In this document: positions 1-64,000 of the stretch, piece by piece | How positions within the stretch are numbered: position 1 is the first letter of the stretch | How the letters are laid out: each line of letters begins with the position of its first letter | IMG/VR virus record: IMGVR_UViG_3300027970_000012 | Span: 27,445 to 91,444 of that record | DNA: 64,000 nt | Source of the DNA: a virus | Strand: one strand, 5' to 3' | Translations under genes and position numbers: made by a program | The notes under the pieces: model-generated | Databases searched by the model: none | Told to the model about the DNA's origin: nothing | What the model saw: the letters and a program-made list of their open reading frames with translations, nothing else

Positions 1-63
1 CTTCGCGCATAATAATTTAATCTCACTTCTATACTGTAATTTAACCTAATATGATTGTAAAGA

Positions 64-936
64 TTATAAATCTTCTATGTCCCTAAATCCTAAGAAAACA
101 GGATGCCTAGGCAATTCCTTCACTCCGTGAGCAAAATACTTATATTTTACCAATTTACCAATATAATATTCTTGATTCTCCCAAATCTCATTCCGCACTT
201 CATCATTTAGTCCAGAACCAATACTGAACTCCAATCCAGATGTATTTCTAACCCAGAGTGCTCCAGCAGTTCCTGTAGCTACCATTCCATCAAGTGCTGA
301 CGAACGTTTAGTTCGCCCAAAGTTATCCTTCTCCGCGAGATTTTGATTACTCAGTTTTTCTTCAATTCCTAAGATAACTGCTTCATCATCTAGAAATCTC
401 TTTACTTTGAGTAGAATATTATCATTTACAGTGGACCTACCGAACTTATATGTTCCCATTGGGTCACGAAGCATTACTCCCTCATATCCAGCCTCTAAAC
501 AAATTTGCTCATATGCATTCAATTCTTCAAGTGTCTTTATACTAATTCCAGATAGTATTTGATATTCAAATGGAATATCAAGTTTAGGAAGATTAGGCAT
601 TCTAAGATAAAATGGAAGAATTTCCGTGTCGGATGGGTCAACGTAATCAAAAATCCACATTTTAAAATTAGGTTCTCCCTCAATGGTCATAATTCCAGAA
701 GTTGAGTCCTGAAAGTTATTTCCACAAGTCAGTTCTCCATCAATACCCTCTGGTAAAAATATTCGCAGTAGTTCCTGAATATAAACGTTCCTTATAGGTT
801 TGAATGTTCTAGATACAGCTTGCCCGTCAATCATCAAGGTTCTAATTCCATCAATCTTAGGAGTAGCAATATAAGGAAATTTCGCTTTATTTGGGTCAAA
901 TTTTCCCGCTAATAGTGGCTTGGTTATTCTAGGCAC
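64..936 (-). CDS. ATP-dependent DNA ligase
   Basis: Joins nicks in duplex DNA using ATP, probably during phage replication, recombination and repair. The 290-residue protein has the nucleotidyltransferase motif K27-I-D-G near the N-terminus (K27 is the predicted AMP-accepting lysine), a DGEL motif at about 66-69, EGVMLRD at 152-158 and the LLKVK motif around 175-179. An OB-fold-like C-terminal segment follows. The size fits compact phage ligases rather than the 487-residue T4 enzyme. The start codon overlaps the end of the preceding gene by 8 bases, so the two are probably co-translated. Family assignment is strong; which ligase subfamily is not resolved. Confidence 0.9.
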   Translation of the reverse strand: MPRITKPLLAGKFDPNKAKFPYIATPKIDGIRTLMIDGQAVSRTFKPIRNVYIQELLRIFLPEGIDGELTCGNNFQDSTSGIMTIEGEPNFKMWIFDYVDPSDTEILPFYLRMPNLPKLDIPFEYQILSGISIKTLEELNAYEQICLEAGYEGVMLRDPMGTYKFGRSTVNDNILLKVKRFLDDEAVILGIEEKLSNQNLAEKDNFGRTKRSSALDGMVATGTAGALWVRNTSGLEFSIGSGLNDEVRNEIWENQEYYIGKLVKYKYFAHGVKELPRHPVFLGFRDIEDL

Positions 937-1480
937 TGTTAGTTTCTATCCAATCAGGTTTTCTATGCGGGGCACGAACATAATCGGTCGCTGCCCAAGG
1001 TTTTGATGCAATGTATCTTTTATATGCCTCAAATGTGGAGATAGATTCATCATATTTAAGCTCATCGGGCATAGCTCGTGTAAATTCGTTTAGCTCACAT
1101 AAATGAGGAATTCGATTTGGCCGCATTCCAATATTAGTCTCAAAAATATTGTATGCAACAATTAGTGTGTCTAAGCAACCGTGAGAGCGTCCGTATCTCC
1201 TATCAAATTCATCACATAATCCAAACCCATGCATTATCAGCCAAGCAAGATTATTTACATTTCTTGCTGCCCATACTGTGCAAGGATGATTGCGAAATGC
1301 ACCTCTTTCGGTTTTATATGGAGTTCTATCTTTTTTAGGTATGGTTCCCCAATCAAAATACCACTTGGAATACACAAGTGCAATCATTTGACATGTCTCA
1401 ATCCCCATTTTACATATATGAGAGTCAGGAAGTACATTAGCACTATCAATTGGATTTGATGAGGTCACAAAAATATTCAT
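929..1480 (-). CDS. Conserved phage protein, possible DNA-repair enzyme
   Basis: A 183-residue protein with a pattern I associate with a conserved family of large phages. The N-terminus reads MNIFVTSSNP with a following H..KMGIE..QM, and the centre has NHPCTVWA, then N..WL..HG..LC.E and RYGRSHGC. Related proteins are sometimes annotated as pyrimidine-dimer glycosylases, but I see no T4 DenV-like sequence and do not claim that activity. No signal peptide or membrane segment is visible. It overlaps the ligase gene by 8 bases and is separated from the next upstream gene by 18 bases, which suggests a shared accessory operon. Confidence 0.7.
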   Translation of the reverse strand: MNIFVTSSNPIDSANVLPDSHICKMGIETCQMIALVYSKWYFDWGTIPKKDRTPYKTERGAFRNHPCTVWAARNVNNLAWLIMHGFGLCDEFDRRYGRSHGCLDTLIVAYNIFETNIGMRPNRIPHLCELNEFTRAMPDELKYDESISTFEAYKRYIASKPWAATDYVRAPHRKPDWIETNSA

Positions 1481-1498
1481 AATAAAATAAATTCAAAG

Positions 1499-1801
1499 TT
1501 ATGATAAAGAAAGTGCAAGTTCAATTGCACTTTTAGCTGATGGTAGAGTTGGCCAGCCTAAATGTAAATTAGCTACATTAAGCTCTTTTTCTGAGGGCCT
1601 TCTCATTTGAAATCCAATTAAGTCATCATCAGGAGAACAATTCCACTGAAAGCTAATGGGACGAATAAAATAAATTCCAGCGTGAGCAACTACAATGTCC
1701 TGTAGGTCAACAAATCCTAATCCACGTAATGCACACTCAAGCTTAAGAGAGTAGCATCCATCAATTACTTTAAGTCTACTCGGCATTTGATGTAAAAGCA
1801 A
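1499..1801 (-). CDS. Hypothetical protein (100 aa)
   Basis: An open frame of 100 residues in the same orientation and spacing as its neighbours (18 bases before the next gene, 22 bases after the previous one). It is mixed in composition, with a run of hydrophobic residues around GLGFVDLQDIVVAHAGIYF but no clear membrane span. I do not recognise the family. Its place in a tightly packed minus-strand run is the main reason to accept it. Confidence 0.5.
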   Translation of the reverse strand: MLLHQMPSRLKVIDGCYSLKLECALRGLGFVDLQDIVVAHAGIYFIRPISFQWNCSPDDDLIGFQMRRPSEKELNVANLHLGWPTLPSAKSAIELALSLS

Positions 1802-1823
1802 GATTTGAAATATTTATTTCAAC

Positions 1824-2105
1824 TCACCAAATAACATCAAAAAGTGGAGGGTCCGTCCCTGTTAAAATAAATACAATAGCTTCACCTAATTTAAACCCTT
1901 CTGAGCTTGAAAACATAAACGTAAGCGGCCATCCGTGTTTACATTCCCAACCACCTTGACCATAAAAATAAATTAGAGCTGCCCGAGTAGCTAACAGTTC
2001 CAACCAATTATCTTGATATGATACTGCAGAAGGTGCTCTAAATTGTACTGGGGAATCCTCTTCGGTGTGGACTTCTTTAATTTTATAGTAAAATTTCTTT
2101 TCCAT
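1824..2105 (-). CDS. Hypothetical protein (93 aa)
   Basis: A 93-residue open frame starting MEKKFYYKIKEV, rich in aromatic residues and ending FDVIW. It is the first sizeable gene downstream of the candidate sigma-70-type promoter at 2191-2219, with a possible 20-codon frame (2111-2173) between them. No domain is recognised and there is no signal peptide. Orientation and packing with the genes below it support it as a real gene of the accessory cluster. Confidence 0.5.
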   Translation of the reverse strand: MEKKFYYKIKEVHTEEDSPVQFRAPSAVSYQDNWLELLATRAALIYFYGQGGWECKHGWPLTFMFSSSEGFKLGEAIVFILTGTDPPLFDVIW

Positions 2106-2190
2106 ATACTTTAATATGTGGGTAGTGGCTTCAAATCTGGGTCTAATTCAAGAGCAATAGCAAACATACTCATTTAGCTTCACTTCGTTC

Positions 2191-2219
2191 ATCCTAGCAG
2201 GACTACGAACTCAAGTCAA
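2191..2219 (-). promoter_or_regulatory. Candidate sigma-70-type promoter
   Basis: On the minus strand a TTGACT -35 box (2214-2219) and a TAGGAT -10 box (2191-2196) are separated by exactly 17 bases. It points toward the 93-aa, 100-aa and 183-aa genes and the ligase. It lies inside the 3' end of an interrupted small frame. Seen by eye; no transcript evidence. Confidence 0.5.
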
Positions 2220-2355
2220 GTCTTCCCAATTTGTATTTCTCATTCCCTAGTTCAATAATATTCTCTCCATTCTCAGATAAAGCTATCTGTAGTTACTTTC
2301 TTAATTTTACATCTGCAAGAATTTCTTTCATTCTATCTGAAATATGAGCTTTCAT
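2203..2355 (-). pseudogene. Small accessory gene with in-frame TAA
   Basis: The frame begins MKAHISDRMK two bases after the phosphoesterase stop codon and runs to a TAG at 2203-2205, but codon 21 (2293-2295) is TAA. The sequence after the stop, including NGENIIELGNEKYKLGRL, looks protein-like, as if a 50-residue protein had been interrupted. It may instead be a genuine 20-residue peptide followed by noncoding DNA. Between this and the next gene there is only a further 20-codon frame (2111-2173, MSMFAIALELD...), which I cannot confirm. Confidence 0.35.
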
Positions 2356-2357
2356 AA

Positions 2358-3062
2358 TTAATACTTCTCTATGGAATACATTCCATTCTTTTCCACAATT
2401 GCGGAACAGATATCGCACCAATCACCACAACACATATAAGTGATTGTATCAAATCTTCTAATATTTGGAACGTGAATGTGCCCACAAATGATTCCATCGT
2501 ATTTTTCATCTCGTTGAGCACAATATGATGCTATATCAGTCTCATATTGCTGAATATATTTTCTTCCGCGAATACTATTCTTAAGTAGACTAATCAGTGA
2601 AAACTTCAAATATTTTTCTAAGAAGATATTCAGTGGAGTCACAAATTCATAACCCTTATTGAAGAGTAATTGCTTCCAGGACCCAGAAGAATACTCAGAA
2701 TACTTGTCACCATGAACACATAGGAATTTATGTCCAGTTGAATCTATATGAACATATTCGTTCACTATATTCAGATTTTTGTACTCAAACTTAGCATATC
2801 TACGAATCTGAGCCTCGTGATTTCCTAGAATATAAACTACTTCCGTTCCAGTTTTCATTAAATTTAATATCTGATGAATGCACTCAGTATGTTCTCTTCT
2901 CCATCTTGTGTTATATTTCTCCATACAGTAGATGTCTACAATATCACCTACTAGCACCAATTTTTTAGTTTTGAGTTCCTTTAAAAACTTAAGAAGTTTT
3001 TTTGTATTACATCGGTCAGTTCCCAAATGTGAATCTGATATAAAGACTGTATCATATTTCAT
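2358..3062 (-). CDS. Calcineurin-like metallophosphoesterase
   Basis: A 234-residue hydrolase of the calcineurin-like family, closest in pattern to UDP-2,3-diacylglucosamine pyrophosphatase (LpxH-like) enzymes. The metal-binding blocks are all visible in order: D10-S-H12-L-G, G39-D40-I-V-D, G80-N-H-E, VHGD in the middle and GHIHVP near the C-terminus. Four cysteines cluster near the C-terminus (YMCCGDWCDICSA). The substrate cannot be inferred; a phage could use it on a nucleotide or on a cell-envelope pyrophosphate. It starts 4 bases inside the end of the upstream gene. A CTAAATA motif (3081-3087) lies just upstream, inside that gene. Confidence 0.85.
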   Translation of the reverse strand: MKYDTVFISDSHLGTDRCNTKKLLKFLKELKTKKLVLVGDIVDIYCMEKYNTRWRREHTECIHQILNLMKTGTEVVYILGNHEAQIRRYAKFEYKNLNIVNEYVHIDSTGHKFLCVHGDKYSEYSSGSWKQLLFNKGYEFVTPLNIFLEKYLKFSLISLLKNSIRGRKYIQQYETDIASYCAQRDEKYDGIICGHIHVPNIRRFDTITYMCCGDWCDICSAIVEKNGMYSIEKY

Positions 3063-3585
3063 AAAATACTGGCTTTTATGTATTTAGTTTTCGGTCTGGC
3101 CTGGACCAGAGTAAGTATTTCTACATTTTCAATGTATCGTTTAGCAGTTTCATGACGAGTTTCCCCAGGGTACTTACGGGCCACTTGCATAATCAAATCT
3201 AAGTATAATGCTTTGTAATCTTTGGTATCTACTGAAGATTCTTTTGATTCAATTAACATTGCTTTCGTATTTTGTGGCGAGACTGGAGTAGTCAATACTT
3301 TACTCCATTTTTCATAAAGTTCTTCCTTGGTCAAGTGAGTTAGGCCCGTCTCACTCGTATCTATACATGACATTATTGCCGCGCTTCTTAATCTCTGCTC
3401 TCGTGCGAACATGGCACACATCTCTAGACTTTCTCTTCCTTTATCACTCAAAAGAACGTCTAGAATATCAACAGACGATACTCCAGAAGAATCTATAGTA
3501 ACTTTAGGATGATTACGTTTATATTCTTTACGTTCCCATAAGTATTGTTTATATTTTAATTTAGTTTTTTTAAAAAATTCACCAT
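3059..3585 (-). pseudogene. Hypothetical protein with N-terminal frameshift
   Basis: The open frame covers about 190 residues (VDILDVLLSDKGRESLEM..., then ...LIMQVARKYPGETRHETAKRYI) but has no good start. Extended upstream it runs antiparallel in codon sense to the 72-aa gene, which is unconvincing. An ATG at 3583-3585 overlaps the stop of the 72-aa gene and reads MVNFLKK, then enters a T6-A7 run (plus-strand 3565-3577). A single -1 shift there joins it to the long frame as MVNFLKKTKLKYKQ. Either the run carries a one-base deletion or sequencing indel, or the ribosome shifts on the slippery string. Function unknown. Confidence 0.55.
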
Positions 3586-3797
3586 AACAACAATACCTCT
3601 TCTTTTTTGTATGAAAATGCCCAGTAATCATCCGTATCCTCATTATAATATACTTTAACTCCATCTCCTAACTCATTAACTAGAGAATTTATTTTAGTTA
3701 CTTCTATCTCATTCTCAAATTGATAAAAATTGCCAATTACGACTTCCATATCTTCTGAATGCTTTTGGAGTTCTTCAATTAGTGCCTTGAGTTTCAT
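3579..3797 (-). CDS. Small acidic hypothetical protein (72 aa)
   Basis: A 72-residue protein starting MKLKALIEELQKHSEDMEVVI. This is an opening I associate with small phage and bacterial proteins that begin with a helix followed by a beta-rich part. It is acidic in the middle (YYNEDTDDYW) and ends LLLW. Its stop codon overlaps the ATG of the frameshifted gene downstream, consistent with translational coupling. No function can be assigned. Confidence 0.6.
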   Translation of the reverse strand: MKLKALIEELQKHSEDMEVVIGNFYQFENEIEVTKINSLVNELGDGVKVYYNEDTDDYWAFSYKKEEVLLLW

Positions 3798-3809
3798 TCA
3801 TATTTCCTT

Positions 3810-4175
3810 CTAATGCTTTTTGTTGAAGCTTGAATGATGGTTCCATATATATTTCTTAAATCTATCTACTATACCCTGACGAACATACCTATCCAGAAGA
3901 ACAGAGCCGCAATTTGGAGGCATTTCACCCAAAGTATTTTCATAATGATGAACAAATAGAGGTTTCCAATGTAGATGATGTTGCATTAAAGCCTCTTTAT
4001 TTACTTTAATTTTATACTCTAATTCTGGAATTAAGCCATCATTTACGAGGCTACGTTCCTCAATCTGAATCGCATCGACATCGTCAAAAATATTATATCA
4101 TGGTATATGAATACCTTCTTTATCTAACTGCTCTTTAACGGAGTCACTAATGTAGAAGTCTTGATATAGAGTCAT
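3810..4175 (-). pseudogene. Hypothetical gene with in-frame TGA
   Basis: A 122-codon frame from ATG at 4173-4175 to TAG at 3810-3812 reads well throughout (MTLYQDFYISDSVKEQL..., ending KKYIWNHHSSFNKKH) except that codon 26 (4098-4100) is TGA. The context IP-stop-YNIF would suit tryptophan (TGG to TGA). Many other genes here end in TGA, so a recoded genetic code is unlikely. It is either a recent pseudogene, a sequencing error, or a readthrough site. No family recognised. Confidence 0.55.
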
Positions 4176-4215
4176 TTTACTTACACTAAAATTAAATTAT
4201 ATAGAAAGAAGTATA

Positions 4216-4914
4216 TTATGTCAAGTGATTGAGGTTGATAAATGACAACACATCCTCAATTGGTAAAATATCAGTAAGATGTTCGGTCATTCCCCGACCC
4301 ATGCTCATTTCAGTTAATGGTGACTTGTATTGAGAAAACTCCTTCAAAACTTTCTTTTCTAAATTCCATATATCTATAGATTTTCCTGACCACTCTCCAA
4401 TAAGCTCAGACGTTTCCTTTTTACGATATAGCCAACCTTTATATGACCTACCTATTTTATAATTACCATTGTGAAGTTTTATAAAGTAAAGTTTATCTGG
4501 TCTCTCATTATCTTTTGGTCTCTGAAATCCAGACCAAGGTTGCCCATTAGCTGTTATTCTTTTTCTTGCTTGGGAATACTTCTCAAGTGTTTCCTTACTA
4601 TATGGAGTTGAATTTTTTACTCCTTCGGGTCTCCCACCAACTCCAGGACACTTTTTACCCTTGTTCCAGGGTGATTTTTGGTGAGCAGGATTATTTTTTC
4701 CAAGTTTTGCCTTTCTACCACAACAAGTTTTACTGGTCTTCATACCGCAAACTAGTATTTCTCGTTCACCAGAACATTCACAATATACCTTTATCCTTTC
4801 TCTTTTTGTATGAGTTCTATTTTCGCCCCTATATTCCAATTTCCTATTTTCACAAAGCTTATTTAGTATATCAAATGTGTAAGTTCCTTTCATAAAACTC
4901 TCATAAGTTTCCAC
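4216..4914 (-). CDS. Free-standing GIY-YIG-like homing endonuclease
   Basis: A 232-residue protein directly downstream of psbA. The N-terminal half has a cysteine cluster (VYCECSGE..., then CCGRKAKLGK) and a NUMOD3-like NNPAHQKSPWNKGKK stretch. The C-terminal half resembles the T5orf172/MUG113 branch of GIY-YIG nucleases: LYFIKLHNGNYKIGRS, a downstream arginine, a glutamate in NLEKKVLKEF and a G-TE motif near the end. The listed start is GTG (4912-4914). An ATG at 4891-4893 is likelier, because the TATAAATA promoter at 4918-4925 would put the transcript start near the GTG. In cyanophage S-PM2 the free-standing endonuclease gene F-CphI lies in the same position after an intron-bearing psbA; the analogy is positional only. 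Confidence 0.65.
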   Translation of the reverse strand: METYESFMKGTYTFDILNKLCENRKLEYRGENRTHTKRERIKVYCECSGEREILVCGMKTSKTCCGRKAKLGKNNPAHQKSPWNKGKKCPGVGGRPEGVKNSTPYSKETLEKYSQARKRITANGQPWSGFQRPKDNERPDKLYFIKLHNGNYKIGRSYKGWLYRKKETSELIGEWSGKSIDIWNLEKKVLKEFSQYKSPLTEMSMGRGMTEHLTDILPIEDVLSFINLNHLT

Positions 4915-4917
4915 TAG

Positions 4918-4925
4918 TATTTATA
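4918..4925 (-). promoter_or_regulatory. Candidate late promoter TATAAATA
   Basis: A perfect T4-type late -10 element on the minus strand. It sits in the tail of the psbA terminator and immediately upstream of the endonuclease gene, so that gene may have its own late transcript independent of psbA. Confidence 0.5.
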
Positions 4926-4926
4926 T

Positions 4927-4951
4927 AAAAGGAGCCCACGTGGGCTCCTTA
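4927..4951 (-). terminator. Rho-independent terminator after psbA
   Basis: A self-complementary AAGGAGCCCAC / GTGGGCTCCTT hairpin followed on the minus strand by a short T run (CCTTTTATA). It begins 7 bases after the psbA stop codon and should end the psbA transcript before the endonuclease gene. Confidence 0.75.
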
Positions 4952-4957
4952 TGAGCA

Positions 4958-7131
4958 TTACCCAATTGCTGGAGCAGTAAGGGCAATAGAGGTTTCCTTG
5001 GTCATAGCAAGGTCTAAAGGAAAATTATGGGCATTCTTATATTTCTTTAGGTTTCTGGTATTACTACCAGGATTGGACTATATCATCATCATTTCTGATG
5101 CCGGACGCTTAAACCTGTTATTAAGAAAACTATATTCCTCAGGTAGTCTCTGAACCTTTCTTAGATGTATCTAAGACTTGGCTGCTGATTACCCACTTAG
5201 GGTTTCCAGCAATTCATCCGATTTAAAGAGCGCAATACCCAAATCTACGCTCGTGCATAACTTCCAGTCCCAAGTTTGCCCGATTAAGAACATCAGCCCA
5301 GGTATTAATAACGCGGCCCTGATGGTCTAAAATACTCTGATTGAAATTTAGTCCGTTCAAATTGAACCCAGACATAAAAATACCAGCAGCGGCAAACCAT
5401 ATCCCGATGACAGGTAGAGCAGCCATTACAAAATGCAGTGAACGACTATTGTTAAACGATGCATATTGAAACAATAATCTCCCCAGATATCCATGTGCGG
5501 AAACTAAATTATAAGTTTCCTGCTCCTGTCCGAACTTATAACCATAGTTCTGGCTCTCATTCTCTGTTGTTTCTCTAACAAGAGAGCTAGTGACCAATGA
5601 ACCATGAACTGAACTGACCAGGGCTCCCCCGAATACACCAATAACTCCAAGTTGATGAAACGGATTCATAAGAATATTATGTTCAGCCTGAACACTTTAC
5701 CCAAACTTTCGTAAGGGAGTGGACTATATCATCACCCCATAATGGGGGCAGGGCGCTTATTCTGGTTATTAAGAGGACTAAACCTCTCCAGTAGTCTCTG
5801 AACCTTTTGGAGGTGTACCTCCAACTTGGATGCTGATTTCCATATTATATTGTTCTTTTAAAAATTGAATAAATTGTTCTTTTGTATTATTACCATACCC
5901 ATATTTATTGTGAAATTCTTTATGAATTTGCTTTGTTAAAAGAATTCCATTAGTAATATCATATCTTAAATCTGGATATGCGTTCCAACCATATAAATGG
6001 TGGACCACTAAATCTTTTTTAGACCCGGTGACGCAACAATAACGTCCAACTCTTTTCCTGACGGCGTTTATCCAAATATAATAATCTGTTGAGGGATTAT
6101 GAAAATCTCTACTTAATGTACCTTTGAAAGCTGGGTGATGTTTTCCATATACACCTTTCAAAGAACCTTTTCGCCCAGTTGCCTTTTTACTTAATTTTTG
6201 TCTAGTTTGTACAGAAACAAATTTATTAGTATGCAATTCAGAAATTCTTTTCTTTTTGCAATGTGGGCAACCTGTTTTAGGTGAGTTTTTATAAGACGCT
6301 AAAGATGTTTCAAATTCATTATTACAAGTAAAACAAAGAAACTTTATTTTACTTTTAACGCAAGTATACCCGTCCATAGAAATTAATTTATGATTTCTAG
6401 ATTCGGCAATATTTTGAATATGCTCAAAAGAAAGTGGTTTACTCATTTAATATCATACTAACATATTTTATTTATATTAGCACAATATTGAAAGACTGCA
6501 AATATAACTTAGGGTTCCAGCAGTTCACCCTATTTAGCCAAGGAAATTACTTTCCAGGAGTGCCTCAAACTGACACTAACATAAAATTAAATTGACCAGA
6601 AATTCCTAGAGGAAATCCATCAGAAAACGAACCTTGTGAAATAGGATAGGCTAGAAAAATTGCAGTTGCAGCAGCTACGGGAGCAGAATATGCAACAAAA
6701 ATAAATGGACGCATTCCCAATCGGTATGATAATTCCCATTCACGACCCATATAAGCATAAATGGCAATCATAAAATGGAAAACAATGAGCTGATATTCAC
6801 CACCATTATAAAGCCATTCATCAAGAGACTGTGCTTCCCAGATTGGATATAGATGCAATCCAATAGCATTGGAACTAGGAATTATGGATGCTGTAATTAT
6901 ATTATTTCCATACATTAAAGAGCCAGAGACCGCCTCCCTAATACCATCCAAATCAGTTGGTGGTGCGGCAATGAACCCCAAAATAAAGCAAGTAGTAGCA
7001 ACTAAAGCTGTCGGAATCATCAGAACTCCAAACCAACCGATATACAATCTATTATCAGTTGAGGTTATCCAGGAACAAAATCGTTCCCAGAGATTTTCGC
7101 CAGAACGGCGTGTAGCAATTGTAGAAGTCAT
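4958..7131 (-). CDS. psbA: Photosystem II D1 protein, split by two group I introns
   Basis: D1 is the reaction-centre protein of photosystem II; cyanophages carry it to keep photosynthesis running in infected cells. Predicted exons are 7131-6573, 5692-5247 and 5035-4958: 559 + 446 + 78 = 1083 nt, exactly 360 codons plus TAA, the normal D1 length. Hallmarks include the QGSFSDG segment with Mn ligand Asp170, AEH (Glu189, Tyr-Z partner His190) just after intron 1, the VRETTE loop segment, VMHER (His332, Glu333) ending exon 2 and [10 protein letters not shown] (His337, Asp342, processing site after Ala344) in exon 3. The protein has one extra N-terminal residue relative to the canonical numbering. 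A TATAAATA promoter lies 140 bases upstream and a hairpin terminator follows. Confidence 0.95.
5036..5246 (-). other. Group I intron 2 of psbA (211 nt, no ORF)
   Basis: The 5' exon ends in T (CGT, 5247) and the intron ends in G (5036), as group I splicing needs. The conserved core is visible on the minus strand: a P-like AATTGCTGGAAACCC, a Q-like AATCAGCAGC, an exact R element GGTTCAGAGACTACC (5142-5156) and S element GATATAGTCC (5075-5084). It interrupts between the Arg334 and Asn335 codons in phase 0. I recall that cyanophage S-PM2 psbA has a group I intron of about the same length (212 nt). Without splicing, translation reads seven extra codons and stops at 5223. Confidence 0.92.
5693..6572 (-). 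other. Group I intron 1 of psbA (880 nt, contains HNH gene)
   Basis: The 5' exon ends GTGT (last base 6573) and the intron ends in G (5693), giving a phase-1 join inside the codon for D1 Phe186. Core elements match intron 2: CTGCTGGAACCC at the P position (around 6515), AATCAGCATCC for Q, GGTTCAGAGACTAC for R (5791-5804) and GATATAGTCC for S (5721-5730). The HNH gene 5778-6446 fills the loop between the P and Q/R parts. The last about 100 nt resemble the end of intron 2 closely (CTTAATAAC...AAGCG...GATGATATAGTCC), so the introns are probably siblings. Confidence 0.92.
5778..6446 (-). CDS. Intron-encoded HNH homing endonuclease
   Basis: A 222-residue protein inside psbA intron 1, predicted to cut intron-less psbA and spread the intron. 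The N-terminal part has two CxxC pairs ([10 protein letters not shown], then GCPHCKKKR) likely to bind zinc. A NUMOD3-like segment [17 protein letters not shown] follows. The C-terminal HNH core has [15 protein letters not shown], then [15 protein letters not shown] and [17 protein letters not shown]. Its last codons (GSETTGEV) are written in the intron R element, so the stop codon lies within the ribozyme core. The start is the ATG preceding SKPLSF. Confidence 0.88.
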   Translation of the reverse strand: MSKPLSFEHIQNIAESRNHKLISMDGYTCVKSKIKFLCFTCNNEFETSLASYKNSPKTGCPHCKKKRISELHTNKFVSVQTRQKLSKKATGRKGSLKGVYGKHHPAFKGTLSRDFHNPSTDYYIWINAVRKRVGRYCCVTGSKKDLVVHHLYGWNAYPDLRYDITNGILLTKQIHKEFHNKYGYGNNTKEQFIQFLKEQYNMEISIQVGGTPPKGSETTGEV

Positions 7132-7177
7132 AAGTTAACAAGTAAAATGTGTTCAGGGGAATGAACAATACAGTATT

Positions 7178-7200
7178 TTCACGCTACCCTCAGGCGTGAA
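7178..7200 (-). promoter_or_regulatory. Hairpin in psbA 5' leader
   Basis: TTCACGC and GCGTGAA form a perfect 7-bp stem around a 9-base loop, in the leader between the TATAAATA element and the psbA start. No T run follows on either strand, so it does not look like an intrinsic terminator. A role in message stability or translation is possible but unproven. The rest of 7139-7317 holds no gene. Confidence 0.4.
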
Positions 7201-7270
7201 TATGAGAGACGTATTTGAATTGCTCATAAGTCTCGGTGAAGCAATAGAAGCCTTTGTCAGCCTTCCAACA

Positions 7271-7278
7271 TATTTATA
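7271..7278 (-). promoter_or_regulatory. Candidate late promoter TATAAATA for psbA
   Basis: A perfect T4-type late promoter element on the minus strand in the 186-base gap between the ATP-grasp gene and psbA, about 140 bases upstream of the psbA start codon. Confidence 0.6.
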
Positions 7279-7317
7279 CTAGCAGATGTTACGTTTTGTT
7301 ACAATGAGTAGAATTAC

Positions 7318-8022
7318 TCAGTCCTTCCGCAACCGATAAGGAATTGTGATTTCCTGCCATCTATTTTCTATTAGATTCAAGTATGAATCTTTACTACAGG
7401 TTCCCCAAGGATAATATCCCAATGACCATCCATCATTCACTTCTACTAAAAGCAAATCTGCATCTTTAGTATGACCAACATCAAGACTATACCCAATGGG
7501 AGAATCTTTGTAATCTTGAACAATTTGATTCACTTTAGATACATCAATTGTATCATTCGGGCCATCATCATACTGTGAGTATCCTAAAATTTTATTTTCA
7601 AGAACATAAAATCTAAATTCAGAGGTGAATTCTACTGGGTCAGATACCCACACTGAAGTGTCTGAATGTATTTCTAACTCTAATTCAGACTTAATATCTC
7701 CAGTAAAAGATTTATTTTCTTTTGGTTTAACGAAAAGATGGTCTTCTACTTCTCCAAATACAGAACTCCAAACATTTCGGTTTAAGTATTTCTGTAAAGA
7801 CTTTGGATAGTTGATTGGCTTAGGGCAGGTAATGTTCATTACTTCAAAATACTTCTGAACATACTCAACCGAGCCAATGGGTATGGGTAGATATTCCCCG
7901 ATGGATTTTGCATCCAAATCTTCATAAGAAATATAAGAGAAGCTATCACTTGCACTAGAAATAACTACAAATTTTTCTGTGGGTAATATATCTCCTGGCT
8001 GTAAAATATAACTAGACATCAT
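7318..8022 (-). CDS. ATP-grasp domain protein (DUF4343-like)
   Basis: A 234-residue protein resembling the ATP-grasp R2K clade found in phages. Recognisable pieces are LPIPIGSVEYVQKYF, PKPINYPKSLQKYL, a VKP segment (FVKPKENKSFTGD, probable nucleotide-binding lysine), EFRFYVLENKILGYSQYDDGP and a C-terminal VEVNDGWSLGYY with the acidic and asparagine residues that bind metal in ATP-grasp enzymes. The substrate is unknown; such enzymes usually form a carboxylate-amine bond. It starts 7 bases after the gp45 stop and is probably co-transcribed with gp45 and gp46/47. Confidence 0.75.
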   Translation of the reverse strand: MMSSYILQPGDILPTEKFVVISSASDSFSYISYEDLDAKSIGEYLPIPIGSVEYVQKYFEVMNITCPKPINYPKSLQKYLNRNVWSSVFGEVEDHLFVKPKENKSFTGDIKSELELEIHSDTSVWVSDPVEFTSEFRFYVLENKILGYSQYDDGPNDTIDVSKVNQIVQDYKDSPIGYSLDVGHTKDADLLLVEVNDGWSLGYYPWGTCSKDSYLNLIENRWQEITIPYRLRKD

Positions 8023-8029
8023 CTACTCC

Positions 8030-8698
8030 TCAAAACTCAAAACTACTATCACTGTCTAATCCAATCCAGTATGTTAAATCATGATTTTGATTTCTAAATT
8101 CTGCTATCAATTCTTTAGAAACATTTACAATATAATTCCCAGGAATGATTTTAACATTCTCAATTTTAAAATTAAGAGAGAAGTCATCATTAGTTTCGCC
8201 TACCAATACTGCAACTTCATTTGAGGACGAGTTTTCTTTATCTCTCACCTTCACATTAATCTCACCATTCTCTCCTACAATAGATAGGTCAGGAAGAGAA
8301 AAAATATTGGAAGATTTTACAAGTTTTTCATATTGTTCGGTAGTCAACTCAAAAGAAACATCGGTTGAAGGAAGTTTGATGTCTCTATCTTCTGGATAGA
8401 AAATTAGAGACGGGTCAGTTAATCTATATGTAATTTTATGCCTGCCTTCTTTAATGATTACACAATTATTCTTACTAAAATCTAAACTTGGTTGGTCATA
8501 AATCTTGAGCCCATTCAAAAATTGATTTAGGTCATAGAGTGCAAAAGAAGTTTCAAATTCATCTCCAATCTTAGCCTTAGCAGCAATATTTCCAGAAACA
8601 GAGATAGTTCTGAGAACATTTCCTTCCCGAATATAAATGCTAGAATTGATTGCTGAGAAATTTCTCAGAATTGCAATTGTATTTGGAGAAATATTCAT
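8030..8698 (-). CDS. 45: Sliding clamp gp45
   Basis: A 222-residue protein matching the T4 gp45 clamp in length and layout. It begins MNISPNTIAILRNFSAINSS, a typical first clamp helix and strand, and later has FALYDLNQFL, LPSTDVSFELT and the C-terminal YWIGLDSDSSFEF. Gp45 forms a ring that tethers the phage polymerase and is also the mobile activator of late transcription with gp55. The start codon overlaps the stop of the DUF3310 gene in an ATGA arrangement, which suggests coupled translation. Confidence 0.9.
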   Translation of the reverse strand: MNISPNTIAILRNFSAINSSIYIREGNVLRTISVSGNIAAKAKIGDEFETSFALYDLNQFLNGLKIYDQPSLDFSKNNCVIIKEGRHKITYRLTDPSLIFYPEDRDIKLPSTDVSFELTTEQYEKLVKSSNIFSLPDLSIVGENGEINVKVRDKENSSSNEVAVLVGETNDDFSLNFKIENVKIIPGNYIVNVSKELIAEFRNQNHDLTYWIGLDSDSSFEF

Positions 8699-9117
8699 AG
8701 TGGCTTAAACTCATCAAGGCCATTTTCAAGTCTAGAGTAATGCTCATCGAAATGCAACAACAACATTGCATAATGAATCACCTTCATAATATCTTTTTTA
8801 TTTCTCCCATTTTTCTCCCCATAACGAGAAGCATACTTAAGAATGGATGCTTGACAAAATGGTACTGCGAGATTCTTCACTCCCATAAGGTCTATAGTTT
8901 GGATATTCCTATCTTCAGTATCTGTCCCAGTGTAATGCCCACTATAAGTTGAAATTACGTAATCTTTAATATCCTTAAGAATTTTGTCCTCACTATACTT
9001 CCACATTGGAATATAAAATTCATTTGATATAGTGGGAGGTGCAGTATAATACTGTGAGCTTGTTCCCGAAAGTAAGATATCTGGGTTAGGATAGTCTCCT
9101 ATTGAGGCTTCGGTCAT
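8695..9117 (-). CDS. DUF3310-like protein
   Basis: A 140-residue protein whose second half fits the DUF3310 (SaV-like) family: IQTIDLMGVKNLAVPF, then ILKYASRYGEKNGRNKKDIMK and VIHYAMLLLHFDEHY. Members are common in phages and are sometimes called nucleotide-kinase-like, but the biochemical function is not established to my knowledge. The N-terminal 60 residues are proline- and tyrosine-rich and unlike the core. It lies between gp46 and gp45 and is coupled to gp45 by an ATGA overlap. Confidence 0.7.
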   Translation of the reverse strand: MTEASIGDYPNPDILLSGTSSQYYTAPPTISNEFYIPMWKYSEDKILKDIKDYVISTYSGHYTGTDTEDRNIQTIDLMGVKNLAVPFCQASILKYASRYGEKNGRNKKDIMKVIHYAMLLLHFDEHYSRLENGLDEFKPL

Positions 9118-9159
9118 AATTTATCGTCGTAGTTAGTGTATTTTACACAGTATTCACCG

Positions 9160-10872
9160 CTAAGTCAAGATTTTAGAGAACCCATTTACCTTCTTAACTT
9201 CTAAAACTCTTTGAAATTTATCTTCAAATCCTTCTCGGTGAGAGATTACAAAGATATTGGAATTCACGATTACATAATTAATAATCTTAAGAAAGTCATC
9301 AATACCTGTTGCATCTAGAGAGGAGTCTAAAGTTTCATCAAAAAAGATAAGATTACAATTTGCACAATTCTTTAATCTACAAATTTCTCTCCAGGATAGA
9401 ATAGTTGCAAGATTGATTCTTTGCTTCTCTCCTTCTGAGAATGAGCTATATGAAAATCCTTCGTGTAGTGGAGTATTGATATTCTCTTTAAATTCCTCAT
9501 CCAAATTAAAATTAATATACATATCCATCAACTGTAAATATTTGTTAATTTGCTGATTGATAATTGGAATATACTGTTTGATAATCTTCGCCTTCACTCC
9601 ATCATCACGAAAGAGTAGATTAGAAAACTCAAAATAGTATAGTGCTTCCTGCGCCTTCTTATGCTGTGCTTCAAGTTTAGAGTGAGTCTTAAGTAAATCA
9701 AGTAATGTCGCCTCCTCAGAGCTTTGTGTGTCTAAACTGTGCCGAATTTCATCAATCTCCTGTTCTAACTCACGAATCTGTTTATTTACAATTCCAGTTT
9801 CATTCCGAATGTTTGATAGTTTGGAATTGAGTTGAGATATATTTGAGTTAATTTCATTAACTCTGCTTTGATTTTTTTCCTGTTCTTGAATTGTAAGCAA
9901 CAGTTCTTGATGTCCAGAGGAAATTGTCTCAAATTCAGAATTTAGTTCTTTAATTTTATTTTGAGTAAAGTCAACTTGTAGGTCCTGTTTGCAAGTTGGA
10001 CAAGTTGATTCCGAATGAAAGAATTCACGTTCTTTCATCAGATTTTCTAATTTTTGAGACAACTTACCTTCTAAGGATATAAATTTGTTGAGTGATGATG
10101 AAGAAAATGTGATTTCGGATAGAGAAGTTTGAACGAACTCAAGTTCAGTAAGAAGATTTTGTGAATTGGAGTCTAGTTCATCTCTATTCAAAATTAGTTG
10201 TTCAATTCTACTTTCTTTATCTTCAATTAACTTCAATCCATTTTGCTTGAGTTGTGAGATGAAGTTTCTCTGCATTCCTATCTTTTCAGATGTAGAAGTT
10301 TTAGCTACTTCAAATTCTTTTAACTTTAATGAAATATTTTTAACTTTAGTCTTAAGAATGGAACTCATTGTGGAGAAGATTTTAATGTCCAACAATTCTT
10401 CCACCAAATCTCTTCGGTCTGCAGCAGAGAGCTGCATAAAGGGAATGTAGTTATTACTTCCTAGAACAACAACTTGCATAAACGTCTTATACGTCATCTT
10501 GAGAATGTTAATCTCCAGATACTTTTGTTGGTCTTTCACTGCAGAAAGCTCATCCTGCAGCACATCATTGATATAAATTTGAAAAATATTTGGAGCAATA
10601 CCTCTTCTTATCAAGTATTCTTTACCATCTATTGAAAACTCAACTTCAACCAGACAATCTTTTTTATTCACAGTATTAACTAACTGCTTCTTTACCGTTC
10701 CCCGATTTGACTTACCATAAAGTCCAAAAATTAAAGCAGTAATAATTAGGCTTTTACCTTGGCCAGAATTTCCTCGGATAAGTGTGGTTGAATTTAAATT
10801 AAAATCTATCTCTGTGAACTGATTTCCTGATGAAAGAATATTTTTATATCTAAGTTTTTTTATGAGCAGCAT
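9160..10872 (-). CDS. 46: Recombination endonuclease subunit gp46 (SbcC/Rad50-like)
   Basis: The ATPase half of the gp46/gp47 nuclease that resects DNA ends for recombination-dependent replication. The 570 residues show a Walker A motif GNSGQGKS (34-41), long coiled-coil arms broken by a zinc hook CPTC at 291-294, an ABC signature SFSEGEKQRINLA and a Walker B FFDETLDSSLD near the C-terminus, then VISHREG. Its first codons overlap the end of the DUF3110 gene by 23 bases. It sits in one run with gp47 and gp55, as in other T4-like cyanophages. Confidence 0.95.
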   Translation of the reverse strand: MLLIKKLRYKNILSSGNQFTEIDFNLNSTTLIRGNSGQGKSLIITALIFGLYGKSNRGTVKKQLVNTVNKKDCLVEVEFSIDGKEYLIRRGIAPNIFQIYINDVLQDELSAVKDQQKYLEINILKMTYKTFMQVVVLGSNNYIPFMQLSAADRRDLVEELLDIKIFSTMSSILKTKVKNISLKLKEFEVAKTSTSEKIGMQRNFISQLKQNGLKLIEDKESRIEQLILNRDELDSNSQNLLTELEFVQTSLSEITFSSSSLNKFISLEGKLSQKLENLMKEREFFHSESTCPTCKQDLQVDFTQNKIKELNSEFETISSGHQELLLTIQEQEKNQSRVNEINSNISQLNSKLSNIRNETGIVNKQIRELEQEIDEIRHSLDTQSSEEATLLDLLKTHSKLEAQHKKAQEALYYFEFSNLLFRDDGVKAKIIKQYIPIINQQINKYLQLMDMYINFNLDEEFKENINTPLHEGFSYSSFSEGEKQRINLATILSWREICRLKNCANCNLIFFDETLDSSLDATGIDDFLKIINYVIVNSNIFVISHREGFEDKFQRVLEVKKVNGFSKILT

Positions 10873-11128
10873 CTTGTTTGGGTGGAATCACAACATCATC
10901 TTTTCCGATAATCACATAATTATAATTATACATCTCACAGGTTTTCGTTGCAATATCATTTGCAACCTCTACTACGTGAAGCTCAGGATAATCATCTGCT
11001 TCAAGTAGTCCAGCGTATCTTTCTGCATCATCATATTCCTCAAAGAAGTATATCACTTTGTCTCCATATTTGTCAAGTACGCAGAAGGCTCCTTCTCTAG
11101 CTTCCTCTGTAAGATTTAAAATAAACAA
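10850..11128 (-). CDS. DUF3110-like protein
   Basis: A 92-residue protein between gp47 and gp46. The pattern EGAFCVLDKYGDKVIYFFEEYDDAERYAGLLEADDYPELHV... resembles DUF3110, a small domain family known from cyanobacteria, so it may be host-derived. The function of the family is unknown to me. It starts 4 bases after the gp47 stop and overlaps gp46 by 23 bases, so it is firmly inside the recombination operon. Confidence 0.75.
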   Translation of the reverse strand: MFILNLTEEAREGAFCVLDKYGDKVIYFFEEYDDAERYAGLLEADDYPELHVVEVANDIATKTCEMYNYNYVIIGKDDVVIPPKQDAAHKKT

Positions 11129-11132
11129 CGTA

Positions 11133-12179
11133 TCATACCTCCAATTCTAACGCTTCTTTATAGACATCAAGAATCACTTTCTTAACAAATTCTTTATTTA
11201 AACTGAAATCTGAATTATCAATATATTTATGTAAAATTGATAAAGTGTCTTCAATTTCAATTTCTGAAATATCTACTTCAGTATCATCATATGTTTCCGT
11301 ATTCACGATTTTTAAATCAATAATATCCAACTCAAGTAATTTTGAAACTAGTGAATTATATTGAGATTCATTTGTCTTTTTATTAACGACTAATTTTAGA
11401 TATTTTCCCGATAATTCTGCTGAATCATAATCTTCAATTGCACTATCGCTATAGTGAACTTTCTTATATAACTCATGAGGATTTTTGATGAACTCTAAAT
11501 CATATGTCCTCAGATTGAAAATATTAAATCCTCGTTCATCATTCACATCTCCCCAGAACATCTGATATGGATTTCCTAGATAATGCAATTTACCATTATT
11601 ACTTCGGGTATGAAAATGCCCAGAGAATACTCTATCAAATTTATTGAATAAATTTCCATCTAATCCAGTAGTGCATATTTGACCTGGAAATAGAGTAAAT
11701 CCCGATACTTCTAGATGCCCAAATGCTAATTTAGCTTCCGTAGCTTGCATTAGTCTAAATGTTTCCTCTTGATTATCCTTACAAATCCAAGGAATAAAGA
11801 ATATTTCCACTCCGTCAATAATATAAGTAGAGGGTTTTGTAATGGGAATCACGTTATCATAATCACGAAGAAGTGTGTCTATTGCATTGTGCTGATTCGT
11901 TGATTTTAGCTGTGTGTCGTGATTACCACAGATTTGGTACACTGTTATCCCCAGAGATTTAAACCTGTCGTAGACGTGCTCCTGAGCCCACCTGAGGCCC
12001 CAATAATCAATGCCCTTTCTATTGTCAAACGCATCTCCCAAATGAATAACGGTTTTAATATTCCTCTCAATCAATTCTGGAAAAAATACATTTTCATAAA
12101 ACTTTTGAAAGTAATTATGAAAGATTTGATTTGAATTTTTAAACGAAATATGAGTATCTGTTATACATCCAATGTTCAT
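11133..12179 (-). CDS. 47: Recombination endonuclease subunit gp47 (SbcD/Mre11-like)
   Basis: The nuclease partner of gp46. The 348-residue protein has the five metallophosphoesterase blocks in order: DTHISF at about 7-12, HLGDAFDNRKG, CGNHD, FGHLEVSG and a closing GHFHTRS. The C-terminal third is acidic and helical, as expected of the part that binds the gp46 coiled-coil base. The stop codon of gp55 is 2 bases upstream of its start, so it is translated from the same message. Confidence 0.95.
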   Translation of the reverse strand: MNIGCITDTHISFKNSNQIFHNYFQKFYENVFFPELIERNIKTVIHLGDAFDNRKGIDYWGLRWAQEHVYDRFKSLGITVYQICGNHDTQLKSTNQHNAIDTLLRDYDNVIPITKPSTYIIDGVEIFFIPWICKDNQEETFRLMQATEAKLAFGHLEVSGFTLFPGQICTTGLDGNLFNKFDRVFSGHFHTRSNNGKLHYLGNPYQMFWGDVNDERGFNIFNLRTYDLEFIKNPHELYKKVHYSDSAIEDYDSAELSGKYLKLVVNKKTNESQYNSLVSKLLELDIIDLKIVNTETYDDTEVDISEIEIEDTLSILHKYIDNSDFSLNKEFVKKVILDVYKEALELEV

Positions 12180-12181
12180 AA

Positions 12182-12670
12182 TTAAGAATACTTCGTCTGA
12201 ACTGCATCCTTTATTGAGTTGTAATCTGAGCTGGAAAAGTTTTCATCTGCAGTGAACACTTCATCAAATTGACTACGTTCAATAATTTTATCTTTAATCT
12301 CCATTTGCTTTTTCTCTCTTCCTATTCTTCTCAGAAAAGCATAATAACAAATCTGTGTAAAGTATGCAAATGGATTCATCTTACCTCCAGTTTTAGGACT
12401 GGTGTAATCTGGGTCAAAATTATGAATATAAGTTAGTTGATTTTCAACCGCATCCGATACCATATCATCCCGATATTGATAATTGCAGAAATTGGGTCGG
12501 TATGATAAATGCGTTGCTATTTTTAGAAAACAACTTCCCAAATACTTAGATACAACAGGCTTATCTGTGCCTGCTTCCTTCGCACGAGTACACAGAATCT
12601 TATACTCCACAAGAGCTTGATAGAATTCTTTATTATTTACGTAATGCTCGGTCTTTTCTCTTTTTGCCAT
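12182..12670 (-). CDS. 55: Late-transcription sigma factor gp55
   Basis: A 162-residue protein of the T4 gp55 family, the reduced sigma factor that directs host RNA polymerase to late promoters with gp45 and gp33. Recognisable parts are SCFLKIATHLSYRPNF, YQYRDDMVSDAVENQL and FDPDY...GGKMNPFAYFTQ, followed by the basic FLRRIGREKKQ. These correspond to the sigma region-2-like core. It is the first gene after a candidate sigma-70-type promoter (12684-12712), which suits a regulator made before late transcription. The many CTAAATA and NATAAATA sites in this window are its likely targets. Confidence 0.93.
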   Translation of the reverse strand: MAKREKTEHYVNNKEFYQALVEYKILCTRAKEAGTDKPVVSKYLGSCFLKIATHLSYRPNFCNYQYRDDMVSDAVENQLTYIHNFDPDYTSPKTGGKMNPFAYFTQICYYAFLRRIGREKKQMEIKDKIIERSQFDEVFTADENFSSSDYNSIKDAVQTKYS

Positions 12671-12683
12671 TTTAAAAAATATT

Positions 12684-12712
12684 AATATACAAAACTATAT
12701 CATATTCGTCAA
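12684..12712 (-). promoter_or_regulatory. Candidate sigma-70-type promoter for gp55 operon
   Basis: On the minus strand a TTGACG -35 box (12707-12712) and a TATATT -10 box (12684-12689) are separated by 17 bases. It ends 14 bases upstream of the gp55 start codon. Confidence 0.6.
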
Positions 12713-12734
12713 TCAATGTATAGAATTGAATTTC

Positions 12735-12762
12735 TTGACTTAACTTTCAGAACTGCTATAAT
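12735..12762 (+). promoter_or_regulatory. Strong plus-strand promoter-like sequence
   Basis: TTGACT (12735-12740), a 16-base spacer and TATAAT (12757-12762), with TGC just before the -10 box as in extended -10 promoters. It faces away from gp55 and would make RNA antisense to the gene at 12803-13207. No plus-strand gene follows. Confidence 0.4.
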
Positions 12763-12802
12763 AAATCTGTTGGTTTCAAGCCTATCTAGAACTTATAGAG
12801 TA

Positions 12803-13207
12803 CTAGAGTGTTGGTTCAGGAGTTGAGTTATAAGACTTCTCTAGTCTTTCTCTTGCGTCTGAGACTGTAGCAACGTATCCCATATCAGAATTGAGTTTAG
12901 TTCTACTCGTTACTTTATTGTGCTCCCTAGTGTATCTCTGATGCATCTGAATGAGAGTTTCATCCTTAACCTGAGTCATTGTGATGATTTTATCTCTATT
13001 GATGATAAATGTGGTGTCCAATGTTAATTTCATCCACGGTGTAACTTGTGCAATAGGCCCTCCAAGTTTAGGAGAAAATCTAGTTTCAACAAAAATTGGA
13101 TGGTCTAATACAACTAAGACTTCATCATTCTCTTCAAATCCACATACTTTAGAAAATATTTCCTCTCCTGAGACTAATTTTAGTGACGCATAAAACTCTT
13201 CATTCAT
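12803..13207 (-). CDS. Conserved T4-like cyanophage protein, Sm-like fold possible
   Basis: A 134-residue protein of a family I recall near uvsW/gp55 in T4-like cyanophages. The N-terminal ASLKLVSGEEIFSKVCGF followed by short alternating strands resembles an Sm/LSm-like barrel, but that is an impression, not a demonstrated homology. The C-terminus is charged and probably disordered. Its start overlaps the end of uvsW by 8 bases. Confidence 0.6.
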   Translation of the reverse strand: MNEEFYASLKLVSGEEIFSKVCGFEENDEVLVVLDHPIFVETRFSPKLGGPIAQVTPWMKLTLDTTFIINRDKIITMTQVKDETLIQMHQRYTREHNKVTSRTKLNSDMGYVATVSDARERLEKSYNSTPEPTL

Positions 13208-14684
13208 TTGGCTTCTCCTGAAATTTTATTTTATGAATTTGATAATTAAAATTCTCTTCATTATAAATTTTAACTCTTTCTATCAAGTGATTTAATGTAT
13301 AGTTTTTTCGGTTTTGATTAGACATATCATCTGCAATATCATATAAGATTGCTTTATTCTTTGTATCTGATTTTCTTAGAACTCTTCCAATACTTTGTAG
13401 ATTTCTTATTTTGGATTTAAATGGACTGGCGAAAATTAAATTATTCAAATTTTTAATTGAAATTCCAGTGCTAAAAACTCCATATGAAGCTACAATGATT
13501 GCATTATTCTGAGTTTCAGTGATTTCTCTTATATGCTCTCTATGTTCAGTATCAACTCCACCGTGAACAAAAAATACTTTTCGTTCATCATTTATAACTG
13601 AACTATTTATTAAATCAAAGAGAATTTGTCCGTGAGTTTCTACTCTTGAAAATAGAATTAATGTATTTCCAGTTAAGTCTAAGGTTAAGTTTTTAATAAA
13701 TTGATTTCGTTTTTCGTGAGTGATAATGTATTGAACTTCATCCTCATAAGTTTCAAAGGATTTCTTACCGTGTTCCAAAATTAAAATATTAATTTGAAGC
13801 TTAGCAATGGTTCCTTTATGCATAAGTTCATCAGTACGAATCACCTTATACACAGGCCCAAATAGACCTTCTAGTGTCCAGATATGAACCTTCTCTGGTT
13901 GAGTTGTTCCCGTCATACCAAATCTATATTTCACATCGCACATCTTATGTAAAATTCCACAAATAGACGCAGATTTTGCTGTGTGTGCCTCGTCTACAAT
14001 CACTACATCAAATTGCTCAAAGTAAGATTTTGACATATCAGAAATACTCTGATACGTTGAAATCATCACAGAATCATTCGTATCTTTGGCTCTTCCTCCA
14101 TACACTCTATGAATTGGAATGTTTTCATCCCAACCATAATTCATAAAGTCTTTATACCCCTGTTCTATCAAAGAAGTTGTGGGACATATGATGAGAACTC
14201 TCAATCCTTGTTCTACGTAATATCGTGTGATACAGTATGATATGATAGTTTTTCCAGATGATGTAGGAGAAACTAACAATTTCCGATTATGTCTAAGTGC
14301 CTGATATACTGCTTCAATTTGATATTCACGAACTTCAAAACTTGGATTCAGAATTCTTTTAATGTATGTTTCTACTCCAGCTTCAGAAATCATCTCATTT
14401 TCATCATATGGAAGACCATAGAATTTGCTATCCTCAAATTCATATGAGAAATCACAAATCTTAATCTTTTCTATGAGTTTATCTAAAAGCCCAATATAAA
14501 GTTCTCCAGTATGTGTGGAGAGCATTCGCACTTTTCCATCCCAATGCTTATACCTAGAGCTTTTCATAAATTTGGCTTCTGGAACTTCAAACTCAAAGTA
14601 TGGGGCGAGTTCATATAAAATATGTGGCTCACAATGAAGCTTTAGATAAACTTCATTTTTCTTCTTAATGATAATGTCACTCAT
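13200..14684 (-). CDS. uvsW: UvsW helicase
   Basis: A 494-residue superfamily 2 helicase that in T4 remodels branched DNA and removes R-loops, shifting the phage from origin- to recombination-dependent replication. Motifs visible in order are LVSPTSSGKT (Walker A), LIICPTTSLIEQ, VMISTYQS, VIVDEAHTA (DEAH box), FGMTGTT, LILFSRVETHG, IVASYGVFSTGISI and QSIGRVLR (motif VI). The length fits T4 UvsW. It starts one base after the uvsY stop codon and overlaps the next gene. Confidence 0.94.
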   Translation of the reverse strand: MSDIIIKKKNEVYLKLHCEPHILYELAPYFEFEVPEAKFMKSSRYKHWDGKVRMLSTHTGELYIGLLDKLIEKIKICDFSYEFEDSKFYGLPYDENEMISEAGVETYIKRILNPSFEVREYQIEAVYQALRHNRKLLVSPTSSGKTIISYCITRYYVEQGLRVLIICPTTSLIEQGYKDFMNYGWDENIPIHRVYGGRAKDTNDSVMISTYQSISDMSKSYFEQFDVVIVDEAHTAKSASICGILHKMCDVKYRFGMTGTTQPEKVHIWTLEGLFGPVYKVIRTDELMHKGTIAKLQINILILEHGKKSFETYEDEVQYIITHEKRNQFIKNLTLDLTGNTLILFSRVETHGQILFDLINSSVINDERKVFFVHGGVDTEHREHIREITETQNNAIIVASYGVFSTGISIKNLNNLIFASPFKSKIRNLQSIGRVLRKSDTKNKAILYDIADDMSNQNRKNYTLNHLIERVKIYNEENFNYQIHKIKFQEKPNE

Positions 14685-14685
14685 A

Positions 14686-15114
14686 TTAACTAAATCCTGC
14701 TTGGAATTTCATTACGTCTATGCTATTCTTGATTTGAAAGCTTCGGTTCTCAATATTCTTAATAATGCTTTCCAAAAATTTCAACATAATATTATAGTAT
14801 TGAAGTTTCGAATTTGACCGAATCAATTCAGCATCAGAATCCATATACTTATCTAGGTCTGATTTTAATACTTTGTAATCAAATGGATTTTCTTTATAGA
14901 CTTCTGGACTAGCTTTTCCAGAATAATACAGCCATTTTTCTTTATGTAGTTCTGCGCAATTTGCCTCCTCTTTAATGCGAAGAAGATATAAATTATTGTA
15001 TATTTGAAAATATTTTGAATGTAATAGTGGTATTCTAATACTCTCTAGATGAAGATTATCTGGGTCAATGATACTATCTTCACGCCACTGAGTTTCAATT
15101 TCAGATAAATTCAT
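14686..15114 (-). CDS. uvsY: Recombination mediator UvsY
   Basis: A 142-residue helical, charged protein with the size and position of UvsY, which loads the UvsX recombinase onto single-stranded DNA coated with gp32. The stretch LHSKYFQIYNNLYLLRIKEE and the following KEKWLYYSGKASPEVYKENPFDYKVLKSD match the UvsY pattern I know from T4-like phages. It directly precedes uvsW in the same message. Confidence 0.88.
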   Translation of the reverse strand: MNLSEIETQWREDSIIDPDNLHLESIRIPLLHSKYFQIYNNLYLLRIKEEANCAELHKEKWLYYSGKASPEVYKENPFDYKVLKSDLDKYMDSDAELIRSNSKLQYYNIMLKFLESIIKNIENRSFQIKNSIDVMKFQAGFS

Positions 15115-15145
15115 AATATTCTGACCTTAAACTCATATTATATCA

Positions 15146-15694
15146 TCAATTCTCAATTCTTTCAATATCATAGATGGTATATTTAAACACTGCCTGAGCC
15201 TCTAGATATGTGATATCAGTTTCTTTAGTATTAAATTCTGGAGCAGATAAGGAAACTGGAAATAAATCTTTGAAGTTTACTTGAATATTTGGTCTATAAT
15301 TGCTATTGTAAATGATGAGAGTTCCATCACTCATTCCTGAGATTGCAGTTTGTTTTCCTGTATTATACTCCTCAGAGTCCAATAAGTCTTGATACTGCCG
15401 AGCAGACTCTGGAAAGCCAAATTGAGTTAACCAAGTATGATTTTCAATATAATTGTCCATATTCTCATCAATCATATATTTGATAACTAAGTCATCAAAT
15501 GATAGAGTTTCTCCTGGAATGGGAATATTTTTCAGATATGTTGCTTGTATTGCTACTCCTAAATTGATTCCTGGAATCTGAGCTTGATTGCAAAAGAAAT
15601 CTAATTTTGGTTTTTTTGATAGAATGAATTTGAATCCAGTTGGAGATAGAAAATTCTTGTTTTCAATCTGACCTCCCCAAGAAAAACTAGACAT
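15146..15694 (-). CDS. Tail protein, tube-like fold, gp3 candidate
   Basis: A 182-residue protein of a family conserved between gp23 and uvsY in T4-like cyanophages. It opens MSSFSWGGQIENKNFLSPTGF and continues with CNQAQIPGINLG and IPIPGETLSFDDLVIKYMID, a pattern shared with gp19-like tail tube proteins. By position and size it may be the tail terminator gp3, but I cannot align it to T4 gp3 and leave the symbol empty. A CTAAATA motif (15716-15722) precedes it. Confidence 0.7.
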   Translation of the reverse strand: MSSFSWGGQIENKNFLSPTGFKFILSKKPKLDFFCNQAQIPGINLGVAIQATYLKNIPIPGETLSFDDLVIKYMIDENMDNYIENHTWLTQFGFPESARQYQDLLDSEEYNTGKQTAISGMSDGTLIIYNSNYRPNIQVNFKDLFPVSLSAPEFNTKETDITYLEAQAVFKYTIYDIERIEN

Positions 15695-15715
15695 AGTATA
15701 AAATTCGTAGTATAG

Positions 15716-15722
15716 TATTTAG
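15716..15722 (-). promoter_or_regulatory. Candidate late promoter CTAAATA
   Basis: Minus-strand CTAAATA, 21 bases upstream of the tail-protein start codon, in the 43-base gap between the two divergent genes. Confidence 0.45.
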
Positions 15723-15737
15723 AGAACAGGCCTAAGA

Positions 15738-17246
15738 ATGTCCATTAAATTACTACCTCTCATACAAGCACATTGGGAGAAGTCTAAATTTATATCGTTA
15801 TCAAAAAATTTAAGTCTGGTCAACTTAATTAAAGCCGAAACGAGCTTCTTAGATAAAATCTACTCTCAAATTTCATTAAGAACCCGAGCATATGTAATAC
15901 AAAACCAAATCACTTTAGCTACACTACCCAAATGTAAGTGTGAATGTGGAAAATACGCAGGAATCAATCATACAAATCCCGAATTAGGATTTCGCTTATA
16001 TTATAATGTAACTTGCTCTCGTAGAAATAAAACTATAGATAAAGAGATTCTCAAGAAGCTTGATGATTATCAATTTTTATATGATGAGAAAATAACAAAA
16101 AACAAGTCTATAGAACAAATTGCTTCCGAAAATAACGTTTCCATCACTCCAGTAGTTAAATATTTGAAAAAATATGAACTATATCAACTAAATGATGCAA
16201 GAAGAAGAAACAATAAGGCAAATATAGTTCTTGAAGATAAGAAAGAATTGGAGTTATTATATGCTACCAATACAATGGAGAACATTGCTGAAACTCTAGG
16301 AACTACGAAAGGAACTGTTTCCCGATGGTTTAAAGTTCATGCCATTTCAGCAAAGCCTACAAATTCATACGAGAGAAAAATCAAAAGAGTCTCAGGAGAG
16401 GAGATGGAACTCTACGATTACATAAAGAGTATATCTTCATATGAAGTATTTCAATCTAATCGCTCAATTCTAAATGGAAAAGAATTAGATATCTACATTC
16501 CAGATAAAAACTTAGCAATTGAATATAATGGTCTTTATAGTCATTATTATAGACCTTGGGAAGACTCCTCAGGATTAAGAAAGGATAGTAGTTATCATTT
16601 ATGGAAAACTGAGGAATGTGCAAAACAGAATATACAATTACTACAATTCTATAGCGATGAATGGAAATTTAAAAAATCAATCGTACAAAATATCATAACG
16701 TCTAAACTCGGACTCAATGATAGAATTTATGCAAGAAAATGTGAAATAGTATTAGTGGACACATATACTAAAAATGAATTTCTAAATGAATATCATATTC
16801 AGGGTGAAGATAAGAGTTCAATAAAGTTAGGTCTTACATATGAAAATACTCTAGTTGCGATTATGACTTTTGCTAAATCTAGATTTAATTCAAATTATAC
16901 TTGGGAACTAACTCGGTTTTGTGTGAAAGGAGGAACTAGTGTGATTGGTGGATTTAGTAAATTATTAAAAAGCTTTACAAATGAGCACGGAACTTCTATT
17001 ATATCTTATGCGGATAGAAGATATTCAAATGGAAATGTCTATGAAACAAATGGATTCAATTTAATTGCGACAAATAAGCCATCATATTATTATGTGGATA
17101 AGAATCATCTTCGTAGAATAAATCGTATGAGATTTCAGAGAAAATATATTGGTGCTTATGACTGTACCGAATATGAAAAAGCTAGAGAACTGGGATATGA
17201 AAAAATCTGGGATTGTGGAACCTTAAGATACGGATTTTCCCAATAA
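15738..17246 (+). CDS. Free-standing homing endonuclease, EDxHD (Vsr-like) family
   Basis: A 502-residue protein, the only convincing plus-strand gene. It has an N-terminal region with a KCKCECGKYAGI cysteine cluster and two helix-turn-helix units (SIEQIASENNVSITPVVKYL and TMENIAETLGTTKGTVSRWF). The nuclease core reads LNGKELDIYIPDKNLAIEYN, then HLWKTEECAKQNIQLLQFYSD and EW. This is the layout I know from Vsr-like EDxHD homing endonucleases of phages. A C-terminal domain (IQGEDKSSIKLGL, MTFAKSR, YADRRYSNG) is common in these proteins. It is inserted between gp23 and the gp3 candidate, so it may protect or target a neighbouring gene. Start chosen at MSIKLLPL. Confidence 0.85.
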   Translation: MSIKLLPLIQAHWEKSKFISLSKNLSLVNLIKAETSFLDKIYSQISLRTRAYVIQNQITLATLPKCKCECGKYAGINHTNPELGFRLYYNVTCSRRNKTIDKEILKKLDDYQFLYDEKITKNKSIEQIASENNVSITPVVKYLKKYELYQLNDARRRNNKANIVLEDKKELELLYATNTMENIAETLGTTKGTVSRWFKVHAISAKPTNSYERKIKRVSGEEMELYDYIKSISSYEVFQSNRSILNGKELDIYIPDKNLAIEYNGLYSHYYRPWEDSSGLRKDSSYHLWKTEECAKQNIQLLQFYSDEWKFKKSIVQNIITSKLGLNDRIYARKCEIVLVDTYTKNEFLNEYHIQGEDKSSIKLGLTYENTLVAIMTFAKSRFNSNYTWELTRFCVKGGTSVIGGFSKLLKSFTNEHGTSIISYADRRYSNGNVYETNGFNLIATNKPSYYYVDKNHLRRINRMRFQRKYIGAYDCTEYEKARELGYEKIWDCGTLRYGFSQ

Positions 17247-17268
17247 AAAAGGAACCTTTCGGCTCCTT
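17243..17268 (-). terminator. Rho-independent terminator after gp23
   Basis: On the minus strand AAGGAGCC-GAAA-GGTTCCTT forms a tight hairpin (one G-T pair) with a GNRA-type loop, followed by a T run. It starts 25 bases after the gp23 stop and overlaps the last codons of the convergent endonuclease gene. Confidence 0.85.
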
Positions 17269-17293
17269 AAACATTCCAACCAAAGATTGGGTA

Positions 17294-18685
17294 TCACATA
17301 AGATTCTTAATAAGAGTTCTCTTGTAATATCTATTAGTATTAACTTGAAGTCTACCCAGTCCTTGGTCAGTACCTTCGGCAAAAGGATTAGCTACGATAC
17401 CGTATCTAGTCTTGAAGCCGATTTTTGGTTGGAAGCTCCTTTCACCAACAGCACGAACCATTTGTAGAGGAACGTAAGGGCAGTAGAAAAGTCCAGCATC
17501 ATAAGGATTTGGACCCTTATAACCAACGACGTAGTATTGATATTGGTTGGTATAACCGTTTGCAGCATAAGGGTCAATAAAGACCTTAAACTTACCGTTT
17601 AGAGTACCCGCGAAAGTATTACCAGTATCATCTACCTGCATATTGGAGTTCAAAGCAGGAGTATAATCTAGAATACCAGCGTGAGTTAGAGAAGAAGCAA
17701 CGTCTGCGGAACACAGAACGATGTTACCCTTTCCTCTACGAGTCCTTTGAGCAATGCTGTTAGCGTCACGTTCAATTTGGAAAATCATTCCTTTGAACTT
17801 CTCAACGGACCAACGACCATTGGAGTCAACGTCAAGGTCAAATACACCTTGAGTAGCGACGTTCTGTTGTGCGCCAGGCTCAGCAATCTTATAGATTGTT
17901 CTGATGACTTCACGGTTGATTTCGGCAAGAATTTCGCTTGAAAGAATGTTTGCAAGCTCAGCTTCTGCATTCAGTCCGTGAATAGCCTTCAAGTCCTGAG
18001 CAAGCTCAAGGCTGTATTCGGCTTTCAGAGCACGGCTCTTAGCAGTCACTGAAATTCTTTCAATGCTGAGTGCCATTTCAGCAAATTGGTCTCCAGCATT
18101 GGTGCCATCACCAAGATTTTCTGCGTCCCCAGTGTTCATACCTTGACCTAGGTTATAAGCTCCTAGAGGTGATGCAGTTGGGTTAAGAAGACCAGGGTTA
18201 GAACCTACTTGAGATGTAGTACCAAGACCAGCAGCGGCGCTAGAGAAACCAGTTAGAGATTTTCCTGCGTTCTGTCCTGAGAATGCGGTATTTACTTCAT
18301 TATAGAATGCTTCTGGACCAGATTGATTGACATAACGGCTTCTCATTGCGAAGATAAGGCTTACAGGGCCGCTCATTGGTTGAACGCCAGCCAAATCATA
18401 AGCAACAAGATTAGGCATTGAACGTCTAATCATAGAGATTAGAACGGGGTCAAAACCTGCTACTGGACCTGCGGCAGCAGAGCCGTAGCTAAATCCACCA
18501 GTTCCCGCAGAAACAGTTGGAGATTCGGATAGAAACTCACTCTCTTCACGAAGAGCTTGTTCTTGATTTTCTAACAGGATAGCAGTAACCGCCCTACGAT
18601 GTGAATCTTTGATAGGTTCTAGACCGTTATAGTCTAGTAAGGGAGCCCACTTTTCCTGCAGTTGTTCGGAATTGAACATTTGCAT
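17294..18685 (-). CDS. 23: Major capsid protein gp23
   Basis: A 463-residue protein with the gp23 signatures EKWAPLLDYNGLEPI at the N-terminus, then PNLVAYDLAGVQPMSGP, GLIFAMRS-like SLIFAMRSRY, and the C-terminal GFKTRYGIVANPF. It forms the hexamers of the prolate or isometric head after removal of its N-terminal part by gp21. A good ribosome site (AGAGG) lies 9 bases before the first ATG, which decides the start. A hairpin terminator follows. I see no clear CTAAATA element directly upstream, which is surprising for the most abundant virion protein. Confidence 0.97.
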   Translation of the reverse strand: MQMFNSEQLQEKWAPLLDYNGLEPIKDSHRRAVTAILLENQEQALREESEFLSESPTVSAGTGGFSYGSAAAGPVAGFDPVLISMIRRSMPNLVAYDLAGVQPMSGPVSLIFAMRSRYVNQSGPEAFYNEVNTAFSGQNAGKSLTGFSSAAAGLGTTSQVGSNPGLLNPTASPLGAYNLGQGMNTGDAENLGDGTNAGDQFAEMALSIERISVTAKSRALKAEYSLELAQDLKAIHGLNAEAELANILSSEILAEINREVIRTIYKIAEPGAQQNVATQGVFDLDVDSNGRWSVEKFKGMIFQIERDANSIAQRTRRGKGNIVLCSADVASSLTHAGILDYTPALNSNMQVDDTGNTFAGTLNGKFKVFIDPYAANGYTNQYQYYVVGYKGPNPYDAGLFYCPYVPLQMVRAVGERSFQPKIGFKTRYGIVANPFAEGTDQGLGRLQVNTNRYYKRTLIKNLM

Positions 18686-18739
18686 TTGAATTTACCTCTA
18701 ATTAAAATTTTGGTTTAGTTTGATTTTATGATATATAAA

Positions 18740-20023
18740 TCACTTTTTTGAAACACGCTCAAGAGCACTCATATAAACTCCCATTGTTCCACTTGGAATG
18801 GAATATGGAGTATATTCTGTAGAATCTTCTACAAGATAGTCCTGGCCATTTCTCTGAGTTCTAGTAGTTGTGGTGGGGAAATAAGATTCCTTGAGTGCAA
18901 CTAGTTTCTCACGATATTCTTCTTCACTATCAAACTCAACACTTTCCACAAGAGAAGCAAGCTTATCTTTCTGAGAAAGCGCAAGGCCCTCAGAAATTTC
19001 ACTAAAGATTACATCAGTTACTGATTCTGCTAGTCTTTTGTTGAGAGAAACATTTCTCTCTATTTGTTCGTTGAGTTTATTCTCCATCTCGTCAAGTTTA
19101 TCAGTCATTGCCTCTAGCACATCATATCTATCTTCAGGAATTGTTACATAGTGATTTTCAAAAAGTTCCTTGAGGTTCACAAGGAAACTCTCGGTCATTT
19201 CGGCACGAAGTCCGTTTTCTATAGCTAGAGCATTTTCTTCAATCCATTCTTGAGCAACATACTCAAGATATGAATCTACTCTTTCGGTTAAAGCCTCAGT
19301 GATAACTTCAATCTCTTCGGCTAGTTGTTCTTCATATTGAAGAATGACTGCTTCTTCAATTTGTTCTGTTCTGGAATTCAGAGCAGCTTCAAATACAGTC
19401 TTGGCTTTAAATCTAAATTCTTCGGAGAGTTCTTCGCCTGAAAGAAGAGCATCTACATCTTCTTCAATCTGAGATTCAATTTCTTCAATCTGTTCTTGAA
19501 CTTCTTCTTTCTTTTTATCAGACTTCTTGGACTTCTTAAACTCTTTAGGAGTTTCTTCATCCTCGTCATCTTCTTCATCGTCATCGGACTTAGAGGATTC
19601 GTCATCTTCTTCATCGTCATCATCAGACTTGGAAGATTCTTCTAATCTAGGCTCATCTTCGTCATCTTCTAAATCAGATTCGTAATATTCATCATCTTCT
19701 AAATCTTCTTCATCTAAGTCTTCCTTTACAGCACCCTTAGGTAAGGACTTCATTGAGTCTGCTTTACCAGCTCCACGATTTACAACATCTCTAACTTGAG
19801 CTAGAACTGCCGATGCATCTTTCAGCTTGGCGCTATCATTATCAGGCTTGTAATTATCAGGTGTTGGACCACCTAGGTCTTCCCAACTGGCCGTCTGACC
19901 ATCGGGAATATTTTTGGTAAGTTTAGGAAGTGGTTCTGCAGGTTTTGCTCCAGAGTTCACAACATTTTTTACGTGCTTTGTGCCTACTTCCATTTCTTGT
20001 AGATTTTTTCTTCCACGAGGCAT
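18740..20023 (-). CDS. 22: Prohead core scaffold gp22
   Basis: A 427-residue protein in the gp22 position between gp21 and gp23. The middle (about residues 100-200) is an extremely acidic low-complexity stretch of Asp/Glu/Ser/Lys. The C-terminal half is predicted to be long helices with heptad character. A C-terminal domain follows (YFPTTTTRTQRNG, YTPYSIPSGTMGVYMSALERVSKK). Scaffold proteins of this kind fill the prohead and are degraded by gp21. The acidic segment is longer than in T4 gp22 (269 residues). A TATAAATA element lies 40 bases upstream. Confidence 0.88.
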   Translation of the reverse strand: MPRGRKNLQEMEVGTKHVKNVVNSGAKPAEPLPKLTKNIPDGQTASWEDLGGPTPDNYKPDNDSAKLKDASAVLAQVRDVVNRGAGKADSMKSLPKGAVKEDLDEEDLEDDEYYESDLEDDEDEPRLEESSKSDDDDEEDDESSKSDDDEEDDEDEETPKEFKKSKKSDKKKEEVQEQIEEIESQIEEDVDALLSGEELSEEFRFKAKTVFEAALNSRTEQIEEAVILQYEEQLAEEIEVITEALTERVDSYLEYVAQEWIEENALAIENGLRAEMTESFLVNLKELFENHYVTIPEDRYDVLEAMTDKLDEMENKLNEQIERNVSLNKRLAESVTDVIFSEISEGLALSQKDKLASLVESVEFDSEEEYREKLVALKESYFPTTTTRTQRNGQDYLVEDSTEYTPYSIPSGTMGVYMSALERVSKK

Positions 20024-20062
20024 TTTGATTCTCCGAAAAACTTAAATTTGTATTTCTGTATA

Positions 20063-20070
20063 TATTTATA
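20063..20070 (-). promoter_or_regulatory. Candidate late promoter TATAAATA for gp22
   Basis: A perfect T4-type late element on the minus strand, 40 bases before the gp22 start codon, in the short gap after the previous gene. Confidence 0.65.
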
Positions 20071-20088
20071 TTTTTTAGTTTTTGTGCT

Positions 20089-20568
20089 TTATTTTGGTTC
20101 TCTTAAACCTTTTGGACCTTTTTCATAATACTTATCTCTATGGACATTATTTTTAGCCTCGAATTTAGGTCTATCAATATATTTAATTGACACCCATCTT
20201 GGGGGTCTTCCTGCTCTTGAAGTTCTCCTTAGTCCATCAGACTTTCTACCGTGCTTAGATTCACTGGGCATTCTTGGCTCTTGACTAAAATAAAAATTGT
20301 GTCTACCAAGAGCATAATCTCTTTCGTCTTTATGTTCTATATTCTTATTCCTTTTAGAGTTCTTTTCTTGACTGTGAGCTAAATGTAGTTTCCCATATCT
20401 TTCTAAATCTCTATGACTTGGAGTGGAATTAGGATTCTCTATTTCCAATGAAATTCTTTTGGCTCTATTCTTTTCTCTAGGAGTCCAGCCACTCGCTAAT
20501 CTACTGTTCCAGGGAACCTTCTTTTCAAGTAGGATACATTCTTCAATAAACTGAAAATAGGTTTTCAG
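20089..20568 (-). CDS. Small basic protein, probable non-ATG start
   Basis: The frame extends well upstream of its first TTG and looks coding: KTYFQFIEECILLEKKVPW, then NSRLASGWTPREKNRAKR and TPSHRDLERYGKLHLAHSQ. Cyanophage small proteins often begin MKTF..F.EE, and here a CTG codon (20566-20568) sits exactly where that methionine would be. I therefore propose a CTG start giving 159 residues; TTG at 20446-20448 is the alternative (119 residues). The protein is very basic and probably binds nucleic acid or core proteins. Function unknown. It sits between gp21 and gp22, so a role in prohead assembly is possible. Confidence 0.5.
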   Translation of the reverse strand: MKTYFQFIEECILLEKKVPWNSRLASGWTPREKNRAKRISLEIENPNSTPSHRDLERYGKLHLAHSQEKNSKRNKNIEHKDERDYALGRHNFYFSQEPRMPSESKHGRKSDGLRRTSRAGRPPRWVSIKYIDRPKFEAKNNVHRDKYYEKGPKGLREPK

Positions 20569-20583
20569 TTTAGTCTTTTTATA

Positions 20584-20591
20584 TATTTATG
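20584..20591 (-). promoter_or_regulatory. Candidate late promoter CATAAATA
   Basis: Minus-strand CATAAATA in which the TAA is also the stop codon of the interrupted upstream frame, the same overlap seen before several virion genes here. Confidence 0.4.
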
Positions 20592-20886
20592 AGAATTCAC
20601 CCAATGCTCTCTGTTTTCTCAACTTTTTAGAATTTTTAGTTGGTGTTGGAGGATTAGTTTTTCTTTCTTCTGGACTTAATCTATATGTTGGTTCTCAGAA
20701 TTTATCTTTTCTATCTCTACTACGCTGCAAATTATCAGATTCCTTATTTGGTTCCAATCTAGCTCTAGACTTTTGAAGTAAATTATGATATGCCCACCAC
20801 TTTTCGGATCTTTTTTCTACTGAACCACCTCTTAAAATATCAACAGCTCTATCTACAATTCTTTGAGTAGTGGAGCTTTCAAGCAT
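20587..20886 (-). pseudogene. Small basic gene with in-frame TGA
   Basis: The frame starts MLESSTTQRIVDRAVDILRG 24 bases after gp21 and meets TGA at codon 64 (20695-20697). It then continues open in the same frame for 35 codons (EPTYRLSPEERKTNPPTPTK...) to a TAA at 20587-20589. That final stop lies within a CATAAATA motif, the arrangement seen for intact virion genes, so the full frame of about 99 codons looks like the real gene. A nonsense mutation, sequencing error or readthrough are all possible. Function unknown. Confidence 0.55.
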
Positions 20887-20910
20887 AAATTGTTTGAAAG
20901 TTTTCGTGAC

Positions 20911-21564
20911 TCAGATTAAACGAAGATAGTTTTCAAAGTGTTCTAGTTTTCTTTCTTCGGTAAGTCTTCTACCAATCACATCTCTTTCAATCACTTGCTT
21001 GATGTTCTGTGCAATCCATTCTTGCTTTTTGCTATCATACAACCAACTTACTCCTTCATATATCCCCTCTACAAATGCAGATGGTGCAGATGGGTCGTGA
21101 ACAATATCCGCAGCAGTAGAAAGCATAAAGTCTTCACTTACTCTATTGAAACCCTCATTTGTAGGAACTAAAGAACCAACTCCACGAGAAGAAACTCCAA
21201 GTTTGACTCCTTCTTCATAAAGTCCAGCAGCAATCTTACCTAAAGGTAATGTAGTTAAAATCTTAGCTTTTCCAATAAAATTATTTCCATTTTCCTTCAA
21301 TGAAATAATCTTATGTGAAACTCTATCTAAGTTGATGGTGGGAGTTGGTGAGTGCCCAAGTTCTCCAACAGCTCTACCTTTACTCAAATAATTCTCAACA
21401 TAAGTATTTACTCCTCTTCTCAGAGTGTTCATTGGATAGATTCTTTTGTTTCTATTGCAGACATCTCCCTGAAGAAATACTCCTTCAATATAAAGATTCT
21501 TCTTACCGTTAACCTCCTCAACGATAACTTTTACATTTTCAGCTTCTTCTGTGATGAGTTTCAT
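20911..21564 (-). CDS. 21: Prohead core protease gp21
   Basis: A 217-residue serine protease that cleaves the scaffold and head proteins during maturation. The histidine motif GELGHSPTPTINLDRVSH and the serine motif KLGVSSRGVGSL are both clear and in the usual order. The N-terminus has the typical NKRIYPMNTLRRGVNTY. Length agrees with T4 gp21 (212). The start is 2 bases after the stop of the upstream structural gene. Confidence 0.95.
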   Translation of the reverse strand: MKLITEEAENVKVIVEEVNGKKNLYIEGVFLQGDVCNRNKRIYPMNTLRRGVNTYVENYLSKGRAVGELGHSPTPTINLDRVSHKIISLKENGNNFIGKAKILTTLPLGKIAAGLYEEGVKLGVSSRGVGSLVPTNEGFNRVSEDFMLSTAADIVHDPSAPSAFVEGIYEGVSWLYDSKKQEWIAQNIKQVIERDVIGRRLTEERKLEHFENYLRLI

Positions 21565-21566
21565 TT

Positions 21567-22127
21567 TTATGAATACGAGTTTACTTGAATTTCTGTGATA
21601 TGAATCCGACTGGCTCCAGACCCAGCATTATATGCAGCTACACGAGTAACTTTCCTCAATTCACCATTAGGAGTAGTAATGATACCTACAAAAGCGGAGG
21701 TATTCCAATTCAATGTAAGTCTTGTATTCATAAAACTATCATAAGACATTCTCTCATCTACTGTTGCAACAGTAGCAAATGTAGTGTTTAGTCCAGCAGG
21801 AGAAGCACCAGTAAGAGCAACAGAGTCACCAACATTAAATCCATTTCCAGTTCCTTCTGGAAAAATTACAGTTGTAGTTGCTCCAGTAAGAATTCCCACA
21901 AAATTCTTAGAACCCCACTCTTGCTTTAGAACAACATCTGTTCCACCAGGAACCCACAAACTGGTTGTTGAGTTAACTCCTGGATTTGCTCCTACTTCAA
22001 TGTATGTGTGTTGAGTAGGTGCAATTCTCAAATATCCAGTTTTCATTGCAATAGGAACAGAAGTAGACACTCCATCCACAGTGGGAACATCTACAGCCGT
22101 AACATTTTGAACTATTTTAAACGCCAT
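21567..22127 (-). CDS. Conserved virion-associated protein (186 aa)
   Basis: A beta-rich, threonine- and valine-rich protein starting MAFKIVQNVTAVDVPTVDG. It has a two-part layout: an N-terminal segment ending near WVPGGTDVVLKQEW and a C-terminal segment ending ASRIHITEIQVNSYS. I recall proteins with this opening next to gp20/gp21 in T4-like cyanophages, with no assigned function. Gene position in the head cluster suggests a head or prohead component. A CATAAATA element lies 23 bases upstream. Confidence 0.65.
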   Translation of the reverse strand: MAFKIVQNVTAVDVPTVDGVSTSVPIAMKTGYLRIAPTQHTYIEVGANPGVNSTTSLWVPGGTDVVLKQEWGSKNFVGILTGATTTVIFPEGTGNGFNVGDSVALTGASPAGLNTTFATVATVDERMSYDSFMNTRLTLNWNTSAFVGIITTPNGELRKVTRVAAYNAGSGASRIHITEIQVNSYS

Positions 22128-22149
22128 TATAATATAACACTATATGAGT

Positions 22150-22157
22150 TATTTATG
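22150..22157 (-). promoter_or_regulatory. Candidate late promoter CATAAATA
   Basis: Minus-strand CATAAATA in the 40-base gap before the 186-aa structural gene, at the same distance from the start codon as the other elements. Confidence 0.45.
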
Positions 22158-22167
22158 AAAGTTCTAA

Positions 22168-22329
22168 TCACTCAGAATCTTCGTCATCTGAGCTAAATAC
22201 TGAATTTGCAACATAAGGTTGTAGTTCAGAAATTGTATTTGCAGCTTTGGTATAAAGAATTTCCTTAATTTTATCACTAATATCTGATGGATTTCCATCA
22301 GTTGCAATCATCGTTACTAGGTCTTCCAT
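22168..22329 (-). CDS. Prohead core peptide, gp67-like by position
   Basis: A 53-residue acidic peptide starting MEDLVTMIATDGNPSDISDK and ending FSSDDEDSE. It occupies the place of T4 genes 67/68 between the portal and the protease. A helix KIKEILYTKAANTISELQPYV is the central element; small proteins with this pattern are conserved here in cyanophages. T4 gp67 is a minor prohead core protein. The assignment rests on position, size and acidity rather than on clear sequence identity. Confidence 0.65.
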   Translation of the reverse strand: MEDLVTMIATDGNPSDISDKIKEILYTKAANTISELQPYVANSVFSSDDEDSE

Positions 22330-22353
22330 AATTTTTAAATATTGTTTCAGTAT

Positions 22354-22360
22354 TATTTAG
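22354..22360 (-). promoter_or_regulatory. Candidate late promoter CTAAATA
   Basis: Minus-strand CTAAATA whose TAA is the gp20 stop codon; 25 bases before the gp67-like start. Confidence 0.5.
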
Positions 22361-24024
22361 ATTTCTCCAGGTTCTATGTTTGCAGTAGATACTCCAGGCT
22401 CTTTTACTGGCTTACCTAAAGTATCTACATTTCCAGGAGGAGCACCTTCTGGAGGAACATCCATTTGTTGAGCCAGCATATCTGCGGGATTCATAATGAG
22501 CCCAGCTTCAATTTCATCTTTAATCTGCTTATCAATTTGAACAACTTCGTCATCAGTTTGCTGTAGAATATTTTGTCTAATATATTTAATTGAAAAATAC
22601 TTACCTAGATATGGGTCCATTGCAGCAACAACACCCAATTTATCATTCATAATTTCATTCTTCTTCAATTCAGAAAAATGATTATCATAAAGATAGTCAA
22701 ATTGTATATGGTCAGATAACGATGACCAATCTTCTGTACTTACGACATTCTTAAGAATAAGTTGAGTTTTCAGCATATCTAAGAACATATATGAAAATCT
22801 CTTACGCAATCTTCCTACAAATCGTGTAAATTTTAATTCATCTCGTAGAATTTCAGAAGACCTACCTAAGTTGAATCCACCACCCGCATCTAATCTTGTG
22901 GACGGAACTCCTAGAGACTTATAAAGTTTCTTTTGAAAATATTCAATGTCCGCAAGTTCTCCAAGATTCTGTCCACCAGGAAGAGTACCTACTTCTGTTC
23001 CTCTACCACCTTCTCTTCGGGGAAGCCAATAATCTTCCATCATCGCCATATATTTCTTGTCGTCTTTAATTTCTCCAGTATCTGCATTATAGACCAATCT
23101 ATTGCGATATCTGTTCATTACATCTCGCATATATTGTTCTGCCTTTATCTTAGGTAGATTTCCAACGTCAATATAGAAAAGTCTCTTTTCACTCGCACGA
23201 GAAAGACGATAGATTACAATGCTATCCTCAATCATTCTTAGTTGATTTAGAGATTTAATTGCCTTATGAAGATAGGATAGGACTGTCTGCTTATTTCTAT
23301 CCACAAGCCCAGAAGTTACCGAAACTACGCTATCATTGGTCAATTTGATTGAATTCTTTTCGGAAGTGAAGCTTGTCCGAATTGCAGAATTACCTAGAGA
23401 CGATGAGTTTGCATTGGGGTCGTACTGATAAAATTCCTCAATCTCTGGATTCAGAATTGCACTATTGAGGTCTTCTTGAGTAATGCGAATATTTTGTGAC
23501 TTCTCTTTTTTTATTCTTCTGATGTACTTAATTTTAAGTGGGTCTATGTATCGCAGCTCTTTAATTCCCTCGGACGGGGCAGCTAAGTCAATCACTTTAT
23601 GATAATATAGTTTTCCATCTACATACCAATTTCGGAAGATTTCATGAGCCTTCTTATCAAAGTCCATAATTTCTTTGATATATTTAAATTCCTGACGAAT
23701 TCTATCCTTCAGTTTATCCGTAGCAGGAAGATTTGTTAAGTCAATTTGAACAGGACTATCATTTAAATCTGATACAATAGCCTCATTTACAATGTCTTCT
23801 ATTGCACTGTCGCATTCTGGATGAAGCGACATTTCTCTATATCTTTGTATTAAATCTGCTTCTGTTTTATATACGCCATCAATGTCTACATACTGTCCGT
23901 GAAATCCACTACCTACAAAATAATCAGATTGGTCCTCATTATTCTTTGGAACTGGAGATAATATCTTACTCTTTTTATTATTATCTCCAGATGAATCAAT
24001 CTGAAATCCAAATAATTTAGCCAT
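22357..24024 (-). CDS. 20: Portal protein gp20
   Basis: A 555-residue portal vertex protein, the ring through which DNA is packaged and to which the neck attaches. Typical gp20 segments are YREMSLHPECDSAIEDIVNE, FRNWYVDGKLYYHKVID, IRYIDPLKIKYIRRI-like LRYIDPLKIKYIRRI, IYRLSRASEKRLFYIDVGNL, WLPRREGGRGTEV and SRLDAGGGFNLGRSSEI. The length matches T4 gp20 (524) and cyanophage relatives. A CTAAATA element (24050-24056) precedes it. Confidence 0.97.
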   Translation of the reverse strand: MAKLFGFQIDSSGDNNKKSKILSPVPKNNEDQSDYFVGSGFHGQYVDIDGVYKTEADLIQRYREMSLHPECDSAIEDIVNEAIVSDLNDSPVQIDLTNLPATDKLKDRIRQEFKYIKEIMDFDKKAHEIFRNWYVDGKLYYHKVIDLAAPSEGIKELRYIDPLKIKYIRRIKKEKSQNIRITQEDLNSAILNPEIEEFYQYDPNANSSSLGNSAIRTSFTSEKNSIKLTNDSVVSVTSGLVDRNKQTVLSYLHKAIKSLNQLRMIEDSIVIYRLSRASEKRLFYIDVGNLPKIKAEQYMRDVMNRYRNRLVYNADTGEIKDDKKYMAMMEDYWLPRREGGRGTEVGTLPGGQNLGELADIEYFQKKLYKSLGVPSTRLDAGGGFNLGRSSEILRDELKFTRFVGRLRKRFSYMFLDMLKTQLILKNVVSTEDWSSLSDHIQFDYLYDNHFSELKKNEIMNDKLGVVAAMDPYLGKYFSIKYIRQNILQQTDDEVVQIDKQIKDEIEAGLIMNPADMLAQQMDVPPEGAPPGNVDTLGKPVKEPGVSTANIEPGEI

Positions 24025-24049
24025 TCACAAACTCAAAGTTAACTCAGTT

Positions 24050-24056
24050 TATTTAG
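24050..24056 (-). promoter_or_regulatory. Candidate late promoter CTAAATA for gp20
   Basis: Minus-strand CTAAATA containing the gp19 stop codon TAA, 26 bases before the gp20 start. Confidence 0.5.
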
Positions 24057-24703
24057 GTAGTTTCCGAAGTTCCCAGCATACTTGTAGAAGAATTCTCTTC
24101 AAATGTATCCCACCACTGATATTGTAGAGTTACTTGGAATTCTTGAATCTGGTCTGTGCTATCATAAGATAAGTCAATAGGACTAATATCAGATGGGAAG
24201 CAACCATAGAATTTATAGGTCTTCAATACAGGCATATTTGCCGAAGTTGAAGGTAGAGATGCACCAGTTGCACCACCCTGATTTACAACTCCTCTTCCAA
24301 GTTGATACACCAACATTTCTCTTTGATATGCAGCAGGAGTAATAACGCCAGCATTATCGTCGTGACGATTCATGAAGTTGCTCCACTTCTCAAATGCATT
24401 ACGAATCTTGAAATTGGTATCGTTAATAACTGTAATAGTCCAAGGTTCAAAGGTTCTATCTCCAGCAACTTTCAGAGTTCTTCCACGAAATGGAACTCCG
24501 ATTGAAGAAATGGTAGAACCAGGAATTTGTGAACCCTTAACCATAATTCTAAAATCTAGGTCAGGTGTAATACCAATTTCTGGGAAATTGAGTACACATT
24601 CAAACAGATTCGCTCTTGCTCCACCACCAACTAACCTAGCTTTAAAGTCGTTGATAGTTCTCTCTGAGTACTGGGGTAAATTTGATGTTGCTTCGTTAGC
24701 CAT
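24053..24703 (-). CDS. 19: Tail tube protein gp19
   Basis: A 216-residue tail tube subunit following the sheath gene, as in T4. It has the tube-protein pattern FRIMVKGSQIPGSTISSIG, then VPFRGRTLKVAGDRTF and PWTITVINDTNFKIRNAFEKW. The C-terminal QIQEFQVTLQYQWW matches the family's closing strand. T4 gp19 is 163 residues; cyanophage versions are longer, as here. It starts 19 bases after the gp18 stop. Confidence 0.95.
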   Translation of the reverse strand: MANEATSNLPQYSERTINDFKARLVGGGARANLFECVLNFPEIGITPDLDFRIMVKGSQIPGSTISSIGVPFRGRTLKVAGDRTFEPWTITVINDTNFKIRNAFEKWSNFMNRHDDNAGVITPAAYQREMLVYQLGRGVVNQGGATGASLPSTSANMPVLKTYKFYGCFPSDISPIDLSYDSTDQIQEFQVTLQYQWWDTFEENSSTSMLGTSETT

Positions 24704-24722
24704 TGGTTATTCCTCTAGTAAA

Positions 24723-26873
24723 TTAAACGCTTCCTACAACTTCGGAGAATGAAACTCCTGTTTTTGTAGCCACAAAAGTCAGTCCTACAAAATTGATAGA
24801 CCTGTTTGGTTTGATATAAATATCAGCCTTGAATTCATTTGCATCAATCACATCAGGAGTGTTGTTTGACTCATCACATACCAATATAAATTCTGAAATT
24901 CCACGTTTTGCTCTTACATCTCTTAGATAAGGCTCAACAATATTAATGAAGTTAGTTCTTGTGATAGAATCGTTAAATTCAAATAACTGGGCTCTGGCAG
25001 CCTGCTCAATAGATTGTTCTAAAGTTAAGAATAACATTCTCACGTTGATTCTATCAAAGGCTGATGGGTATGCTAGACCTGTCTTATCTCCAAAAAGAAT
25101 ATATCCAGAACCTGCAGAAGAGATGATAGGATTGATTCTGTTTGAATATAGTGAATCTCTTTGAGTTTTTGTTGGATTGTAAGCTAGTTTGATGATATTG
25201 TTGATAGTTCCTCTGGTGCTTCCAGCAGGAGAATACCAAGGATAGCTGTTTATAGAAGTTCTTACAATTGCTCCTGCAACATCAGAATTACAAGGAATAT
25301 ATACAAACTTGCTATTGAAACGGTCTAGAGTATACTTATATCCACTATCAAAGATTACATAAGAAGAAGATTTGATAGGAGAGAAGAACTGTAGAATGGC
25401 GTTTGTTTGAGTAGTACTATTATTACTTCCCACTACACTAGACTTGTATGGAGAAACAACAGCAATACAGTCTTTTCTAGACTCTGCAATGTTGATAAGT
25501 TCATTTGCCTTTGCTTGAGCATCATAAATTGTTGGTCCACCAGATGGTCCACCCAAAATAAAGTTAATAGAACTTGCTTCTACATTTAGAAAGAGTCTAT
25601 ATGACGTAATAATATCTTGTGTACTGACTGAGTATCCACCAAGGAAATTCACTCCGCTATAATCTGTTCCTCCAACTAAGTTATAAAGTCGTGAGCCGAT
25701 TACGTTGTAGGATTTATCTTGAACCGCAGTTCCCCAAGGACTTGAAGTTAGACTATAAGTATTTCCACTCAGTTGAGTGATATCTGAAACTCTTCCTGCT
25801 TCTGGGAATCCAACAAAGACATAGTTTGAATTCTGATTTACAAATTCTTTATAGTAGATGGGTTGAGATGGTGAAATTCGGGCATCAATACCTTTGGATA
25901 GTCCAGTGAATTTTTCAAGAACGTTTCCAGATACTCCACTAATTACACCAGTATCATCTACAACTACAACGTGAACCTCATCACTCTTTGCATTTCTTTC
26001 TAGAGCATATTGAGAAGTTCCAGGCTTTGGTGCAATGGATTTCCAATAGATAATTCCATTCTTGAGTGATATAACTTGATTATCATACCAGTCTTGAATA
26101 GCTCCAGAACTTACAGTGGTGACTACAGTTCCTGCAGTTCCAGTAACAGTCAGTGCAGTAGTGGTGGGTGCAACTAAAGAGGATACCACAGAGCTGTAGT
26201 TGTAGTTAATATCAACTTCTTGACCAGCACTTGGAACTCTGCTGATAACTTTAATATCAAAGGAACTATTACCAATACCCGTAATTAGTCCTCTGACGTA
26301 GCCAGTGAATGTGCCCACAGTACCATCAGCTTGTAGGTATTGTGTAGCAGTTTTGGTTTGTGTGACCGCAAGACCTACCTGAATACCACTTGTGGAAATT
26401 CCAGTTACAGTTTGGTCTGCTGCAGCATCAATTACACAAACTTTCAGGTCATTTGCCCAGGAACCAGGATTTCTTGCAGAAAATACCCAATCCACATCAT
26501 TGATACGATTGCTTTGATAATCTTCGTATGAAGTGATTTTTAACGAAATGGAAGTATTTGCAATTGTAACATTAGAGTTAATCAGTGCAGAAGGATTTCC
26601 AGTAACATCGCTTCTTACAACATTCAGTGCTCCACCATAAGATAGGTAGTTAGATGCAGACAACCAGTATTCATATTGGTCTTCTGATGTTTGTGGTTTT
26701 CCAAAAATATCTAATAATTCTTGTTCTGACTGAATGATGGTTGGAACATTTACTGGACCCTTCTGAAATGGACCGACAATGGCTCCAACATTCTGTCTAC
26801 TTGAAACAATATTTCCTCGTGTTAAATCAACCTCTCTTATATTCACACCAGGAGATACCAAATTGATAGCCAT
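24723..26873 (-). CDS. 18: Tail sheath protein gp18
   Basis: A contractile sheath subunit of 716 residues. It starts MAINLVSPGVNIREVDLTRG, has the early WLSASNYLSYGGALNVVRS segment and the conserved C-terminal sheath domain (WYSPAGSTRGTI, KLAYNPTKTQRDSLY, IILFGDKT-like YILFGDKTGL, INVRMLFLTLEQSIE). An upstream in-frame ATG at 26900 would add nine residues. The one at 26873 is preferred because an AGAGGA ribosome site lies 6 bases before it and the protein then begins as in relatives. A CTAAATA element is at 26911-26917. Confidence 0.95.
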   Translation of the reverse strand: MAINLVSPGVNIREVDLTRGNIVSSRQNVGAIVGPFQKGPVNVPTIIQSEQELLDIFGKPQTSEDQYEYWLSASNYLSYGGALNVVRSDVTGNPSALINSNVTIANTSISLKITSYEDYQSNRINDVDWVFSARNPGSWANDLKVCVIDAAADQTVTGISTSGIQVGLAVTQTKTATQYLQADGTVGTFTGYVRGLITGIGNSSFDIKVISRVPSAGQEVDINYNYSSVVSSLVAPTTTALTVTGTAGTVVTTVSSGAIQDWYDNQVISLKNGIIYWKSIAPKPGTSQYALERNAKSDEVHVVVVDDTGVISGVSGNVLEKFTGLSKGIDARISPSQPIYYKEFVNQNSNYVFVGFPEAGRVSDITQLSGNTYSLTSSPWGTAVQDKSYNVIGSRLYNLVGGTDYSGVNFLGGYSVSTQDIITSYRLFLNVEASSINFILGGPSGGPTIYDAQAKANELINIAESRKDCIAVVSPYKSSVVGSNNSTTQTNAILQFFSPIKSSSYVIFDSGYKYTLDRFNSKFVYIPCNSDVAGAIVRTSINSYPWYSPAGSTRGTINNIIKLAYNPTKTQRDSLYSNRINPIISSAGSGYILFGDKTGLAYPSAFDRINVRMLFLTLEQSIEQAARAQLFEFNDSITRTNFINIVEPYLRDVRAKRGISEFILVCDESNNTPDVIDANEFKADIYIKPNRSINFVGLTFVATKTGVSFSEVVGSV

Positions 26874-26910
26874 ATGTTTTCCTCTGAACCAAAGTCTCAT
26901 TTCCTAGTAG

Positions 26911-26917
26911 TATTTAG
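26911..26917 (-). promoter_or_regulatory. Candidate late promoter CTAAATA for gp18
   Basis: Minus-strand CTAAATA 38 bases upstream of the preferred gp18 start, in the gap after the second terminase gene. Confidence 0.5.
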
Positions 26918-26963
26918 GAAAATTGATTTTTATCAGACCAGTTGTGTTAAATTATACAAAAAT

Positions 26964-28211
26964 TTATCCCATATAAAATTCGGACGAAACATCTCCATAC
27001 TCATCTAAATTCCATACTTCCATCGGCATATTTTCTGTATTCGCCATCATCCAAACATCTCCAGTTTCTTTTTCAACTGTAATTTCATCATCATTCTCTA
27101 ATCCAGTATTAATAAATCCAAATGGAGCCATATCTTGTTCAATCTGCTCCTTCTGTTCAAGATACATTCTCTTACGAATGTCATTGTTGGTAATTTCTTT
27201 GAAGTATTCCTGAACAACTAACCAAGAGAAAATTACGATACACATACAAAGGTCATCATTCGTTCCAATTTCAGCTTGATATGAATTATTTTTGGATATG
27301 AATGTAGTTAACTCACTAATAATATCAAAGTCTTCAATGATAAGTTTATTGTCCTCAATGATGGTTTTCATATTAGAACAACCCACTCTCTTTACTTGCT
27401 TGGACATTTTGATTCCTAACTGTGAGGTCTTACCCGAAAATCCTTGTCCAACTAATTGTCCAGCTCTACCTCTCATAGAACACATTAGAAGATTTTCATA
27501 CTCAAGTTCATATTGTAAGTCTTTGGCTACTTGGTCTCCTACACTTGCGATTTCAATGAGAACATAAGCTTTGTTATATGAATTTGCTACCTTATAAATG
27601 ATATCTGGAAGAAGTAGTGGCTTAAGTTCATTATTTTTATACTTTGCAACAATCTTGTATGGAATATTTGTGATGTCGTATATGATGAATGCGTGATAAT
27701 CCTTACCCGTTCCTTCTGAAACGTCCACAGTCATAATGTAATTGTGTTCCTCTATAGGAGGTTCATACACATCAAGTCCTTCAGACCGAGTAATTGGGTC
27801 GTTGTATATTAGGTTTTGTAGTTTTGATGAGGTAATGAGCGTATCAACAGAACCTAGGAAACTACAGTTGTGTGATACTATATTGTTAGAATAATAAAGA
27901 TGGTCTTCTCCAGAGTTGACAATATCAAATAATTCTACTTCTTTCTTAATGGTTCGGTATGATTTGAGAAATGTTCCACCATTCTTGGTAAAAACTTCTG
28001 TTGTCTTATTTAAATTCTTAGCTTTGACAATACCATCTATTGTAGAGAGTGGATGGTCCAAAGAGCACTTGAGTTCATTTCCGTCTTCAAATATTAAATG
28101 AATATATTTGTTCTTCTTAATCTTATTGACGCCCAGAAAAGATTGAAATCCATTTGGAGTTGAGATTTTAATCTTTTTATGATTTAATACTATGGTTTCT
28201 GGAAGCTTCAT
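26964..28211 (-). CDS. 17: Terminase large subunit gp17, C-terminal part with split intein C-half
   Basis: A 415-residue protein. Residues 1-115 are the C-terminal half of a split intein ending SHN. Residues 116-415, beginning CSFLGSVDTLITSSKL, are the gp17 nuclease (RNase H-fold) half. Features of the latter include NYIMTVDVSEGTGKDYHAF (metal-binding Asp), VLIEIASVGDQVAKDL and a late NDDLCMCIVIFSWLV with a further acidic metal ligand. Trans-splicing to the product of 28328-31507 is needed for a complete terminase. The start codon has no strong ribosome site. The two genes are in the same orientation, separated by 116 bases. Confidence 0.92.
   Translation of the reverse strand: MKLPETIVLNHKKIKISTPNGFQSFLGVNKIKKNKYIHLIFEDGNELKCSLDHPLSTIDGIVKAKNLNKTTEVFTKNGGTFLKSYRTIKKEVELFDIVNSGEDHLYYSNNIVSHNCSFLGSVDTLITSSKLQNLIYNDPITRSEGLDVYEPPIEEHNYIMTVDVSEGTGKDYHAFIIYDITNIPYKIVAKYKNNELKPLLLPDIIYKVANSYNKAYVLIEIASVGDQVAKDLQYELEYENLLMCSMRGRAGQLVGQGFSGKTSQLGIKMSKQVKRVGCSNMKTIIEDNKLIIEDFDIISELTTFISKNNSYQAEIGTNDDLCMCIVIFSWLVVQEYFKEITNNDIRKRMYLEQKEQIEQDMAPFGFINTGLENDDEITVEKETGDVWMMANTENMPMEVWNLDEYGDVSSEFYMG
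27867..28211 (-). other. Split intein, C-terminal half (IntC, 115 aa)
   Basis: Begins MKLPETIVLNHKKIKISTPN, includes a block-B-like LKCSLDHPLS and ends with ELFDIVNSGEDHLYY... and the splice motif VSHN followed by Cys+1. The segment IKISTPNGFQSFLGVNKIKK closely resembles the IntC of the AceL-TerL split intein as I remember it. That intein is split after only about 25 residues. The large size of IntC relative to IntN marks an atypical split site. Confidence 0.88.
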
Positions 28212-28236
28212 TCAGTTAGGAACTTTATACATCTAT

Positions 28237-28356
28237 TTAATGTTTCTTGTTTATATGAGTTCTGGTCTTAAATCCATATTTTTCTGCTATTTGTTGATGA
28301 GTCATATTTAGATTATGATAATCAAATTCAATCTGTTCCTTGGTTGGATAGTTCAT
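28237..28356 (-). pseudogene. Homing endonuclease remnant between intein halves
   Basis: A 39-codon frame from ATG (28354-28356) to TAA (28237-28239), overlapping the 3' end of the first gp17 gene in another frame. It reads MNYPTKEQIEFDYHNLN then MTHQQIAEKYGFKTRTHI, the N-terminal helix-turn-helix of free-standing phage homing endonucleases. The nuclease domain is absent. Known fractured genes with split inteins often have an endonuclease gene between the halves, so this looks like its eroded stub. Confidence 0.65.
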
Positions 28357-31300
28357 TATAAAGTTCACCTATGGTGGTTTCAACTACAATACCATTAACC
28401 ATTATATTTATCAAGGTTTCAGGTAGGAACGATTCAAATTCCTGATTCCATTGCTCTAAGCTCGTATTTGCGATACTTTGCTGCTTAAATTTCTCGTCTC
28501 TACCTGGAACCTCACTCCAATGAACCTCAGTTGGAACATATTCATTCTTACCACGTATGGCGTCATTCCAAAATCTATAAAAGGTATTCATTCCTTTAGG
28601 GGTTTGGTGGCCTAAAAAGTTGTTGTATAATACCGAGTGCGCCCAAGAATCATCAGCAATATCGGGTAGAGAAACATCAAAAACTTCATTCTCACTTAAT
28701 TTAATATCTTTAATTTCTAACCAAATCATATTTTCGTTCACATTATCATCAAAGAATCTTTTAATATTTTCATTAGAGCATAACTCTTCTTTATTTTCTA
28801 ATAGAAGTTGTCTAGAATAATTTTTAAATTCCTTATGCCTTCTTCCCAATGAAGGCATTCCATTTTCAGCTAGAATTACTGCAGAATTTGGAATAATATC
28901 GGTTCTACTTCCAACTCTAGTTGAAGCTTTCAATAGATTGATTCTTTCTAATTTTCTTGGTAGAGAGAACCCAATTTGAGAGAAATATTCAAATGCATAT
29001 TTACCGACTATTTCAATATCAAAATGAGTTGAACTAACTTTAACTCTTTCTGAAGGTCCAGAAGTAGCTATATAAATGCTACCTAGTATGCCCATATTAG
29101 CTAATAATAATTGAACTTGACGAATTAACTCTCTTGAAGTTGAAGTATATTTAACTCTTCCTTTATTATCAATACCTCCATCACCATCAAACATCCCTCT
29201 TAATAGAGCTGTAATGTTAGATTTAGACCAGGACAACACTTTATCTGGCAGTGTTTTTACTCCAGCTTTATTTGTAATATCAAATCCTAGTTCTTTAAGA
29301 AAATCTACAAGTTGCTTTGAATTGATGACATAATGTACATCATCAATCTTTTTATATGGAACATTTAGAGTATTCAAACAATATGAAATATCGTCACCAC
29401 AACTGATTACAATTTGTCCACCAGTAATATTGTGAGTATTCTTGGATACACAGTCTCGCGCATATCCCTCTGCAACATAAAGCCCGACAAAATATGCAAT
29501 GTCTTCAGTTATATAATCACAACAAAATGTGTCAATACATTTTCCCTGTTCTGGATGAAATCCGATGTAATCTTCATTTCCAAAAACTTGATGATTATAT
29601 TTTATGGCTAAATAATCGCCTACTTTTAGATGTTTACTCTCTACGTAATTATACTCATTGTTGTGAAACGCCCAAAGTTTATGAGTTTGAGAGCATTCTA
29701 ATGTTTCATACCGAGTGGTTATAATATTTGTAGAAGAAGCTTGATGATTAACAATAATATCACTGGTATAGAACTTATTCTTACCCATTACAGTATACTC
29801 TGGAACTTGATAAGCACCTGTTTTGGAGATATCAATAAGCCTCTCAATTTTTCTGTATCCTTTATTTGTAAGAAGATAGGTATCTTTTGATACACAAGAA
29901 ACCATAATTACCTTGGTGTACTTACCAGAAGTAATCGTAGGATATACAGAACTAAAAAACTCGTCTGCAATTTGATTCGGAATGAACGCAAATTCGTCCA
30001 GGAAGATTACATTATATGAACCTCCTCGGACGGCAGAACCAGAAGTAGAAGATGCAATAATTTTTGAACCATTGTCCAGTTCTAGAGAAGCCTTATTCCA
30101 AATCTTAACTCCATGTTGCATCCATTTGGGTAGATTCTCATAGGCAAGCTTTAGTCTACCTAAAATATCTTTTGCAGTTTGAGCTTTGTTAGCTAGAATG
30201 GCGACATTAACATTATCATTGAATATGATATAGTGAAGTAGATATGAGATAGCTGTAGTCGTATTATGAGTAGGAATGAATGTTCTTCCACATAGAAATA
30301 AGTGAGTTTCACTATCTACTTGAATACACGCTACAGGAACACTCTCCACTTTTTCTATATTTTGTATATAATGTCTGGTATTCTGTGGCCTACTTTTTCT
30401 CTCAAAATTTATTAAATTTAATTTTCTTGGAAGATTGAAAATACACTCCTTACTAGCAAATCTGATGGTATAGTACCAACATTGATTAATGAGTCTTCTA
30501 CTTACTCTAGACTTTATTCCTAATGTAGCTAATAGTTCAACAACCTGAAGAATAAGCTCATAATTTTTTTGATAAAATTCAAATGATTGAGTTTTTGTAA
30601 TTGACCCATCAGAATCCATCAGTCCTCTCAACAATTCCAATCTCTGGTCTACTGATGCTCGTAGATATTCTTGAGGAATATGTTTATTTTTCAATAAACT
30701 ATTTTCTTCCAATTCTTTATTTAACCCACGACACTTGAACCGAATACAATTCTTATAGACTGTCTCCTGTTCAACATCAATTTTAGTTTTATAAAATTCA
30801 TAATCATCTTTATGGGCAACGATTCTCCCCTCGTGAGACGAACCATCACCTAACCAAAGACCAAGAAGATATGGGTCTATTGGTAAATCTTTGGGAGTTC
30901 CGACCATTGGTTTGGAGCATTCAATATAAAATGCGCCAGCCACACCTTTTCCTCTTTTGTTGTTGGCTTTTTCAGAGTATCTTAAATACATTTCATTTGT
31001 ATTGATAACTCTCTTTCCAGCAGTCCAATAAGAACTATTTACTTCCCACAGATGTTCTGCATCGGCAATAATTTCTTCACCATTATCAAAGTATATTTTA
31101 TAACATTGATGATTTAACATCGTTTCTGTTTTAAATGTTACAGAAACTGGATTCCCATTTGGAGCAAGTACCCTATCTCCGACCTGGATATCCCCAATTG
31201 TAGTCCATCCTTCAGGAGTTGGTATTGGAGTATCTAACGATAATGGCTTACCAACCTGGCGTGGTAATTTACAAATATTGAATCTATGTTGATGAAACTT

Positions 31301-31507
31301 CTTAATGAGTTTCTCTTGAAACTTATATAATTTAAATGGAATGAGACCTTCATCAAGGCTCACAATTTTAATATAATTTCTTGCAAAATATACTGGGTCC
31401 TTCTTACACTTAATGAACTCCTGAATATTTTCTGCAGTGAATTCAATGGATATATTTGCTCTCTTTAGAAGAGGATTACCAGAGTAAATTTCATTGGCGG
31501 CAGCCAT
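28328..31507 (-). CDS. 17: Terminase large subunit gp17, N-terminal part with two inteins and IntN
   Basis: A 1059-residue precursor of the DNA-packaging ATPase. Extein segments are residues 1-87 (ending in the Walker A start LPRQVGK), 416-537 (TTTAISYLLHYI, Walker B VIFLDEFAF) and 969-1025 (TPKGMNTFYRFW, ending QWNQEFE). Insertions are intein 1 (88-415), intein 2 (538-968) and the N-half of a split intein (1026-1059). With the 300 extein residues of the second gene, the spliced protein would be 566 residues, the normal size of cyanophage gp17. None of the packaging activity can exist before splicing, since intein 1 divides the ATP-binding loop. Confidence 0.94.
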   Translation of the reverse strand: MAAANEIYSGNPLLKRANISIEFTAENIQEFIKCKKDPVYFARNYIKIVSLDEGLIPFKLYKFQEKLIKKFHQHRFNICKLPRQVGKPLSLDTPIPTPEGWTTIGDIQVGDRVLAPNGNPVSVTFKTETMLNHQCYKIYFDNGEEIIADAEHLWEVNSSYWTAGKRVINTNEMYLRYSEKANNKRGKGVAGAFYIECSKPMVGTPKDLPIDPYLLGLWLGDGSSHEGRIVAHKDDYEFYKTKIDVEQETVYKNCIRFKCRGLNKELEENSLLKNKHIPQEYLRASVDQRLELLRGLMDSDGSITKTQSFEFYQKNYELILQVVELLATLGIKSRVSRRLINQCWYYTIRFASKECIFNLPRKLNLINFERKSRPQNTRHYIQNIEKVESVPVACIQVDSETHLFLCGRTFIPTHNTTTAISYLLHYIIFNDNVNVAILANKAQTAKDILGRLKLAYENLPKWMQHGVKIWNKASLELDNGSKIIASSTSGSAVRGGSYNVIFLDEFAFIPNQIADEFFSSVYPTITSGKYTKVIMVSCVSKDTYLLTNKGYRKIERLIDISKTGAYQVPEYTVMGKNKFYTSDIIVNHQASSTNIITTRYETLECSQTHKLWAFHNNEYNYVESKHLKVGDYLAIKYNHQVFGNEDYIGFHPEQGKCIDTFCCDYITEDIAYFVGLYVAEGYARDCVSKNTHNITGGQIVISCGDDISYCLNTLNVPYKKIDDVHYVINSKQLVDFLKELGFDITNKAGVKTLPDKVLSWSKSNITALLRGMFDGDGGIDNKGRVKYTSTSRELIRQVQLLLANMGILGSIYIATSGPSERVKVSSTHFDIEIVGKYAFEYFSQIGFSLPRKLERINLLKASTRVGSRTDIIPNSAVILAENGMPSLGRRHKEFKNYSRQLLLENKEELCSNENIKRFFDDNVNENMIWLEIKDIKLSENEVFDVSLPDIADDSWAHSVLYNNFLGHQTPKGMNTFYRFWNDAIRGKNEYVPTEVHWSEVPGRDEKFKQQSIANTSLEQWNQEFESFLPETLINIMVNGIVVETTIGELYNELSNQGTD
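28331..28432 (-). other. Split intein, N-terminal half (IntN, 34 aa)
   Basis: The last 34 residues of the first gp17 gene, SFLPETLINIMVNGIVVETT followed by IGELYNELS, have the block A layout of an intein: residue 1, then T-I, a G turn and IGELY. The first residue is Ser, not Cys, and follows the extein ending QEFE, which in relatives continues directly with C-x-FLGS. The Ser1 / Cys+1 pairing matches what I recall for GOS-TerL. Confidence 0.85.
28604..29896 (-). other. Class 1 intein 2 in gp17 (431 aa, LAGLIDADG)
   Basis: Starts CVSKDTYLLTNKGYRKIERL after extein KVIMVS and ends FLGHQ before TPKGMN (Thr+1). The terminal residue is Gln rather than the usual Asn, known in a minority of inteins. 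A block B histidine lies in SQTHKLW. Two LAGLIDADG helices, FVGLYVAEG (about 136-144) and LLRGMFDGDG (231-240), show a full homing endonuclease. It is inserted just after the ATPase strand following the Walker B region. Confidence 0.92.
30263..31246 (-). other. Class 3 intein 1 at gp17 Walker A (328 aa, LAGLIDADG)
   Basis: Inserted between LPRQVGK and TTTAIS, splitting the phosphate-binding loop. The first residue is Pro, which cannot start the standard reaction. The class 3 W-C-T signature is present instead: Trp67 in ADAEHLW (block B), Cys307 in VPVACIQVD (block F) and Thr326 in PTHN (block G). Two LAGLIDADG helices (LLGLWLGDG about 127-135 and LLRGLMDSDG 205-214) indicate an endonuclease. 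It ends THN with Thr+1. Confidence 0.92.
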
Positions 31508-31513
31508 AATACT

Positions 31514-31690
31514 TTATATTGGTTTGATACTACTCATTGTCTCTAGAGTAGATAGGTGCAACTTTATATAGGATTTGAATAAAGACTTCAATGTGTCTAC
31601 ATTTTCGCATTTATCAATCTCTCTACACAGACAGATAAATTCAAATTGCTTACTCAAATCTTTTAATTCAATTCCATCAGAATTCGGCAT
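31514..31690 (-). CDS. Small hypothetical protein before gp17 (58 aa)
   Basis: Reads MPNSDGIELKDLSKQFEFIC and ends LHLSTLETMSSIKPI, mostly helical. Its ATG shares a base with the TGA of the DUF5661-like gene (TGATG), so translation is probably coupled, and its stop is 6 bases before the gp17 start. This packing strongly suggests a real gene of the late operon. No family recognised. Confidence 0.65.
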   Translation of the reverse strand: MPNSDGIELKDLSKQFEFICLCREIDKCENVDTLKSLFKSYIKLHLSTLETMSSIKPI

Positions 31691-32157
31691 CAAGTATCTC
31701 CATATAAAAATAAGGGTTTCGTGGGGTCGTGTTCACTTGGACTGAACTTCAATACTCTTGCTTCAGGGTATATCTTATTAATTTGATGAGACATTTCTGC
31801 TTTAGTAGGTCTAGAAAATCCAGAAACAAAAATTTGAAGAGTCCTAGGAATTCCTCTCCAAGTAAACAGTATATGATAAGTGTTTCCAGTTTTCTGTAGC
31901 CGTGTATACGATTCTGACATAGGAGATTCTATTGTTTCTAATTTATCATAATAATTTGGAATTTCATCTACATGTTGAGCAGCTATTGTGAGTGCTAATC
32001 TATTGTTGGTAGTATGCTCTTTTTCAATCTTATGTCCTTTATTTAGTTGTTTTTGAATAAATTTTACGGACACCCCATACTTTTTAGCCAATTGCTCAGG
32101 AGTTTTTGATGATTTTATTGAGCGTAAAATCTTTGAAAGTTCTTTGTATGATTTCAT
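31690..32157 (-). CDS. DUF5661-like protein
   Basis: A 155-residue protein with KYGVSVKFIQKQLNKGHKIE directly followed by KEHT, then IAAQHVDEIPNYYDKLETIE. This is the pattern of the DUF5661 family (a helix, a G..VE.EHT motif and an H..E.P.YY motif). A second, beta-rich part (LQKTGNTYHILFTWRGIPRT) follows. Function is unknown. It is embedded between terminase genes gp16 and gp17 with an ATGA overlap to gp16, so it may belong to the packaging set. Confidence 0.65.
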   Translation of the reverse strand: MKSYKELSKILRSIKSSKTPEQLAKKYGVSVKFIQKQLNKGHKIEKEHTTNNRLALTIAAQHVDEIPNYYDKLETIESPMSESYTRLQKTGNTYHILFTWRGIPRTLQIFVSGFSRPTKAEMSHQINKIYPEARVLKFSPSEHDPTKPLFLYGDT

Positions 32158-32576
32158 TTCATGCTTTCCTTCAGGAACTTCTGTAGTTCTGCAGTAGAAC
32201 CCACAAAAAGAGCATTCGTGGTATTCTGAGTAACTTTAGTAGTAGATTCTTCTTTTATTTTCTTGAGTTTTTGCTGATTGTCCAACAGCTTATCAGACAA
32301 ATCTCCAACAGTTTTGAGTAGCTGCCCGACGACTTCAAAATCTCTAGCTTTTTCAGATTCAATTGCAGTATTCAACATTTCATATGTTGCAATCGTTCCT
32401 AATTCAATCAATTCGTGAATTGTAGTTCTCGCTGAAGAACTATCTCCATCGTGAATTTCAGGAGTAATCTTTAGTGGAATGGATTTCTTTGGTCTCTTGA
32501 CAATAGTTTTCTGAGACTCCTCTCTTTCAACCTCAATGCCTAGTGCATCATCTATGGGGGAAAAGCTGTCCATCAT
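32154..32576 (-). CDS. 16: Terminase small subunit gp16
   Basis: A 140-residue, mostly helical protein directly upstream of the terminase large subunit region, in the T4 order 15-16-17. The pattern TTIHELIELGTIATYEMLNT and VVGQLLKTVGDLSDKLLDNQQKL is the paired coiled-coil core of gp16, which binds DNA and stimulates gp17. It overlaps gp15 by ATGA at the start and the DUF5661-like gene at the end. Confidence 0.85.
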   Translation of the reverse strand: MMDSFSPIDDALGIEVEREESQKTIVKRPKKSIPLKITPEIHDGDSSSARTTIHELIELGTIATYEMLNTAIESEKARDFEVVGQLLKTVGDLSDKLLDNQQKLKKIKEESTTKVTQNTTNALFVGSTAELQKFLKESMK

Positions 32577-33628
32577 ATGTCTACTCCTTTTCTAGGACTA
32601 TATATGAGCCCATCACCAAAATCAAAAGTTTCCTCATTGAAATCATACTCATCTTCCAGAGGAATCAGAGCATCATCCTCTGTATTGATAACATTAATCA
32701 CATCTCCTTCCTCGTGGTCAGATGAAGTCGTGTTATTTTGTGCTCGTGTTACGGTAAGAGAATTTCCATCTATATTCGTGATATACATAACTTCATTATT
32801 CAGTTGAATATAGGTATTCAATGCAAGAAAAGTTGCATCTGAAACTGTGAATTTTGTAATTTTAGAAGTAATATTCTGTGAAATATTGGTAGTTTCATCC
32901 GAATTGTAATCTTGAATTGCTTTGGGCGTGACTACATATCTTCTTTGACGAGAGGCATTGATTCTATTTGTATCGGTATAATAATCAACTTGAACTTTTT
33001 TGATGACATTTCCAGTATCATCCGTATCAATAGGACCAAAGAAATATATTTTAGCAATAAAGTTTAGTGTGGTTTGTATAAATCTTCTGGTTGTGAAATC
33101 ACCTTCATAGTCATCCTCAAATTGTGAGACACTATTTAATACCAATGGAACATCTCTTGTCTCACCTATAGAGGAAGCCAACTTTACGGTTAAATTGAAT
33201 TCTGGTCTGAAGTAAGGAAGAATCTGTTCTATAATTTGAAACATATCATCATTATACTTGGTTGCAATACTCAATTCAAACGGCAGATTATATGGAATGG
33301 GCATATAAATTTGCTTTGGATTATGATTTGGTCCTACCGTAGTATTGAAAGTTTGAAGAGTGGAAGACTTTCTGGAGGCATCATATTGCAACTGTCCAAT
33401 TTCAAAGGACATTCTAGGTAATGTAATTGCAACACGATTTCTAAAATCAGGCTTCTGCTCTAATCTCGCAAGAAATTTCTGAATTGGCCCATAGGCAATG
33501 GGAACTTTAATATAGCTAAAATCTTCGTTTTCACCATCTTGATGCCGAATATAGATATCATTAAATAATGTTCCGAATGCAGCGGAAGTTCTTCTTATGA
33601 TTTCGTGATAGTAGAAATTTCCAGTCAT
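32573..33628 (-). CDS. 15: Tail sheath stabiliser gp15
   Basis: A 351-residue tail completion protein that caps the sheath and joins tail to neck. Characteristic segments are FYYHEIIRRTSAAFGTLFND, VPIAYGPIQKFLARLEQKP, VAITLPRMSFEIGQLQYD and ATKYNDDMFQIIEQILPYFRP. T4 gp15 is 272 residues; the extra length is a C-terminal part with a VMYITNIDGNSLTVTRAQNN motif, also found in the large baseplate proteins here. A CTAAATA element (33650-33656) precedes it. Confidence 0.93.
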   Translation of the reverse strand: MTGNFYYHEIIRRTSAAFGTLFNDIYIRHQDGENEDFSYIKVPIAYGPIQKFLARLEQKPDFRNRVAITLPRMSFEIGQLQYDASRKSSTLQTFNTTVGPNHNPKQIYMPIPYNLPFELSIATKYNDDMFQIIEQILPYFRPEFNLTVKLASSIGETRDVPLVLNSVSQFEDDYEGDFTTRRFIQTTLNFIAKIYFFGPIDTDDTGNVIKKVQVDYYTDTNRINASRQRRYVVTPKAIQDYNSDETTNISQNITSKITKFTVSDATFLALNTYIQLNNEVMYITNIDGNSLTVTRAQNNTTSSDHEEGDVINVINTEDDALIPLEDEYDFNEETFDFGDGLIYSPRKGVDI

Positions 33629-33649
33629 AATAGCTACACGCCCACATTA

Positions 33650-33656
33650 TATTTAG
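33650..33656 (-). promoter_or_regulatory. Candidate late promoter CTAAATA for gp15
   Basis: Minus-strand CTAAATA containing the gp14 stop codon TAA, 22 bases before the gp15 start. Confidence 0.5.
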
Positions 33657-35032
33657 AAAATACCGAAAGGATTGCTTTCCGTGAAGTCTAGAATTGTATC
33701 TGACTCAGTTTGAATCTCCTCATTTGAGGCAAATGCATCATCTACATCAAATGCATCTACTGAATATAAATTGTAATTTGCCTCACTTCCAGATATAATT
33801 TCTCCGATAGCAAAGTTTCCATTTAGAATTCCAACTTTAAGAATACGACTAGTGTAATTCCAATCTTTCACATAAGCACTTGTTCCACTGGATACTCCAC
33901 GAATAATTTCATTGTAAATATAATTTCCTTCTGAGATTGAATCTGGAGGAGCAATTGTAATTGCTGGTGAGGCAGTATATCCAGAGCCTGCATTTATATA
34001 TCGCAGTTGAGAAATTTGACCTGATGAATTTCTGACCGCAACAATTTGAGCATTATTTCCAGTTGGAGAGGATGTGACTCCAACAGATGGAGCTGTGGAA
34101 TATTGATTTCCAGAATTACCAATAGAGATTGGTCCAGGTATTCCTGTGGAGATAATTGTGGTGGCTATGAATCCAGAACCAGAAGTAGATGCTATGGAAA
34201 TTTTTGGAGGAATCGTATATCCAATTCCTGGATTGATAATTAAAATCTTATCTATGGTAGACTCAAAATTCTTTGAGGTCATAATAGCTACAGCAGTAGC
34301 TCGTTCTCCTACTGTTGGTTTCTGTATGGTAATGGTTGGTGTGGACTTATATCCATATCCACCATTTAGAATATCAACATACGATACCGATTTACCCGAA
34401 GGAATACTATACTGAATTGCAGCTAATTCTACTGCAGCAGTCGCTGATGCTGCAGTAGAATCCATCATTCTTAATGTTGTAGTGTATCCAAAATCTTTAA
34501 TTGTTTCATCCACTTCTATAATACCAGTATCAATAATCTCATCTTCATATTCAAATAGCTCACATTTAAATTCAAATACATATAAATTATTCAACTGATA
34601 GAACGGTGATTTTGGCTCAACAAATTTGATTTCAAATAATGCATTATCTAAAGGAAAATAAATCAAATCACCTTCTTGTGGCCTGGTGGTTAATTTTATA
34701 TTGTCTTCATTTGTTATAAATGGTAGTATAAAAGTTTCAAATCTTTCTTTAGATATCACCAGAGTAATTTCATCTGTACTACGAATTCCAAATTTGGAAA
34801 GAATATCACCTTGACCGCCAAATCCATCAGTAGTTTTTAAGTATGCCTCTAAATGAAAGCCTTCATCAAATTTCGATACTAAAAGTTCTTTAATAATTTG
34901 CTTTTCAGTAATAAACTTTCTCGGCATATAGATTATATCTAATCCAAACATATCAATTTGTTCATTCACTAAACTTTGAAGTAGCTTTTGCTCGGAATTT
35001 GTTCCGTGCATAAAATATGGATTTAGAGGCAT
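33653..35032 (-). CDS. 14: Neck protein gp14 with inserted repeat domain
   Basis: The N-terminal about 190 residues are gp14-like (MPLNPYFMHGTNSEQKLLQS, DIIYMPRKFITE, FGGQGDILSKFG, ELFEYEDEIIDTGI). Residues about 215-370 carry four copies of a beta repeat of the type I..GG.GY...P.I.I....G..A.A (for example VDILNGGYGYKSTPTITI and LRYINAGSGYTASPAITI). At 459 residues it is far longer than T4 gp14 (256), and the repeats account for most of the difference. The same repeat occurs in the 4237-aa protein, gp8 and the 2476-aa protein. It starts 6 bases after gp13. Confidence 0.9.
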   Translation of the reverse strand: MPLNPYFMHGTNSEQKLLQSLVNEQIDMFGLDIIYMPRKFITEKQIIKELLVSKFDEGFHLEAYLKTTDGFGGQGDILSKFGIRSTDEITLVISKERFETFILPFITNEDNIKLTTRPQEGDLIYFPLDNALFEIKFVEPKSPFYQLNNLYVFEFKCELFEYEDEIIDTGIIEVDETIKDFGYTTTLRMMDSTAASATAAVELAAIQYSIPSGKSVSYVDILNGGYGYKSTPTITIQKPTVGERATAVAIMTSKNFESTIDKILIINPGIGYTIPPKISIASTSGSGFIATTIISTGIPGPISIGNSGNQYSTAPSVGVTSSPTGNNAQIVAVRNSSGQISQLRYINAGSGYTASPAITIAPPDSISEGNYIYNEIIRGVSSGTSAYVKDWNYTSRILKVGILNGNFAIGEIISGSEANYNLYSVDAFDVDDAFASNEEIQTESDTILDFTESNPFGIF

Positions 35033-35038
35033 ATTGAA

Positions 35039-35854
35039 TTATCCAGTTAGCCCCATTGGAGGAAGTTCGTATTCATCTCTGAGTTGACGTTCAATTTCTT
35101 CTAATTCTTTTTCTCCATCAGCATATATTTTCTCACCATTCATAGTAATACCTCCTGCTAATACTGCATTATTAAATTTCGTAATGTTTTGTCCCCATTG
35201 CTTCTTAATAGATGCGGATAGATATCTCTTTAACCAATAATCGTTATATACGGCTGGATAATTTGATGGGTCTACTATTCTATAGCAGTCTATAATTAAA
35301 TATGAGTCATTTGAAACTCTAGCCCAGTTAATATCTAGATATAGTCTATGTTGTTTTTTATTGAATCTAAGCTGAACATCTGGTGTTAATGTATAATTAA
35401 TCTCTGCAAGATACTGCTTGGTCATAGAGTAATTCAAAATATCTATGGACCCCTGATAATATAAATCATTTAAGAACATCTGATAGACGATATTAAACAT
35501 TCCTCCAGAAACTGTAGAGGAGTCCAGTTTAAATACCATATTTACTCCCACTACACTATCTGGAAGTGGAATGAAATTCTGTGGTTCCTCTAAAATTGCT
35601 GTAGTTACACCAGAAGAAGAGCCACCAGTTGTATATGCTGGTTGATTTTGTATGATATTTAATTCATTTGCTGTGAGTTTATGCTTTAAAAATACTCTTT
35701 CTATTCCATCAAAATGCCGTTCATAGAAATACTGAAGCGCATCATCAAGTCGGTCATTTAGTTGGTCTTCATCTACGTTAACTTCCAATACGGGAGCGCC
35801 AAGCTTTCGTAGGCAATAATCTAATAATTCTTTTCTAGAAGAGGGTTGAGACAT
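35039..35854 (-). CDS. 13: Neck protein gp13
   Basis: A 271-residue neck protein, closing the head with gp14 before tail attachment. The N-terminus RKELLDYCLRKLGAPVLEVN, then VDEDQLNDRLDDALQYFYER, is the family signature. Further on are PDSVVGVNMVFK, YNYTLTPDVQLRF-like EINYTLTPDVQLRF and WLKRYLSASIKKQWGQN. Length is close to T4 gp13 (309). It stands directly before gp14 as in T4. Confidence 0.95.
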   Translation of the reverse strand: MSQPSSRKELLDYCLRKLGAPVLEVNVDEDQLNDRLDDALQYFYERHFDGIERVFLKHKLTANELNIIQNQPAYTTGGSSSGVTTAILEEPQNFIPLPDSVVGVNMVFKLDSSTVSGGMFNIVYQMFLNDLYYQGSIDILNYSMTKQYLAEINYTLTPDVQLRFNKKQHRLYLDINWARVSNDSYLIIDCYRIVDPSNYPAVYNDYWLKRYLSASIKKQWGQNITKFNNAVLAGGITMNGEKIYADGEKELEEIERQLRDEYELPPMGLTG

Positions 35855-35875
35855 TATAGTGAATATATGTGAATT

Positions 35876-36229
35876 TTAATTGAATGCCGAAGTAGTGATT
35901 CCAGCCGTTAATATAGCACTTCCTTCATAAACTCTTTTTTGAGTAGTACCGACTCCAACAAGAACATCATAAACATATCTGCCAGGAGTTAAGTAGGAAT
36001 TTACTGGTGCTCCTAATCCTAGTTGTAATATTCCTTCTGTATGATTAACAATTCCTACTGTAAAATTTGCAGTAATATTTAGAGACTGTGGATGTTTTTT
36101 GAGACTCGCCCGAGCAGAATATCCAGTTAGGTTGAATGGTATATTACTACCCGAGATTTTAATGGGTGGAAAGACCTCCACATAGTCTGAACCAATGGGA
36201 ATGGTTATATTTTTAACATATATTGCCAT
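35876..36229 (-). CDS. Small structural protein, BppU-N-like
   Basis: A 117-residue all-beta protein. The order ITIPIGSDYVEVFPPIKISG, then FNLTGYSARASLKK, GILQLGLGAPVNSYLTPGRY and VYDVLVG resembles the N-terminal domain of baseplate upper proteins. In those, a G-Y-VYDV strand ends the fold. Its place between the DUF4815 protein and the neck genes suits a small tail or fibre accessory. A CTAAATA element lies upstream at 36253-36259. Confidence 0.6.
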   Translation of the reverse strand: MAIYVKNITIPIGSDYVEVFPPIKISGSNIPFNLTGYSARASLKKHPQSLNITANFTVGIVNHTEGILQLGLGAPVNSYLTPGRYVYDVLVGVGTTQKRVYEGSAILTAGITTSAFN

Positions 36230-36251
36230 TGTTTTAACCGACGATTATAAG

Positions 36252-36452
36252 TTATTTAGTTCCATTAATTAATTCCGCTACAAGCTTCTTTAATTCTGAA
36301 ATCTCAGATTTCACTTGTTCTAATTCTCTCTTTTCATTGATTCGGGTTTCTTTAAATCTTAAATATTCTGAATACTGATTTTCATTGCAATTTATAATTG
36401 CTCCAGTTGCCTCATCTCGGTATAATCCAGAATGACCCTCTACTGGTATCAT
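36252..36452 (-). CDS. Small coiled-coil protein (66 aa)
   Basis: Starts MIPVEGHSGLYRDEATGAII, then NCNENQYSEYLRFKETRI and a C-terminal heptad-like helix ELEQVKSEISELKKLVAEL. I recall small proteins of this layout in cyanophage structural clusters. It overlaps the 2476-aa gene by ATGA, so it is translated with it and may be its partner or a virion component. Confidence 0.7.
   Translation of the reverse strand: MIPVEGHSGLYRDEATGAIINCNENQYSEYLRFKETRINEKRELEQVKSEISELKKLVAELINGTK
36253..36259 (-). promoter_or_regulatory. Candidate late promoter CTAAATA
   Basis: Minus-strand CTAAATA overlapping the stop codon of the 66-aa gene, 24 bases before the BppU-N-like gene. Confidence 0.5.
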
Positions 36453-39400
36453 AACGTAGCAATAGCTCTCAGGTCACGAATCAATGGAACATTAGATTGA
36501 CTAGTTCCATTCATCATAATCTTTATTTGATATCCAGTAAATTGAGGCAGAGATTTTGCAGTAAATTCGTAATTTTTATACTCAGATAGAGTATTTGAAC
36601 TCTGAATTATTCTGTCTGAGCTTCCGTCATTCTTAGACAAATCTAAAGTATTTTTATTGTTATCTAGATTTGCGTATCCAGGGAACAACTCATATACCTG
36701 CTGCTCAGGAGGCATATTATCACGAATAAGACGATACGCAACTCTAATATCGTTTGTTGAGTGCCTATAGGCATCAAAAATGACGGAGAGAGAGTCTGCA
36801 GGCTGTTCTAGTGTAACTAACTTTGATACGTATACTGCAGCGTGTGGGTCCTGATAGAGTTCATTTACTCTACTATCATTGATATAGTTCAAAACTGGAC
36901 GGTCAATTCTATTGTTCGTAGCAATTATATTAATTCGGTCCAAATCTATAACAGGAGAAACTCTACGGTCATTTGTAGATAAAGTTAACTCCATAGTAAA
37001 TGATTTTTTATTTGGAAGTAGAGACAAATAATTAGTCTCATTTATCTTGGAGCAGATTATTCTTGGAGTACTGAAGAAATTATTTGAAGATAGTGCAATT
37101 GGTTCAAATCCCATATCTACAAAAGAAGCTTCTGTACCACTAATACTTGACCCAGAGATTGTTCGTATCTTTGCTGAAATATTTGTACTTTCGGGAAGTA
37201 AGGTTTGAATATTTGGTCTAATTGAGGACATTAATATATTTTGAGTAGCCTTTGGTCCACGAACAGTATTTGATTGAATTTCATTTGAAAAATATGACCC
37301 ACCAAATTTGGTTTGATTGAAGAATAGTATATCAACTAAACTCCTATCCGCTCCATTTGATGCAGTGTCAATCTTGATATGATAGCTATCTAATGTTGTT
37401 GGATATGCAATTTTATTCACAGTACTCAAATTATGAGTTCTATTGATTCTCAACAATGAGATTCCATTAAATTCATACTTCAACACGTAATCTCCTGTGG
37501 AATGATTTTGTGAAAAATAACTCTGTAGTAGAATTGGGTCTTCTGAGTTGATGAAATTTGAAGTAAATCTTTGAATTCCACCGATGGAGGACCCAACAGT
37601 GTCTACGCTGGTATATTTTATAATTTCGCTATTTATCAACACATATCCTGGATTATCCACAGAAATAGGAAGATTTTCAAACGTAGTTAAGATTCCAACA
37701 GAGTTTATATTCAGAGTAGTCGTATTTGGAATAACGTTGGAAGTTAATTTGAGTGGAGTAGTATCTGGCTCTACTCCAGTTAAGGATATAAAATTATTGT
37801 ACGCATACATTCCGTGATTATTATGCTGAACTTTAATGTGTAATCCGTCTGCAATTTCAATTGGAGTTGCTGAGACACGAGATGAGGAAATTGCACCACC
37901 ATTAACTACAATATTTGTAGGAGTATCTACATTCAATTGACCCTGCACATTAGTTAATAATATGCTATTGAATGCTGAAATTACACCAATGTTTGTGGGT
38001 ATTGTTATCAGTAAATCTCTACCCAGATTATTTGTAGAATTTGTGTCTATAGAGAGAACATCTCCTTGAATATATCCTGACCCGCCTGATATAACAGTAA
38101 CAGTTCTTGCAATTCCTGCAACAATTCCTATATTTGCAGCAGCACCTCTACCTAGACCAGTGAATGAAGTTAAGTTTACGTTATTATACGTAGTTGTAGT
38201 ATTACCGAAACTAACTTGTGGAGTACTGACGATTAGAGTAGAGCCAATTCCAATTGCACCGACAACTGATACTAAGTCAGAATTGAAATATGAATTAGAC
38301 TGTTGTGTTACTGTAGCTCCTGGAATTAATGCATTGATATCAGAATTTGTAAAACTCTTTCCAATGGAAGCCAATATCGTTCTTGAATATGCTAATATTG
38401 GATTATTTCGGAGAGAAACTACTTGATTGTTTCCAATATTGAGGTCTGGATTGTATAATTTGATACTACCACTAGTAGCAGTAAAGTCTGCTCTATATGT
38501 TGTAAACTTCAAATCCTCATATTGGCTTGGGTCCCAGGTAGAACCATTCTGAGATTTGAAGAGTGACCCCAAGAGTGGCTGCTGTGAAATAATTACTCTA
38601 TCACTCTCTGGTAATGTAGTTGTAGAGATTTCTGTCTCACCCATTCTAGATATCCAAACAGTATAGCTAGTAGATGCAGAAAGCAGTACAATTGCATATT
38701 CTCTACTTCCGTCTAAGTATACTGGAGATGGGAAATAGAATGTAGTTGGGACACTTCCATTTTCTGAGATATTTACTTTATCTGGATTTAGAGTAACAGT
38801 TCCAAATGGAATGATGACCTGAGTTGGAATTCCCAATTCAACCGTTCTAATTTGTAATGTTACTGGAATTCCACCTAAGTCTTTTCCTTGGAAATAAATA
38901 TCACACTTGGTTAAGAATATTCCATTTGTCTCATCAACGACAAAAGATTGAGCCAAGGGGTCAGTATATCTAACTGTTTGTGTACTTGAAGTATCAGTTA
39001 CGAGTCTCCGAGCAGTTACCTCTACTGTTTCAACATCAGCATTTCTAATCATTAAATTATTGGCTTCTACACTTTCCAGGACTCCAGTAGCAGTAAACTC
39101 ACCAATTCCTGAACTTTGACTTACTCCACCCACAACAGAGTTTATCTCACTTGTTGTGATAGTAAATGTTCTTGTACCTGTTTGGAAAACTGGTGTAGAT
39201 GGAATAGTTGGGTCAGGAATAAACAAGGACCCAATAAATGTACCATTTGAATCACTAATTAGTCTTAAATCGGATACTGTAGCAACAGCTCCACTGACTG
39301 TGCCCACCAATCTCATACCAATGGATATACAACCATAAAATTCAGATGCTCCAGTCAATTCCAGACTTGCAGTATCAATATTTAATGTAGTACTGGTTGG

Positions 39401-42400
39401 AGAGTAAATATTGGGCAATGAATCATTTGGATTGTAGATATTTTTTGAATATTCCTCTACCAATAGATTTGGTTCAATATTTTCACTACTTGAGTCAACT
39501 GGACCATATTTATGATTTTGCTTAACAAGTCTAAATCGTATTTGTTTTGACCCAAGAATTCCAGTAACAGTTTCTCCGACTATAAAGGTTCCAGCATTCA
39601 TATTGACTTCTATTAATTTCGGAATCATATACTCCGTCATATTCACATCATCAAAAAATGCGTAGAATCTAGTTGTAGGCTTCAATCGCGTTGCAATAAT
39701 TTCTATATTCCTAGACCTCATTGTAGTTACATTGGCCGTAGAAACAGTCTTATCTCCAAGACTGACCGTATCATATTGCTCAGTAACCTGAAACTGAGTT
39801 CCAGATTTCACTTGAGCTTGTGTAGTTGTAGTCGTGGTTGTAGTGACGGTTTCTAGATTCGTACCTGATGGTCTATCGGCTGCAAAATTACTACTTTCTG
39901 TAACATTAACGCTTGTTCCTGCCCAAGTTGTTTCCCAAGACCCCCATTGTACGGGAGATAGTCCAGTATTAGTGTCTACGCCTAAGCTAACCAAGGTAGA
40001 AGTATAGTTTCCATCAACAGTTCCAACTATTTGGTCATCCAATCTTCTGGTTTCAACCCAAGAATCGCTTGATGGATTGAATTCAATAGTACCAACCCAA
40101 TTTATGACTGCAAATGGATTAACATTTTCTATTCTTGTTGCAAATGGATTTTTTATGTACTCAACTTCGTCATAATTTAAGCAAACAATATCTCCAACTT
40201 TCTTAACTGAATTGGAACCCAAATCTACTGCATATCTTAAATCTACTGTAGATGTACTCTCTCCAATTCCAACTCCAGGAATTAAATCTAATGCTGTAGT
40301 ATAGTGAGAAGGACGCAAAATTCCATTTGCAGTATCTACACTTACTTTATAGTCTGGATTTTGAGTATCTCCAGAGTCCAATGACCTAAAGTTATCCACA
40401 AAGAATCCAGATTTGAATCTATCTAGCCCAGTATCAGTATCCCGAATGACCAAGTTTTTGGTGTCTTGCTCTAACAATGAAAGTAGAGTGTAATATTCTA
40501 TGTTCTTAACTCTAGCATCCAGTTTAGAGATATCCTGCATAGTATATCTCTTATGTTGATTATAGCTCACTGAGATTGTGTTGATATCTCTCAAATATGC
40601 TGGAATTGTAAATGTTGCAATTTCTAGTGCATTATCAAAATTCTGTGGATTAGTTGGAGGTAAAGTTGGAATTCCTGTACTCAATACAAAATTACCAGTC
40701 TTATATAAGAATAGCTTATCTATTCTTGGTAGATAATAGTCATAGCTAAGGCTTATTGTAGAATTCTTGGAGAAAATATATGGAGAGGAACTTGAAACTT
40801 CTGTAAATATTCTAGATTTAGCTTCAAATGGAGAAAATGTACCACTATATGCGGAAACAATAGGCCTAAAATCTAGAATATCCGACGCATACAGATTTCC
40901 AGTTTTTGGTAAATCTTTAGCATATCTAGCAAAATCATATGATGAAATGGATACAATATCTCCAGAAGAATTAGAAGGTGTAGTATAATTATTGTATATA
41001 ATTCTAATCTTTCTACTTGGAATATTTGAATTATCATTTCTAATAATTCTAGAGAAATCTAAATACTGCTCTCTATATCCAGAATCTAGAGCATACAAAT
41101 TGGTAATGTTGTTATCTCCAAGATTAGATTCACTAATCACCGCAGAAATCCCACTCTCTTCAAATTGTACCAGTTCTCCTACAATGAATGCATTTTCATT
41201 TGCTCCCACATATTCAATTTTAGTGGAGTTCAGATAACCTACAAAATATCCAACGGAATTACTATTGCTACCAATTATCTTCTCACCTTTGATTACATTT
41301 AATATAGATGAAGATGGAGTAGATAGAACTAAAGATGGAATTTCGGGGTCTGCGGTAGAAGAACTCTGATATATTCCCAATACTTTAATTGCTTCTGGAA
41401 CATTGAGTGAAATTTCCCTATCCTGAACTCTTAGTCCATATGCTCCACTATAGGTGAGCCCATCATTTAATGTAGTTGCACCCAATCCAGAGGATACTAA
41501 ATTAGAGTTTGTGATGATACTAGAAGAACATCTATTGAAAGTTTTTCTTCTGGATGATGCTCTGTTGAGTTTACAAGTTGCAATTAATGTAACCAAACCA
41601 GTTTGAGTTAATTTTGAAATTGTTAGAGATTTTCTATCTGAAGAGAAATTTATATTGTCAAACTCTACTAATGGTACAATATTTCCACCGTTTACATAAC
41701 TTAAAGTATAATTCTCTTCATCAAAAGATTCAAATGCTAAGTTAGCCTCACTTAGAACATAAGTGATTGAACTAGAGGAAACGTTTGTACCACTGAAGGT
41801 TTTCTTAATATTAAATGAAGTTCTACTCAGGTCTACTCCAACTGAATTATTATACTTCAAATTCAAATATAGATTTGATTTAGGATTTATAACGATTGGC
41901 TCTACTTTTTTTATGTCCGTGGTAGTTATTAATGATGTAGGCAGAGAACCACTACTCACACCAGATATAGACTGAGTTGGAATAATGCTGAATATATTTT
42001 GGCTTTGACTTATATTACTAACTCTATTGTATGTTGGTAATACTTCTCCCTGCTTAGTATATGAAATAACGTCTCCAACGTTAATAATATTGAAGAATAA
42101 TGTGGATGCGCTCACAGTACTTATTCCCGAAGATGCTGCAGATACTGTAAAGTTTTGTGAAATATTTGAGATATAGCTGGATTTAGATAATACTGGGTCC
42201 GCAGTAAAAGTTCCTATGGATACATTAGATGAATTTGCTACGACTTGATGAACATCTCCAAGTTGATAGTCCTTAATAGTAGCAATTATCTTATTACTAC
42301 TAACTCCATCTACTTTTATTGGTTCATTTAAATTAAATGAACCAGATACATCGTATAGAAATAATTGATTACTATTACTCACAGATTGGTATAAAAATCC

Positions 42401-43879
42401 TCTTGCTCCACTACTATATCCTTCAATTAACTTTGGAGTAGTTAAGGATGTGAAATTTGTATTCAGTTCAATTCTAGTGAAAAGTTGAGTATCATATAGT
42501 GAAATTTCATACTGAGTTTGTGAGCCAGAATGACGAACTCCAGCACTTTCGTAGTCATATACCTTAGAAATTCCAATTAGCTGACCACTAGAAACTCCAA
42601 CATTTGCTGTTCTAGAATCATATAATAGTATCTGAGATGTAGTAAGAAATCCAACAGGAATTGTTCCATAGACATTATTTACTACCAATATATTTCCACT
42701 ATTGATTTGTAGATTTTCATCTACGGATTTGTCGGTAGTTCTTGGCTTCTGAAAATCTAATAGAGTTGATTGTGCGTCTATTTCATATCCTCTGACGTAT
42801 GCCTTTCCAGACGAAATAGAAATGCATCCTAAATCATCACTTGCAATATTACCTTCTCTGGTTTGTTCTCCAGCATAAAATATACCATTATTTCCAATTC
42901 TGTCATTTACACATTCTTTTAATGAAATATTGAATGGTCTAACATAGTAGTCTCCACTCTCATCATAAGTTCTTCTTGCGAGTTCATCCCGAATTAAATT
43001 GTAATTCGTATCATCTACGAATTTCTCAATATTACCATTTCTTACTCTAATTAATTCTATAAAATTTTCATCATTGAAGTTATCAATATCCTTTTTGATT
43101 AAACTTGTAGTTATGATAAATCTGTCTGCACCAGGAGCAACATAATTTGAAAATCCCTGAGCATTGTCGTATAAATCTGGATATTCATCTGATGCAGTAA
43201 TGATTTCCTCACTGATAACAAATCCAATTCTATATGATGGAGTATTGGAATATTGGTCCAGAATTACAGTTTCTTTTTTTGTTTCTATGAAATATCCTCT
43301 AATGAAAAATATTCCTGATTCTATTTTTGCAGCAGAGCCGATAGCAGTGGAATTATTGGATAGAGTAGTTGCAAATGTACTATTTGCACGAATTGAGGAA
43401 TTTGAAAATAAAATATTGTCTATAGTAATTAAAGCTTCTCCATCTGCAAATTTAGATACGATGAAATTTGTATCACTAGATGAAATATACTTGATATAAA
43501 GTGTATAGTTTGAATTCTCTGACTCAGAATTTGTAATATAGTTTTCAACTATTGCAGTTACTCCACTGGTCTGCCCTTTTACAGTTTTTCCAATTAAATT
43601 TTGAACATATGCAGAAACTGGTATTCCTAAATGAGTACTATTAATTTGTACACAAGTATAATTTGGGTCATAAGCAATTTGCCCAGGAATGACCACAGAC
43701 CCATCTTTGAAGAAATGATTTCCAAATTTTTCAATTTGATTCTGAAGTATTGTTTGTAGAGTGGTTAATTCTCTTGCTTGAACTGGAAGTCCAGGATTAA
43801 ATAATACCTTTTGATAATTTCTGCTCGCATCAAAATCATCAAAATATGGAGATACATTTAAATTTGTATTTTGTGGCAT
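36449..43879 (-). CDS. DUF4815 virion protein (2476 aa), baseplate or fibre
   Basis: A very large structural protein between gp8 and the neck genes, the place of T4 genes 9-12. The N-terminus SPYFDDFDASRNYQKVLFNP, GLPVQARELTTLQTILQNQI and EKFGNHFFKDGSVVIPG is the DUF4815 signature of phage tail proteins. The rest is beta-rich and Ser/Thr/Asn-rich, including VISGGSGYIQGDVLSI (a G-GY repeat) and a block with LINSEIIKYTSV. It may combine connector and fibre roles; no receptor-binding tip can be recognised. It starts 6 bases after gp8. Confidence 0.85.
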   Translation of the reverse strand: MPQNTNLNVSPYFDDFDASRNYQKVLFNPGLPVQARELTTLQTILQNQIEKFGNHFFKDGSVVIPGQIAYDPNYTCVQINSTHLGIPVSAYVQNLIGKTVKGQTSGVTAIVENYITNSESENSNYTLYIKYISSSDTNFIVSKFADGEALITIDNILFSNSSIRANSTFATTLSNNSTAIGSAAKIESGIFFIRGYFIETKKETVILDQYSNTPSYRIGFVISEEIITASDEYPDLYDNAQGFSNYVAPGADRFIITTSLIKKDIDNFNDENFIELIRVRNGNIEKFVDDTNYNLIRDELARRTYDESGDYYVRPFNISLKECVNDRIGNNGIFYAGEQTREGNIASDDLGCISISSGKAYVRGYEIDAQSTLLDFQKPRTTDKSVDENLQINSGNILVVNNVYGTIPVGFLTTSQILLYDSRTANVGVSSGQLIGISKVYDYESAGVRHSGSQTQYEISLYDTQLFTRIELNTNFTSLTTPKLIEGYSSGARGFLYQSVSNSNQLFLYDVSGSFNLNEPIKVDGVSSNKIIATIKDYQLGDVHQVVANSSNVSIGTFTADPVLSKSSYISNISQNFTVSAASSGISTVSASTLFFNIINVGDVISYTKQGEVLPTYNRVSNISQSQNIFSIIPTQSISGVSSGSLPTSLITTTDIKKVEPIVINPKSNLYLNLKYNNSVGVDLSRTSFNIKKTFSGTNVSSSSITYVLSEANLAFESFDEENYTLSYVNGGNIVPLVEFDNINFSSDRKSLTISKLTQTGLVTLIATCKLNRASSRRKTFNRCSSSIITNSNLVSSGLGATTLNDGLTYSGAYGLRVQDREISLNVPEAIKVLGIYQSSSTADPEIPSLVLSTPSSSILNVIKGEKIIGSNSNSVGYFVGYLNSTKIEYVGANENAFIVGELVQFEESGISAVISESNLGDNNITNLYALDSGYREQYLDFSRIIRNDNSNIPSRKIRIIYNNYTTPSNSSGDIVSISSYDFARYAKDLPKTGNLYASDILDFRPIVSAYSGTFSPFEAKSRIFTEVSSSSPYIFSKNSTISLSYDYYLPRIDKLFLYKTGNFVLSTGIPTLPPTNPQNFDNALEIATFTIPAYLRDINTISVSYNQHKRYTMQDISKLDARVKNIEYYTLLSLLEQDTKNLVIRDTDTGLDRFKSGFFVDNFRSLDSGDTQNPDYKVSVDTANGILRPSHYTTALDLIPGVGIGESTSTVDLRYAVDLGSNSVKKVGDIVCLNYDEVEYIKNPFATRIENVNPFAVINWVGTIEFNPSSDSWVETRRLDDQIVGTVDGNYTSTLVSLGVDTNTGLSPVQWGSWETTWAGTSVNVTESSNFAADRPSGTNLETVTTTTTTTTQAQVKSGTQFQVTEQYDTVSLGDKTVSTANVTTMRSRNIEIIATRLKPTTRFYAFFDDVNMTEYMIPKLIEVNMNAGTFIVGETVTGILGSKQIRFRLVKQNHKYGPVDSSSENIEPNLLVEEYSKNIYNPNDSLPNIYSPTSTTLNIDTASLELTGASEFYGCISIGMRLVGTVSGAVATVSDLRLISDSNGTFIGSLFIPDPTIPSTPVFQTGTRTFTITTSEINSVVGGVSQSSGIGEFTATGVLESVEANNLMIRNADVETVEVTARRLVTDTSSTQTVRYTDPLAQSFVVDETNGIFLTKCDIYFQGKDLGGIPVTLQIRTVELGIPTQVIIPFGTVTLNPDKVNISENGSVPTTFYFPSPVYLDGSREYAIVLLSASTSYTVWISRMGETEISTTTLPESDRVIISQQPLLGSLFKSQNGSTWDPSQYEDLKFTTYRADFTATSGSIKLYNPDLNIGNNQVVSLRNNPILAYSRTILASIGKSFTNSDINALIPGATVTQQSNSYFNSDLVSVVGAIGIGSTLIVSTPQVSFGNTTTTYNNVNLTSFTGLGRGAAANIGIVAGIARTVTVISGGSGYIQGDVLSIDTNSTNNLGRDLLITIPTNIGVISAFNSILLTNVQGQLNVDTPTNIVVNGGAISSSRVSATPIEIADGLHIKVQHNNHGMYAYNNFISLTGVEPDTTPLKLTSNVIPNTTTLNINSVGILTTFENLPISVDNPGYVLINSEIIKYTSVDTVGSSIGGIQRFTSNFINSEDPILLQSYFSQNHSTGDYVLKYEFNGISLLRINRTHNLSTVNKIAYPTTLDSYHIKIDTASNGADRSLVDILFFNQTKFGGSYFSNEIQSNTVRGPKATQNILMSSIRPNIQTLLPESTNISAKIRTISGSSISGTEASFVDMGFEPIALSSNNFFSTPRIICSKINETNYLSLLPNKKSFTMELTLSTNDRRVSPVIDLDRINIIATNNRIDRPVLNYINDSRVNELYQDPHAAVYVSKLVTLEQPADSLSVIFDAYRHSTNDIRVAYRLIRDNMPPEQQVYELFPGYANLDNNKNTLDLSKNDGSSDRIIQSSNTLSEYKNYEFTAKSLPQFTGYQIKIMMNGTSQSNVPLIRDLRAIATL

Positions 43880-43885
43880 TTTTAA

Positions 43886-45475
43886 TTAGAACTCCAATAT
43901 AATTTTGATATCTTCTTTCTGAGAAACAGTTCTGGGAATGGGAAATCTATTATCAAGATATATCAGCTCTCCGGACTTTTTATTATATTCTACAGAAGAT
44001 ATACCAGAAATAAAATAACTACCTAATTGATATGTCCTATTATTTATGACGGTACTAATTCCATTAAATCCAGTAGCAATGGCCAAATCTGTTCCTTGAG
44101 ATAGAGAACCATTGATTACGATATTCCCACCTACATCAGGAGAAGAAGTGAATGGATATATCTTATATCCAACTCCAACAGTTGCTAATCCAACTGGCTG
44201 ATAGTATTTCAATACTCCAGTAATATTATTCCAAGAAGCAACAAATCCAACTGCAGTTTTTCCTGTGCCTATGGTTTGAGTTATAATGGAATCTGAGTTA
44301 TATGTAGTTAGTGAGGTTATTCCAGCAAGCTTAAGTGATTGTAATCCACTCGCTTCATACTTATTTAAAATTTCTACATTACTTCCAACTACGGTAGGAT
44401 TTTTCAATATTCCAATAGAAGCAAAATCGTTTCCTGAAATTGTGTCCGGATTGTTAGTATCATTCTCAAATCTAGAATATACTAATACTCTATATGCTCC
44501 GAGTTCCCGATAAATGTCATATCCGTGTCCACCTTTAGGAGGAATGACGACTTCAAATTCGGCCAAAGTACCAGTATTAGTAAGTGTAGAAGTTATTCCA
44601 GGTGCTCCAGGAATAAACTTAACAATTCCCCGAGTATATCCAGCTCCACCATCAGTTACGAATATATCACTCACTTTTCCAAATGAATCTACTGTAATTG
44701 TAACTTTACCGTCATCACCATCTCCTAATATAGGAACATTAGTAAAAGTATTTGAGATTGGTTGATATCCAACTCCACGATTTTTTATAGTTACAATTTC
44801 AATTTTACCATCAATAGCATTTTCTTTAATTGAAATTGAATCGTCTACGGTTCCCCAATTTTCTGGAATAGGAATAAACTCAATACTATCAAATTTTATA
44901 ATCTCAATTGGCTTTATTGTAAATAAGTACTTCCAAATATATCCATCACCACTAGCTCCAGCAGGTCTAGGCTCTAAGTCTACAAATGTTGGCTCATCAA
45001 TAGATGGTCTTCCTGATGGATAATCTGGACTAGAGCCATTTTGTAAACATATGTAAACTTTCAAATCCTCATTTACTACAAAATATTTGGAATCATATAA
45101 ACTTGGCTGAGAATTTAAAGGAGTTCTATTGTAGATGTCATAATCGTGCCTATACATTTCATATGTATCTCCAGCAAACCAGGAATTTTTGGGAACCACT
45201 CTTCTTACATCTTTACTTGTAATTTGTCTTAGACTCAATATAGTCTCCTTTACTTCAGACTCTTCTTTAAATCCATCTCTGGGTGAGGGTCCATCTCCCC
45301 AGTTCGGAGACCCATACGCTAATAAATTTTGACTATTTGGTTGACCAATAAATGTATAATATCTACTTGTAGTATCACCTATAGAGATAACTCGGGCATC
45401 AGAAATATCAGAAAAACTCTTAATGAAGTTCTCCGCATTTGCAATTCTAAATTGTTCTGTAATTATTGCTGGCAT
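43886..45475 (-). CDS. 8: Baseplate wedge gp8
   Basis: A 529-residue wedge protein. The gp8 pattern is clear: TEQFRIANAENFIKSFSD, YYTFIGQPNSQNLLAYGSP, NWGDGPSPRDGF, RRVVPKNSWFAGDTYEMY, VYICLQNG and the hallmark GDGYIWKYLFTI followed by FIPIPENWG. The C-terminal part beyond the T4-like core (T4 gp8 is 334) has G-GY repeats (IVTIKNRGVGYQPI, IFVTDGGAGYTRGI). A TATAAATA element lies 17 bases before the start. Confidence 0.93.
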   Translation of the reverse strand: MPAIITEQFRIANAENFIKSFSDISDARVISIGDTTSRYYTFIGQPNSQNLLAYGSPNWGDGPSPRDGFKEESEVKETILSLRQITSKDVRRVVPKNSWFAGDTYEMYRHDYDIYNRTPLNSQPSLYDSKYFVVNEDLKVYICLQNGSSPDYPSGRPSIDEPTFVDLEPRPAGASGDGYIWKYLFTIKPIEIIKFDSIEFIPIPENWGTVDDSISIKENAIDGKIEIVTIKNRGVGYQPISNTFTNVPILGDGDDGKVTITVDSFGKVSDIFVTDGGAGYTRGIVKFIPGAPGITSTLTNTGTLAEFEVVIPPKGGHGYDIYRELGAYRVLVYSRFENDTNNPDTISGNDFASIGILKNPTVVGSNVEILNKYEASGLQSLKLAGITSLTTYNSDSIITQTIGTGKTAVGFVASWNNITGVLKYYQPVGLATVGVGYKIYPFTSSPDVGGNIVINGSLSQGTDLAIATGFNGISTVINNRTYQLGSYFISGISSVEYNKKSGELIYLDNRFPIPRTVSQKEDIKIILEF

Positions 45476-45491
45476 TTTTAGATGTTTTTAG

Positions 45492-45499
45492 TATTTATA
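45492..45499 (-). promoter_or_regulatory. Candidate late promoter TATAAATA for gp8
   Basis: A perfect late element on the minus strand in the 28-base gap after the 4237-aa gene. The start codon is only 17 bases away, so the leader would be very short. Confidence 0.5.
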
Positions 45500-45503
45500 C
45501 GAA

Positions 45504-48500
45504 TTATAATAGCCCTCTAGTTCTATACATCATTGGACCACTAGATAGCCCAATCAATCCATTGTCTTTATTCACCACAAATGCTTTAGGATTCTTTCTG
45601 GACCTATTTTGGTAATCGTATACAATACCAAAACTATAGTTACCGTAAAATCCGATGGTGTTTACACCAGAGTTTATGGTTATATTACCAGAAGAATTTG
45701 GTACAAAACTACATCTAACTGTAGAAATCCCTAGAGTTGGTGTGGTAACATTCTCAGCTTTATAGATACCATCAATAAATGTATTTGCCGTTCCAATTTT
45801 GGAATTTGGATAGTTAGACATACCACCGAGACTTGTGGTAATTCCTGTTAGAGCGTGACTACAGATTACATTACTATTGTTGATAATGAAATAATCTCCA
45901 CGTATCAAAGGAGAATATTGCATATTTGGAATGGTATTGATATAATTACGTGATGACAACTTGAACTCAATCGCAGGCGAGTTGGTTCCAAATCCAACAT
46001 TACCAGTTGGATATACGGTTACATCTACAATATTTCCATAATCGCCACGAGCTTTAATGGAGTATATTTGTTCGGAATCTACATACTCGGTTTCTACTAT
46101 ATTTGGAGCAGTTGAATTATATCCGAATCCACCATTAGTTACAGTAATGGAAGACAACCTTCCATCAGTTGCTGTAGCATTTGCAGTTGCTTTATTGATT
46201 TGAGGAGTAGAGTATGAAATAAATCCACTTGAACCTACAGAGATATATCCAGAATTATCAGATGTATCTATTGGAAGAATATCTAAAATTGAGTAGGAAT
46301 CATCAACTACTCTAGAAACCCAACTTCTTAAGTCCAAAGAAAAATATAATTTTCCAGAATTATCTAAAATGGTATACAAGTTATTATAATATCTTATCTT
46401 CAAGATATTGCTTACTATATTTGTAGGAATTAACGTCCAAGAAGATGCTCCAATATCTGAAGTTAAGACTGTGCCATCATCTCCCACAGCAACAAAATTC
46501 ATTCCAGTCCAAATCACACAGTTTAAATTCTTATTGGTAGGTACATTAACTACCGAATCCCATATCAATCCGATATCTGAATATAGTATGGTTCCTAGAC
46601 TACCAACAGATATAATATAATTTGAATTTGAACAAGTTGAAACCATATTCTCTATTCCAATTCCAACTTCATATAATCTATCTGTGGAAATTCCAGAACC
46701 GATAAATATTTTTCCAGAATTTCCTGACCCAACTACTACATCTCTTGATGCATCATATATTATGGAATTGATATTACCCTGATATGTACTTATGGACCCT
46801 GTTGGAGGAGAACCAATAGTTTGAATAAGTTTAATCAAATAAATTCGATTCCAACTAGTATTTGAGGTAACACTAGTACATCCATATGCTAATGCAGAAT
46901 TACCAACCACCACGCACTGATTATTCTTAACTGCTATAGCGTTGAAGTCTACATCAGGATTAATTTTTCTTCCAGAATTCCACACAGTAGAATTGTAGCT
47001 AAATGCGTATTCTCCAGAATTTCCAACAGAAACCCAAACTTTATCAAAAGCGACAGAATTAAATTGATTTGACGTTACAATTCCTACATTACTAGACCAA
47101 TTTAAAATTGGGTCAAATTTTATTAAGTTTGGAGCGGATACACTTATTTTTGGTGAAATTACATTTTTATATCCACTTCCAGGATTCACAATATCAAATG
47201 ATACAATAGTTCCTGCAGTAGAAACTATTGATGTAACCATAGGTTGAATAATTTCTCGGTTATCTAGAATAATCACATCTCGTAAATCTTCGTTTAATTT
47301 TCTAGTTTCATCAATATCCTCAAATAGTGGTAGTGCGCTATCCACATAAAGAACAGTATCGTTACGAGATACATCTTTAATAATATTAGCCACAGGAATA
47401 GTTCTAGAAGTTAAACTTGGCCTAGATTTTGAATAGATAGAACCATTTAGTATTCTATCTGTAGTCTGCTTAGTCCAATCCAGTGGTCTAATTTTATCTG
47501 AAGTGGTTAGAATTCCGATGCTATCATATGGGAATGTATCAATAATATTAGTTCCCACCACATCTTTAACAACTCTCTCAAATTGTGAAACATCAAATGG
47601 GTCATAAATGTTTTCAGTGATTTTAACACTATCTCCAGTTTTTATTGTTTTTGGTGGGTCTACTTGCTCTACATCTAAATCTGAGCCTCTGAAATATAGA
47701 ATGTTGCACTTTGAGCCAGATTTTGGAGCCTCAGTGAAGGATATTCTACCTGCAGAATAGGTGTATGAGATATCAGGAACTTGTAGTATATCATTTATGA
47801 AAACGAACAAATTATTTTGTATCTTAATATCGTTGGTATTTGTTCTAATGCTTACTACATTAGTTACTCCCAATATTGTCTTACTGATAATGAATCTCTT
47901 TTTGATTCCATTGAAACTAGATGAGATATTATCAAATTGAACAAATTGACCAGGATACCATCCAACAAAATTATCTGTGATAGTCTCTAGTACTGTTACT
48001 CGGAATTGACTAAAGTTCACGGTATTTGGAATGGTTGTAATACCAGAGATAACCAAATTGTCTCCTACACTATAGCCAACTCCAGTGGAATTCAATTCAA
48101 ATGAAATGATACTAGACCCATTTCCCACTATGATAGAAGCTTTAGCTCCTTGGCCTTGTCCAGAACTTCCACTAGCATAGGATAGACTCATATTATAATA
48201 ATTTTGAGGTATATCAATTCTTACCTGAGGTAAGATTGAATTTGTGTAACCAGACCCTGGATTTATAATACTTAATGATGTTATTGTGCCCGATGTTCCA
48301 ATGGTAGCTACAATTGACGCTCCTGTTCCCACAGTAGATGCAATACTTATGCTTGGAGCACTCCGATAACCAGCTCCAAAGCCTGTTAAGTATACATTGG
48401 AGAGTGTACCTAAGCCAGATACCGCAACGGTTGCAGAGGCTCCTACGAGAGGCATATAACCAAACCCTGTTGTGTATCCGACTCTACTTATTTTACCCGC

Positions 48501-51500
48501 AAGTGGAGTCCCACTTGTGAATCTGATGGTATTTTGTCCAGGAGTATCAATTACGTAATCTACTCCACCAATTTGAGCAATATTATTAATGAGAATGATA
48601 GGAGAATTATCATTATCTACTCCAGACGAACCGCCTATAATTGAATTAGTATTTGTGTATATTCCAGAAACAGTATTTCCATTAGACTTTAATACGAATG
48701 CAGTAGCTGCAATTCCGTTAAATTGGTCAGAAATATCATCAAAAATAATATTATTGTCATTCTGAGTATATGCATCAAATTGTCTAGAGAATATTCTACC
48801 AGAAAATGCGGAATTTACCTCCAGTCCTGGTAATCCAGAAGGTCCAAGAGGAGGAGAGGAGAAATAGATATTATCCTTTATAATATTATAGTCACCAGAT
48901 ACAACATTTACCTTAGTATCAATTTGATGACCTTCTATTCCTGTACCTAAGAATCCACGTTCTACTAATAATGTATTTGGGCCATATGTTCCTATATTCT
49001 TGATTCTGATATATTCGGAATCAAGACTTAAGATATCATCTAAAATTAGTGTATTTGCTCCAGAAATTAACGATATTGTTGTGTCTCCGACACTAACTCT
49101 AGAACTCAATGTTAAATTTCTATTTTTTCTATAGATTGGAGCTTGAATGATATTATCTATAGCAATAAGTGAGTTTACATTTGGATTACTCACGGAAAAG
49201 CTATGAGTTCCAATACCCAATTGGGTTAGTGTTAAATCACTTCCAGTTGAAACTCCAGAAACCTTAATTTCATCCTTATTTACTTTATTTACATATAATA
49301 TTTCAGGTAAAGTATCTGTACCAAGTTCTATAGCAGATAGGAATAGATTATCATTTGGCGAAATTCCACCAATAAGAGTTCCTGCAATTGAAATATTATC
49401 TTGTGTTGAATAATTTCTACCTCCAGACACTACAGAAACTCCACCGATATTTCCAAGTGAATCTCGGAATATATTGAATCTCGCTCCAGTTCCATATCCT
49501 ACATTAGAATTTCCTAAAATATTCAAATAATTTGCATTTGCTTGTAGAGATATTCGGGTATTTGATACTCTAGATACAGTAAACGTTAGGTCATTTGTTG
49601 GAGTTGTTCCACCAATATGAGTTCCAGATATAGAAACAGTATTTCCAACAGAATATCCACGACCACCATCTCTCAGAACAACAGAAGTTGAAATTGGTTG
49701 ACCAGTACTTGAATTATATACTATGAAAACACTAAATTGTGCTCCAATTCCAATTCCAGAAGTAGACTTCATAGGAAGATATGGGTCAGTAGCTCCCCAC
49801 AATCTGTTTTGATTTCCACTGAAGTTTGGAGTTACGTTTGAGCTAATTCCACTAAGTGTAGTTGTAATTGCTACATTATATCCTCTTTCATATATTGCAC
49901 TTCCAATTCCTCCACCAACACCCAATACGATATCCTTTCTTCCAGTTGTTTCACTTGTTGTTCCAATTCCAATTTTTCCAGAGTATAGTGGGAAATATCC
50001 ATATCCAGAAGCTCCCACGCCAATTTGAATACTGGTTATAATTCCAGTACTGGTCTCAATAAGTGGAATGAATGTTCCAATTGCTATCGGTGAAACAGTT
50101 CCTACAATTTCAATGCTAGGAGGTGTTGTAGTACTATATCCAATTCCTCCCGATGCAACACGAATTGACTTTACTGAATAGTTTTCATCAAATGATGGAA
50201 TTAATATCGCTCCAGACCCTATGGTTGTGGAGGCTATAGCAACGATTGAAGAGTATTCTGGAGTATAGTTCAATAGTTGTCCAGTTTGGAAATTGTGATT
50301 TGGAAGCATAAACACACTTCTATTCAAATCAATTGCTGTGTTTATTCCGTTTGAGGCATCAAATTCTCTATAGAATATTGGAGAACCATTGTCCGTTAAT
50401 TTGAAATCGGATTTTCCAGTAATCTTACATCCAGGAACTCTTCTTGAGAAAGATAGCGATTGAGTCGCAATTCCAACAAGTAATCGATGTGGAGAATTTG
50501 TATTAATTCCAATACTATCATTTGCAATAGTAGAAATATATGTACTATCTGGATAAAAATGATATGTAGAGAATCCTACTTTGTCTCCAACTAGCAACCC
50601 ACTAGTGGAAACTCCCAAATTGTATAGACTTGTAGATATAAATGTAACAGGCTTTGTTGCAATAACTTGAAGAATTGCTGTACCATTAAATTGTGAACTA
50701 ATATCATCAATTGTACCAACTCGGTTAGTTTTAGATAAAATGTATGGAGTTAATGTAGTTCCTTCTTCAAATACAATTCTCTCAATAGACCCATCTTCAA
50801 ATTGGTCCTCTTCAGTAACCATCGCAAAATTATGTTTGGTATAAGTTGAAGAGTAATTGTCAATGTTCACTAACAGAGATAGATTTGGTAATGATGTGGG
50901 TTTCCTGAAATTACTTGGAGAACTTACAACCTCTAAATCCGAAAATTCTTTAAATCCAGAAGGATGTAAAATTGACCTAACTGGCTCCTTCCAAATATTA
51001 TATGGAACTTTTCCGCGAATTGCATATGAAAATTTCTGATAATATTGATTGTCGGAGATTCTCATCAAATTATCATTTAACCCACCTAAGGTATTTCCAA
51101 CATAGTTAATCTTATCTCGGGTAACTCCAAGATTGGTTGTAAGATTAAATGTATTAGATGCTACAACAATTCCATTCAGTAGTGATTGTTGCCCACTTAG
51201 CATATATCCAGGTTTTAGGTCTCCTAGACAATTTACCAATCTCAACTCGTTTATTTCATTATCCCAACCACCTTCCATAACTTTCGCACTGAAGGTATTT
51301 GTTCCCGATTCATCATATCCAAAAACATTTTCATTTGAAATGTAGCTCAAGTCGTTAGCGAGCACCATTTCAAATTCCGGCATATCTTTCCGATTGATTA
51401 CGTAGCCGTATCCAAAATCGGAGGTATATTCTCCAAGAGCCAATCCATCCTTTAATCCACTTACATTGTACGTAATAGTATAATTACTACTACTAATTCC

Positions 51501-54500
51501 GGTAACGGTAAAAAATCTATAATTGTACTCAGAAGAATTATAATTATCTTGAGGAATGAGATTATCAGAAGCATCAAATATTGGAGTAATTCTACATCTT
51601 TCAATATAAATTTGGTCTCCAATAGAGAATGGGAATATAGTTTGAGTTGAGCCATATCCAATTGGAGAGAGTGGGTATGATTGTGTATTTGAATTTATGA
51701 TTTCAATTGTAATATCATTACCATTTATTGCAATATCATCTATACCATATCCATTTGAATTTCTAGTTGAAATGATTTTAAGTGGACGAGATAAATCATT
51801 GGTATTTTGAACAATCTCAACATCGGAAATTGAGGTTCCTCTAAGATTGCATTTAAGTTGAATTTTATCATTGCCTAAAATCTTCAATGTTGGAGCAGTG
51901 TTATAATTTTTACCTCCTGTGAGAACTCCAACATAATCTACTCTAGAGATACTTTCAATCTGAGCTACTGCAGGAACACTCAAAACAGGTAATAACGTAG
52001 TATCAGTTGGATAATCAAATCCATCTTTAATTCTTTCTACTGAACTTATTCTTCCAATTTTGCTGGACTTCACACTCAAATTCGCAGATGCACCAGATTG
52101 ACTTATAATATTGGAAATTCTAGGAATTCTCTTATATCCACGACCACTATAATTCAATTGAATTTGATTGATTGGTCCACTAGCATTTCTGGACTTTGTA
52201 CTATAAGTTAAACTTGATAGATTCAGTAACGTATAGGTAACGTCTTCTGGCTTACTTGCAAGATTAAATCTTAAGGTTTTATCGGAAAGTTTAACAATTT
52301 TATATTCATTATTGTAGTCACTACCTATAATTTGTATATAATTACCATTAACGACCTCCAATTCTTCATAAACATCTTCTGTAGGAGAACTAAATTTGTA
52401 GTAAAGTTCTCTAGGTAATTCTAAAGTACTCGTTCTCAGTAGATTTTGCCCAGAATTGTCGGTATATAAGAATGTCTTTAATTCATTTTTGAAATTAGAA
52501 TCCAAGTATATTCCAAGTTCAAATGAACTCATACTAGAATCACTAAGGTCAAATATTAATGTATTTCCCTTCGTGATGTTTATCTGTGGATTTAATTTTG
52601 AAATTCGTTGAGTTCCTGTTCCAATAGATGTTAGGATTACAAATCTTCCTTCTATAGCATCGGAATAATAGTTTGCAAGTTGGATTTTATTTAAATCTGT
52701 AACGACTATAAAATATTCACCATCGTTTTGTAGTCCACCAACAGTAGATTCAGAATTATTTGAATATACTATCTTATCTCCTGTGTTTAAATTCGCGGTA
52801 TCAATAGTAATTTTAGATGTAGAAACACTTATCTGAGCAGTATTAAAAGTTATATAATCCGTAGTTATTTTCTTTAATGCTGGGTTATATCTAAATTTTA
52901 TGGTTTTTGTAATTTCGGGAACAACGGATAACTTAATAGTATCTTCAGATTCTAGATTATGATTGGAGGATGTTTCCAACGTAACAGAATAGCTTTCACC
53001 ACTTCCTGATATCTCATCATATTTTGTAGTAAATGAGTGAGCAATTCCAATTCCAGTTACAGAAGAACTAAAATACAAAGACCTATATGTAGAACCGATT
53101 CCTGTAGTTGTGGTAAATCCTAGAGTTGAGATTCCAATGAAATCATTATTTACGACAACTGAATATATGGTCTGATTATTTTGTAGTTGAAATGTTGGTT
53201 GTCCTGGTGAGTTATACACTGAAAGAGGAGTTCCAGATATACCAGAATGATAAGTTAATGGTTGTCCTGTATAATAGGAATGATTTGGAATATATATTGA
53301 CTTTTCAGGAATGGTAAATGACGTAATACCAATTTTATTATATGCCTTTCCTATCTCTTGAGTAGCTATGTCCTCACTCGGATTGAAGTAATTTGTCTTG
53401 TTTGATGTTGTGACTAATTTGGACCCACTATGATAGAAGTAAAACTTGCGCGGAAGAAGTCTGGCCTGACTAATTCCTGCAGTATGTATTGCAACATTTG
53501 AAATTCTCTCCACTATGAGACTTGTAGTTTCTGGAATAACTCGGAGTATTTTTAGGACTTCTTCATCAATTTTTATGAAGTCACTCACAGTCATTCCAGA
53601 GATATTATTTAAAAATATCTCAGTAATACTTCCAGTAACTCCAATATTTGCAATGTTTGTGGAGATTCCAACTGAATTTGGTTGAGAAATTACAACTTTT
53701 TGGTTTCCAAGTAAAAATGTATATGCAGGGTCAGATACACTATTGATTACAATAGTTTCTCCTGAGGATACATCAATTGGATATTTGAGTATACCAGAAA
53801 TTTGGCTTCCTAGTTTTTCAAATATAATATTCGAAAATGTTGTGATTCCAATATTAATTGAAGAAATTGGTTCTCCAGAAATTGATAATACCGAAGCTGT
53901 AGCTCCTGACCCACCTGTACCATCATTTCTGAAATCTACTATATCACCAGGAACATAATTGTCTCCAGGACTATAGATAGAGACGCTATCAATTCCTGAT
54001 GTGGATACAGACCGAACGGTAAATTCTTGATTATATCTATCTTCAATATTGTCTATTGCATCATAATATGAATTGGCGGAATTCAAATAATATGGAGAAG
54101 TGTGTCGGATTAACTTTAATGTATTTAAATCTAAATCCTGATTATAATTTGGATTATAATTCTCCAATCTAGGAACAAATTTGAATTTAGACGCCACCAA
54201 ATATGGATATTGTGGAATGGACACACTAGAATTGTCTATAGTAGTAGTATAGAAATATGCATATACACCATTTGGAAATTGAGCATTTTGAATAAATCTT
54301 CCATTATATTCGTCTAAATCACCATATGCTGGGTTGAATTCATAATCTTGAATGAAAATTCCATCCACATAGTTTGAGGTAGTCGGTCTTAAATTTGCGT
54401 TTCTTTCAATATTTTTCCTATAGCTACTCTGAACTCTTTTAACTTGACCTTCAATAGCTAAATATGGCCCATAGATTGGACTCCCATCATAGGCCCATCC

Positions 54501-57500
54501 AAAAATTGGAGATTCTGAGAGAGAAAGAGCTTCTGTGTTCTGCGTAGTGATACTATCGTTAAGAAAGTATCTTAATTTTTTTGGAGGATAGAAGTGAACG
54601 AATTGTAGTTTATCTTGTTGAGTTCTGCCTGGAACTAAAATTCCTTCTTCATCTCCAGCAAGAAGTTGTCTATTCTTCTCAATTTGATTAATCTTCCACT
54701 CAAATACATTCGCTTGGAATTTTACATCACTTCCTCTTTCTACAATTTCAATTTTAGTGAATTTGTCATATTCAATTCCAGGATTTAGAATACGAACAGA
54801 TTGGATTTTACCAGATTCTATAATTGGATATAGTTCTGCATATTTTCCTGACCCAATAATCTTTAGGTCAATATTATTTGAATATCCACTACCATAGTTG
54901 AGTATCTGAATATCAATAATTGCACCATCTACTATAATTGGCTTCAATATCGCTATTCGTTTAATTTTAGATATACTAATGTTAGGTCTTCTATGAAAAT
55001 TAATAACCTCTGGTGTTCCATATTTTTGACCATAATTTTCAATAAATACGCTTTCAATACTACCTAGAATTACTGGTTCTAGAACTGGAGGAACTAATCC
55101 TGTGGTTTTGGTTTCTGGATAACATTCCACAACCACTTCTATTGGTGGGTATGAAAATGTGTGAGTTCCAACTCCCACAGAATTCAATCTAACATAATTT
55201 CCCTGATTGTAGTCATAATCAAGTACGGTACTTCCAGTTCCAGCAAAGCATAATTTAAATTTATCTTTGTTTATAATTTTAAGAAAGTAATTATTTGTAG
55301 TGGAGACTCCAGAAATAGTAGTATCGGTAGTTGAATATTCAACTAAATCTTTCTCATTGAAGTTATGATTTTTTGCAAAGATGTAATCTAGGTATACATT
55401 GATACCATTTCTAGATTCATTGTCATCTAAATTTGATGGAATACTTATGGATTTGGATGAATATCCTTCTCCAGGATTTATTACATCTATATTCACTATG
55501 GTATTCTTGTTGTTCAATGATTGGAAATAGTGAACTCCAGAACTTGAAGAAGTGGTAAGATTTATTTCATTTTGGCCAATACTCAGCTCAGATAGTGTTC
55601 TATACAATTTGATAGATGAATTGGAGATTACCCCAACAAAATAGAAGGAATTTTTTGGTAGCTTCTTTATGATAAGAGAGTTGGAATTCGGATCAGAGTA
55701 CTCAATTTCTGAATTACCATTTGGAATATATTCAACTACTTCTCCATTCTCAAAATTGTGTGGTGATATGAAGGTAATACTATTGGTAGTGGGATTTACT
55801 CCATTTCCATCTCCGAGAAAAGCAGACCTAGTTTTTGTCTTAATTACTGTTGGAGATAAGAGTGCATTTTTACCTCCTCCACCACGAATTGAAACTCTAA
55901 TATCATCTCTATATCCAAATCCAGAATCAACAACACGAATTGCAGAGACGGACCCAACTAGATTTGCTCGCGCAACGGCATCTGTACCATAACCAACTCC
56001 ATCCACAATATCCTCAATCTGAAGAGAGGGAGTATTGATTACATCATAATTTTTACCAGGATTTAAAATTTTAATATCTTCCAGCTTACCATAGTAAATA
56101 TTTTCATCATATAGTGTAGTTGAATATACTTCAACACCATTCAACATCACTCCAATTGGTCTATCTCCTGTAGTTTGGTCGGAGAATTCATTTGGACTTG
56201 GATTTTCTACTGTTCTTGGGAACTTTCTTAATAATTTCTGATGACCTAATTCTTTATTCTGATAATCAATTTTTGAAATTTCTCCAGATATAGACCCAGA
56301 AATCTCAATATATTTGTTCGCAATTAAGTCACTTGCGCTATATGATAATGATAACTTATTGCTTGTATCGTGTGGCCCAAATGCAGTCACATAATAAGAA
56401 CCAGTAGATATACCTAAAGTTTGATTCGGATTACAATATACCTTTTCTCCAGTATATAAGAAATGCGGAACATTTGTGTTAAGTTCAGTAGTACCTACTA
56501 AAGAATTTTCTGATACTTGAGTAGAGAAGAATATGGTTCTCGGAGTTGGATTTATGCTATACTCAGGAAGACCTGATGATGCAATGTAGAAATTACTCTC
56601 ATCAAAATCGGTATATGAATTTTGAATATTACAAGTTAGATAATTCAGACTTGGATATAATGAAGAATTTGCCTTCTTGATTTTTATACTTAATGTCGTT
56701 TTATCAATTAAATTTGTGGTTGATATAACTTCAATAACTTTATTGTTGATAATTGAGGTAATTTCCGCAGTTATTCTAACATCATCTACATATTCTGGAT
56801 TACTGAGAATTATATCCTCTTCCTGAGATACGAATATTTCGTCATAAGTTTCAATTCTATATAAATCAGAGTCGGAGATTTTGAAGAGAGATTTAATTCT
56901 ATGATTTGTGGGAAGGTTATATAACCAAGTATTAAATTGTGGATATTGATTTAGACTTACTCCAAAAGATGATAATTTGATTTTATCTCCAACTCTCAAA
57001 TTTGAAGTTAATGAGTAGTCAACACTCTCAATTACATTAATAATTCTAAAGTAAATCTGAACACCATTTACATCACAATATGCAAAATTACTACTTAAGA
57101 CGGTATCATTAACTCGTACATCGGTAATATTGTTAACAATCTCTAAAAATTGAGTTGAAGTCTTATCAGAATATGATAGAGTGAACGGATTTAAACTTTG
57201 ATTTGGACTCTGAACTATAAGTTCTCCAGATTGTGGGAATCCTACAGTACTATCTACAGTAAGTACTAAACTAGTTTTTCCAACTGCTTCTACAACATTT
57301 GTTTTACTTGTGGTAGTAAAATTAAATTGAATAGATTCTGGGTCTAATGAAATTTCATATAGAATTTTACCCGAAATTGGCCGAATTTCGACATTATATA
57401 TGGATGCATTAGTCAATCCTGAAGCTGTGTTTTGGAATATAGTGCTTCCTTTTAAACTAAGTGGGTCTATATCTCCAGAAATCTTTTCTACTAAAATGTT

Positions 57501-58217
57501 CTTTGTGATGTAATTTGAACTATTAGACGGAGTTATCAGATAATCTGATGGAGTAACAACACTAATATCTTCATTAAATAGAATTTTGAATAGAATTTCA
57601 TATGAAGTACTTGTTCCTTTGGCGGAATATAGGTCAATTGCTCTACTCAAAAACAATTTCAGATTTAATGGCTTTACTAGCTCTCTATTTTCAAATCCAG
57701 GAAGAAATTGTGTTTTGAACTTCTTGAAAATTTCATCAAAAAATAATAGATTTAAATTTTGTACTACTGTATCTTTAGAGTGAAACTGAGCTTGAGTTGA
57801 ATTGAAATTCAAACTCATATTAGCTACATTATCAATTCCACTAAAAGCTCTCACACAATCTTCAAATGTGGTTTCAGTCTTAACTTTATATGTAATGATT
57901 TCGTCATCTATTTTAAGTAGACCATATGTACTTGGAAATCCGACAGTGGATGTTACGCGAATTACGTCAGAAAATGCCTGAACATCCTGAGTTAAGATGC
58001 AGGGAGTTGTCTTATTTACAAAGGTCTCAAAATTGAAATTATCAATCTTTTTATAATCGATAAAATTATTAGCTAAATCTACTACTCCAGTAGAGTGTTC
58101 TTGTGAAATATAGTACTGCTTCAAAAATTCAGTAAATATTGGGTTATCCTCAACCAAAAACTCTGGAATTTGAGTTTCAATAAAGTTTTGAATTTTTACT
58201 TTTTTGATTTCTGACAT
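45504..58217 (-). CDS. Giant baseplate protein in the gene 7 position (4237 aa)
   Basis: One uninterrupted 12.7 kb gene between gp6 and gp8, where T4 has gp7 (1032 aa), so a wedge scaffold role is likely. The N-terminus KVKIQNFIETQIPEFLVEDN, then FLKQYYISQEHSTGVVDLA, recurs in cyanophage structural proteins. Recognisable later parts are a YHYH-like FGWAYDGSPIYGPY near residue 1235 and many G-GY repeats (VRILNPGIEYDKF, LTGFGAGYRSAPSI). There are also three FNG modules (DISSQFNG near 2500, DISDQFNG near 3155, ISSSFNG near 3427). Near residues 3704-4009 there is a set of W-(V)GxxG-S repeats like a beta-propeller. Its ATG shares a base with the gp6 stop (TAATG). Confidence 0.85.
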   Translation of the reverse strand: MSEIKKVKIQNFIETQIPEFLVEDNPIFTEFLKQYYISQEHSTGVVDLANNFIDYKKIDNFNFETFVNKTTPCILTQDVQAFSDVIRVTSTVGFPSTYGLLKIDDEIITYKVKTETTFEDCVRAFSGIDNVANMSLNFNSTQAQFHSKDTVVQNLNLLFFDEIFKKFKTQFLPGFENRELVKPLNLKLFLSRAIDLYSAKGTSTSYEILFKILFNEDISVVTPSDYLITPSNSSNYITKNILVEKISGDIDPLSLKGSTIFQNTASGLTNASIYNVEIRPISGKILYEISLDPESIQFNFTTTSKTNVVEAVGKTSLVLTVDSTVGFPQSGELIVQSPNQSLNPFTLSYSDKTSTQFLEIVNNITDVRVNDTVLSSNFAYCDVNGVQIYFRIINVIESVDYSLTSNLRVGDKIKLSSFGVSLNQYPQFNTWLYNLPTNHRIKSLFKISDSDLYRIETYDEIFVSQEEDIILSNPEYVDDVRITAEITSIINNKVIEVISTTNLIDKTTLSIKIKKANSSLYPSLNYLTCNIQNSYTDFDESNFYIASSGLPEYSINPTPRTIFFSTQVSENSLVGTTELNTNVPHFLYTGEKVYCNPNQTLGISTGSYYVTAFGPHDTSNKLSLSYSASDLIANKYIEISGSISGEISKIDYQNKELGHQKLLRKFPRTVENPSPNEFSDQTTGDRPIGVMLNGVEVYSTTLYDENIYYGKLEDIKILNPGKNYDVINTPSLQIEDIVDGVGYGTDAVARANLVGSVSAIRVVDSGFGYRDDIRVSIRGGGGKNALLSPTVIKTKTRSAFLGDGNGVNPTTNSITFISPHNFENGEVVEYIPNGNSEIEYSDPNSNSLIIKKLPKNSFYFVGVISNSSIKLYRTLSELSIGQNEINLTTSSSSGVHYFQSLNNKNTIVNIDVINPGEGYSSKSISIPSNLDDNESRNGINVYLDYIFAKNHNFNEKDLVEYSTTDTTISGVSTTNNYFLKIINKDKFKLCFAGTGSTVLDYDYNQGNYVRLNSVGVGTHTFSYPPIEVVVECYPETKTTGLVPPVLEPVILGSIESVFIENYGQKYGTPEVINFHRRPNISISKIKRIAILKPIIVDGAIIDIQILNYGSGYSNNIDLKIIGSGKYAELYPIIESGKIQSVRILNPGIEYDKFTKIEIVERGSDVKFQANVFEWKINQIEKNRQLLAGDEEGILVPGRTQQDKLQFVHFYPPKKLRYFLNDSITTQNTEALSLSESPIFGWAYDGSPIYGPYLAIEGQVKRVQSSYRKNIERNANLRPTTSNYVDGIFIQDYEFNPAYGDLDEYNGRFIQNAQFPNGVYAYFYTTTIDNSSVSIPQYPYLVASKFKFVPRLENYNPNYNQDLDLNTLKLIRHTSPYYLNSANSYYDAIDNIEDRYNQEFTVRSVSTSGIDSVSIYSPGDNYVPGDIVDFRNDGTGGSGATASVLSISGEPISSINIGITTFSNIIFEKLGSQISGILKYPIDVSSGETIVINSVSDPAYTFLLGNQKVVISQPNSVGISTNIANIGVTGSITEIFLNNISGMTVSDFIKIDEEVLKILRVIPETTSLIVERISNVAIHTAGISQARLLPRKFYFYHSGSKLVTTSNKTNYFNPSEDIATQEIGKAYNKIGITSFTIPEKSIYIPNHSYYTGQPLTYHSGISGTPLSVYNSPGQPTFQLQNNQTIYSVVVNNDFIGISTLGFTTTTGIGSTYRSLYFSSSVTGIGIAHSFTTKYDEISGSGESYSVTLETSSNHNLESEDTIKLSVVPEITKTIKFRYNPALKKITTDYITFNTAQISVSTSKITIDTANLNTGDKIVYSNNSESTVGGLQNDGEYFIVVTDLNKIQLANYYSDAIEGRFVILTSIGTGTQRISKLNPQINITKGNTLIFDLSDSSMSSFELGIYLDSNFKNELKTFLYTDNSGQNLLRTSTLELPRELYYKFSSPTEDVYEELEVVNGNYIQIIGSDYNNEYKIVKLSDKTLRFNLASKPEDVTYTLLNLSSLTYSTKSRNASGPINQIQLNYSGRGYKRIPRISNIISQSGASANLSVKSSKIGRISSVERIKDGFDYPTDTTLLPVLSVPAVAQIESISRVDYVGVLTGGKNYNTAPTLKILGNDKIQLKCNLRGTSISDVEIVQNTNDLSRPLKIISTRNSNGYGIDDIAINGNDITIEIINSNTQSYPLSPIGYGSTQTIFPFSIGDQIYIERCRITPIFDASDNLIPQDNYNSSEYNYRFFTVTGISSSNYTITYNVSGLKDGLALGEYTSDFGYGYVINRKDMPEFEMVLANDLSYISNENVFGYDESGTNTFSAKVMEGGWDNEINELRLVNCLGDLKPGYMLSGQQSLLNGIVVASNTFNLTTNLGVTRDKINYVGNTLGGLNDNLMRISDNQYYQKFSYAIRGKVPYNIWKEPVRSILHPSGFKEFSDLEVVSSPSNFRKPTSLPNLSLLVNIDNYSSTYTKHNFAMVTEEDQFEDGSIERIVFEEGTTLTPYILSKTNRVGTIDDISSQFNGTAILQVIATKPVTFISTSLYNLGVSTSGLLVGDKVGFSTYHFYPDSTYISTIANDSIGINTNSPHRLLVGIATQSLSFSRRVPGCKITGKSDFKLTDNGSPIFYREFDASNGINTAIDLNRSVFMLPNHNFQTGQLLNYTPEYSSIVAIASTTIGSGAILIPSFDENYSVKSIRVASGGIGYSTTTPPSIEIVGTVSPIAIGTFIPLIETSTGIITSIQIGVGASGYGYFPLYSGKIGIGTTSETTGRKDIVLGVGGGIGSAIYERGYNVAITTTLSGISSNVTPNFSGNQNRLWGATDPYLPMKSTSGIGIGAQFSVFIVYNSSTGQPISTSVVLRDGGRGYSVGNTVSISGTHIGGTTPTNDLTFTVSRVSNTRISLQANANYLNILGNSNVGYGTGARFNIFRDSLGNIGGVSVVSGGRNYSTQDNISIAGTLIGGISPNDNLFLSAIELGTDTLPEILYVNKVNKDEIKVSGVSTGSDLTLTQLGIGTHSFSVSNPNVNSLIAIDNIIQAPIYRKNRNLTLSSRVSVGDTTISLISGANTLILDDILSLDSEYIRIKNIGTYGPNTLLVERGFLGTGIEGHQIDTKVNVVSGDYNIIKDNIYFSSPPLGPSGLPGLEVNSAFSGRIFSRQFDAYTQNDNNIIFDDISDQFNGIAATAFVLKSNGNTVSGIYTNTNSIIGGSSGVDNDNSPIILINNIAQIGGVDYVIDTPGQNTIRFTSGTPLAGKISRVGYTTGFGYMPLVGASATVAVSGLGTLSNVYLTGFGAGYRSAPSISIASTVGTGASIVATIGTSGTITSLSIINPGSGYTNSILPQVRIDIPQNYYNMSLSYASGSSGQGQGAKASIIVGNGSSIISFELNSTGVGYSVGDNLVISGITTIPNTVNFSQFRVTVLETITDNFVGWYPGQFVQFDNISSSFNGIKKRFIISKTILGVTNVVSIRTNTNDIKIQNNLFVFINDILQVPDISYTYSAGRISFTEAPKSGSKCNILYFRGSDLDVEQVDPPKTIKTGDSVKITENIYDPFDVSQFERVVKDVVGTNIIDTFPYDSIGILTTSDKIRPLDWTKQTTDRILNGSIYSKSRPSLTSRTIPVANIIKDVSRNDTVLYVDSALPLFEDIDETRKLNEDLRDVIILDNREIIQPMVTSIVSTAGTIVSFDIVNPGSGYKNVISPKISVSAPNLIKFDPILNWSSNVGIVTSNQFNSVAFDKVWVSVGNSGEYAFSYNSTVWNSGRKINPDVDFNAIAVKNNQCVVVGNSALAYGCTSVTSNTSWNRIYLIKLIQTIGSPPTGSISTYQGNINSIIYDASRDVVVGSGNSGKIFIGSGISTDRLYEVGIGIENMVSTCSNSNYIISVGSLGTILYSDIGLIWDSVVNVPTNKNLNCVIWTGMNFVAVGDDGTVLTSDIGASSWTLIPTNIVSNILKIRYYNNLYTILDNSGKLYFSLDLRSWVSRVVDDSYSILDILPIDTSDNSGYISVGSSGFISYSTPQINKATANATATDGRLSSITVTNGGFGYNSTAPNIVETEYVDSEQIYSIKARGDYGNIVDVTVYPTGNVGFGTNSPAIEFKLSSRNYINTIPNMQYSPLIRGDYFIINNSNVICSHALTGITTSLGGMSNYPNSKIGTANTFIDGIYKAENVTTPTLGISTVRCSFVPNSSGNITINSGVNTIGFYGNYSFGIVYDYQNRSRKNPKAFVVNKDNGLIGLSSGPMMYRTRGLL

Positions 58218-60100
58218 TATCTGGTGTAGTTTATGTTTTCATAGCTGGAGGTGACGGTATAATTCGTTCCAGATAGTTCTTGACCAGAACTAATGCTATC
58301 CTCTATTATATTTACCGTAGTATTTTCTAGACTTAGAGATAGATATAAATCCCGAAGAGCAATTACGTCATTGGATTCTGGAACTGCTTCAATTTCAATT
58401 TTATCTGGACGTTCAGTTGAAGTAATAATGATGGGATATAGAATGATTTCACCCGTAGCATAATATACTTTTCCAATATTTTGACTGATAATTTCTGGAG
58501 AATTGTTCACTAATCGAAATAGAAATAATGTTCCCTCATCCGAATTTATAGGAATATCACTTAGATATGTAGTACCAGAAATATTGCTTACGGTGAATCC
58601 ACTAGACTTGATATTATATCCAGAAGTATTGATAAATGTTTTGTTACTTATATGAAACTGATTTCCAAAACATATTTCATATGACGCCAGTTTGTTTACA
58701 ATTGGAACTAAATCTCTTCGGATTTTAACTTTTGTGATATTTGATGTAATCGCAGCATTAGTATTATCAATAATTCCAACTAACTTACTATACTTGAATC
58801 TACCCGAAAAATTATTTACTTCTGCAGAACTAGAATATGTTTGAATTGTAGAGATAACCTGATTTCGAAGCTCTACTCCAGATGAGATGAGATTGGAATT
58901 ATAATATACCGTACTATTCATTTCAAGATATAGATACTTTAAGTCCACAAGTTCTGGCTTAATTCCCGAAACTGAATATTGCTTGAGTTGTCTTTTAATA
59001 TCCTCTTTCGTAATTTTTGAAATATAACTTCCACTTCTAGGCTTAACTGAAATGAAAACCTTTCCATATTGTGGTGGAGTGGTTTCTTCTCCTCCATATG
59101 CAATAACACTTTCCACATTTGGATATAGATATGGTATAATTGCTTTATAGTCATTTGCAGTCACTGCTCTATATTGAGATGAATATAGTCTCGGAGCAAG
59201 TTGCTTGATACTAGAGATACTTTCAATCTCATCTCCATTCTCAGAAGATTGAAGTACAGTTAACAGTGAAATACCTTTAGTAATAGGATTCTGATTGTTG
59301 TCTAGAAGAATTCCGGAGAACGTAAAGTTTGCCGCGCCATTTCCACTGAGTCCATTTGTGACAATATAGGTAACATTTACGGTACTTCCCGATTGTACGG
59401 ATTTTCCTAAAACATCATCACCAAATATAATTTCATATTTTTCATCCTCTACTTCCTGAATGAGAAACATCTTGGTGTTTCTATCTACATTGAAGATATT
59501 ATTCTGTAGAGTGTACTCTTCATTTTTATTGGTATATACCTTAACTCGTATGGTGGAAGTATCCACTCCAGGATTTGGAATTATCAATCGTTGATTTTTG
59601 GTTGTATCTTCTATTTTAAAAATCTTACGAAGAAATATTCCTTCAAAAAGTTCAATATTATTAAAATTCGCAATACTATTCTTATCTACCGTTGCTGTAA
59701 TGGGCTTGGGAATGGAGAAAATATAACTACCACCTTCCATTGCACCTAATGCAATGACTCCTGCATTCAGAGTAACAGTTCGGGCACCAGTTCCACTAGT
59801 ATTCACAGAAAAGCTTACAACTGCACGAGCAGCTCTTTTTGAACGAGGAACATAGCCAATATTCTTAGCTAAGGAAACGACATTCTCACGAAGAGTGGCG
59901 CTATCAATGAATGACTCATTGACCGCCATATTTGTATTAAATGATGTAATATATGAATTATACGCTAAAATATCAATAAGTACAGAAAAATTTGACCCTT
60001 CAAAGTCAAAGTCTGTAAAAGTATCACTTGCTCTCAAATAATCTTTAATTTGAGTACGAAGTGAATTAAAATCTAAATTTGTGAATTGATTAAATGACAT
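58217..60100 (-). CDS. 6: Baseplate wedge gp6
   Basis: A 627-residue core wedge protein of contractile tails. The family features are FTNLDFNSLRTQIKDYLRAS, the SVLIDILAYNSYITSFNTNM segment, FIDSATLRENVVSLAKNIGY and VPRSKRAARAVVSF, then LAPRLYSSQYRAVTANDYKA. T4 gp6 is 660 residues. It starts directly after the gp25 stop and its own stop overlaps the start of the giant gene. Confidence 0.95.
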   Translation of the reverse strand: MSFNQFTNLDFNSLRTQIKDYLRASDTFTDFDFEGSNFSVLIDILAYNSYITSFNTNMAVNESFIDSATLRENVVSLAKNIGYVPRSKRAARAVVSFSVNTSGTGARTVTLNAGVIALGAMEGGSYIFSIPKPITATVDKNSIANFNNIELFEGIFLRKIFKIEDTTKNQRLIIPNPGVDTSTIRVKVYTNKNEEYTLQNNIFNVDRNTKMFLIQEVEDEKYEIIFGDDVLGKSVQSGSTVNVTYIVTNGLSGNGAANFTFSGILLDNNQNPITKGISLLTVLQSSENGDEIESISSIKQLAPRLYSSQYRAVTANDYKAIIPYLYPNVESVIAYGGEETTPPQYGKVFISVKPRSGSYISKITKEDIKRQLKQYSVSGIKPELVDLKYLYLEMNSTVYYNSNLISSGVELRNQVISTIQTYSSSAEVNNFSGRFKYSKLVGIIDNTNAAITSNITKVKIRRDLVPIVNKLASYEICFGNQFHISNKTFINTSGYNIKSSGFTVSNISGTTYLSDIPINSDEGTLFLFRLVNNSPEIISQNIGKVYYATGEIILYPIIITSTERPDKIEIEAVPESNDVIALRDLYLSLSLENTTVNIIEDSISSGQELSGTNYTVTSSYENINYTR

Positions 60101-60502
60101 TTATATTCTTGTCGGAACGAGTATGAATTCAATAGTCTGAGAAGAATTAGAAATTCCAACAATATCATAGTTTATAGTTATATTTACCTCATACCCATCT
60201 TCAATAGGTTCTGCAGAAACTGACGTAATTTTTACTCTAGGTTCATAATTTGAGATTACGGATTTGATTTGGTCTTCAACTCCAATTGCATTCTCAATTA
60301 AATTGAGGTCAAATAGTAATTTTTGAACATCACATCCAATTAGAGGATTAAAAAATCTTTCTCCAAAGTTAGTTCTCACTAAATTAATGACGGATTTTTT
60401 AATTGCATCCTCATTCCGAAGAGCAATAATGTCATTTGTAATCGGATTTTTAGTAAAGGATAAACTAATATCTCGAAATGATTTTGAAATTGTAATGGAC
60501 AT
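60101..60502 (-). CDS. 25: Baseplate wedge gp25
   Basis: A 133-residue gp25 (lysozyme-like fold without activity) that starts sheath assembly on the wedge. The motif DIALRNEDAIKKSVINLVRT followed by NFGERFFNPLIGCD is diagnostic, as is IENAIGVEDQIKSVISNYEPR. Length equals T4 gp25 (132). A CTAAATA element (60528-60534) and an AGGAG ribosome site precede it. Confidence 0.96.
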   Translation of the reverse strand: MSITISKSFRDISLSFTKNPITNDIIALRNEDAIKKSVINLVRTNFGERFFNPLIGCDVQKLLFDLNLIENAIGVEDQIKSVISNYEPRVKITSVSAEPIEDGYEVNITINYDIVGISNSSQTIEFILVPTRI

Positions 60503-60527
60503 TAAAATTCAATTCTCCTCTCTCTAA

Positions 60528-60534
60528 TATTTAG
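60528..60534 (-). promoter_or_regulatory. Candidate late promoter CTAAATA for gp25
   Basis: Minus-strand CTAAATA containing the stop codon of the 52-aa gene, 26 bases before gp25, the first gene of the baseplate run in this window. Confidence 0.55.
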
Positions 60535-60689
60535 AGAAGTTTTTGTCCAGATTCTAATTTATACAGTGGAGATACATCAGAAGAATCAAGTTCTAGGTCA
60601 GTATTCTCCAAAATCTCAGTTTCTTCTGAGATATCTGGATTTTCTGCATCATATACAATTTCTTGAAGTACTTTTCTATCGGTTTTCAT
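60531..60689 (-). CDS. Small acidic protein (52 aa)
   Basis: Reads MKTDRKVLQEIVYDAENPDI and ends SPLYKLESGQKLL, with many Asp/Glu in between. Its stop lies in the CTAAATA element of gp25 and another CTAAATA (60711-60717) lies 22 bases upstream of its own start. It is thus flanked exactly like the virion genes. Function unknown. Confidence 0.6.
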   Translation of the reverse strand: MKTDRKVLQEIVYDAENPDISEETEILENTDLELDSSDVSPLYKLESGQKLL

Positions 60690-60710
60690 TGATATTTTGT
60701 CAATTAATCA

Positions 60711-60717
60711 TATTTAG
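60711..60717 (-). promoter_or_regulatory. Candidate late promoter CTAAATA
   Basis: Minus-strand CTAAATA directly after the stop codon of the 60-aa gene and 22 bases before the 52-aa gene. Confidence 0.45.
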
Positions 60718-60900
60718 TTAATTCTTTTTGGGAAATTCCCCATATATGGGCTCTGTTCCATATTCCCAATCATCATAGTCCTCATCATTGCGAATTTTTT
60801 CGTGAACTTGATTTTGAATCTCAAATTTTCGGTTTCTCAGAACGAAAAAATTTATAAAATTGTGAAAATCTCTGATAAAATTGAGCATTGGTTCTTCCAA
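60718..60900 (-). CDS. Small hypothetical protein (60 aa)
   Basis: Starts MEEPMLNFIRDFHNFINFFV with an aromatic amphipathic helix and ends with an acidic, tyrosine-rich tail (DDWEYGTEPIYGEFPKKN). It is followed immediately by a CTAAATA element. The frame fits the run of same-strand small genes, but I do not recognise it. Confidence 0.5.
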   Translation of the reverse strand: MEEPMLNFIRDFHNFINFFVLRNRKFEIQNQVHEKIRNDEDYDDWEYGTEPIYGEFPKKN

Positions 60901-60954
60901 ATAGTGTGTTATTGCAACTTTTAGAAAAATGGAGGTTGCGAAATCTCCAAATCA

Positions 60955-61296
60955 TTAACGATATACCTGACGAAGAGTATAAACATCAGAATTTAGATGC
61001 TTAAGCAGTTCCAAAGCAATTATTTTTGGATTCTTTTCACCACAAGTGTAAATATCTGCTGAAACACAGTTATGTTCAGGCCAAGAATGTAGTGAAAAAT
61101 GACTTTCTGCTAAAGTAATCACGATTGTGACTCCCTGAGGCTCAAAATCGTGATTACAAGTGTTTAAAATTGTCATTCCAGCACGAAGAATTCCACGAGT
61201 AATCACTTTCACCAATGATTTTGAGTCATTGAGTAGTGAAGATTCTACGTTATACACTTCTAAAAGCAGATGCGAGCCCATTGAGAACTTTTCCAA
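60955..61296 (-). CDS. speD: S-adenosylmethionine decarboxylase
   Basis: Makes decarboxylated AdoMet for polyamine synthesis; speD is a known auxiliary gene of T4-like cyanophages. The protein is a self-cleaving pyruvoyl enzyme: cleavage is predicted between Glu64 and Ser65 in TLAESHFSLHSWPE, with catalytic His70 and Cys85 (IYTCG). The S-H-C spacing is the same as in Thermotoga SpeD. The start is probably TTG (61294-61296), since a strong GGAGGA site lies 8 bases before it; ATG at 61279-61281 (MGSHLLLEVYN) is the alternative. A CTAAATA element precedes it. Confidence 0.93.
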   Translation of the reverse strand: MEKFSMGSHLLLEVYNVESSLLNDSKSLVKVITRGILRAGMTILNTCNHDFEPQGVTIVITLAESHFSLHSWPEHNCVSADIYTCGEKNPKIIALELLKHLNSDVYTLRQVYR

Positions 61297-61318
61297 TCAT
61301 TTATTCCTCCAAATAGAG

Positions 61319-61325
61319 TATTTAG
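61319..61325 (-). promoter_or_regulatory. Candidate late promoter CTAAATA for speD
   Basis: Minus-strand CTAAATA containing the stop codon of the 144-aa gene, 23 bases before the speD TTG start. Confidence 0.45.
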
Positions 61326-61756
61326 AGAAATTTCATCTCCAATTCTGCAGCAACGTGCAACAAATTGCCCGCAATCTGTGAGTCCATATTCATTCGGTAT
61401 TTTTGAACTACCGTTCCAATGGTTTTTGCAATAATTTGATAGTCTTCATCCTGCATTGGAAACTCAAAATCTTTCCAAATATTTTCTATGAGTTCAGTGG
61501 TTTCGGAAGAAACGAGAAACTCTTCTGAAGCAGGTTCGGGTTCGGCACATTCTTCTCTGAGCATATTCACAACCTGCAGCATATCATAAGCATCATCTCC
61601 AGGTTCAGCATTTAGCATTCCCTCTAGCCATTCTGCCCAAGACCGTCCAGATTGTCGGGCCATTCCGTTATAAAAATCTTCGTGCAGCATATTCACATTT
61701 CGGAGTTGTTCTCCCACATATGAAACTGCATCAGACTTATTGGGTGCAAAGTTCAT
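61322..61756 (-). CDS. Hypothetical acidic protein (144 aa)
   Basis: Starts MNFAPNKSDAVSYVGEQLRN, contains GMARQSGRSWAEWLEGML and a very acidic middle, and ends in a helix (IAGNLLHVAAELEMKFL). It overlaps the upstream 44-aa gene by ATGA and reads into speD. No family recognised. It is downstream of the sigma-70-type promoter at 62024-62052. Confidence 0.65.
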   Translation of the reverse strand: MNFAPNKSDAVSYVGEQLRNVNMLHEDFYNGMARQSGRSWAEWLEGMLNAEPGDDAYDMLQVVNMLREECAEPEPASEEFLVSSETTELIENIWKDFEFPMQDEDYQIIAKTIGTVVQKYRMNMDSQIAGNLLHVAAELEMKFL

Positions 61757-61887
61757 TTTCCCTGCCCTCTATATGGTTTACGAGCATTATTGCCGCTGGT
61801 TTTAGCGTACTTTGTATTCTTTCCATCTCCCTGTCTTATATTTTTGGGAGAGGATTGCACTTCCATTGTTTTTTGATTCATTGCCAT
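61753..61887 (-). CDS. Small basic protein (44 aa)
   Basis: Reads MAMNQKTMEVQSSPKNIRQG and ends KPYRGQGK; very rich in Lys, Arg, Asn and Gly, probably disordered and nucleic-acid or protein binding. The second ATG is six bases downstream and also possible. The ATGA overlap with the next gene supports it. Function unknown. Confidence 0.5.
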   Translation of the reverse strand: MAMNQKTMEVQSSPKNIRQGDGKNTKYAKTSGNNARKPYRGQGK

Positions 61888-61922
61888 AATTTAATTACTT
61901 CTCCAAAGGGCGGACTTCTTTT

Positions 61923-61993
61923 AAAAGGTTTAAAAGGTTTAAAAGGTTTAAGAATTCTCAGAGTTCTAAAAGGTTTAAGAATTCTCAGAGTTC
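61923..61993. repeat. Short tandem repeat, AAAAGGTTT units
   Basis: Three adjacent copies of AAAAGGTTT (61923-61949). The third starts a 27-base unit (AAAAGGTTT plus AAGAATTCTCAGAGTTCT) that is repeated almost exactly at 61968-61993. It lies in the leader between the promoter at 62024-62052 and the 44-aa gene. Nothing else is seen in this 120-base gap. Confidence 0.8.
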
Positions 61994-62010
61994 ATTCTTT
62001 ATGAACTCTT

Positions 62011-62052
62011 ACGTTTCAAAGTTAATCTAAGTGAATTTGAAACGTTTGTCAA
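62011..62052 (-). promoter_or_regulatory. Sigma-70-type promoter inside a perfect inverted repeat
   Basis: TTGACA (62047-62052), a 17-base spacer and TAGATT (62024-62029) on the minus strand. The arms ACGTTTCAAA (62011-62020) and TTTGAAACGT (62036-62045) flank the -10 box, giving a 10-bp perfect inverted repeat with a 15-base centre. This is the layout of a repressor operator. It would drive the small genes and speD. Confidence 0.5.
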
Positions 62053-62213
62053 GAATTCCGAGAAATCTTATACTCAACTTCAATCTTCTCCACAATTCTT
62101 CCCAAAATATAAGCAGGAAGAATCACAATATTTGTATTTCCAATGAAAAGACAAATCAATATCATAAAGAAAATGAAAAAGCCGAGAAACAATAATATTG
62201 TAAGCTTACTCAT
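62049..62213 (-). CDS. Small membrane protein (54 aa)
   Basis: Starts MSKLTILLFLGFFIFFMILI, a single strong transmembrane helix of about 20-25 residues, followed by a second hydrophobic stretch (NIVILPAYILG) and a charged tail (RIVEKIEVEYKISRNS). It probably sits in the host inner membrane. The candidate promoter for the next genes starts in its last codons. No family recognised. Confidence 0.6.
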   Translation of the reverse strand: MSKLTILLFLGFFIFFMILICLFIGNTNIVILPAYILGRIVEKIEVEYKISRNS

Positions 62214-62221
62214 ATTGAAAA

Positions 62222-62272
62222 ATTCTTGACTGAATCCTCACTCTAGAACGAAATGAGAGAAGAGTCAAGAAT
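62222..62272 (-). promoter_or_regulatory. Second promoter in a perfect inverted repeat
   Basis: ATTCTTGACT (62222-62231) and AGTCAAGAAT (62263-62272) form a perfect 10-bp inverted repeat. On the minus strand the right arm contains TTGACT (62263-62268), followed after 17 bases by TAGAGT (62240-62245). It would drive the 54-aa membrane protein gene. Confidence 0.45.
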
Positions 62273-62294
62273 CGTTCTTATATGAAAATAGAAT

Positions 62295-63050
62295 TCAGAG
62301 AACGCGAGTTTTCTCGTGACCAACTCTACAAGCTGGGTCAATCCAAATTTCAAAACCTGCTGCAATTGCATCCAAACAGAATCCCACGTCTTCTCCACAG
62401 AAGTCTACAATTTCTCCATCATTAAACTCCTGTCTCTTGATAGGAAACCAAGGATAGGTGATTTTCTCATTCTCAAAGACACCTTTCTTAATCAGTGTCC
62501 ATCCAAAGCCCGTGTAGTCCACTGTAAAGAGCTTGTTACGCTTGGTGATAGTATCTAGCTTCTCGTGATTCATCACGCCTCCATTGGTCTTGAAGTCGCT
62601 TCCAGTGAGCCAATGAGCACAGGATGTCGTATTTCCATCCTCTGTAAGATACCATCCAGAAACAATATTCTTATCGTGAAGAATTAATCTGTAAAATTGT
62701 TCTACACCAAAGACAATATCACTATCAATCCAAAGCTGATAATCATAATTAATCTTACCATCCCAAGGAAGTTGATTGGGGCCTCTTAGAACATTTGCTC
62801 CGAGACACTTACATCTGGCGAAGTTTACCACAGAGGAATAATCTTGAGAGATTTGAATACTTCCTCCATTCTGAACAATCTCAAAACAAAGCTGAACAAA
62901 GTTCTTGAGAAAGACGTAGGAGCATCCTCTTCCTGGAAGACAGAATACAATTGTCTTTCCTTTTATCATCTCTCGGGCTTTTTGAACATCCAATTGAACT
63001 TCCTGTGCATTTTCAGGAAGCTTTGCTTTCACTTTAAATCCTTTAGTCAT
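62295..63050 (-). CDS. GT-A-type glycosyltransferase-like protein
   Basis: A 251-residue protein with the layout of a GT-A glycosyltransferase: a Rossmann-like N-terminal half, the metal-binding DSD at 109-111 in YQLWIDSDIVFG, a middle SGWYLTEDG, and a C-terminal GEDVGFCLDAIAAGFEIWID with a closing VGHEKTRVL. It could modify DNA, a virion protein or host polysaccharide; the target cannot be told. It is the first gene after a sigma-70-type promoter at 63077-63105, which suggests early expression. Confidence 0.75.
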   Translation of the reverse strand: MTKGFKVKAKLPENAQEVQLDVQKAREMIKGKTIVFCLPGRGCSYVFLKNFVQLCFEIVQNGGSIQISQDYSSVVNFARCKCLGANVLRGPNQLPWDGKINYDYQLWIDSDIVFGVEQFYRLILHDKNIVSGWYLTEDGNTTSCAHWLTGSDFKTNGGVMNHEKLDTITKRNKLFTVDYTGFGWTLIKKGVFENEKITYPWFPIKRQEFNDGEIVDFCGEDVGFCLDAIAAGFEIWIDPACRVGHEKTRVL

Positions 63051-63076
63051 ATAAAATTATAAATTCGGTTCATTAT

Positions 63077-63105
63077 AATATAGCATACTTTGAAAGAGAA
63101 TTCAA
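63077..63105 (-). promoter_or_regulatory. Candidate sigma-70-type promoter
   Basis: TTGAAT (63100-63105), a 17-base spacer and TATATT (63077-63082), with TGC before the -10 box, on the minus strand. It points to the glycosyltransferase-like gene 27 bases away. Confidence 0.55.
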
Positions 63106-63254
63106 GTTATTGAGGAAGAAACTTTTACATCTTTATTTGAACCACCAAAGAGAAAGGTATATGCCTGAATCAATTTCACAGATTCTTTTAAATTTTCTTC
63201 GGGAACTTCTTTCAATATTACTTTATTTTTCACGGACACATCATAAGTGTTCAT
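63102..63254 (-). CDS. Small hypothetical protein (50 aa)
   Basis: Reads MNTYDVSVKNKVILKEVPEE and then NLKESVKLIQAYTFLFGGSN, a strand-helix arrangement common in tiny phage proteins. It overlaps the preceding 49-aa gene by ATGA, which supports both. Function unknown. Confidence 0.55.
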   Translation of the reverse strand: MNTYDVSVKNKVILKEVPEENLKESVKLIQAYTFLFGGSNKDVKVSSSIT

Positions 63255-63400
63255 ACAATCTCATCTTCCAGCTTTCTGAGTAGGTCTTCAATCTCCTCAC
63301 GGCGAAGTTCGGAGAGAATCAATTCTTCATCGTTTTCTAATCGATATGAAAGAGTCTCAATGACTAATTCAGCTTCGTACTTATCTATTTCGTAATTCAT
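63251..63400 (-). CDS. Small acidic helical protein (49 aa)
   Basis: Reads MNYEIDKYEAELVIETLSYR and ends IEDLLRKLEDEIV; almost entirely acidic amphipathic helix. Its stop overlaps the start of the 50-aa gene (ATGA). Function unknown. Confidence 0.55.
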   Translation of the reverse strand: MNYEIDKYEAELVIETLSYRLENDEELILSELRREEIEDLLRKLEDEIV

Positions 63401-63475
63401 TTATTTTTGTAGCGAGAATAACTTTTTTATATATTCAATTTCTTTTGAGGTATTTGAGAATTATTTTTTGGGCCA

Positions 63476-63574
63476 GAAATTTTTTGAGAGGAATGTATAT
63501 GAGAAATGGCTTATGGCGCATTCTCACAGCCTTTATAATTTACCTCGGAAATTTTTTTGAGAGGAACGTATATG
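63476..63574. repeat. Duplicated 27-bp element
   Basis: Two near-identical copies, at 63476-63502 and 63548-63574, each with a T run, GAGAGGAA, then TATATGA; one base (T or C) and the T-run length differ. On the plus strand each contains a ribosome-site-like GAGAGG before an ATG. The frames that follow are short (39 codons, and one made mostly of the octamer repeat), so I do not call genes. Confidence 0.6.
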
Positions 63575-63632
63575 AAAGAGTGCTTAGCAACAGCCTTTCA
63601 GTATTCTGGGACTCCTAACATTATAACCGGGG

Positions 63633-63752
63633 CCTTATACCCTTATACCCTTATACCCTTATACCCTTATACCCTTATACCCTTATACCCTTATACCCTT
63701 ATACCCTTATACCCTTATACCCTTATACCCTTATACCCTTATACCCTTATAC
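63633..63752. repeat. Octamer tandem array, CCTTATAC x 15
   Basis: Fifteen perfect head-to-tail copies of CCTTATAC (120 bases) in a region without a convincing gene. The period of 8 would shift the reading frame with each copy gained or lost, which argues against a protein-coding role. No spacers are present, so it is not a CRISPR array. Confidence 0.97.
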
Positions 63753-63839
63753 GGGGCAACGGTTTATATAAACATCACAATAAACATCAATTATACTGCC
63801 TATTCAAATAACTGTCAAATAAATGAACGAAGTATAAAC

Positions 63840-64000
63840 AATAAAACAAGGAAAACTGAACTTTATTATTTCCACTGTTGTATTGAAATAACATAGGCCC
63901 CTCCCATATGAAATAAAACAAGACTTGAGGCCTATTGTGATAAACGAAGGAAAATATGAGTTTATTATCGCCACTGTTGTATTAGAATAGCATAGTCCCC
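63840..64000. repeat. Imperfect 99-bp-spaced direct repeats at right edge
   Basis: Copies at 63840-63902 and 63939-64000 share ACAAGGAAAA/CGAAGGAAAA, TTTATTAT, CCACTGTTGTATT and CATAG-CCCC. The common block recurs 99 bases apart and runs off the end of the window, so more copies may follow. No gene is visible from 63401 to 64000. Confidence 0.7.

What the first reader, a model, noticed from the sequence alone, without database searches (positions are those of the whole stretch)
26964..31507. Terminase gp17 carries three inteins of three kinds and is encoded by two genes
Seen: one gp17 reading is broken by a 328-aa insertion at Walker A, a 431-aa insertion after the Walker B region, and a gene break flanked by intein N- and C-half sequences. 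Removing all three gives 87 + 122 + 57 + 300 = 566 residues, a normal gp17. Known: class 3, class 1 and atypically split inteins have each been described, the last in terminase genes. Having all three in one protein, so that two cis and one trans splicing events are needed for one packaging motor, is in my knowledge unreported.
Basis: partly seen in the sequence, partly recalled or inferred. Interest (0 to 1): 0.93.

Follow-up and report, generated by a model that had tools for sequence, protein, structure and literature searches.

The report
Viral DNA-packaging motor with three inteins
In a T4-like environmental phage, the DNA-packaging motor protein is interrupted by three self-removing protein inserts of three different chemistries, one of them splitting the gene in two, so the motor should exist only after two self-splicing steps and one joining of two separate proteins; close relatives swap these inserts, which shows ongoing competition between mobile elements at one vital gene.

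Summary
Confirmed at sequence level. gp17 on the minus strand is interrupted at Walker A by a 328-aa class 3 intein (WCT triad intact), at coupling motif III by a 431-aa class 1 intein, and before the nuclease domain by an atypically split intein (34 + 115 aa). The exteins rebuild a 566-aa gp17. The split intein is of GOS-TerL type, with the rare Ser1/Cys+1 pair. The 116-bp gene gap holds both ends of a homing endonuclease gene that is intact in a relative; 967 bp are deleted. A contig 99.98% identical downstream (L006) carries at exactly the same Walker A site a split intein with an intact endonuclease gene, so its gp17 lies in three genes. The two alleles differ by eight silent changes confined to the last 22 bp before the junction, a co-conversion-like footprint. 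Trees show that the window's class 3 intein came from another lineage. The same three-kind combination recurs in at least one other lineage (L187, L189). Pairwise combinations are known (M. smegmatis DnaB; cyanobacterial DnaE), so this is a new variant of a known kind. Splicing itself is inferred, not shown.

The parts
31247..31507 (-). Extein 1 (gp17 residues 1-87), ends at Walker A ..PRQVGK
   Evidence: Aligns to T4 gp17 86-167 (3ezk); boundaries
30263..31246 (-). Intein 1, class 3, 328 aa, cis, with a LAGLIDADG endonuclease domain (both motifs LGLWLGDG and LRGLMDSDG present); inserted between Lys and Thr of Walker A (T4 K166|T167)
   Evidence: PDB class 3 DnaB inteins 6bs8/6rix, E about 1e-27, with H65, W67, block F Cys and THN aligned (WCT definition from PMC7664689; PMC6195587); PF14528
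29897..30262 (-). Extein 2 (122 aa; Walker B region), ends ..KVIMVS
   Evidence: Aligns to T4 gp17 167-285; PF03237
28604..29896 (-). Intein 2, class 1, 431 aa, cis, with a LAGLIDADG domain (VGLYVAEG, LRGMFDGDG); Cys1, SxxH block B, block F Asp, block F His, C-terminal His-Gln, +1 Thr; inserted at motif III (T4 286|287)
   Evidence: TIGR01445, PF14890, PF14528; catalytic residues invariant in four site B inteins
28433..28603 (-). Extein 3 (57 aa), TPKG..QEFE
   Evidence: Aligns to T4 gp17 287-321; boundaries
28331..28432 (-). Split intein IntN, 34 aa, Ser1; stop codon 28328-28330
   Evidence: Orthologous IntN in L050 (59% identity) and L191 (67%) at the same site; the GOS-TerL split intein has 37/115 aa and Ser1/Cys+1 (PMC11766414)
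28212..28356 (-). Relic of a free-standing homing endonuclease gene: 5' end as a 39-aa ORF (28237-28356), deletion point about 28255-28260, then the last ~40 bp of the gene running into the IntC start codon
   Evidence: DNA alignment of both flanks to the intact 378-aa gene of L050 (3688-4824); L050 3811-4777 (967 bp) is absent here; intact gene has a DUF559 nuclease domain above cut-off
27867..28211 (-). Split intein IntC, 115 aa, CSLDH block B, block F Asp and His, ends SHN before Cys+1
   Evidence: 6dsl_B CatC, E = 7e-20; alignment of six IntC
26967..27866 (-). Extein 4 (300 aa), gp17 nuclease domain; stop codon 26964-26966
   Evidence: PF17289 Terminase_6C 4.2e-15; 3c6a 2.8e-44

Best explanation
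gp17 (TerL) is made as two precursor polypeptides. In the first (ATPase domain, 1059 aa), a class 3 intein at Walker A excises itself using its block F cysteine (K87 joined to T), and a class 1 intein at motif III excises itself using its Cys1 (S joined to T). The 34-aa IntN at the end of this chain binds the 115-aa IntC at the start of the second chain and splices in trans through Ser1 and Cys+1 (E joined to C), linking the ATPase to the nuclease domain and giving a 566-aa motor subunit. The order of the three reactions is unknown. The inserts are mobile parasites, not phage tools: the site C split intein is the older one, shared with relative L050, and has lost its endonuclease gene by an internal deletion, so it can no longer move by itself; the Walker A class 3 intein arrived later from another phage lineage. 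Shown: anatomy, residues, history of the inserts, allele exchange. Inferred: that splicing takes place and that the arrival was by homing.
For: Exact rebuilding of gp17 and exactly empty sites in relatives. Class-defining residues present in all three. Purifying selection: Nei-Gojobori dN/dS about 0.10-0.17 for intein 1, 0.11 for intein 2, 0.04 for IntC (several dS values near saturation). History: the extein tree joins window and L050 (100/98) while the intein 1 tree joins window with L003/L007/L009/L017/L022 (100/99); AU tests reject the swap both ways (p = 0.001 and 9e-52). Homing-like footprint: window and L006 differ at 8 of the last 22 bp before Walker A, all silent, at none of the 107 bp further upstream and at 1 of 4484 bp downstream; the window tract CCACGCCAGGTTGGTAAG is identical to that of class 3 carrier L017 and was in no split or empty allele of the sample. 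Endonuclease relic.
Against: No splicing product has been observed. Intein 1 begins with Pro, which only L189 shares in my sample (others Ala, Ser or Met). Intein 2 ends in Gln instead of Asn, although every related site B intein does so. Ser1/Cys+1 is rare, and the same pair inactivates the close homologue AceL-TerL (PMC11766414). The AlphaFold model of the first precursor was of low confidence (pLDDT 60, pTM 0.38) and was not used.
Confidence: 0.88

Rival explanations
1. The trans-splicing step is dead, and the ATPase and nuclease domains work as two separate proteins, the split intein being a relic.
For: The break lies between the two known domains of gp17 (T4 353|354). The endonuclease gene is already dead.
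Against: IntC is as conserved as the exteins (85% against 82-84% to L050; dN/dS about 0.04). All catalytic residues are kept on both halves, and IntN is conserved at the same place in L050 and L191.
Confidence: 0.06
2. One or more inserts no longer splice, or this is a defective phage or an assembly artefact.
For: The window comes from a metagenome-derived record; intein 1 has an unusual Pro1.
Against: A second contig (L049, 10461 bp) is 100% identical over its whole length. Frames are open, relatives are similar and selection is purifying. L006 shows the locus in another sample with the same inteins 2 and 3. A dead insert in an essential gene would be lethal.
Confidence: 0.03
3. The three inserts are kept because delayed splicing regulates the motor: an AND gate that makes packaging late or conditional.
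For: Each junction cuts a functional part (Walker A, coupling motif III, domain boundary). Redox-sensitive splicing of a class 3 intein at a P-loop is documented for M. smegmatis DnaB (PMC6195587).
Against: Close relatives have empty sites or other inserts at the same sites, and the endonuclease-driven history explains presence without benefit. Nothing here tests conditional splicing.
Confidence: 0.05

Closest known systems
GOS-TerL and AceL-TerL atypically split inteins, consensus CatC (6dsl)
   Same: Terminase host, site before CxFLGS, short IntN and ~105-115-aa IntC; GOS-TerL also has Ser1/Cys+1 and 37/115 aa (PMC11766414)
   Different: Here it shares its host with two cis inteins of other kinds, and the gene gap holds a decayed endonuclease gene
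Mycobacterium smegmatis DnaB with DnaBi1 (class 3, P-loop) and DnaBi2 (class 1)
   Same: Class 3 at the Walker A and class 1 further on in one ATPase; intein 1 is homologous to DnaBi1 (6bs8) (PMC6195587)
   Different: Bacterial helicase, no split intein, one gene
Trichodesmium erythraeum DnaE (Liu and Yang 2003)
   Same: Two cis inteins and one split intein, so two cis and one trans event for one protein (from memory; reference only seen)
   Different: Cellular polymerase; all class 1; canonical split site
Fractured genes (Dassa et al. 2009)
   Same: Split intein halves flanking a free-standing endonuclease gene: seen intact in L050 and L006, decayed in the window (paper not held; arrangement from memory, cited)
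   Different: Here two such units can sit in one gene (L006), or one beside two cis inteins
Class 3 and class 1 inteins in mycobacteriophage terminases (PMC5050341)
   Same: Terminase ATPase is a hot spot with several insertion sites
   Different: That survey describes inteins of classes 1 and 3; the passages I read do not mention a split one or three inteins in one terminase
Haloarchaeal MCM with four neighbouring intein sites (PMC10643990)
   Same: Several mobile inteins competing in one gene
   Different: All cis; no split inteins described

Membership tests
Class 3 intein (insert 1) | No Cys/Ser nucleophile at position 1 | tested here: met
   Pro1; relatives Ala/Ser/Met
Class 3 intein (insert 1) | WCT triad (block B Trp, block F Cys, block G Thr) plus block B His | tested here: met
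   Alignment to 6bs8/6rix: HLW, VACIQVD, PTHN
Class 3 intein (insert 1) | Splices in the class 3 order | not testable with these tools
   Needs expression
Class 1 intein (insert 2) | Cys/Ser at position 1, T/SxxH in block B, Asp and His in block F, penultimate His, nucleophilic +1 residue | tested here: met
   C1, S69-H72, D407, H420, H430, Thr+1, invariant in four homologues; TIGR01445 at 23.7 bits against a cut-off of 24.5
Class 1 intein (insert 2) | C-terminal Asn | tested here: not met
   Gln, in every related site B intein. Gln-ending inteins are known from the literature (from memory), so class 1 remains the best label
Atypically split TerL intein (GOS-TerL type) | IntN of about 25-37 aa on gene 1 and IntC of about 104-115 aa on gene 2, in a terminase | tested here: met
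   34/115 aa; table in PMC11766414
Atypically split TerL intein (GOS-TerL type) | Ser1/Cys+1 pair | tested here: met
   EFE|S...HN|C
Atypically split TerL intein (GOS-TerL type) | Trans-splicing activity | not testable with these tools
   Needs expression
Fractured gene | Intact endonuclease gene between the halves | tested here: not met
   Only both ends remain; intact in L050 and, at site A, in L006
T4-type gp17 large terminase | ATPase with Walker A/B and RNase H-like nuclease domains | tested here: met
   PF03237, PF17289; 3ezk, 3cpe, 3c6a

The most novel reading that the evidence does not exclude
Within one phage species the packaging motor is built either from two polypeptides (class 3 + class 1 + one split intein) or from three polypeptides (two different split inteins + class 1, as in L006), because mechanistically unrelated inteins with unrelated endonucleases replace one another at the same Walker A codon boundary. 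The three-gene form would need two non-interfering trans-splicing events and one cis event to make one motor subunit.
Probability: 0.65. Interest if true: 0.82.

Novelty: new variant of a known kind. Interest (0 to 1): 0.74.

Why it matters
If it splices as predicted, one essential viral motor subunit depends on three protein-splicing reactions of three kinds, which I found described for no other protein. The allele pair window/L006 makes direct tests possible: how class 3 and split inteins compete for one site, whether two split inteins in one protein avoid cross-splicing, and what happens to a fractured gene once its endonuclease dies. It also supplies natural sets of co-existing inteins for protein engineering, where orthogonal pairs are sought, and it warns that terminase genes in viral metagenomes are easily missed or mis-called as two or three fragments.

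Tried and rejected
Structure prediction of the first precursor: low confidence (pLDDT 60, pTM 0.38), so no fold search was made. Pfam/NCBIfam intein models alone: too insensitive; Intein_splicing stayed below its cut-off, and intein 1 was seen only as weak Hint matches. PDB search with the endonucleases: nothing significant; a very weak match of the L050 gene to the mobile intron protein 3r3p (E = 0.36) is only a lead. Direction of the L006/window exchange: the window tract looks like a class 3 donor, but the L006 tract has no clear source, and whether the ancestor was empty or split could not be decided. Occupancy statistics: not attempted, because loci were collected by intein-biased queries. 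The idea that the triple is unique: rejected by L187 and L189. Assembly artefact: rejected by L049. Original papers on GOS-TerL, fractured genes and class 3 inteins are not held.

Full report
WHAT IS THERE. The window is part of a 91,444-base virus record (G000:C1:27445-91444). On the minus strand, two adjacent ORFs (31507-28328, 1059 aa; 28211-26964, 415 aa) together encode a T4-type large terminase gp17 (PF03237 and PF17289; 3ezk/3cpe/3c6a). Against T4 gp17 (3ezk numbering) the inserts sit at K166|T167 (Walker A, site A), 286|287 (motif III, site B) and about 353|354 (just before the nuclease domain, site C). Relatives with empty sites continue across these points with a gap of exactly 0 bp, so the borders are not guesses.

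THE THREE INSERTS. Insert 1 (30263-31246) aligns from its second residue to the last with class 3 DnaB inteins of known structure; the block B His and Trp, the block F Cys and the THN end coincide with H65, W67, C118/C124 and T137/T143 of those proteins (PMC7664689; PMC6195587). Its first residue is Pro. Insert 2 (28604-29896) is a class 1 intein: Cys1, SxxH, block F Asp and His, His-Gln end, Thr+1, all invariant in four homologues at the same site. Both carry LAGLIDADG domains. Insert 3 is split between the genes: IntN 28331-28432 (34 aa, Ser1) and IntC 27867-28211 (115 aa, ending SHN before Cys). It matches the consensus atypical split intein CatC, and in lengths and in the rare Ser1/Cys+1 pair it matches GOS-TerL (37/115 aa; PMC11766414). 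All compared segments evolve under purifying selection (dN/dS about 0.04-0.17 where dS is not saturated, 0.29 for the short IntN).

A DEAD ENDONUCLEASE IN THE GENE GAP. L050, the nearest relative (84% extein identity), has the same split intein with an intact 378-aa gene between the halves, bearing a DUF559 nuclease domain. The window's gap aligns to both ends of that gene; the 967 bp between (L050 3811-4777) are gone. The element at site C can therefore no longer home by itself, yet the gene stays split and stays dependent on trans-splicing. L191 shows a similar endonuclease-less state (487-bp insert).

ALLELE EXCHANGE AT WALKER A. Contig L006, from another sample, is identical to the window at 4483 of 4484 bp from just upstream of extein 2 onwards. 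But at site A it has, instead of the class 3 intein, a split intein (39-aa IntN beginning CCAILTK, 115-aa IntC ending SHN) around an intact 345-aa endonuclease gene (DUF559 domain). Its gp17 therefore lies in three genes. Upstream, the last 22 bp before the junction differ at 8 positions, all silent, while the 107 bp before them are identical. Such a short, silent tract next to a mobile insert is what co-conversion during homing leaves; the mechanism is inferred. The window's tract CCACGCCAGGTTGGTAAG is identical to that of the class 3 carrier L017 and occurs in no split or empty allele sampled. A second near-identical pair, L255 (class 3) against L090/L249 (split), again has six differences within 22 bp of the junction and one in the next 38; L247/L250 is a class 3/empty pair.

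HISTORY. In the extein tree the window joins L050 (100/98); in the intein 1 tree it joins L003, L007, L009, L017 and L022 (100/99). AU tests reject each grouping on the other data set (p = 0.001, p = 9e-52). The split intein follows the host: IntC 85%, extein 4 82% identical to L050. So site C is the older insert, and site A was taken over from elsewhere. Intein 2 is absent from L050 and L191, so it was either gained on the window's branch or lost in them.

HOW COMMON. In a set of loci collected with intein-containing queries (hence biased), 91 representatives had all three sites resolved: 14 all empty; the rest carry one, two or three inserts. Site A holds class 3 or split inteins in many, site C split ones in many; site B is rare. 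Three inserts of the same three kinds occur also in L189 (a class 3 mini-intein three codons upstream of site A, a class 1 intein with an apparently degenerate endonuclease domain, a split intein with an intact endonuclease gene) and in L187 (where the contig ends after IntN). These two lie in another starred clade (99/98) from the window, so triple occupancy arose at least twice by parsimony. L212 and the divergent, lower-quality L149 have three inserts in other mixtures.

KNOWN OR NEW. Class 3 plus class 1 in one ATPase is known (M. smegmatis DnaB). Two cis plus one split is, from memory, the state of Trichodesmium DnaE. Fractured genes and GOS-TerL are known. I found no description of class 3, class 1 and split inteins in one protein, nor of class 3 and split inteins as alternative alleles of one site; but the library holds only openly licensed papers. 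I therefore rate this a new variant of a known kind. All statements about splicing activity are inference from residues, conservation and the need of a phage for gp17.

Noticed in passing
G000:C1:8130-11575 (-), outside the window (L175 130-3575): Ribonucleotide reductase large subunit is also split by an intein: N part ends ..MSNL|CVSGDTKIEV.., C part begins MLKIEHLEN..ILIHN|CTEITLL; a 117-aa ORF of unknown kind lies between.
   Followed up: partly
G000:C1:18238-20157 (-), outside the window (L176 739-2658): DnaB-like helicase (gp41) in two genes with intein halves..DVSE|CIYVNEK.. and ..GILTKN|SFGTMM.., making a third protein of this phage that needs trans-splicing.
   Followed up: partly
G000:C1:20707-22164 (-), outside the window (L176 3208-4665): UvsX/RecA-like recombinase with a mini-intein at its Walker A (GTGK|CARGSEK..IYHHN|TWFAL), without an endonuclease domain.
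   Followed up: partly
L106 5640-7850 with 5965-6879; similarly open site A inserts in L107, L109, L118: The site A insert is open in the gp17 frame over 443 codons while a 304-aa endonuclease ORF is read in another frame of the same DNA: an endonuclease gene nested out of frame in an unsplit intein.
   Followed up: partly
MG592609.1 (Vibrio phage 1.244.A) 628-3778, locus L182: Cultured phage with gp17 in two genes at site C; the IntN is fused in frame to a domain with a GIY-YIG-like motif (YRHTNTVNGKQYVGIT). Annotated only as coil-containing and terminase-like proteins.
   Followed up: partly
KU160494.1 (Vibrio phage vB_VmeM-32) 1102-3216, locus L180: gp17 begins with an IntC at site A and carries a further mini-intein at Walker B (VDE|CVSGD..ESHN|CAFIE); the IntN half was not found upstream in this stretch.
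   Followed up: partly
L069 6676-7312, L070 1131-1767, L212 4375-5488: A further insertion site in extein 2, near Walker B, occupied by intein C-half-like sequence.
   Followed up: no
L089/L090 and L088/L195/L197: Closely related phages differ in occupancy at sites A and C (split, empty or class 3 at A; with or without the split intein at C), so the polymorphism is not limited to the window's species.
   Followed up: partly
L149 2752-3783: The gene between the split halves at site C encodes a different, HNH-looking endonuclease (motif VDHKISVYWGFKNG), so unrelated endonucleases serve the same split site.
   Followed up: no

What the first reader, a model, noticed from the sequence alone, without database searches (positions are those of the whole stretch)
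27867..28432. Atypically split trans-splicing intein with Ser1 and Cys+1
Seen: a 34-aa IntN beginning Ser ends the first gene and a 115-aa IntC ending HN precedes Cys in the second. Known: AceL-TerL and GOS-TerL are terminase inteins split near residue 25, and Ser1/Cys+1 was reported for GOS-TerL. This gives a complete genomic context (both exteins, neighbours, endonuclease stub) for an intein type known mostly from metagenome fragments.
Basis: partly seen in the sequence, partly recalled or inferred. Interest (0 to 1): 0.82.

Follow-up and report, generated by a model that had tools for sequence, protein, structure and literature searches.

The report
Split intein in phage terminase gene
A phage's DNA-packaging enzyme is encoded in two separate genes whose proteins almost certainly stitch themselves together through a known, rare type of split intein; the DNA-cutting gene that once sat between them has been lost, yet the gene stayed split.

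Summary
On the minus strand of a T4-like phage, terL is broken into two ORFs. The first ends in a 34-aa IntN starting with Ser (28432-28331). The second opens with a 115-aa IntC ending His-Asn before Cys (28211-27867). It is a new member of a known kind, the N-terminally split Ser1/Cys+1 TerL intein (type: GOS-TerL, reported as 37+115 aa). IntC matches the consensus atypical TerL intein (PDB 6dsl, E 3e-19), and a Ser1 relative folds as an intein.

The "endonuclease stub" is the two ends of a Vsr/DUF559-like (EDxHD-type) homing endonuclease left by a ~955-bp deletion; relatives keep the whole gene. Of 46 Ser1 rows (45 loci plus the window), 22 lack an intact endonuclease and none is re-fused. 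IntC is under strong purifying selection and has moved between terminases. The window's terL carries two more inteins.

Outside the finding, one contig 99.98% identical to the window carries a different, split intein at the Walker A codon. A 22-nt tract of synonymous changes beside it looks like a co-conversion footprint. Twelve related loci encode TerL in three pieces.

Trans-splicing itself is inferred, not shown.

The parts
28328..31507 (-). terL-N ORF (1059 aa): TerL ATPase part, two complete inteins, then IntN
   Evidence: Terminase_6N and PHROG terminase matches; extein and intein borders
30263..31246 (-). intein 1 (328 aa) in the Walker A motif (QVGK|P...IPTHN|TTT), class 3-like with WCT residues, LAGLIDADG-type endonuclease domain
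   Evidence: WCT positions as described in PMC5050341
28604..29896 (-). intein 2 (431 aa) between MVS and TPKG; Cys1, ends in Gln (LGHQ|T), LAGLIDADG domain
28331..28432 (-). IntN, 34 aa, begins Ser1 after the extein residues EFE; ends at the stop of terL-N
28246..28350 (-). remnant of the N-terminal (helix-turn-helix) end of a homing endonuclease, inside a 39-aa ORF that starts at ATG 28356 and stops at 28237
   Evidence: local score 115 against the L004 endonuclease, best of 500 shuffles 51; E 7.5e-14
28208..28249 (-). [quoted passage not shown] its stop overlaps the IntC start codon (ATGA)
   Evidence: 12 of 12 residues identical to the L018 endonuclease, E 5.6e-5
27867..28211 (-). IntC, 115 aa, ends His-Asn; next residue is Cys+1 of the C-extein
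   Evidence: CatC match; block B His53, block F Asp96, His114, Asn115 and Cys116 invariant in 11 aligned sequences
26964..28211 (-). terL-C ORF (415 aa): IntC followed by the TerL nuclease domain
   Evidence: Terminase_6C E 4.2e-15

Best explanation
The phage makes its large terminase as two polypeptides. The ATPase half carries a short IntN (34 aa, split after the first intein helix) and the nuclease half carries the rest of the intein (IntC, 115 aa). The halves bind and fold into one HINT domain. Ser1 attacks the upstream peptide bond to give an ester; Cys+1 takes over the ATPase half; Asn115 cyclises with help from His114, and the two exteins are joined as ...NQEFE-CSFLGS.... The two cis inteins in the first half must also splice out before TerL is complete. 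The element began as a mobile cassette, IntN - EDxHD-type homing endonuclease - IntC, that invades intein-less terL genes at the EFE|C codons. In this phage the endonuclease has been deleted, so the cassette can no longer home by itself, but it must go on splicing because terL is essential. Shown here: anatomy, homology, selection, horizontal movement of the cassette, and loss of the endonuclease. Inferred: the splicing chemistry, the trans-association, translational coupling, and the homing activity of the intact relatives.
For: Exact borders, and the joined 566-aa TerL aligns without gaps across all three junctions in 66 alignments to unbroken TerLs; the nearest, L156, is 82.9% identical with all three sites empty. 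IntC matches CatC at E 3.3e-19. Catalytic residues are invariant in 11 aligned Ser1-type sequences. Relatives with the same split: 97 rows tabulated. IntC dN/dS is 0.04-0.12 in the pairs where it could be computed, including pairs in which one or both members lack the endonuclease. The AlphaFold model of a Ser1 relative (L023, halves joined through its TGA) has pLDDT 85 and pTM 0.82, with a helix just before the split; Foldseek ranks split inteins and the Cat intein first. Intact endonuclease in relatives: DUF559 E 2.7e-7 and HTH_28; remnants in the window. Mobility: of 595 pairs, IntC is at least 15 points more alike than the C-extein in 104 and the reverse in 1; L196/L197 98% versus 62%.
Against: No experiment. 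IntN alone found nothing in the PDB at E up to 10. The Pfam Intein_splicing match to the second half is below its curated cut-off (18.8 against 35.8 bits). The structure model is of a relative, not of the window's own pair, and its five models range from pLDDT 85 to 73. IntC has no clear Shine-Dalgarno sequence by eye before its ATG. IntN is less conserved than IntC (dN/dS 0.29 and 0.45 against two relatives).
Confidence: 0.92

Rival explanations
1. An ordinary contiguous intein broken by a frameshift, a sequencing or an assembly error.
For: The two reading frames differ and the gap is short (116 nt between the stop and the IntC start).
Against: Two other contigs carry the same break. All but two of the 97 tabulated rows are split. 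The gap holds remnants of an endonuclease that is whole in relatives. TGA lies directly before the IntC ATG in the same frame, so no frame change alone reaches IntC.
Confidence: 0.02
2. The halves are joined at RNA level by an intron, or by programmed frameshifting or read-through.
For: Phage terminase genes can hold introns (ICP1, PMC10448857, passages; CB7, PMC7344957, passages).
Against: No Rfam intron match in 26900-31600. The 116-nt gap is short for a group I intron (recalled). All three frames contain stops in the gap. IntN and IntC are conserved as protein, which an intron would not need.
Confidence: 0.02
3. The intein is decayed: the halves no longer splice and TerL works as two associated chains.
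For: The endonuclease is decayed, IntN is the least conserved part, and T4-type terminase has separable ATPase and nuclease domains (recalled).
Against: IntC is under purifying selection of the same order as the extein, and every catalytic residue is kept. Unspliced IntC and IntN would sit in the ATPase-nuclease hinge of an essential motor (inference).
Confidence: 0.05

Closest known systems
GOS-TerL split intein (Bachmann and Mootz; read through the review PMC11766414, passages)
   Same: TerL host gene, N-terminal split, Ser1 with Cys+1, IntC of 115 aa, short IntN (37 aa there, 34 here)
   Different: Sequence not in hand, so identity not measured. Five loci found here (L176-L180) have exactly 37+115 aa and may be its closest kin. 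GOS-TerL has been shown to splice; this one has not.
AceL-TerL and the Cat consensus intein (PDB 6dsl)
   Same: Same fold and split position; IntC matches CatC at E 3.3e-19
   Different: Cys1 instead of Ser1; IntN of 25 or 30 aa and IntC of 104 aa. The review says Ser1/Cys+1 makes AceL-TerL inactive.
'Fractured genes' of Dassa et al. 2009 (not held, recalled from its title and citations)
   Same: Gene in two ORFs, split intein at the break, free-standing endonuclease between
   Different: Here the endonuclease is reduced to two end pieces
N-terminally split TerL inteins of isolated Vibrio phages (1.244.A, K469, VP-1)
   Same: Same TerL insertion site, short N part, separate IntC ORF
   Different: Cys1; the IntN is fused in frame to a GIY-YIG nuclease

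Membership tests
Atypically (N-terminally) split TerL intein, GOS-TerL/AceL-TerL kind | Short IntN (15-37 aa), split after the first helix | tested here: met
   IntN 34 aa; helix 21-34 just before the split in the L023 model; range from PMC13014065 passages
Atypically (N-terminally) split TerL intein, GOS-TerL/AceL-TerL kind | Sequence homology of IntC to TerL inteins | tested here: met
   CatC E 3.3e-19. Direct alignment to AceL or GOS sequences was not possible.
Atypically (N-terminally) split TerL intein, GOS-TerL/AceL-TerL kind | Ser1 with Cys+1 (GOS-TerL) and class 1 residues: block B His, block F Asp, penultimate His, terminal Asn | tested here: met
   Ser1/Cys+1 reported for GOS-TerL in PMC11766414
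Atypically (N-terminally) split TerL intein, GOS-TerL/AceL-TerL kind | Trans-splicing activity | not testable with these tools
   Needs expression of the two halves
Fractured gene with split intein and endonuclease | Host gene in two ORFs, each with its intein half | tested here: met
Fractured gene with split intein and endonuclease | Intact endonuclease ORF between the halves | tested here: not met
   Only both ends remain in the window; EDxHD-like ORF in 23 of the other 45 Ser1 rows
Class 3 intein (intein 1 of the same gene) | WCT triplet and no nucleophile at position 1 | tested here: met
   Pro1, W after H-L in block B, C in ACIQVDS, T at +1 (borders; definition from PMC5050341); read by eye, no profile run

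The most novel reading that the evidence does not exclude
The terL gene of this phage lineage is an active battleground of inteins. At the Walker A codon, near-identical phages carry either a cis class 3-like intein (window, L003) or a split intein with an endonuclease (L002), and the swap left a 22-nt co-conversion footprint. In 12 related loci TerL must be assembled from three polypeptides by two trans-splicing reactions, so two homologous split inteins in one gene have to avoid cross-splicing. At the EFE|C site the endonuclease is lost again and again, yet the split is never repaired, so splitting behaves as a one-way step. A Ser1 pair beside a Cys1 pair may help keep the two apart.
Probability: 0.5. 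Interest if true: 0.68.

Novelty: new member of a known kind. Interest (0 to 1): 0.5.

Why it matters
Ser1/Cys+1 split inteins are thermodynamically odd and very few have been studied. This one comes with 45 related Ser1 loci in terminase genes (46 rows with the window: 22 without an intact endonuclease, 23 with an EDxHD-like one, one with a GIY-YIG one). That turns the life cycle of a split intein - invasion, endonuclease loss, persistence of the split - into something that can be read off sequences and tested. It also supplies naturally coexisting split inteins within one gene, which are candidates for orthogonal protein-ligation tools.

Tried and rejected
IntN alone against the PDB: no match at E up to 10. 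The genome-contig scan with the Ser1 IntC alignment found no relative (16 pattern matches, none confirmed). Pfam found no family in the 43-aa stub ORF; PHROGs gave one weak match to a family named HNH endonuclease (E 0.0014). I take this to be the shared helix-turn-helix end, because the whole relatives match DUF559, not an HNH domain. The PDB search with the L004 endonuclease gave only weak matches, among them 3r3p 'Mobile intron protein' at E 0.36, so the label EDxHD rests on DUF559 and on motifs recalled.

I first thought that N-ORFs of about 295 aa meant a second upstream split; that was wrong, they are whole N-exteins. Real second splits were found later in other loci. I feared that L002 was a chimeric contig; the identical sequence on both sides of the replaced stretch (107 nt upstream, 4,484 nt downstream with 1 mismatch) makes that less likely but does not exclude it. 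The 22-nt flank does not group by allele among 12 loci, so donor and recipient cannot be told. Apparent N-terminal remnants in L011/L013 and C-terminal ones in L023 overlap IntN or IntC codons and were not counted as remnants. IntC tree: 112 columns, many open forks; direction of change is not inferred by it. In alignment A3 the window IntN was misplaced, so it was left out of A4. One script ended in an error after printing the needed part. Dassa et al. 2009 is not held.
Full report
WHAT IS THERE. The window is bases 27445-91444 of a 91,444-base virus record. It is T4-like: portal, head scaffold, prohead protease, major head, tail sheath, sheath stabiliser, baseplate and SbcC/SbcD-like genes were recognised. 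The large terminase is on the minus strand in two ORFs. terL-N (31507-28328, 1059 aa) has the ATPase domain (Terminase_6N E 6.4e-11) and terL-C (28211-26964, 415 aa) the nuclease domain (Terminase_6C E 4.2e-15). terL-N ends with a 34-aa piece after ...NQEFE that starts with Ser (28432-28331). terL-C starts with a 115-aa piece ending His-Asn (28211-27867), followed by Cys-Ser-Phe-Leu-Gly-Ser. The reported coordinates are exact.

TERMINASE EXTEINS. terL-N also holds two complete inteins. One of 328 aa lies in the Walker A motif (31246-30263, QVGK|P...HN|TTT). One of 431 aa lies at MVS|TPKG (29896-28604, Cys1, C-terminal Gln). With all three removed in silico the exteins make 566 aa. This aligns without gaps at the junctions shown in 66 tblastn alignments that span all three, to unbroken TerLs among the fetched loci; the nearest, L156, is 82.9% identical and has all three sites empty (the first 6 of the 66 were printed and read).

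IT IS A SPLIT INTEIN. IntC matches the engineered consensus TerL intein CatC over residues 8-114 at E 3.3e-19, then gp41-1 at E 8.8e-6 and VidaL at E 1.1. In 11 aligned Ser1-type sequences His53, Asp96, His114, Asn115 and Cys116 are invariant. IntN alone gave no PDB match. To fold both halves together I used a Ser1 relative, L023, whose halves lie in one frame 12 nt apart; its TGA was read as W. AlphaFold gave pLDDT 85.1 and pTM 0.82, with helix 21-34 just before the split. Foldseek found 69 PDB matches at E <= 0.001; rank 1 is the NrdJ-1 split intein fusion and rank 2 the Cat intein, 40% identical. The model is not of the window's own pair.

SURVEY OF RELATIVES. Scans of viral contigs with IntC and with another TerL IntC plus the phage records gave 139 entries with an IntC..HN|C.F junction, the window counted. 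After dropping re-fetches of one contig, 6 loci at other insertion sites, and loci without the N half, 97 rows remain, the window included. 46 have Ser1 and 51 Cys1; all 97 have Cys+1, which the filter required. Ser1 rows: 21 were called EDxHD by motif, and L184 and L189 on inspection (L184; its motif has N for D), so 23; L208 has a GIY-YIG ORF; 22 have no intact endonuclease, among them the window and L169 with a truncated one. Cys1 rows: 35 called GIY-YIG by motif plus L033, L034, L035, L047, L066 and L067, which I assign after reading L033, L066 and L067 and by likeness of gap length and intein for L034, L035 and L047, so 41; 1 HNH (L074); 2 contiguous (L072, L073); 2 without endonuclease (L036, L191); 3 with an internally deleted one (L172-L174); 2 Vibrio phages with IntN fused to a GIY-YIG nuclease. 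Ser1 IntN lengths run from 27 to 47 aa. Rows include near-identical contigs.

THE STUB. Whole relatives carry a ~360-390-aa ORF with helix-turn-helix domains and a C-terminal DUF559 (Vsr-like) nuclease domain (L004: HTH_28 E 4.7e-9, DUF559 E 2.7e-7). In the window 35 residues of its N-terminal end remain (score 115 against L004; best of 500 shuffles 51), and its last residues QETLNRCIKFLTE precede the IntC start in another frame (score 58 against 38) (against L184 E 7.5e-14 and against L018 12/12 identical, E 5.6e-5). The gap is 116 nt against 1,071 in L004, so about 955 bp are missing, not a multiple of three. The endonuclease stop overlaps the IntC start codon (ATGA) in L004 and in the window. 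Similar internal deletions are seen in L025, L197, L169 and L172-L174.

THE SPLIT OUTLIVES THE ENDONUCLEASE. On a tree of 68 rows, presence or absence of an endonuclease needs at least 14 changes, Ser1/Cys1 only 3; for the label 'lost', strongly supported branches force 5. The alignment is short and the tree does not tell gain from loss; direction comes from the remnants. None of 46 Ser1 rows is contiguous, although the search by IntC would have found contiguous ones. In L014 and L191 the two ORFs overlap by 4 nt and are still separate. IntC dN/dS is 0.037 for window-L004 and 0.05-0.12 in the other pairs where it could be computed; it could not for window-L166, where synonymous sites are saturated. 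IntN is 0.29 and 0.45 against L004 and L166. This fits the published homing cycle of empty, endonuclease-bearing and endonuclease-less alleles (PMC3229294, passages); the window holds the third kind.

MOBILITY. In 35 distinct rows of the window's IntC type (595 pairs) IntC is at least 15 points more alike than the first 100 residues of the C-extein in 104 pairs, the reverse in 1; L196 and L197 are 98% and 62%. Pairs are not independent, but inteins usually evolve no slower than conserved exteins (general knowledge), so horizontal movement of the cassette is the simplest reading.

WALKER A SITE: INTEIN REPLACEMENT. L003 equals the window over 8,540 nt. L002 differs from it by 1 of 4,484 nt downstream. 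Yet at the Walker A codon L002 has, in place of the window's contiguous class 3-like intein, a split intein: Cys1 IntN of 39 aa, a 346-aa ORF with KIIEFDGTYWH, and an IntC of 115 aa before Thr. The 5' flank differs at 8 sites, all within 22 nt of the junction and all synonymous, and is identical for the other 107 nt held. That is what co-conversion during homing would leave; a chimeric contig is not fully excluded. Close relatives show empty, contiguous and split alleles at this codon. In 12 of the 97 rows both the Walker A and the EFE|C inteins are split with both N parts found (L002, L053, L055, L172-L174, L176, L186, L188, L200, L201, L209), so TerL is encoded in three pieces.

KNOWN OR NEW. 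Ser1/Cys+1 with a 37-aa IntN and 115-aa IntC is reported for GOS-TerL, with Cat-TerL designed from the GOS-TerL and AceL-TerL sequences (PMC11766414, passages); IntN of 15-37 aa and the split after the first helix in PMC13014065 (passages). L176-L180 here have 37+115 aa, but GOS-TerL's sequence was not in hand. Isolated Vibrio phages 1.244.A, K469 and VP-1 carry Cys1 versions at the same site; of the 6 phage records fetched, Kuja has this site empty and two (NCTC12673, PspYZU05) have their intein at another TerL site. I did not find these TerL endonuclease losses, the Walker A swap or three-piece TerLs in my searches, which cover open-licence PMC papers only; the key 2009 paper is not held. 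A Campylobacter phage terminase was reported with an intein plus an endonuclease in the same gene (PMC3322345, passages).

VERDICT. Real, correctly read, and a new member of a known kind. Its own interest is moderate; the comparative picture around it raises it.

Noticed in passing
window 31246-30263 versus L002 130-1571: Two near-identical phages carry unrelated inteins at the same Walker A codon (contiguous class 3-like versus split with endonuclease), with 8 synonymous changes packed into the 22 nt beside it.
   Followed up: yes
L002, L053, L055, L172-L174, L176, L186, L188, L200, L201, L209: terL carries two split inteins (Walker A and EFE|C), so TerL is encoded in three ORFs.
   Followed up: partly
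window 29896-28604: A second contiguous intein ends in Gln instead of Asn (LGHQ|T) and has a LAGLIDADG domain; a similar one is in L007.
   Followed up: no
window 15738-17246 (+): A 502-aa free-standing homing endonuclease ORF (phrog_3339, E 6e-99) on the plus strand, one of only two plus-strand ORFs in the 47 kept at 90 aa or more, beside the major head protein gene.
   Followed up: no
window 45504-58217 (-): A 12.7-kb ORF (4237 aa) with a YHYH domain (E 1e-19) between gp8-like and baseplate wedge genes; a 2476-aa ORF lies at 36449-43879.
   Followed up: no
window 7318-8022 (-): An R2K-type ATP-grasp protein gene lies next to a gp45-like sliding clamp gene.
   Followed up: no
L184: The endonuclease between the intein halves has Asn for Asp in its IEFDGxYWH motif (IIEYNGEYWH) and may be inactive though full length.
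   Followed up: no
L011, L012, L013, L018: The residue before Ser1 is Cys instead of Glu (EFC|S), so a second Cys sits at the upstream splice junction.
   Followed up: no
L081, L083 (Vibrio phages 1.244.A and K469): IntN is fused in frame to a GIY-YIG nuclease of about 330 aa, and the IntC ORF overlaps its end.
   Followed up: partly
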